Shown: positions 1 through 22,014 of the stretch, piece after piece
Position numbering within the stretch: the first letter of the stretch is position 1
Layout: every line of letters begins with the position of its first letter
Virus record (IMG/VR): IMGVR_UViG_3300032047_002863
Location: 1-22,014 of that record
Source: a virus
Strand: one strand, 5' to 3'
Length of the DNA stretch: 22,014 nucleotides
Program-made: the position numbers and the translations under genes
Notes under the pieces: generated by a model
Told to the model about the DNA's origin: nothing
The model's database searches: none
The model's input: only the letters and a program-made list of their open reading frames with translations

Positions 1-168
1 AAGGCCTTTATCAAGAGATATAACTTTACAATAGGTTCCAGCAAAATATGCCGGATCCTTCATGCATTTCTTGTATTCTTTTATGAGGTCTTTTGTCCAC
101 TCTTGATCTACACCATCCCGTTTTACATTGGGATTACCTAGATAAGTGGTTTTATCAGTTGTTATCAT
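1..168 (-). CDS. 17: Terminase large subunit gp17, N-terminal part (runs off the window)
   Basis: This is the first 56 codons of the T4-type large terminase, the ATPase and nuclease motor that packages DNA into the prohead. I translated it by hand from the ATG at 168. It begins MITTDKTTYLGNPNVK, then has an acidic and basic helix (EWTKDLIKEYKKCMKDPAYF) and reaches YCKVISLDKGL at the window edge. The pattern of an N-terminal NPN(L/V)K phrase followed by a DP.YF...Y motif is typical of gp17 in marine T4-like phages. The ATPase and nuclease motifs lie outside the window. Its start overlaps the 3' end of gp16 by 14 bases, as expected for the co-transcribed terminase pair. No strong Shine-Dalgarno sequence is visible, so translation is probably coupled to gp16. 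Confidence 0.9.
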   Translation of the reverse strand, partial: MITTDKTTYLGNPNVKRDGVDQEWTKDLIKEYKKCMKDPAYFAGTYCKVISLDKGL

Positions 169-523
169 CTTTATTTAACTGTGGTGTTATATCTACCACA
201 TTGCTCATTTCATCATTATCTTGTAACATTCTTTGTAGTTCTGCCGTAGATCCTACAAATAGATTGTTAGTCGTAGCTTCTATTTTCTTAATATCATCTG
301 CAGATATATCTTTATTCTTTTTATTCAGATCCATAAGTTTGTCATTTACTTCTGATACATTCTTTATCATACCAGATAATACTTCAAATGCTCTTGGGTG
401 TTCTGATTCTCTTGCAACTTCTATCATCAGATCAAGGCTTTCTCTGCCTTTTTCTATGAGATCATAGTATGTCTGCCTGGAATAATTATAATCGTTAGTA
501 ATATTGTCAGGTTTTTTTGTCAT
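155..523 (-). CDS. 16: Terminase small subunit gp16
   Basis: This 122-residue protein matches the small terminase subunit of T4-like phages, which recognises DNA and stimulates the gp17 motor. It is mostly helical and charged. It has a central helix (GRESLDLMIEVARESEHPRA) followed by FEVLSGMIKNVSEVNDKLMDL and a C-terminal NNLFVGSTAELQRMLQ phrase that is a family hallmark in marine T4-like phages. T4 gp16 is longer (164 residues), but marine homologues are commonly shorter. The start ATG shares an ATGA overlap with the gp15 stop, and the 3' end overlaps the gp17 start. Gene order gp15-gp16-gp17 supports the call independently of sequence. Confidence 0.87.
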   Translation of the reverse strand: MTKKPDNITNDYNYSRQTYYDLIEKGRESLDLMIEVARESEHPRAFEVLSGMIKNVSEVNDKLMDLNKKNKDISADDIKKIEATTNNLFVGSTAELQRMLQDNDEMSNVVDITPQLNKDDNN

Positions 524-1311
524 GCGCTATCTACCATTTGTGTGACAGTGGTCGTGAATCCGTAATCACTGTCTGCAGTAACTCCAAGTGGATTTGGAAG
601 CACTGTGATTCTTGAGACTTGTCTATCTGAATCCGCAGTAAGTCCATTTGGAATATCCATTATATAATTATCAACATCTACTTTACGTATTATCTGAGTA
701 TTTATAACTCCGGCATAGAAGTTCGCTTCCATCTCAAAGTCGAGTTGATATACAATAGTTCGTCTTGCATCTTGTGCACCTTCATAATCATCAGAGTAAC
801 TCATACCAGATAATGTAATAGGTACATCTTCTAGTATATCCTGATAATCACTGAAAGGTTTAATGGTTAATGAATATTGGGGATTGAAATATGGAATGAT
901 TTGTTCTACGATTTGTAGAGCATCATCTTGTAGTTTTGTAAATATATTTAACTGAAAGGAAAGAGTATAAGGTACTGGTGCATAGAACTTCATTCTATCG
1001 CTATCAGTTAGTCCGACTCTACTAAAGTTTCCAGTCTTTTGTAATTGTCTTTCAGGTGCGTATGTATATGCTAATATCTCAAATGACATTCGAGGTAATT
1101 TAAGTGCAACTTTACTATCATCGTCTAAGTCGGCATGCTCTCGAATACGTTCAAGAAACTTTGATTTAGGCGCATATGATAACGGCACTTTCTTTGTATT
1201 GATGACAGCACCTGAGCTGTTCTTATGTAGAATGTATATGTTATTAAAGAGTGAACCAAACATAGCCACACTTTTTCGTATACGTTCATGGTAAAAATAT
1301 TCATTCAACAT
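520..1311 (-). CDS. 15: Tail sheath stabiliser and completion protein gp15
   Basis: This 263-residue protein corresponds to T4 gp15, which caps the contracted-tail sheath and tube and connects the tail to the neck. The N-terminus MLNEYFYHERIRKSVAMFGSLFNNIYI is the conserved opening of the family (YFYHE.IRKSV..FG.LFN.I). A PLSYAPKSKFLERI phrase follows, matching the family PLAYGPK..FL.RI segment. The C-terminal half contains the conserved LPNPLGVTADSDYGF-type ending. The ATG directly follows the gp14 stop with no gap, and the stop overlaps gp16 by 4 bases. A TATAAATA string at 699-706 lies inside this gene but has no obvious gene start beneath it. Confidence 0.92.
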   Translation of the reverse strand: MLNEYFYHERIRKSVAMFGSLFNNIYILHKNSSGAVINTKKVPLSYAPKSKFLERIREHADLDDDSKVALKLPRMSFEILAYTYAPERQLQKTGNFSRVGLTDSDRMKFYAPVPYTLSFQLNIFTKLQDDALQIVEQIIPYFNPQYSLTIKPFSDYQDILEDVPITLSGMSYSDDYEGAQDARRTIVYQLDFEMEANFYAGVINTQIIRKVDVDNYIMDIPNGLTADSDRQVSRITVLPNPLGVTADSDYGFTTTVTQMVDSA

Positions 1312-2202
1312 TTATTGTATATCTCCAAATGGATTCGTTTCACTGAAATCTAAGAAACTCATTACACTGTTTGTAGTTTCAAACGTAGTATTTTGTTCAT
1401 TCTTAGATTCTACTATTTCTTCGCTCACTGCAGTCGTAGTTGTTATATTACCAGAAGATGCGCCTATGACTTGTCTACCTACAACTGGTAAGTGGAATGC
1501 ACCATCGTCTGCACCGAAGTTGACCAAATGCATAATATTATCTGAATCACTCCAATGTGCGACTTCACCTGTAAGTATGGTACCATTCGCAAATGTCTGA
1601 GTAACATTCTCACCGACAGTAAATCCGCCAGCAGAACCATCGCTATCCATTGTAAGATAAGCACGATACCCAAAATCATTCTGAATACTATCGATTGCTC
1701 CGATATTAGTATCAATATCTTCTCCAGAGTATTCGAATAACTGACAACGTAACTTGTATGTAGGAAGATTACTTAACTGATAAAATGGTTGTTCATGTTC
1801 AACATGCATGATTTCCCATAATTTATTAGCTAATTCTAAATAAATAAGATCGCCTTCTTTTGGTCTTAATACTGTGATATTATTATTTGCCGAAGATATT
1901 CTTTTCTTCCAACTTTTTCTTGCAACTACAAATGTGGCTTCATCTCGTATCTCTACACCGAACTTAGTAAAGAGATCTCCTTCACCATCAAATCCGTCTT
2001 GATTTTCTAGATACATTTCTATTTTATATGAGTTATGAAAACTACTTGCTACATCTTCTCCAAGTATTGTATTCTCATTTACAACAGTTCGTGGAAGATA
2101 ATAGACATCTTGTCCATAGATCTTCAATGATTCTATGACTATGTCTTCGTAAAGATTTTGTTCTGATTTAACTGCTTGGCTGAAATGGGGACTACGTGCC
2201 AT
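1312..2202 (-). CDS. 14: Neck protein gp14
   Basis: This 296-residue protein is the T4 gp14 neck (head completion) component, which with gp13 forms the collar that joins tails to filled heads. The opening contains the very characteristic phrase KSEQNLYEDIVIESLKIYG, followed by DVYYLPRTVVNENTILGEDV and LFTKFGVEIRDEATFVVAR; all are conserved across T4-like neck proteins. The C-terminus FLDFSETNPFGDI is also family-like. It sits between gp13 (4-base gap) and gp15 (directly adjacent), giving the canonical cluster order. Confidence 0.93.
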   Translation of the reverse strand: MARSPHFSQAVKSEQNLYEDIVIESLKIYGQDVYYLPRTVVNENTILGEDVASSFHNSYKIEMYLENQDGFDGEGDLFTKFGVEIRDEATFVVARKSWKKRISSANNNITVLRPKEGDLIYLELANKLWEIMHVEHEQPFYQLSNLPTYKLRCQLFEYSGEDIDTNIGAIDSIQNDFGYRAYLTMDSDGSAGGFTVGENVTQTFANGTILTGEVAHWSDSDNIMHLVNFGADDGAFHLPVVGRQVIGASSGNITTTTAVSEEIVESKNEQNTTFETTNSVMSFLDFSETNPFGDIQ

Positions 2203-2206
2203 ATGA

Positions 2207-2983
2207 TTATCCTACAAACATGTCTGCAGGCATTTCAAACTCGAGTCTTATTCTTTCCCTTAATCTTTCTATGTCTTGTAATGAATCATCATATATCTGT
2301 CTACCGTTTAGCGTCACACCACCTGGGAGCGTCATTCCTTCAAACTTAATTAGATTCTGACCCCATTGTCTTTTAAACAATGCAGTTGTATATTCTTTTA
2401 ACCACAAATCATTCCATATACTTTGATAACCGTTTATGTCACCAGCTGAATCTGCTGTAGCATTTGTAGTATAAACTTCAGCAACTAAATATTTACCTTC
2501 TACGATATCTCCGTCTGCAAAATCACCATGAATATAAAGTCTATTTTTCTTACGAACAAATGTAACCTGAGGTTGACCATTTAATCTCATATCGATAAGA
2601 GATAAGTACTGTTGCATCATTTCATAATATGCTAAGTTACCCATTGTTCCATGAATACTTGTCATATCGTTTAGCATCATCTGATACTTAATATCAAAGA
2701 AGTTAGTAGTACCGCCGCCATGAGCTTCTATTGGAAATAATCTTGATACTTGAATGATATTATCTGCTATTGTGATAAACTCATTTGATATATCTTCTGC
2801 AGTAACCTGATGTTTTAGAAACCCACGCATTGTTGCTTCACTATGATATTCTCTAAAATATTCAAGTGATTCGTCTACGCGATCCTCGAGTTGATCATCG
2901 TCTACATTAATTTCAATTACAGGATCGCCTAAGCTTCTTAGGCACCAGTCTATATGAGATTGTCTTGAAGTTGGGACTGCCAT
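2207..2983 (-). CDS. 13: Neck protein gp13
   Basis: This 258-residue protein is the T4-type gp13 neck protein, partner of gp14 in closing the head vertex after packaging. The start MAVPTSRQSHIDWCLRSLG followed by DPVIEINVDDDQLEDRVDESL is the diagnostic opening of marine T4-like gp13. The C-terminus (LRERIRLEFEMPADMFVG) is also typical. A good Shine-Dalgarno sequence (AAGGA) lies about 10 bases upstream of the ATG. The short gap to the giant fibre gene contains an ATAAATA late-promoter-like core overlapping the fibre stop codon, so gp13-gp17 may have their own late start in addition to read-through. Confidence 0.92.
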   Translation of the reverse strand: MAVPTSRQSHIDWCLRSLGDPVIEINVDDDQLEDRVDESLEYFREYHSEATMRGFLKHQVTAEDISNEFITIADNIIQVSRLFPIEAHGGGTTNFFDIKYQMMLNDMTSIHGTMGNLAYYEMMQQYLSLIDMRLNGQPQVTFVRKKNRLYIHGDFADGDIVEGKYLVAEVYTTNATADSAGDINGYQSIWNDLWLKEYTTALFKRQWGQNLIKFEGMTLPGGVTLNGRQIYDDSLQDIERLRERIRLEFEMPADMFVG

Positions 2984-3003
2984 CTTTTATCCTTATTTTA
3001 CTC

Positions 3004-3011
3004 TATTTATG
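3004..3011 (-). promoter_or_regulatory. Possible T4-type late promoter box before gp13
   Basis: On the minus strand the bases read CATAAATA, one mismatch from the T4 late -10 box TATAAATA and retaining the ATAAATA core. It overlaps the TAA stop of the giant fibre and sits 21 bases upstream of the gp13 ATG, a sensible spacing for a late leader carrying the AAGGA ribosome site. Position supports it, but an eight-base AT-rich match can occur by chance. Confidence 0.45.
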
Positions 3012-6000
3012 CACCTGCACAATGGAAGGTTCTAAGCGTATTACCGGCAGAGTCCAGTATGAGCAGCGTTGCAAGAGACGCTAAATTGTCTTTATCAACA
3101 CAATCTGCAGAAAGGTGTACATGATCGATACTACCATCAACATACTGATCAGAGTTGATACTGTTCACTGCCATCTTAGCGGCAGTAATTTGTCCGTCAG
3201 CGATGTGAGCAGTATCAATAGAACCATCCGCATAATGTTCTGAGTTAATTGCATCATCAGCTATGTGTTCATTATCGATACTACCAGCTGCATAATGTTC
3301 TGAGTTAATGACATCGTTACCAATATTATCACCGTCGATACAATCTCCGGCTAACATAGCGTGTGTAACTGATCCAGCACCTAAAGTAATATTTGCTGAA
3401 CCATCAAATGATGTTCCGTTAATAGTTCTTGCAGTTGTTAGTGTAGCAGCTGATCCTGTTGTATTTTGGTTTAACGTACCGACTGTTAAATCAATTGTAT
3501 TATCAGCATCTTGATATGTTGCAGTTATACCTGATTCAGTATTACTACTGAACATTGCACCAACAGTATCTGATATAACTTCAGAAAGATCGATGTTTGC
3601 ACTACCATCAAATGATACACCATGAATTGTTCTAGCGTTTGTTAATGTAGCAGCTGAACCTGAAGTATTCTGATTACCAGCGCTATTTACGCCAGGTAAG
3701 TCTATATTAGCACTACCGTTAAATGATACTCCGCCAATTGTTCTGGCGTTTGTTAATGTAGCTGCAGAACCAGAAGTATTTTGGTTACCAGCACTATTTA
3801 CACCAGGTAAGTCTATATTAGCAGTACCATCAAATGATACACCACCAATTGTTCTAGCATTAGCTAATGCGGTTGCAGTAGCTGCGTTTCCTGTGGCAGA
3901 TCCCGCAGATCCTGATACGTTACCTGTTACGTTACCTGTTATATTACCAACAAATCCTGTAGTAGAAGTTATTTCGGTAGCAGTAACTGTACTATTGAAT
4001 GTCGCCGCACCTGCAGCAGACATATCAAGGGTAAGGGCAGTGATTGCAGAACCGCCATCGTTACCTTTAAATAGCATATCTTTATCTGATACAGATGATT
4101 TTATTTCGAGATTTGAACTAGCCATACTAATATGACCCACAGTAGTACCATCATCTTTCAGATTAATCTCTGCACCGCCAGCATCGAGAATAATATCACC
4201 CGCGACGTCTACTGTTAGGTCGCCGCCATCTGATATCGTAGAACCATTGATTGTAATATCATCAACTGTTAAAGTGCTTAGAGTACCAAGACTTGTAATC
4301 GCAGATTGAGCTGCACCAGTAACTGTAGCTGCAGTACCTGATACGTTACCAGTGACGTTACCGGTTAATGGACCAGCAAATGCGTCTGAAGTAACTGTAC
4401 CATCAAAGTAGGCATTTTTAAATTCTAGTGAAGATGTACCGAGATCTATATCGTTATCAGTTACAGGAACAAGAGCTCCATCAACTAGTTTTATTTGATG
4501 TGCGTTAGCAGCATAGAAGTGAATCTCATCAGCTGTTTCGAAGTCGATCTTTGTTTGATCATCTTCACCTATTTTGACATCAGTCGCTAATATCGAAGTG
4601 ATCGCAGTTTGTGCCGCTGCCATACGAGCAGCTGCTAGAGTACCTGATCCAATGTTTGAAGCATTTGTAGTATCTGTTGTCGCAGAAGTCGCTAGTGCAG
4701 TTCCGCCAAGTGTAATCGCATCTGCTTCAAGTGTTCCGTCAACATCTACATCTCCAGAAATATCTAGGTTAGTAAAGACTGATGTACCTACTGCTGTAAT
4801 CTTATCGTTGAATGTAGCAGCACCTGCAGCTGACATGTCAAGGGTGAGGGCTGTAATTGCTGAACTGCCATCTACGCCTTCAAAACTAATGTCTTTATCG
4901 CCAACTTGTGATTTAATACGTAAGTTTGAGCTATTATTATATATCCTACCAAAAGTTGTGCCACCGTCAGTGAAGTAAACACCACCGTCATCTGCATCAA
5001 TGTCTACATACCCTCCAATATCTAGAAGTAGGTTGCCACCATCTGATATAGTAGAACCATTGATTGTAATATCATCAACTGTCAATGCAGTCAATGTACC
5101 TACACTTGTAATGTTAGTTTGTGCTGCTGTACTTAGAGTACCGGCAAGTTCTCCAGAAGAACCGTATACAACTGCTTTTGAGTTTACAACCGAGTTTGCG
5201 CTTGAACCGTCTAGTAGATTTAATTCTGTTGCGGTAGAAGTTACTCCATCAAGAATATTAAGTTCAGCAGCAGTAGAAGTAACTCCGTCTAAGATGTTAA
5301 GTTCTGCTGCAGTAGATGTTACGCCATCTAAGATATTAAGTTCTGCAGGAGTCGAAGTAATTGCTGTATTACTTGCAGCTGCTAATACCGGAATTGTACC
5401 TGATACGTTAGGTAAGTTAATTGTTCTATCAGCTGTAGGATCAATGATTGTAAGAGTAGTTTCATGATCGTCTGCAGTTGCTCCTTCAAATACGACAGCA
5501 TTCTGAGCATTCATTGTTACGGTATCAACTTGAGTAGTTGTACCTGCTATTGTTAAGTTACCGCTGATTTCTACGTTACCATTAATATCAACTAATGTAG
5601 CATTTAATTCTATTTCGTCGGTTGCATTAATATCAAGTACAGTACCACTTGGTGCACCGATATTTTGTGATGCATCATTAAACTGAATTACGTTTGTGCT
5701 ATTTAATAAGATACCAGTATTGTGTACGTGTGTTAATGTAACATCACCATCTGCACCCAGTGCTACGACCGATGCATCAGATAATAGTTTTACATCATTA
5801 CCAGCAACTACATCTTTAGCTACAGATAAACCACCGTCGGTTTGTAATGAACCGTCAGTTGTTGATGTTGCATCAGTAGCATCATCTGTTTTAAGAACAC
5901 CGCTAAATGTTCCGGTTGAAGCAGCTAATGTGCCAGTAGAAACGGCTCCTGTTGTAGTGATAGTCGATGAACCATTATTAATATTTCCAAATCCAGAAGT

Positions 6001-9000
6001 AATACTACCAGAGTTCAGAGCACCAGTTGTAACAATATTAGCACCACCAACGTTATGAGATGAGAAGTATGTTGAAACAGTATCAACGTTAGTCATTCTC
6101 ATTGTGCCAGCATCATTGATTAATATACCGTCACCAGATGCTACTGCAGTTGTACCTCTTGAAGTACCACCGTCTATTAGATTGATTTCAGCAGCTGTAG
6201 CTGTAACTCCGTCTAAGATATTTAATTCTGCAGCTGTTGAAGTAACTCCATCTAAGATATTTAATTCCGCTGTTGTCGCTGTTACACCATCGATTAGGTT
6301 TAATTCTGTTGCAGTCGCAGTAACTCCGTCTAGTATGTTGAGCTCAGCAGCAGTAGCTGTAACTGCAGTACCGTTTATAGACAAGGCATCTGTTTCTAAT
6401 GTACCATCTACGTCTACGTCACCTGATATATCTAAGTTAGTAAAGACAGAAGTACCGACAGCCGTAATCTTATCGTTGAATGTTGCTGCACCAGCAGCTG
6501 ACATGTCAAGAGTAAGAGCAGTAATTTCACTACCGCCATCGTTACCTTTTAATATAATATCTTTATCAGAGGTTACTGATTTGATTACAAAGTCTGTTGA
6601 TGAGTTTGTAAATTCTGCAATGGCAGTGCCACCGTCATTAATTTTAACATCACCGCCATCAGCGTCTAGTATGATATCACCTGCTACATCTAAAGTAAGA
6701 TCGCCTGAACTTAAATCAATTTCTGTACCGTCTATTGTTATGTTATCAACCGTAATACCAGCATTAGCTTCTAAAGTTGTACCATTAATTAATTTTAGTG
6801 CAGTTGAAGTAAGTCTTGCACCAATATTATTACTACCTGCTTTTCTATTTGAAAATTCAAGTAAACCATCTTCAGAACCATCTGATGCGTCATCTATCTT
6901 AGCAGTAACTTTGGCATATATGACTTCTTGATCAGCGTCATTTTCGCCTTTAAATTTAAGTTGACCTAAATAATCTCCATCAGCTACACTAGCACTATTT
7001 CTTTTGAAAGTCATTACTGGAGAAGCACTTGAACTCGAATCTGTTGAAGTTAATAATAATGTATCATCTGTAGTTGTATTTGTAAATGTACCAGTTGTTC
7101 CCGCAATTTGACCCGCAACTGTTAATACTCCGTCAGCAAGAGTCATTAAATCATTGTCGTCTGTGTGGCCAATTGTTGTACCATTAATGATAACATTATC
7201 TACTGTTAAAGTTGTAAGTGTACCTAAGCTTGTAATGTTAGATTGAGCAGCTCCTGTTACAGTAGCCGCAGTACCTGATACATTACCTGTTACGTCACCT
7301 GTAAGAGGTCCGGCAAAGGCATCTGATGTAACAGTTCCATCAAAGAAAGCATCTTTAAATTCTAATGAGGATGTACCTAAGTCAATGTCATTATCTGTAA
7401 CAGGTACAAGTGCACCGTCTACAAGCTTTATTTGATGAGCATTGGCTGCATAGAAATGTATTTCGTCTGCAGTCTCAAAGTCAATCTTAGTTTGATCATC
7501 TTCACCGATTTTAATATCAGTTGCGAGTAATGATGTAATAGTCGTTTGTGCTGCGTCAAGAGCAAAGTCGATAGTGTTATCACCATCTTGGTAAGTAACC
7601 GAAATACCTGTTTCGGTATTGGAACCAACCATTGCTCCAACTGTATCTGATATAACTTCTGATAAATCAATATTAGCTGATCCATCGAACGATACGCCAT
7701 GGATTGTTCTAGCTGTTGTTAAAGTGGCTGCAGAACCTGAAGTATTTTGATTACCGGCACTATTTACACCAGGTAAATCAATGTTTGCAGAACCATCGAA
7801 CGAGACTCCGCCAATTGTTCTGGCTGTTGTTAATGTCGCGGCAGAACCAGTAGTATTTTGATTGAGAGTACCTATTACAAAGTCTAAAGTATTATCGGCA
7901 TCATCATAGGTTACAGCAATTCCAGTTTCAGTGTTGGAAGTAACCATTGCTCCAACAGTATCACTAATCGTTTCTGCGAGTGTAACACCGCCTATTGTAA
8001 TCGCATCAGCTTCAAGTGTACCATCGATATCTGCATTACCACTGATATCTAAAGTAGCGGCATCTATTTCACCACTGATGGTTATATTTCTACCGCCAGT
8101 AATATCTTTGTTTGCATCGGTTATGATAGCTTTACTTGCAATCACCGTACCGTTTGTAATACCGTCTATAAGGTTGATGTCAGCTGCACTTGCAGTAACA
8201 GCAGTACCGTTTATGGATAAGGCATCTGTTTCAAGTGTTCCATCAATATCAACGTCACCAGATATATCTAATGCGGTTGCAACTATTTCGTTATTAAATG
8301 TTGCTTTACCTGCAGCACTACCATCTATCGTTAGGAATGTAGTATCTACTCCGCCGTCTGTACCTTTGAATATAATGTCTGTATCATTTGCGGCAGCATC
8401 AATAGTAATATTACCTGAACTTGTCGTAATAGTTACAGCTGCATCACCTGCATTAATGTCGTCCGCTGCCACTGATGATCCTGCACTCATATAGGTTTGC
8501 AGATCTGTCATGGCAACCTGTTTCATCGTACCATTATCGTTGAATACAACTCTATCAGCGTCTGCTACGGTTGTTGATGTAGCGCTTGTATCACCATCAA
8601 GAATATTAAGTTCAGCAGCAGTTGAAGTTACTCCATCAAGAATATTTAACTCTGCGGCTGTGGAAGTAACACCATCTAGTATGTTTAGTTCGGCCGCAGT
8701 AGCTGTAACATTTGTGCCACCAATATCTAGAGTTGTCATTTGAACTTCGCCGGCAACAGTTAGTATGCCATCTGCGACTGTCATTAGGTCAGTATCATTA
8801 CCATGTCCTATTGTTGCTCCATTGATAACAACATTATCGATTGTTAATGCGGCTGCAACTACTTCGTCGTTAAACGTTGCTTTACCTGCAGCACTACCAT
8901 CGATTGTTAAGAAGGTTGTATCAACACCACCATCTGTACCTTTAAGTATAATGTCAGTATCATCTGCCGCAGCATCAATAGTAATGTTACCAGCTGAGGT

Positions 9001-12000
9001 TGTAATATTTACAGCAGCATTACCAGCTTGAATATCATCTGCAGCTACGGTTGAACCAGCACTCATGTAAGCGTTAAGAGCAGTCATGGCAACTTGTTTC
9101 ATCGTACCATTATCATTTAGTACGACTCTATCTGCGTCAGCTACTGTTACAGAACTAGCGCTTGTATCACCGTCTAATATATTTAATTCGGCAACTGTGA
9201 CAGTCGCACCATCTAATATATTCAGTTCAGCAGCAGTTGAGGTAACTCCATCCAAGATATTTAACTCGGACGCAGTTGATGTTACTCCATCTAGTATGTT
9301 TAATTCAGCTGCAGTCGAAGTGACGCCATCTAGAATATTTAACTCTGCAGTTGTAGATGTAACACCATCCAAGATATTTAATTCAGCGGCTGTAGAAGTG
9401 ACATTCGTTCCACCGATATCGAGTGTTGTAACTGATATCTCACCTGCAACAGTTACTAAACCATCTGCAAGTGTTATTAAGTCTGTGTCATCTGTATGGC
9501 CAATTGTTGTTCCATTGATTAGAACGTCGTCTATGTCTAATGAACCACCAGATATTAATCCGGTTGTAGTAATTGCTGATGCACCAGTATTGATAGTACC
9601 AAAGCCAGAAGTAATCGATCCAGTATCTAACGCACCAGTACTAACAAGGTTTGGCATCGCAGTAATTTTGTCATCAAAGTAAGCAGAAAGATCTGTAACT
9701 GCTACTTGTTTCATTGTACCTGCATCATTGAATACTACACGGTCAGCATCTGCTACGGTTGTAGAAGTTGCGCTTGTATTACCATCAACGATATTAAGTT
9801 CTGTAGTTGTACTTGTTACGCCATCTAAAAGATTTAATTCTGCGGTAGTAGATGTTACACCATCGAGAATATTTAATTCTTCGGGAGTTGAAGTAACGGC
9901 AGTAGTGCTTACCGCAGCTAGAACTGGTAATGTACCAGATACGTTTGGTAAATTAATTGTTCTGTCAGCAGTAGGATCTACAACTGTAAGTGTAGTCTCA
10001 TGAGCATCAGCTGTAGCACCTTCGAATACTACTGCATTCGCAGCTTCCATCGTTACTGTATTAACTTGTGTTGTTGTTCCTGTTACTGTTAGATTACCGG
10101 CAACCGCAAGATCTTGTGAGATTACGATATCGCCATCTGCTTCGATTTGTATTGCGTTAACATCGCTTGCAGAACCGATGAGTCCACCGTCTGGAATAAC
10201 AATGTTACCACCAGTTGTCATTAATCCGCCACCAGTATATGTACCACTTACGTCGAGGTTGGCATTGATATCTGCTAGTGTAGCATTGATTTCTACTTCA
10301 TCTGTTGCTGTAATGTCTAGAACTGTAGCGCTTGGAGCATTGATAAACTGCGAAGCATCATTAAATTGTAATGCCATTGTACTGTTAAGACGAAGACCGG
10401 CATCTGGAATATGTGTAAGAGTTACATCTTGATCGTCACCAAATTGTATTGTACCACCATCTGCAAGGAATGCATCAGCAAATCCAAGTGATGTTGTACC
10501 GAGTGTAGCACCATCATTAGCATCTGGATTATAAGCAGTTTCTGCAACGAATGTTGCTGTTCGTATACCTGATGTACCATTATCGATCGCACCGAATCCA
10601 GATGTAATAGATCCACTATTGAGTGCACCAACAGTGACAAGATTGGCCATTGCTGTGATTTCATCATCGAAGTAAGCTGCAAAGTCAGTAACCGCAACTT
10701 GTTTCATAGTACCGCCATGATTCGTAACAATTCTATCAGCATCAGCAAGTGTTACTGATGAAGCACTTGTAGTACCATCTATGATATTAATTTCTGCGGC
10801 AGTTGCTGTAACACCATCTAAGATGTTTAGTTCAGCAGCTGTAGATGTAACTCCGTCTAATATATTTAATTCAGCGGTTGTAGAAGTAACGCCATCTAAA
10901 ATATTTAATTCGGCTGTCGTACTAGTTACACCATCTAAGATATTAAGTTCGGCCGCTGTCGCTGATACTGACGTACCATTTATGGATAGAGCATCTGTTT
11001 CTAGTGATCCATCTATATCAACGTTTCCAGATATATCTAAGTTAGTAAATACAGATGTTCCAGCTGCAGTTATTGTACTAGTAAATGTTGCTGCACCTCC
11101 AGCACTACCGTCTAGCGTTAAGAAGGTTGTATCTACTCCACCGTCTGTGCCTTTAAATATGATGTCAGTATCGTTAGCCGCGGCATCGATAGTAATATCA
11201 CCTGCGCTTGTTGTAATAGTTACAGCTGCATCGCCTGCTTGAACATCATCAGCTTTTACAACTGTACCACCACTAAAATAAGCATTAAGATCGGTTACAG
11301 CAACCTGTTTCATAGTACCGCCGTCGTTTAGCACTACTCTATCTGCATCAGCTACTGTTGTAGAGCTTGCACTCGTATTACCATCTAATATACTTAATTC
11401 ACCTGCTGTAGCTGTAACTCCATCTAAGAGGTTTAGCTCTGCAGTAGTACTAGTAACACCATCAAGGATATTAAGTTCAGCAGTACTTGCAGTAACTCCG
11501 TCTAAAATATTCAGTTCAGATGCAGATGCATCAACTGCAGCAAGTTTAGTAAAGTCTGCTTGTACTAGTCCTGATACGCCATCTAGTAAGTTTAATTCGG
11601 ATGCTGTACTTGTAACTCCGTCTAAGATATTCAGTTCTGCTGCTGTTGAAGTAACCGCAGTACTATTGATTGATAGTACGTCTGTTTCTAATGTACCAGT
11701 TACCTTTGCTCCGCCAAGTGTGACTCTAAATTTTTCAGCCATACTTCCATCTTGGTTAGAGAAAACTATTTCTTTGTTAGTTCCACTAGTTCCATCCATG
11801 AAAATCTTGGCTCTTACGTTACCTTGATTACTTTGGAAATTAATGCCAGGTGTATTTGCGTCGTTAGTTCTTTGGAGTGTTACGGTTGCAGTGGATTGTT
11901 TAATGTGTAATGAAGTGTCGGGTGAATTTACGTCGCCTATACCTACTTGTCCGCCCGGTTTTAACAAAATATCACCGCTGCCGCCAGGTTCCAGTGTCAT

Positions 12001-12588
12001 ATTAGTATTACTTGAAGTAACTATTGTAGAACCGTCAATTGTTAGTGTACCAGCATCTACAACAAACTGACCACCGGATATTACTCCTGTTGTTGTGATT
12101 GAATCAGTACCAACATCGATAGATCCAAAGCCGCTTGTAATCGAACCACCACTAATAGCACCAGTGCTAACTGCACCAGTTGTAGTAAATGTGCTTGATC
12201 CTATATCAATGTTACCAAAGCCACTTGTAATCGAACCGCTATTAAGTGCACCGACCGAAGTAAGTGATGCAGCTCCTAAGTCTGAATCAAAGTTTGCTGA
12301 TGTATATACTGATTCTACGTCAATACTAAATTGAGCAGAAGCAGAATCATATGACAAATCTCCGCTTACACTAAATAGTCCTCTAACAGCAGCGCTATCA
12401 AGACCAGAAGAAGCCTCAAATGCAGATACTTTAAGATATGTATCTGAATCTGCTTTAAATTCACCACTAGCAGAATCATATACTAGCAGATCTCCATTGC
12501 CGACTCCTGCGAGATTGAAGACGTTGAGGTCTTGAACACCAGATATCGGTGTTCCAACCGTTACTTTTTTTACTAAAATACTAGCCAA
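3007..12588 (-). CDS. Giant modular repeat tail-fibre-like structural protein (3193 residues)
   Basis: This is one intact reading frame of 9.6 kb, almost half of the window. The N-terminus (SILVKKVTVGTPISG) and the following phrases SGDLSYDSASAQFS and SGLDSAAVRGLFSV resemble attachment regions of marine phage fibres. The body is rich in Gly, Ser, Thr, Ala and Asp and is built from recurring modules. These are about 33 copies of a T.AELNILDGVT unit in eight clusters, six GTMKQVAVTDL..YF-type linkers, several IDAAANDTDIIFKGTDGG units, two copies of a ~118-residue DDQTKIDFETADEIHFY module, repeats of SAATLTTARTIGGVSFDGSA, and a C-terminal 20-residue GSID..HIAD repeat. I see no S74-type intramolecular chaperone or enzymatic domain. 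I see no Trp, and Cys only at about residues 3083, 3163 and 3190. The start is TTG with a strong AGGAG site; no other in-frame start is nearby. It is probably a trimeric beta-structured fibre on the tail or head; which organelle is inference. Confidence 0.85.
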   Translation of the reverse strand: MASILVKKVTVGTPISGVQDLNVFNLAGVGNGDLLVYDSASGEFKADSDTYLKVSAFEASSGLDSAAVRGLFSVSGDLSYDSASAQFSIDVESVYTSANFDSDLGAASLTSVGALNSGSITSGFGNIDIGSSTFTTTGAVSTGAISGGSITSGFGSIDVGTDSITTTGVISGGQFVVDAGTLTIDGSTIVTSSNTNMTLEPGGSGDILLKPGGQVGIGDVNSPDTSLHIKQSTATVTLQRTNDANTPGINFQSNQGNVRAKIFMDGTSGTNKEIVFSNQDGSMAEKFRVTLGGAKVTGTLETDVLSINSTAVTSTAAELNILDGVTSTASELNLLDGVSGLVQADFTKLAAVDASASELNILDGVTASTAELNILDGVTSTTAELNLLDGVTATAGELSILDGNTSASSTTVADADRVVLNDGGTMKQVAVTDLNAYFSGGTVVKADDVQAGDAAVTITTSAGDITIDAAANDTDIIFKGTDGGVDTTFLTLDGSAGGAATFTSTITAAGTSVFTNLDISGNVDIDGSLETDALSINGTSVSATAAELNILDGVTSTTAELNILDGVTSTTAELNILDGVTSTAAELNILDGVTATAAEINIIDGTTSASSVTLADADRIVTNHGGTMKQVAVTDFAAYFDDEITAMANLVTVGALNSGSITSGFGAIDNGTSGIRTATFVAETAYNPDANDGATLGTTSLGFADAFLADGGTIQFGDDQDVTLTHIPDAGLRLNSTMALQFNDASQFINAPSATVLDITATDEVEINATLADINANLDVSGTYTGGGLMTTGGNIVIPDGGLIGSASDVNAIQIEADGDIVISQDLAVAGNLTVTGTTTQVNTVTMEAANAVVFEGATADAHETTLTVVDPTADRTINLPNVSGTLPVLAAVSTTAVTSTPEELNILDGVTSTTAELNLLDGVTSTTTELNIVDGNTSATSTTVADADRVVFNDAGTMKQVAVTDLSAYFDDKITAMPNLVSTGALDTGSITSGFGTINTGASAITTTGLISGGSLDIDDVLINGTTIGHTDDTDLITLADGLVTVAGEISVTTLDIGGTNVTSTAAELNILDGVTSTTAELNILDGVTSTAAELNILDGVTSTASELNILDGVTSTAAELNILDGATVTVAELNILDGDTSASSVTVADADRVVLNDNGTMKQVAMTALNAYMSAGSTVAADDIQAGNAAVNITTSAGNITIDAAADDTDIILKGTDGGVDTTFLTIDGSAAGKATFNDEVVAAALTIDNVVINGATIGHGNDTDLMTVADGILTVAGEVQMTTLDIGGTNVTATAAELNILDGVTSTAAELNILDGVTSTAAELNILDGDTSATSTTVADADRVVFNDNGTMKQVAMTDLQTYMSAGSSVAADDINAGDAAVTITTSSGNITIDAAANDTDIIFKGTDGGVDTTFLTIDGSAAGKATFNNEIVATALDISGDVDIDGTLETDALSINGTAVTASAADINLIDGITNGTVIASKAIITDANKDITGGRNITISGEIDAATLDISGNADIDGTLEADAITIGGVTLAETISDTVGAMVTSNTETGIAVTYDDADNTLDFVIGTLNQNTTGSAATLTTARTIGGVSFDGSANIDLPGVNSAGNQNTSGSAATLTTARTIHGVSFDGSANIDLSEVISDTVGAMVGSNTETGISVTYQDGDNTIDFALDAAQTTITSLLATDIKIGEDDQTKIDFETADEIHFYAANAHQIKLVDGALVPVTDNDIDLGTSSLEFKDAFFDGTVTSDAFAGPLTGDVTGNVSGTAATVTGAAQSNITSLGTLTTLTVDNVIINGTTIGHTDDNDLMTLADGVLTVAGQIAGTTGTFTNTTTDDTLLLTSTDSSSSASPVMTFKRNSASVADGDYLGQLKFKGENDADQEVIYAKVTAKIDDASDGSEDGLLEFSNRKAGSNNIGARLTSTALKLINGTTLEANAGITVDNITIDGTEIDLSSGDLTLDVAGDIILDADGGDVKINDGGTAIAEFTNSSTDFVIKSVTSDKDIILKGNDGGSEITALTLDMSAAGAATFNDKITAVGTSVFTNLDISGDVDVDGTLETDALSINGTAVTATAAELNILDGVTATATELNLIDGVTATTAELNILDGVTSTAAELNILDGVTATAAEINLIDGGTSRGTTAVASGDGILINDAGTMRMTNVDTVSTYFSSHNVGGANIVTTGALNSGSITSGFGNINNGSSTITTTGAVSTGTLAASTGTFSGVLKTDDATDATSTTDGSLQTDGGLSVAKDVVAGNDVKLLSDASVVALGADGDVTLTHVHNTGILLNSTNVIQFNDASQNIGAPSGTVLDINATDEIELNATLVDINGNVEISGNLTIAGTTTQVDTVTMNAQNAVVFEGATADDHETTLTIIDPTADRTINLPNVSGTIPVLAAASNTAITSTPAELNILDGVTSTAAELNILDGVTSTAAELNILDGVTSTATELNLLDGSSANSVVNSKAVVYGSSGELAGTLSTAAQTNITSVGTLTALTVDDITINGSTISDGGNLLLDIGGYVDIDADDGGVYFTDGGTTFGRIYNNSSNLRIKSQVGDKDISFEGVDGSSAITALTLDMSAAGAATFNDKITAVGTSVFTNLDISGDVDVDGTLEADAITLGGTALATSATTDTTNASNIGSGTLAAARMAAAQTAITSILATDVKIGEDDQTKIDFETADEIHFYAANAHQIKLVDGALVPVTDNDIDLGTSSLEFKNAYFDGTVTSDAFAGPLTGNVTGNVSGTAATVTGAAQSAITSLGTLSTLTVDDITINGSTISDGGDLTVDVAGDIILDAGGAEINLKDDGTTVGHISMASSNLEIKSSVSDKDMLFKGNDGGSAITALTLDMSAAGAATFNSTVTATEITSTTGFVGNITGNVTGNVSGSAGSATGNAATATALANARTIGGVSFDGTANIDLPGVNSAGNQNTSGSAATLTNARTIGGVSFNGSANIDLPGVNSAGNQNTSGSAATLTNARTIHGVSFDGSANIDLSEVISDTVGAMFSSNTESGITATYQDADNTIDLTVGTLNQNTTGSAATLTTARTINGTSFDGSANITLGAGSVTHAMLAGDCIDGDNIGNDVINSEHYAAGSIDNEHIADDAINSEHYADGSIDTAHIADGQITAAKMAVNSINSDQYVDGSIDHVHLSADCVDKDNLASLATLLILDSAGNTLRTFHCAGA
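3112..3321 (-). repeat. C-terminal 20-residue GSID repeats of the giant fibre
   Basis: Residues about 3090-3159 contain three copies of a 20-residue unit of the form ..INSEHYADGSIDTAHIAD. Two copies are directly adjacent (from about 3090 and 3110). The third (from about 3140) follows a 10-residue spacer, GQITAAKMAV in its core. This repeat type is common near the ends of marine phage fibres, and its spacing suggests a regular beta or collagen-like rod. All the cysteines I can find in the protein flank it. Confidence 0.75.
4264..4618 (-). repeat. Long fibre module, copy A (DDQTKIDFETADEIHFY)
   Basis: This ~118-residue module runs from AAQTAITSILATDVKIGE through a central conserved core to LTVDDI. 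It is nearly identical in protein sequence to copy B at 7201-7555. The central 53 residues (KIGEDD... to ...SSLEFK) are identical, yet about 31 of those 53 codons differ at synonymous positions. Confidence 0.85.
5208..11660 (-). repeat. Eight clusters of the ELNILDG repeat in the giant fibre
   Basis: A 13-residue unit close to VTSTAAELNILDG recurs about 33 times in eight clusters. In order along the protein they lie at about 11380-11660 (6 units), 10774-10965 (5), 9778-9898 (3), 9168-9405 (6), 8592-8710 (3), 8161-8205 (1, as INLIDG), 6168-6360 (5) and 5208-5361 (4). Variants include ELNLLDG, EINIIDG and ELNIVDG. Five clusters are followed by the same linker (ADADRVV.ND.GTMKQVA), giving a higher-order repeat. 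Base sequences of the units differ mainly at third codon positions. Confidence 0.85.
7201..7555 (-). repeat. Long fibre module, copy B (DDQTKIDFETADEIHFY)
   Basis: This is the second copy of the ~118-residue module described for 4264-4618. It reads AAQTTITSLLATDIKIGE at the start and includes DLGTSSLEFKDAFFDGTV where copy A has KNAYFDGTV. It is preceded by the DNTIDFALD phrase and followed by LTVDNVIINGTTIGH. The two copies are about 2.9 kb apart in the same orientation. Confidence 0.85.
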
Positions 12589-12594
12589 TGAATT

Positions 12595-12599
12595 CTCCT
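12595..12599 (-). promoter_or_regulatory. Strong ribosome binding site that sets the TTG start of the giant fibre
   Basis: The minus strand reads AGGAG, then six bases (AATTCA), then TTG at 12588-12586. This is an ideal Shine-Dalgarno spacing for a non-ATG start. The following residues (ASILVKKVTVG) look like a genuine fibre N-terminus, and the next in-frame Met I can see is roughly 190 residues on. The site falls in the 15-base gap after the preceding gene's stop. Confidence 0.8.
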
Positions 12600-12603
12600 A
12601 GCG

Positions 12604-12963
12604 TTAAATGGTCGTTACTTCAGGTGAGACAGTAATCTGACCTTCAAGTATTCTTTCTCTAAATACATTACTCGAGCTATCTGCATGAGATACCTCAACA
12701 TCATAAACCCAACGGCCTTTGCGTAATGCACTAGATTGTGCGTTTGTGAGTGAGAGAGTAATTTTGCCGGCTGTAGCTGGACTGTCAACAGTACAAGTAA
12801 ATGCTTGTACGTCATCAGCGTCAGTACTTTTGTAAGTACGTTTCATTTGGGCGGTTACTGAATGATTTGTAAGGTTTTTAACAGAGCCATCTAGGTTTGT
12901 AGTTTCTATAGATACAGAAATGTCAGAACCTTGGTCAAATTCTAAGTCTTCATAGGCAGCCAT
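12604..12963 (-). CDS. Small BppU_N-like virion structural protein
   Basis: This 119-residue protein resembles a small beta-sandwich family found beside fibre genes in marine T4-like phages and related to the N-terminal domain of the baseplate upper protein BppU. Visible signature phrases are FDQGSDISVSIETTNLDG near the start, VKNLTNHSVTAQMKRTYKS, then AGKITLSLTNAQSSAL, GRWVYDVEVS and a closing ILEGQITVSPEVT. I recall similar QGSD...YDVE...LEG...P.VT proteins as uncharacterised virion proteins. It may link the adjacent giant fibre to the particle. A GAGGAT ribosome site precedes the ATG, and a perfect T4-type late box lies 28 bases upstream, suggesting it is the first gene of a late unit with the fibre. 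The structural role is inferred from fold resemblance and context. Confidence 0.7.
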   Translation of the reverse strand: MAAYEDLEFDQGSDISVSIETTNLDGSVKNLTNHSVTAQMKRTYKSTDADDVQAFTCTVDSPATAGKITLSLTNAQSSALRKGRWVYDVEVSHADSSSNVFRERILEGQITVSPEVTTI

Positions 12964-12990
12964 GTACGATCCTCAAGTTATATTTACTGT

Positions 12991-12998
12991 TATTTATA
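12991..12998 (-). promoter_or_regulatory. T4-type late promoter box (TATAAATA)
   Basis: The minus strand carries TATAAATA, an exact match to the T4 late promoter -10 box used by the gp55 sigma factor with the gp45 clamp. It lies in the only real intergenic gap between the tailoring cassette and the structural genes, 28 bases upstream of the 119-residue gene. There is no -35 element, as expected for late promoters. No stem-loop terminator is evident in the 46-base gap. Confidence 0.72.
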
Positions 12999-13009
12999 AT
13001 AAAAGGATT

Positions 13010-14341
13010 CTAAAAAACTCTGACTCCGTATTTATTTTCAAATGCTTTGGCATCTGTTTTAGTGTTTACAATTGGTTGACCTTTGATATTTAAGCTTGTA
13101 TTCAATAACATAGGACAACCTGTCATATTATACCACTCTTCGAGTATTAGTCTGATAATAGACTTAGAATCTGGTTTTACAATCTGGACTCTTGCAGTAC
13201 CGTCAACATGGGTAACTGACTTATAGTCATGCTTTGCCTTTGCGACATACTGCATGTATTCATTCATTGGTCCGTCGAAGTATTTATACGCGTATTCAGA
13301 AAGTATTACCGGAGCAAATGGTCTAAATCTCTGTCTTTGTTTAATATCATTGACCGTATCTTTGATATCAAGACGTGGATCTGCAAGCAACGATCTATTG
13401 CCTAATGCTCTTGGTCCGAACTCTGCTCGGCCATGCGCAATACCACAAACACCTTTCATATACAACCAAGTAACAATTTCACCGACATGCGGATTAGATT
13501 TGATATTATGGCCGAGATAGGCATCAGTGAACTGCAATGGTTTATCTAGGTATGCTGCAGCAGCTCCTAAACTACTACCAGCATCACCTGGATTAGGAAA
13601 GATCCATACCTTGTCAAACATCGGATGTATCTTGCTATTTGCTACACAATTCAATGCGACTCCACCACCGTAACATAAACAATTAGAATACTTACGAGCT
13701 ATCTTCATGATCTCTATTATATGCTTCTCAATTGTACATTGTGCATCGTATGCAACTTGATACTTGTCTACGCTCATAGGATATTCTGGTAAACCCATAT
13801 GTAGATTGTATTTTAATAATTCACTTAAATCTTGACTGGAATGTGGCCATGCGTATGCAGCCATGCCCATTGTAATGTATTCGTCTTCCATTGGTTTCAA
13901 TCCAATGTGATCTGTGATCGCAGAATAAAATAAGCCAAGAGACCAAGGATATCGTTTACTCCATACCTTTTTCTTCTTGTACCATATAGAACATGTATCC
14001 CATTCACCAATCGCATCGATAACCACACATACAGGTTCTTCTGCGTACGGGCGGGTGTAGTACGCGGCCGCGGCATGAGACCAATGATGCTTTACATAAT
14101 GATCATACTTTGGTCGTTTGACCCAGCCTTGACCAGAATATAAACGTCTAAGATTTTTACGAAAGGGTTTTTCATAGAATACAGTCTTGCCTTCGATAAG
14201 TAATGAAGGATGAAGCTCAGGATCATTTTTGATTTTACTATATCTCTCTGCATGTTCTGCAGATAATATATTACCATCCTCATCAATCGTAGCCACAGCC
14301 GCATCATGAAAACCATGTGATATGCCAGTAATCTTATTCAC
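13010..14341 (-). CDS. NodU/TobZ-type O-carbamoyltransferase
   Basis: This 443-residue enzyme belongs to the carbamoyltransferase family that transfers a carbamoyl group from carbamoyl phosphate, through an adenylate, onto a hydroxyl of a sugar or natural product. The N-domain begins KITGISHGFHDAAVA and carries the HHWSHAAAAYY histidine motif, VIDAIGEWDT and GGGVALNCVANS. The C-domain has GRAEFGPRALGNRSLLADPR, FRPFAPVIL and LLNTSLNIKGQPIV. All motifs look intact. I place the start at GTG 14341: it gives a protein beginning where the family begins and an 8-base overlap with the upstream gene. An ATG at 14380 would add 13 residues (MNKSELGYWIVIH) that lie wholly over the upstream gene and do not look like the family. 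It is the last gene of the overlapping cassette. The acceptor is unknown; a glycan made by the cassette's glycosyltransferases is the likeliest. Confidence 0.92.
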   Translation of the reverse strand: MNKITGISHGFHDAAVATIDEDGNILSAEHAERYSKIKNDPELHPSLLIEGKTVFYEKPFRKNLRRLYSGQGWVKRPKYDHYVKHHWSHAAAAYYTRPYAEEPVCVVIDAIGEWDTCSIWYKKKKVWSKRYPWSLGLFYSAITDHIGLKPMEDEYITMGMAAYAWPHSSQDLSELLKYNLHMGLPEYPMSVDKYQVAYDAQCTIEKHIIEIMKIARKYSNCLCYGGGVALNCVANSKIHPMFDKVWIFPNPGDAGSSLGAAAAYLDKPLQFTDAYLGHNIKSNPHVGEIVTWLYMKGVCGIAHGRAEFGPRALGNRSLLADPRLDIKDTVNDIKQRQRFRPFAPVILSEYAYKYFDGPMNEYMQYVAKAKHDYKSVTHVDGTARVQIVKPDSKSIIRLILEEWYNMTGCPMLLNTSLNIKGQPIVNTKTDAKAFENKYGVRVF

Positions 14342-15365
14342 GTGTATAACTATCCAGTAACCAAGTTCCGATTTGTTCATCTATAAGATGTTTAGTAATA
14401 TGAACATTATTTTTCTTATCTGTATAAGGAACCCAGTCATCTAGTCTTTTTTGTAATCCATCATATATATTTTTTAATTTATCACTAGGTAAATTCCAAA
14501 TAGCATATTCTTCTGGATATCGGATTGTATTGTACCATAAGTTTGTATTGTGTCTATTAGTGAAATCTAAGAAGTCAACCATTTCAAACCAATTATTTCT
14601 CATCGGGTTTACCATAATACATAGTTCTCTTTTACCATCAGTACAATATTTTTTATATCTCTCTAAGTTTTGAAATACTTTTGATAGATCACCATTGATT
14701 CGAATAGCGGCATATCTTTCTGGATCTAAACTATCTATGCTCAGATTGATATGCACATTGTTCTGCTCTAGTATTTTACGTACTCTTTTACTATATACAG
14801 TTCCGTTAGTAGCAATGTTTACTTTTAATTTTGGATTTACTTTTGCAACCATGTCACATATATCTAAAACTATTCTTTGAGCAAATGGTTCACCACCATT
14901 GAATCTCAGTTCTTCGAGATGTGGTATAAATTCTTCAAGTTGATCTATAAACTTGTCTGTATATGCCATCGGCAATGGTGGCTTACCTTCACGATTCTTT
15001 CGTATACCAGAACTCAATTCACCAGAACACATGATACATTCTAAATTACATTGATTACTGAGTTCCATCTCCATCATTGTAGGATATTTTTTTACACTAT
15101 ATTGACTGTATGCTCTTGCAAGTGGCCACACATTATTATCAATATCCTTTTTGCATTCAAAACATCTGCCAGTAAACTTTTGTTCTACTAAGTCTTGTCG
15201 TTTCTGTCTATAGGCTTTACCATTCCATATATCGCTTATAGATCTGTCAACTGTCCAACGATCTATTTCTCCTACGGTCAACCAACATGGAGATGCTTTG
15301 GCATGTACATTCCAATACATATTATTCCATGCAGCTCTGCATTTAGATTTTGAGTGATCTATCAT
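14334..15365 (-). CDS. Radical SAM protein with N-terminal twitch-like Cys region (343 residues)
   Basis: The radical SAM CxxxCxxC cluster is clear at residues 106-113 (SNQCNLECIMC), and GGEP, the SAM-binding glycine motif, is at about 157-160. Before the core is an N-terminal Cys set: C9, C27 and C68xxC71 (GRCFECKK). That arrangement resembles the twitch/SPASM-type auxiliary cluster region found at the N-terminus of a subgroup of radical SAM proteins. Such enzymes make a 5'-deoxyadenosyl radical to modify small molecules or peptides; the substrate here is unknown. It shares an ATGA overlap with the preceding 393-residue radical SAM gene, and its 3' end overlaps the carbamoyltransferase start by 8 bases. 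The two adjacent enzymes share the twitch-core layout but differ in sequence, so they are old paralogues or a recruited pair. Confidence 0.87.
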   Translation of the reverse strand: MIDHSKSKCRAAWNNMYWNVHAKASPCWLTVGEIDRWTVDRSISDIWNGKAYRQKRQDLVEQKFTGRCFECKKDIDNNVWPLARAYSQYSVKKYPTMMEMELSNQCNLECIMCSGELSSGIRKNREGKPPLPMAYTDKFIDQLEEFIPHLEELRFNGGEPFAQRIVLDICDMVAKVNPKLKVNIATNGTVYSKRVRKILEQNNVHINLSIDSLDPERYAAIRINGDLSKVFQNLERYKKYCTDGKRELCIMVNPMRNNWFEMVDFLDFTNRHNTNLWYNTIRYPEEYAIWNLPSDKLKNIYDGLQKRLDDWVPYTDKKNNVHITKHLIDEQIGTWLLDSYTRE

Positions 15366-16543
15366 CCAAACAATACTTCTGCAAATTCAGGAAAGATTTC
15401 ATCAAAAGATTCTTTCCTACGGTTATCTAATTGTGCGGTAACTCTCATAAAATCTGTTAGCCTATCTTCATTACTAGCATCTAAGAAACTAATAACTTTT
15501 TGTAGTTGATGGTTATTATTACCTTTATATTTTTCTTTTATCTTTTCTTTCACATCTTCTGGTAAATACTGTACTGATTGATTCTTAGGTTCATGTACCA
15601 TATTAAAAAGTAAATCATTTGCACCTATGTCATGGTAAAAATCTATGATATCATTGAGATACCATATATTATAGTTATTAACTGTCGGCATAAGATTGAA
15701 GATTAACTTTTCATATTTTTTTGATAGAGCACTATATTTCTTTGCATTTGCTAGTACTGTTTCCCAACGTGCACCGCCTCTTGCGTATTGCAATCTTTTA
15801 CCAATATCATCTATGCTACCAGTAATTCGAATCTCTTTGAATTTAAGAATATCGTTTACAACATCTTTATTGTACATTGTAACATTTGTAGTAATTAATA
15901 ATGATATATTCTCTGCCCAACCAGATTTAGCAATATACTTAAGCAGTTGTTTATTTTCAGGACTTACTAATGGTTCTCCTCCAGTCAATTCTATATTGAA
16001 TATCTCTGGTAACCATTTATCTAATACTTCTTGATTATCAGTACCCATTATTTTATTCGCAAGCCAATAATCATTTGGATCTAAGGGTTCTATTCTAGTC
16101 TTATCTTCTTCTTTCTTTATCATACTCGAAGCCATCGGTCCACACATACGGCATTTAAGATTACATACATTCGATAGTTTGAGATCAAATGAAGTCGGAG
16201 CATCGGCTTCTTCGGTTACAGTATCCTTTGTTATGTGTTGAATTGGTACTATTTCAAGAAGATCTTCTCTGTAACTCTTAATGCCCATATCTTCTTCTCT
16301 CCAGCACCATTCACATTCCGAAGGTTTCTCACCATTTATAAAGGCTTTACGTAATTTTTTAAACTCAGGACCGTTCCAATGTTTTTCTAACGTATCAGTG
16401 TACATCCATGGCATCTTATGTTTTTCTTGACCATCATTGCTGGATCCCCGTGGTTGTTTGTATCTACAACACGGCCGTATAGATCCGTTCACATCAGTCG
16501 ATATATGATACCAAGGAGCAGGGCAAAAACTACTTTTTATCAT
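15362..16543 (-). CDS. Twitch-domain radical SAM protein (393 residues)
   Basis: The N-terminus has the hallmark of the twitch-domain radical SAM subgroup: FCPAPWYHISTDVNGSIRPCC at residues about 6-26, then CEWCW at 77-81. The radical SAM core follows with CNLKCRMC at 127-134 and TGGEPLV at about 187-193. Cluster-binding residues all look present, so it should be active. The substrate is unknown. I choose ATG 16543, with GGTGG five bases upstream; a GTG at 16552 would add only MDV and is less convincing. The start overlaps the end of the small Cys-rich gene by 14 bases, and the stop overlaps the next radical SAM gene by 4 bases (ATGA). This is the first of two consecutive twitch-type radical SAM enzymes in the cassette. 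Confidence 0.88.
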   Translation of the reverse strand: MIKSSFCPAPWYHISTDVNGSIRPCCRYKQPRGSSNDGQEKHKMPWMYTDTLEKHWNGPEFKKLRKAFINGEKPSECEWCWREEDMGIKSYREDLLEIVPIQHITKDTVTEEADAPTSFDLKLSNVCNLKCRMCGPMASSMIKKEEDKTRIEPLDPNDYWLANKIMGTDNQEVLDKWLPEIFNIELTGGEPLVSPENKQLLKYIAKSGWAENISLLITTNVTMYNKDVVNDILKFKEIRITGSIDDIGKRLQYARGGARWETVLANAKKYSALSKKYEKLIFNLMPTVNNYNIWYLNDIIDFYHDIGANDLLFNMVHEPKNQSVQYLPEDVKEKIKEKYKGNNNHQLQKVISFLDASNEDRLTDFMRVTAQLDNRRKESFDEIFPEFAEVLFG

Positions 16544-16922
16544 TACGTCCACCAGGCATACAGTTCAATCTACATTGTTTTGTGAGTCTATCAGAATCGT
16601 CCCATGATTCTGGTAAAGTTTTAGTAAACCAATCTTCATTTAATATATCAATCAAAGGATTTTTGTGTATATTATATTTGTCTTTATTATTCCAATATTC
16701 CATTAGAATAGATTCTTGTTTAAAGTCTTTGACTATCTGATGTTTATCACCAATCTGTGCCGTAATAGTATTATCACTCGGTACATCAAATTTATCATAT
16801 GCATATAGAATATTTGCAAAGTAACAACATGGAATTACCTGACCATCAGGATTAATAATAGTTCGGTTTTTTTCCATCCATTCACAAACGACGCCGCATT
16901 TATTCTTGTTGAGCAATGACAT
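16530..16922 (-). CDS. Small Cys-rich SPASM/twitch-like protein without a radical SAM core
   Basis: This 130-residue protein has cysteines laid out as C9xxxC13, a GQVIPCC motif (Gly27 with Cys32 and Cys33) and C117xxxC121. NPDGQVIPCCYF is the phrase that opens a SPASM domain (Gx4C), and CRLNC near the end matches the closing Cx3C. It therefore looks like an auxiliary iron-sulfur cluster domain encoded on its own. The gene directly upstream encodes a radical SAM core with no such domain, so the two probably form one split enzyme. The start overlaps the upstream gene by 23 bases and has GGAAAG about 8 bases upstream; the stop overlaps the next radical SAM gene by 14 bases. The spacing between cysteine pairs is longer than the usual SPASM motif, so a divergent or different Fe-S fold is possible. 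Confidence 0.65.
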   Translation of the reverse strand: MSLLNKNKCGVVCEWMEKNRTIINPDGQVIPCCYFANILYAYDKFDVPSDNTITAQIGDKHQIVKDFKQESILMEYWNNKDKYNIHKNPLIDILNEDWFTKTLPESWDDSDRLTKQCRLNCMPGGRNDKK

Positions 16923-17670
16923 CTTTTATTCTTTCCATATCTTTTTCATTATACAAATCTAATCTTGTCCAATAAAAATCTTTCATATCAGGTAGTGTCG
17001 ATACATGTAATACAAGCTCTTCACGTTTTTGATTTATAAACTTGAACTTAGGATAATAAAATCTATTCGATCTTAATAACATTATATCTTCACAACCATT
17101 ATCTTTGGCAGACATCGCTATATTATATATGTCATCTTGATTATGTTTGAATATTACAGTAAAGCACGTACTCTTACCTCCAGCCATATTATACGATGCC
17201 ATATTATCTAATACTAATTGTAGATCTGTATCTTGTCGATATAATGAATGCTGTTCTTGAGTTATACCTTCAACTGCCCACCATACCCACAACCTATTTT
17301 TACATAGTATACCAAGATTCCACCACCATTCACTGTCTCGTATACTACCATTTGTATTCAATAAAATGCTGCAATCGCTTTCTTCCATTATATATTTAAT
17401 AATCTTGAAAATATCTTTATTCATACATGGATCACCCCATGTTCCACACATATCAAATGATTTAATGTGTTGCATCGTTTCGATAGGAAACATTTTTTTA
17501 AATTCTTCGATTGACCATTGAGTAAGAGGAAGCCAGTTAGCTTTACCTAATCCGTCTGCATCTGTTCTATGACATTGTGGACATCTTGCATTACAATATG
17601 TAGAAAGGTCTAGCCATAAACATAAGTCGCCTTGCTCGTATTGTTTATTATAGTGTATTATATTTTTCAT
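16900..17670 (-). CDS. Radical SAM core protein (256 residues)
   Basis: The CxxxCxxC motif is at residues 26-33 (TYCNARCPQC), preceded by LWLDLS as the first core strand. Where many radical SAM enzymes have GGEP, this one has CGTWGDPCMN (about residues 75-84), a variant seen in SPASM-type enzymes. The protein ends soon after the core, with no C-terminal auxiliary Cys region; that region seems to be supplied by the next gene. I choose ATG 17670, with GGA six bases upstream and a 23-base overlap with the preceding glycosyltransferase. An ATG at 17685 would add MSGKY but has no ribosome site. The role is probably modification of a peptide, sugar or small molecule, with unknown substrate. Confidence 0.85.
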   Translation of the reverse strand: MKNIIHYNKQYEQGDLCLWLDLSTYCNARCPQCHRTDADGLGKANWLPLTQWSIEEFKKMFPIETMQHIKSFDMCGTWGDPCMNKDIFKIIKYIMEESDCSILLNTNGSIRDSEWWWNLGILCKNRLWVWWAVEGITQEQHSLYRQDTDLQLVLDNMASYNMAGGKSTCFTVIFKHNQDDIYNIAMSAKDNGCEDIMLLRSNRFYYPKFKFINQKREELVLHVSTLPDMKDFYWTRLDLYNEKDMERIKDVIAQQE

Positions 17671-18328
17671 ATATTTTCCACTCATGCGGCTTATTCAAGC
17701 TGTGAGTAAAGTGAACCATTTTTATATCTGAATTAAATGTTTCATCTTCAAATAAAGATGATCCAGTAAGTACATGGTATTTTTTTCCTATAAGGTATTT
17801 ATCTCCGGTATCTGCTTCCCAATCGGCATTCCATCTTGTAACCCACGAATCTGGTAAAAGCTTTAGCTTTAATTCTTTTTGTATCATCTCATGCACATAT
17901 AAAAACTCACCGTTAACTGGTCCAGTTGTATATCCATTTTTTATATAATAGTTAGTGTAATAATCTATATTTTCCATATAGTTATCATAAATGTATTTAC
18001 ATTCTTTTGGATAAAACTTATAGAATCCACCACTCATTGGTATTGTACCACTGCCCCACCAATATGGTGCTGCTAAGAACTCTCCGTGTTTTATAGGATA
18101 TTCAATAGCTTCTTTATAATCATTAATAAAAAGTTTATCAATGTCGAGTACAAGAACTGGCTCATTACTATCATCATTCATAGCAGCCATCTTATTCCAT
18201 TGCAATGGTATATTAGGCCTGATTGGTTCTTTTATCCATATGACTTCATAGTCAGATAGTTTATCGTTCATATAGTCTTCGTACTGTTGACCGTATTTGT
18301 TGCCTATTCTTACACAGTATATTCTCAT
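17648..18328 (-). CDS. Glycosyltransferase-like protein with DxD motif (226 residues)
   Basis: The protein starts MRIYCVRIGNKYGQQY, closely paralleling the start of the 209-residue protein at 19923-20552 (VKFGTKYGPEF), and shares a QWNKMAAM / VLVLDIDKLF arrangement with it. LDID at about residues 61-64 is the DxD-type metal and nucleotide-sugar site of GT-A folds. It resembles GT8-like or phage glycosyltransferase families; donor and acceptor are unknown. The ATG at 18328 shares an ATGA overlap with the micro-gene upstream. A GTG at 18352 would give eight extra residues lying over the micro-gene and breaks the alignment with the paralogue, so I reject it. The stop overlaps the following radical SAM gene. 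Confidence 0.78.
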   Translation of the reverse strand: MRIYCVRIGNKYGQQYEDYMNDKLSDYEVIWIKEPIRPNIPLQWNKMAAMNDDSNEPVLVLDIDKLFINDYKEAIEYPIKHGEFLAAPYWWGSGTIPMSGGFYKFYPKECKYIYDNYMENIDYYTNYYIKNGYTTGPVNGEFLYVHEMIQKELKLKLLPDSWVTRWNADWEADTGDKYLIGKKYHVLTGSSLFEDETFNSDIKMVHFTHSLNKPHEWKIYEKYNTL

Positions 18329-18453
18329 TTGAGTTTCATACCATAAGGCCACTCACCTTCTGTTGTCCAGTATCTTGAATTATACCAAGCACATTCAAAA
18401 GATATTATAGGACCATATCCTTTTGCACGTAAAAATTTATACCATTTAATCAT
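18325..18453 (-). CDS. Aromatic-rich 42-residue micro-protein of unknown function
   Basis: This short reading frame fills what would otherwise be a 100-base gap between two glycosyltransferase-like genes. It starts at an ATGA overlap with the upstream stop and ends at an ATGA overlap with the downstream start, so it is coupled on both sides. The product opens MIKWYKFLRAKGYGPIISFE and ends GEWPYGMKLK. Eleven of 42 residues are aromatic (Trp 4, 23, 29, 35; Tyr 5, 13, 24, 28, 37; Phe 7, 19), with one Cys at 21. I do not recognise the family. It could be a small glycosyltransferase partner, or, given three radical SAM enzymes downstream, a peptide substrate; the latter is speculative. An ATG three codons earlier (18462) is possible. 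Confidence 0.68.
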   Translation of the reverse strand: MIKWYKFLRAKGYGPIISFECAWYNSRYWTTEGEWPYGMKLK

Positions 18454-19328
18454 AGAACCCATTCAACCTTTTTATTAATAACATGATACAGCTTTGCTCT
18501 AGTATCTATCATCTCTTTCTTTGGATGATCTACGATGTAATGCCATTCTTTCGGCAACCAATCAATACCTATATTTCTTTTCTTTACAAGATAAGAGAAT
18601 ACAGTTTCATTATCATAGTTAAATATTCTCTGAATATTAGGTGGATGTATAGAATCTTCTTCTTCTTTGAGATATGTCATTAAGTCTAATGTCTTATCGA
18701 ACTCCCAAAAGTATGCAAGTTTTTGTATGACGTTATATCCTGCCACCATAATGCCAGTATTAAAGACGTCATTCTCTGGTTCCATACCATCTTCGAGTAA
18801 CATAGCATATGTGTTCCAATACTTAGATGCCGGATTACGAATACAAGAATTATATTGTGTCGATGAAATGTTCTTACCCCACTCTGCAAGATCATTTGAA
18901 TCTGCAACACCAAAGTTTGACTGATCGAATATTCTAAATACATTCTCGTCTGTGTTTGGTACTACATCAAAGTCAAGATAACATACTTGATCATATTCGT
19001 TTGCAAACTCTTTCATTGCCCAATGCTTATAGAAGTTAATGATGTCGTATTCAGATATCTGTGGATAGTCTTTCATATACTTACAGAAATCTTTGTAGTG
19101 CTTATCGTTACCAAGTAAACGATATTCAACAGGTTCACCACATTCTGGTTTATTAAGTGATTCTGCGTATTCGCGCTGACGTCTTTCTAGTTCATGTCGA
19201 TTATTGTATAATGCGTTCTTTGTCTTAAGACTCTTATCAGTCTTAACTTGCACGCCTTTCTCATACCAGCCTGGATTATCTAGTTTATCTTCTGGTATAT
19301 CAATGAAGATACTGAAGATGATTTTCAT
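18450..19328 (-). CDS. Glycosyltransferase-like protein with DxD motif (292 residues)
   Basis: QVCYLDFDVVPNTDENVF at about residues 114-131 contains the DFD metal-binding motif of GT-A glycosyltransferases. NFYKHWAMKEFA just before it matches the substrate-contact helix seen in related capsule and LPS transferases. Later phrases include DVFNTGIMVAGYN, a GT8-like signature for galactosyl or glucosyl donors, and LYHVINKK near the end. No membrane segment or signal peptide is visible, so it should act in the cytosol. The start shares ATGA with the methyltransferase stop, and the stop shares ATGA with the micro-gene. Donor and acceptor are unknown. It is clearly more distant from the other two glycosyltransferase-like proteins than they are from each other. 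Confidence 0.78.
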   Translation of the reverse strand: MKIIFSIFIDIPEDKLDNPGWYEKGVQVKTDKSLKTKNALYNNRHELERRQREYAESLNKPECGEPVEYRLLGNDKHYKDFCKYMKDYPQISEYDIINFYKHWAMKEFANEYDQVCYLDFDVVPNTDENVFRIFDQSNFGVADSNDLAEWGKNISSTQYNSCIRNPASKYWNTYAMLLEDGMEPENDVFNTGIMVAGYNVIQKLAYFWEFDKTLDLMTYLKEEEDSIHPPNIQRIFNYDNETVFSYLVKKRNIGIDWLPKEWHYIVDHPKKEMIDTRAKLYHVINKKVEWVL

Positions 19329-19960
19329 TTTCCAATCACCATAAATCGATTAAAGTCGTTTAGTTCTAAAGTTTTTACACAAGCCACCCATTCAAGATTT
19401 AAACTCTCTGCAAATAACTGAGCTGTTGGCCAACAGTTGATATGAGAGTTTAAGTCTTTATAGTTATTTGTCTGAAATACAACCCATGCTTGTTTATCCT
19501 TTTTCTTTATGATAGCATGTAAGTCTTCTTGTTCCATATGTTCGCAACTCGTATTAATAATAGCACTATACGGAGATAAATCTTCTTCTTCATTTATATC
19601 TTTAGTTCTAAAATCTATGTCATAATCACCAAAAAGTTCCCATGCGTATTCTTCACATATTGGATCACAGTCTGCAGATACAATATTCATTCTACTACCA
19701 GGCCATTTCTGACGTAAATGATATGCCATCATGCCATACCATCCACCAACAACTAAAAACCTACCTGTATGAAATCCATAAAATTTATGAAATACATCTG
19801 CTAGCCATTTCTTGCTTTCCCAATGATTTTGATCGACACTGTGTACAATATCTTTGATACGATATAGATCATCTACGCCGTACATTGATTCATCATATAC
19901 TTTTTCAGAGAGCTTAAGAGCTCTAGATAAGATCTTCGATTCCAACTTCCATTTCCTCAT
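19325..19960 (-). CDS. SAM-dependent methyltransferase-like protein (211 residues)
   Basis: A class I methyltransferase fold is suggested by RFLVVGGWYGMMAYHL (about residues 67-82, glycine-rich motif I), NIVSADCDPICEEYA (about 92-106, acidic residue at the end of strand 2) and SAIINTSCEHM (about 132-142, motif IV region). The rest is soluble, with no membrane segments. Motif I has GGWYG in place of the commoner GxGxG but keeps the loop. The substrate is unknown; sugar or small-molecule methylation would fit its glycosyltransferase neighbours. The ATG at 19960 overlaps the upstream gene by 38 bases. A TTG at 19945 with GAGGA eight bases upstream is an alternative start. The stop overlaps the next start (ATGA). 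Confidence 0.72.
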   Translation of the reverse strand: MRKWKLESKILSRALKLSEKVYDESMYGVDDLYRIKDIVHSVDQNHWESKKWLADVFHKFYGFHTGRFLVVGGWYGMMAYHLRQKWPGSRMNIVSADCDPICEEYAWELFGDYDIDFRTKDINEEEDLSPYSAIINTSCEHMEQEDLHAIIKKKDKQAWVVFQTNNYKDLNSHINCWPTAQLFAESLNLEWVACVKTLELNDFNRFMVIGK

Positions 19961-20552
19961 ACGTTGTTATTATAGTATCATAATTTATATCTGGATGGTA
20001 TTTCTTTGATTGTATATAAGTGTTTGGAAATGTATCATAGTCAAAGTCTTCATGCACAATAAATCGATCTATACCTTTATATTTGCGTAAATAATAATCA
20101 CGAAATCCTGTATTAAAATGATCCCATATCTTATGTACATCAGGATCGTCTGCATTCCAAGCAATCATAGACGAGTTCATTTTCACATCATAGTTAGATA
20201 ATCTATTATATAGCTTACCTTGTTTCCAATGACAATTAATGAAAGTGAGATTTTGACTTGATATTTCAAGTAATCTTTCAGGATCTTGAACCTTTGCATC
20301 AAGATCTAAAAACAATATATCACCTGAAAGAGGAAAGTTTTTATCAAACATACGCAGTTTATTCCACCACACTTTGAGTGTAGGTCTACCTTGATCAGGA
20401 ATAACTTCGATTCCTTCGTCTAAACCGTACGAATCATCTGTATAGCAATAGAACTTATCTAGCTTTGGTTGATCTTTTACATCTTTATAGATTTTATTTA
20501 CAAATTCTGGCCCGTACTTGGTACCAAATTTAACAGTAATAAGTTTTGTCAT
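19923..20552 (-). CDS. Glycosyltransferase-like protein with DxD motif (209 residues), first gene of the tailoring cassette
   Basis: The protein opens MTKLITVKFGTKYGPEFVNK and has KVWWNKLRMFD then DILFLDLDAKVQD, with the DLD metal site at about residues 83-85. This is the layout of phage and bacterial GT-A-fold transferases related to GT8. INCHWKQG and FIVHEDFDYD-type segments follow and probably line the active site. It is a distant paralogue of the 226-residue protein at 17648-18328. Donor and acceptor are unknown. The ATG lies only six bases after a TATAAT -10 element, so a transcript from that promoter would have almost no leader; no Shine-Dalgarno sequence is visible. Its stop lies inside the methyltransferase gene. 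Confidence 0.78.
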   Translation of the reverse strand: MTKLITVKFGTKYGPEFVNKIYKDVKDQPKLDKFYCYTDDSYGLDEGIEVIPDQGRPTLKVWWNKLRMFDKNFPLSGDILFLDLDAKVQDPERLLEISSQNLTFINCHWKQGKLYNRLSNYDVKMNSSMIAWNADDPDVHKIWDHFNTGFRDYYLRKYKGIDRFIVHEDFDYDTFPNTYIQSKKYHPDINYDTIITTYEEMEVGIEDLI

Positions 20553-20558
20553 AATAAT

Positions 20559-20587
20559 ATTATAGCACGTTTTATTCGACTTGTAAA
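20559..20587 (-). promoter_or_regulatory. Sigma70 / T4-early-like promoter before the tailoring cassette
   Basis: On the minus strand TTTACA (20587-20582) is followed by a 17-base spacer and TATAAT (20564-20559). A TGC just before the -10 makes it an extended -10 element. The -35 region reads GTTTACA, which as I recall matches the T4 early promoter preference for GTTTAC. The predicted transcription start falls on or beside the A of the ATG at 20552, implying a leaderless or nearly leaderless mRNA. The -35 and part of the spacer overlap the last codons of the upstream gene. Confidence 0.72.
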
Positions 20588-21390
20588 CGTTTAATTTTAC
20601 AATATATTTCTAATACTTCATATATGCTTTTAGCTTTACGTATTGATAATTTTGTTGCTTTATCTTTTACAGCAACAATAGTAGGATCTTCAAACATTGC
20701 TAGTTTTAAATCAAATAGAAAGTTTTTATTATCATTAAACTTATCTGCATTCATAAGTAAATCTGCAGGAACAACGCCAGGAGTACTAATCGGATTATTC
20801 AATCTCCATAGTTCTATTCTTTCTTGTTCATTCTTATCTACTTTATTTTCGAGATCTTGCTTGTATTTTTCTGCGAGTTCATAACGTTCTTTATCGATTT
20901 CATCGGCATCGGCTTCTAGTTTTTTCTTATAATTCTCGACAAGTTCATATCGCTCTTTATCAGTTTTATCTACTTCTGCTTCGAGTTGTTTTTTATAAGC
21001 ATCTGCTAATTGATAACGTTCTTTATCGGTTTTATCTACATCAGCTTCGAGTTTCTTTTTATATATATCCATTTCACGATTAGCGATTGCATATCGTCTT
21101 TTATCTTGTTCATCTAATAATCTTTGGCCTTTAGCTAATTCTTCTGCGACTCGACCTTGTATGAGTTTGTCAAATGCCTCATCTTCTAATCTACGAGAAA
21201 CTCGTGTTTCTCTTTCAACTGCTTCCATAGACCATTCAGAAATAAACCCTTGAAAGTCAGCAGCGCCATAGTCAACTGGAAGATGATAAACATGAAGTTC
21301 ATCTTCTCTTTTAAATAAAACTTCTATGATTGTATTTTCTCTGTCTACAAATGTAGCAGAATCTATTTTACCTGTAAATTCAAACGCCAT
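20572..21390 (-). CDS. Unknown phage protein with 22-residue coiled-coil repeats (272 residues)
   Basis: The function is not recognised. The N-terminal ~60 residues (TGKIDSATFVDRENTIIEVL ... ISEWSMEAVER) and the C-terminal ~55 (FLFDLKLAMFEDP ... KLSIRKAKSIYEVLEIY) both match the neighbouring 149-residue protein, so the two are tandem paralogues. Between them lies a long charged helix with four exact-length 22-residue repeats of the form KKLEADVDKTDKERYELA..Y, starting at about residues 112, 134, 156 and 178, plus a degenerate fifth before them. This predicts a rigid coiled-coil rod. The gene start overlaps the 149-residue gene by 11 bases, with AAGGAG further upstream than usual. Context beside fibre and structural genes suggests a virion or assembly protein, which is inference. 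Confidence 0.75.
   Translation of the reverse strand: MAFEFTGKIDSATFVDRENTIIEVLFKREDELHVYHLPVDYGAADFQGFISEWSMEAVERETRVSRRLEDEAFDKLIQGRVAEELAKGQRLLDEQDKRRYAIANREMDIYKKKLEADVDKTDKERYQLADAYKKQLEAEVDKTDKERYELVENYKKKLEADADEIDKERYELAEKYKQDLENKVDKNEQERIELWRLNNPISTPGVVPADLLMNADKFNDNKNFLFDLKLAMFEDPTIVAVKDKATKLSIRKAKSIYEVLEIYCKIKRLQVE
20794..21057 (-). repeat. Four tandem 66-base repeats encoding a coiled coil
   Basis: Four in-frame 66-base units encode residues about 112-199 of the 272-residue protein. Each carries a LEA.VDK.DKERY.LA..YK-like helix. Units differ from each other by a few residues and by several third-position changes, so they are not a very recent expansion. The last unit is the most divergent (NKVDKNEQERIELW). 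Confidence 0.85.
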
Positions 21391-21829
21391 AATATAAGCT
21401 CAATAACTCCTTCAATGTTTTAGATTTTCTAATTTTTAACTGTTTAGATTTATCTTTGGTAGCTGACAATTCTTCTAATATCACTAGCTTGTATTCAAAC
21501 AACATTTCTTTATTACTACTGTGTTTATCTATAATCTGTAAAATGTCTTTTGGTTTCAGCCTTTGTACTGGTGTCATATTCCAATCTTTACGTGCTTCTT
21601 CTGCATTCAGTGCCGCTTGCTTTGAAACATCTTTTGCAGCTTGTTCTATTTTTTCTAATGGCCACTCTTCTATAAAATCTAGAAAAGTAGGGTCACTAAA
21701 ATTTACATGAAGATGGAATTGAGTTAGAACTGAATCGCCTTCTTGGCTATATAATATTTCTATAACACTGTTTGTAGGAGAGTCAGCAAATCGCGCTGAT
21801 TTTATTTTACCTGAAAATGCCTGTGACAT
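21380..21829 (-). CDS. Unknown phage protein, paralogue of the coiled-coil protein (149 residues)
   Basis: The function is not recognised. The protein has an N-terminal domain (FSGKIKSARFADSPTNSVIE ... FIEEWPLEKIEQ) and a C-terminal helical domain (EMLFEYKLVILEELSATKDK ... KIRKSKTLKELLSLYY) joined by a short linker. Both domains align with the ends of the 272-residue neighbour, which carries a coiled-coil insertion at the linker. No signal peptide or membrane segment is present. A good AGAAGGAT ribosome site precedes the ATG. The gene is 16 bases downstream of a structural-looking gene and overlaps its paralogue by 11 bases, indicating one transcript and probably related roles. Confidence 0.75.
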   Translation of the reverse strand: MSQAFSGKIKSARFADSPTNSVIEILYSQEGDSVLTQFHLHVNFSDPTFLDFIEEWPLEKIEQAAKDVSKQAALNAEEARKDWNMTPVQRLKPKDILQIIDKHSSNKEMLFEYKLVILEELSATKDKSKQLKIRKSKTLKELLSLYYGV

Positions 21830-21845
21830 AATACGATCCTTCTCA

Positions 21846-22014
21846 TTAGGTTTTTCTTATTGCAAAATTGTAGGTTGTAACTGTTGCCGCACTACCAGCC
21901 GGAACTTCTTGAGCTCTGTAATCATCTACATATACTTCATTAGTTATATATGCAGAACTATTTAACTTAGTATCTACTGCTGTTGCTCTTGTTTGATAAC
22001 CAGTTGTTGAAGAA
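21846..22014 (-). CDS. C-terminus of an unidentified, probably structural protein (runs off the window)
   Basis: The minus strand from the window edge encodes 55 residues ending ATVTTYNFAIRKT and a TAA at 21848-21846. The segment is rich in Thr, Ala and Val and reads like a beta-structured virion protein end (AYITNEVYVDDYRAQEV). The family cannot be named from this fragment. It keeps the orientation and tight spacing of the genes below it. Confidence 0.6.
   Translation of the reverse strand, partial: SSTTGYQTRATAVDTKLNSSAYITNEVYVDDYRAQEVPAGSAATVTTYNFAIRKT

Follow-up and report, generated by a model that had tools for sequence, protein, structure and literature searches.

We consider the chances about even that ten minus-strand ORFs (A to J, positions 20552-13010) of the window, by which we mean the whole 22,014-nt stretch of viral DNA analysed, make up a modular, phage-borne glycan-tailoring cassette that is expressed late and most likely targets a virion component. 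The enzyme families, as predicted from sequence, are most naturally read as tailoring chemistry. The putative cassette has a GT-A/methyltransferase/GT8 core (A-B-C), which is usually extended by E, the F and G pair, H, I, and J. Dozens of other uncultured phages carry a similar block. T4-like phages abound in the sea, and the presence of oxygen-sensitive radical chemistry beside their fibre genes is a puzzle.

Gene content of the overlapping block

A sequence-only reading had described the ten genes as overlapping at every junction, and its values were reproduced exactly: 38, 4, 4, 4, 23, 23, 14, 4, and 8 bases from the first to the last pair, with ATGA at both junctions of the micro-gene D. 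Starts further upstream are available to D, E, F, H, and J and would only extend the overlaps. As had also been claimed, neither end overlaps its outer neighbor, the gaps being 19 bases between n1 and A and 46 bases between J and K. All nine junctions within the block overlap versus two of eight elsewhere in the window (hypergeometric p about 0.002). All ten products appear soluble, with a maximum 19-residue hydropathy of 0.87.

The gene content proposed earlier was borne out as well. Pfam placed radical SAM domains in H, I, and, below the cut-off, F; SPASM domains in G, H, and I; a carbamoyltransferase in J; and a GT8 enzyme in C, while A and B had GT-A and methyltransferase folds, respectively. 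The T4-like setting was confirmed by a tail sheath stabiliser, head closure Hc2, head-tail adaptor, small terminase, fibre, and L-shaped tail-fibre assembly protein. The two genes on the left flank, n1 and n2, look like tandem paralogues; n1 had no homologue among phage isolates.

Features of the cassette and its flanks (window coordinates)
Feature	Position	Strand	Start	Basis
A: GT-A-fold transferase	19923..20552	-	20552	AlphaFold2 + Foldseek; invariant DxD
B: class I SAM-dependent methyltransferase fold	19325..19960	-	19960	AlphaFold2 + Foldseek; alignment
C: glycosyltransferase family 8	18450..19328	-	19328	Pfam PF01501
D: orphan 42-codon ORF	18328..18453	-	18453	ATGA overlap at each end
E: DxD transferase, probable GT-A type	17648..18331	-	18331	alignment
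F: radical SAM core (CxxxCxxC) without SPASM domain	16900..17670	-	17670	Pfam PF04055; invariant Cys
G: stand-alone SPASM/twitch domain	16530..16922	-	16922	Pfam PF13186; invariant Cys
H: N-terminal-twitch radical SAM protein (N_Twi_rSAM)	15362..16543	-	16543	NF033640
I: twitch + radical SAM protein related to N_Twi_rSAM	14334..15365	-	15365	PF04055, NF033640
J: NodU/TobZ-type O-carbamoyltransferase	13010..14341	-	14341 (GTG)	PF02543 + PF16861, phrog_1601
TATAAATA, T4-type late promoter motif upstream of K	12991..12998	-		35 nt before K ATG
K: L-shaped tail-fibre assembly protein, right hotspot flank	12604..12963	-		phrog_3304, 59 bits
n1 + n2: left hotspot flank	20572..21829	-		n1 or n2 precedes A in relatives

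The AlphaFold2 model of A (pLDDT 88.8) had GT6-type GT-A enzymes as its best Foldseek matches (E 1.7e-8, prob 1.0), and its DxD motif (D83 and D85) was invariant in the alignment. E, in which D63 and D65 were invariant, is a probable GT-A type transferase. Neither A nor E matched any Pfam family, GT8 PF01501 included; PDB profile searches with them were empty, and E had no NCBIfam match. By contrast, C scored 32.3 bits for PF01501 against a cut-off of 24.3, and it has a relative in the cultured pelagiphage Mosig (36% over 99%). The model of B (pLDDT 93.2) matched SAM methyltransferases (E 4.5e-9). A weak early likeness of B to CntL was discarded, as Foldseek ranked ordinary methyltransferases first.

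J exceeded the cut-offs for both domains of the TobZ/NodU superfamily, and its profile matches included the structures of NovN, GdmN, and TobZ. It scored only 120 bits for the NodU equivalog NF041651, whose curated cut-off is 1000. Both Pfam domains are common to J and the NodU/TobZ O-carbamoyltransferases, among them the phage 5-hydroxymethylcytosine (5hmC) carbamoyltransferase (PMC8670742); however, those enzymes span about 570-700 aa, whereas J has 443.

Radical SAM proteins and the F-G pair

F scored 26.9 bits for PF04055, just under the curated cut-off of 29.5, but its CxxxCxxC motif (C26, C30, and C33) was invariant in the alignment. G scored 30.6 bits for PF13186 (cut-off 21.5) and has invariant cysteines at C13, CC32-33, C117, and C121. 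In the window the two are separate polypeptides, unlike the single chain of a SPASM/twitch radical SAM enzyme. Because G adjoined F in 79 of the 84 F copies tested and natural F-G fusions occur (L084, L086, L087, and L261), the two most likely represent the halves of a single split enzyme. The earlier count of three radical SAM proteins plus a SPASM protein as four separate proteins should be revised to match.

The F family was found in at least 145 viral contigs, as opposed to three contigs among 84,980 prokaryote species, and of those three, at least one doubles as an IMG/VR virus record. The family thus appears to be virus-restricted. F was also the productive bait for finding related viral loci; H proved too narrow, retrieving a single viral relative (L001). 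H belongs to N_Twi_rSAM (NF033640, 339 bits against a curated cut-off of 170), and I, with 56.9 bits for PF04055, fell short of it at 146.6 bits.

The F profile gave weak matches to Tes and to cytosylglucuronate decarboxylase (BlsE-type). BtrN and BlsE are twitch/SPASM radical SAM enzymes that act on sugars or nucleosides. Like F and G together, they combine a CxxxCxxC core with an auxiliary Fe-S domain, and sugar chemistry is plausible for both; they differ from F and G in being one polypeptide. The split-enzyme reading and the near virus-exclusivity of the F family are new here. We tentatively suggest that F and G may be the founding members of a split radical SAM/twitch family exclusive to phages. 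Acting on a sugar carried by the phage particle (or by 5hmC DNA), it would yield a carbamoylated, methylated, radical-edited glycan of a kind not known from any virus. A phage-restricted split pair with natural fusions offers a clean biochemical target.

Conservation, exchange, and expression

The neighborhood was conserved: many viral contigs carried the same set in the same order between the same flanks, n1-A-B-C-E-F-G-(H)-(I)-K, rather than scattered genes. In the closest pair, dN/dS was about 0.01-0.08 for nearly all cassette genes and 0.22 for C, values indicating that the cassette is under purifying selection. Relatives also carry a gene of 1000-1600 aa upstream, the side on which a VrlC gene lies in the host recognition cluster described below.

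Comparisons among relatives, for which K served as the anchor of an 80-locus scan, indicate that cassette modules are swapped at a hotspot flanked by virion-region genes (n0, n1/n2) on one side and K on the other. H, I, and J were variable, and in L107, L109, and L143 the only cassette genes separating n1 from K were A-B-C. Most cassette genes of L008 and L010 were 94-99% identical (C, 74%), whereas K and the genes after it were unrelated. Likewise, L005 and L014 shared A-E at 88-96% identity, as opposed to 39% for K and 30% for the fibre. The reverse was seen in L005 and L061, where K and the post-K gene were near-identical and F-I divergent. K was a conserved neighbor in nine F groups. In 12 of 51 non-redundant groups, F-G lay near gp55 or gp46/47 instead. 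The block had been thought to look like a complete pathway, a description that is not supported: it encodes no sugar-nucleotide synthesis, H, I, and J vary, and A-B-C alone is a stable version. With a minimal A-B-C and graded extensions, this recurrent modular set makes the role of each step testable.

The T4-late motif TATAAATA heads the K-fibre unit; most relatives have it 33-58 nt ahead of K. In most relatives checked it also heads the upstream s200-n0-n1-A unit, which runs into the cassette, and it directly precedes F in L030, L056, L065, and L066, which represent four other groups; it was absent at several F-G units beside gp46/47. This pattern suggests that the cassette is expressed late. 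For the window's own cassette we infer late expression by analogy, because the motif-bearing gene upstream of n0 falls outside the 22-kb record. A good sigma-70-like match before A (20587-20559, 11/12) counts against this reading and resembles an early promoter, but it was set aside, since it lacks conservation among relatives and sites of this kind were overall as numerous as expected from shuffling.

Candidate targets and known systems

In the proposed mechanism, the transferases would add one to three sugars, taken from host NDP-sugars, to a cytosolic acceptor. F-G, H, and I would abstract hydrogen from a sugar or from an acceptor peptide; on a sugar, the radical step could be an epimerisation, dehydrogenation, or decarboxylation, as with BtrN or BlsE. 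B would methylate and J would carbamoylate a hydroxyl. The likeliest target would be a virion component, not necessarily the neighboring fibre, followed by a host envelope glycan. Virus-encoded glycosyltransferases glycosylate a virion protein in chloroviruses (PMC7019647), a functional analogy only, as these are eukaryotic viruses whose genes are unrelated to the cassette. A product carried on virions would give phages an equivalent of viral self-glycosylation; one carried on 5hmC DNA would amount to a new type of hypermodification.

Remodelling of the host envelope, in which the LPS or O-chain of the infected cell is altered to exclude other phages or keep progeny off debris, is the strongest alternative, though we regard it as clearly the less probable one. 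Modification of the O-chain is the published view for the same genome region (Zaragoza-Solas 2020, PMC7029224). The GT8 membership of C fits it, as do the genes for a CMP-Kdo-type cytidylyltransferase, UDP-Glc dehydrogenase, epimerase, and RfaE-like proteins near F in other groups, and the cassette is untied to fibre type. Yet exclusion functions would be expected early, whereas the motifs are late-type and the cassette is co-oriented with virion genes; moreover, it lacks a flippase, a polymerase, and a lipid-linked initiating enzyme. LPS and a glycan on the virion are equally compatible with GT8 and with the neighbors of Kdo, UDP-Glc dehydrogenase, and RfaE type.

Decoration of the adjacent 3193-residue fibre in particular, as first proposed, is unlikely. 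The fibre adjoins the cassette, its Ser+Thr content is 23.5%, and K is the recurrent neighbor noted above, but the Ser/Thr residues come largely from ILDGVTSTAAELN-type repeats and K and the fibre form a separate late unit. Decoration of any single fibre is unsupported, given that unrelated fibres adjoin near-identical cassettes; the converse pairing in L005 and L061 and the F-G units near gp55 or gp46/47 also argue against it.

Hypermodification of phage DNA, with the transferases and the carbamoyltransferase acting on 5hmC, is improbable, and less likely than a glycan of the virion or of the host envelope. A phage carbamoyltransferase that acts on 5hmC has been described (PMC8670742), and a thymidylate-synthase (TS)-family protein was present in 8 of 12 long F-bearing contigs; the one compared with the PDB was a T4 gp42-like dCMP hydroxymethylase (E 2.7e-65). 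Among contigs covering the DNA polymerase region and sequence beyond, the association was 8 of 10 with F versus none of four without F. The gp42 link was nevertheless rejected as decisive: the 160-kb L071 contig, with F-G-J-A-B-C, and cultured phage Mosig, with cousins of F, J, B, and C, have no TS-family gene at all, and F is missing from two gp42 contigs (183 and 201 kb). No TS-family gene occurred anywhere in the L001 contig either. In the described cases, carbamoyltransferases of the 5hmC type have a TS-family gene no more than 3 kb away (PMC8670742); J instead adjoins glycosyltransferase and radical SAM genes, with no TS-family gene beside it in the window, and gp42 was far from the cassette where measured. 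The late-type expression signals also speak against DNA. The T4 AGT and BGT families gave no match, a weak absence since controls likewise gave none. A dCMP hydroxymethylase is present in many F-G phages, which counts against the virion-glycan reading.

Radical SAM/SPASM enzymes often mature peptides, and D, a candidate gene by its open frame, is aromatic-rich and translationally coupled; that it is a RiPP-like precursor modified by the radical SAM enzymes is nonetheless very improbable, as relatives keep F-G-H-I without D and D had no homologue by tblastn in phages and no match to one degenerate DNA pattern in 2.9 million viral contigs. No conserved short precursor lay beside a radical SAM gene, and in relatives C and E abut or overlap directly, so the micro-gene, formerly counted as a cassette member, falls outside the conserved set.

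The preferred reading, a glycan-tailoring cassette, can be placed among known systems. The cassette is a variant form of the "host recognition cluster" described in pelagi- and cyanomyophages (Zaragoza-Solas et al. 2020, PMC7029224), specifically that of pelagimyophages. Both occur in T4-like marine phages beside tail-fibre genes, feature glycosyltransferases with GT8 prominent (here C), and show plasticity, with content swapped between related phages. The available part of that account describes no conserved A-B-C-E-F-G-H-I order, split F-G, carbamoyltransferase chemistry, or late motifs. Cyanophage LPS clusters (Sullivan 2010, PMC3037559) similarly bring together surface-sugar genes in T4-like phages, and a carbamoyltransferase is among the sporadic genes of P-SSM2, S-SM2, and S-SSM7; however, they lie near hli03 or phoH rather than at the fibre, and radical SAM proteins are unmentioned there. 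Pelagibacter phage Mosig EXVC030M (MT647606) encodes at 60-71 kb, between tail-fibre and VrlC genes, MoaA-like radical SAM proteins, a carbamoyltransferase, a methyltransferase, and a GT8 homologue in one overlapping run, as here. Identity was 24-36% where matched, the order differs, and the Mosig cluster additionally has an aminotransferase and nitroreductases.

Gene order and content of the cassette

The window comes from a T4-like phage and spans a complete IMG/VR record (22,014 bases). On its minus strand, in the direction of transcription, genes n2 and n1 are followed by the ten-gene run A-J, K (an L-shaped tail-fibre assembly gene), the fibre, a head-tail adaptor, head closure Hc2, a tail sheath stabiliser and the small terminase. 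Reading frames overlap at all nine junctions inside A-J versus two of eight outside the run. With the chosen starts, the overlap lengths claimed in the sequence-only reading were reproduced exactly at 9/9 junctions, and a gap at each end of the run bears out its statement that the flanking genes are not overlapped. In many phages n1 again borders the cassette on the left; a search for an isolate homologue of n1 found none. The sigma-70-like site before A is not conserved in relatives.

Genes and other features of the window and of related loci
Feature	Position	Description	Basis
n1, n2	window 20572-21829	look like tandem paralogues	
Sigma-70-like site	window 20587-20559, minus	11/12, extended -10; ends 6 nt before ATG of A	
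A-J	window 20552-13010, minus	ten-gene run	
A		GT-A fold, invariant DxD	predicted structure, alignment
B		class I SAM methyltransferase fold	predicted structure
C		GT8	Pfam
D		orphan open frame	
E		invariant DxD; no match in databases searched	alignment
F		radical SAM core without SPASM domain	
G		free-standing SPASM/twitch domain	
H		member of N_Twi_rSAM	
I		relative of N_Twi_rSAM, below family cut-off	
J		carbamoyltransferase, NodU/TobZ superfamily	
Fibre	window 3007-12588	3193 residues, many ILDGVTSTAAELN-type repeats; Thr 14.8%, Ser 8.7%	
SPASMx	L062:3720-4100	small cysteine-rich protein; no Pfam match	
TS-family/gp42-like run	L176:613-3461; also L177	with KdsA-like DAHP-synthase-family, KdsB-like cytidylyltransferase, cupin and RfaE-like genes	

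Modularity, selection and the F-G pair

The cassette is conserved and modular. In mechanical ORF calls of related loci, the interval between n1/n2 and K held a short unrelated stretch (e.g., L097 and L101), A-B-C (L107, L109, L143), A-B-C-E (L129), F-A-B-C (L115), A-B-C-E-F-G (L014), A-B-C-E-F-G-I (L013) or A-B-C-E-F-G-H-I, in some cases partly duplicated (L005, L008, L010, L061); in phage C48C1, too, K is preceded by just a few unrelated genes. J was found in L023, L036, L042, L055 and others, and occurs in L001 without the transferases. Between L008 and L010, dN/dS was 0.01-0.08 for the cassette genes except C (0.22). The genes are under strong purifying selection and are therefore not filler DNA. 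Of 51 non-redundant groups, 23 have a short SGNH/GDSL-like gene close to F, often directly 3' of the carbamoyltransferase; this gene may serve O-acyl tailoring.

G directly follows F in 79 of the 84 F copies with downstream sequence, the frames overlapping in nearly all adjacent pairs; L001 and L010 carry two pairs each. The two are fused in L084, L086, L087 and L261, giving proteins of ~350-400 residues. Because of this fusion and adjacency, we infer that F and G form one enzyme encoded by two genes. The cysteines conserved among aligned G proteins (C, CC, CxxxC) fit the pattern of twitch-type auxiliary clusters. In L062, L046, L050 and L078, other F-like radical SAM genes precede a different small cysteine-rich protein, which suggests further split pairs.

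The F family looks restricted to phages. At least 145 relatives were confirmed in viral contigs (80 kept), as opposed to three contigs in a scan of 84,980 prokaryotic species; the scan looks for patterns of conserved peptides and may therefore overlook cellular relatives that have diverged. One of the three, L085 (PBQF01000077.1), agrees with IMG/VR record L020 in length and in match coordinates; the other two, L086 and L087, come from one Rhodobacteraceae bin and have the phage-locus-like order n1-F-A-B-C. All three, filed under a Parcubacteria MAG and that bin, resemble phage DNA. The only relatives of F found among isolates are distant and come from pelagiphage Mosig and Campylobacter phages.

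Late motifs and exchange of cassette and fibre

TATAAATA, the core of T4 late promoters, occurs in the window 35 nt ahead of the K gene. Most relatives checked also have it upstream of K, at a distance of 33-58 nt, with CATAAATA in its place in L014 and L023. Within 110 nt, the motif was found at 7/9 K copies but at none of the A, E, G, H or I copies (chance, about 1.8% per 110 nt). It also precedes the unit s200-n0-n1-A in L005, L007, L008, L010, L014 and L060, and stands directly before F in L030, L056, L065 and L066; several F units beside gp46/47 had no late motif. The cassette thus seems to share a late unit with genes for virion-type proteins, distinct from the unit of K and the fibre. 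In the window itself, whose record stops short of s200, late reading of the cassette would follow only by analogy.

Pairwise comparisons indicate that cassette and fibre are swapped independently of each other. L008 and L010 are 94-99% identical in A, B, E, F, G, H and I but 36% in K, and their genes downstream of K are unrelated; in L005 and L014, A-E share 88-96%, K 39% and the fibre 30%. Such near-identical cassettes beside dissimilar K and fibre genes run against the co-occurrence with particular fibre types that the sequence-only reading had named as support for fibre modification. Conversely, L005 and L061 share 96% in K and the next gene and 39-63% in F, G, H and I. The F module lies near gp55 or gp46/47 in 12/51 non-redundant F groups.

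Candidate targets

We class the cassette with the host recognition cluster of pelagi- and cyanomyophages, where glycosyltransferases and radical SAM cassettes were already noted (PMC7029224). Cultured phage Mosig carries a distant cousin. New relative to the open-licence literature are the defined gene order and minimal core, the putative split F-G enzyme, the late motifs and the independent exchange. Judged from sequence alone, the target may be the virion or the host envelope.

A role in DNA hypermodification is improbable. A thymidylate synthase (TS)-family protein is encoded in 8/12 long F-bearing contigs, and the one from the L010 phage hits T4 dCMP hydroxymethylase (gp42) with an E value of 2.7e-65; the G005 and G006 versions match much more weakly (30 bits). 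Where the polymerase and sequence beyond it were covered, the gene occurred in 8/10 contigs with F versus 0/4 without; the numbers are small, G002 and G003 are near-duplicates, and lineage is a confounder. However, L071 (160 kb, polymerase present) and the complete Mosig carry cassette genes without TS-family genes, and F is absent from two contigs (183 and 201 kb) that have gp42.

In L176 and L177, sugar-nucleotide genes adjoin a dCMP hydroxymethylase-type gene. T4-type dCMP hydroxymethylase is frequent among the viral contigs of IMG/VR: a scan confirmed 518 stretches (loci L178-L257), and several records share L010-phage sequences at 100%.
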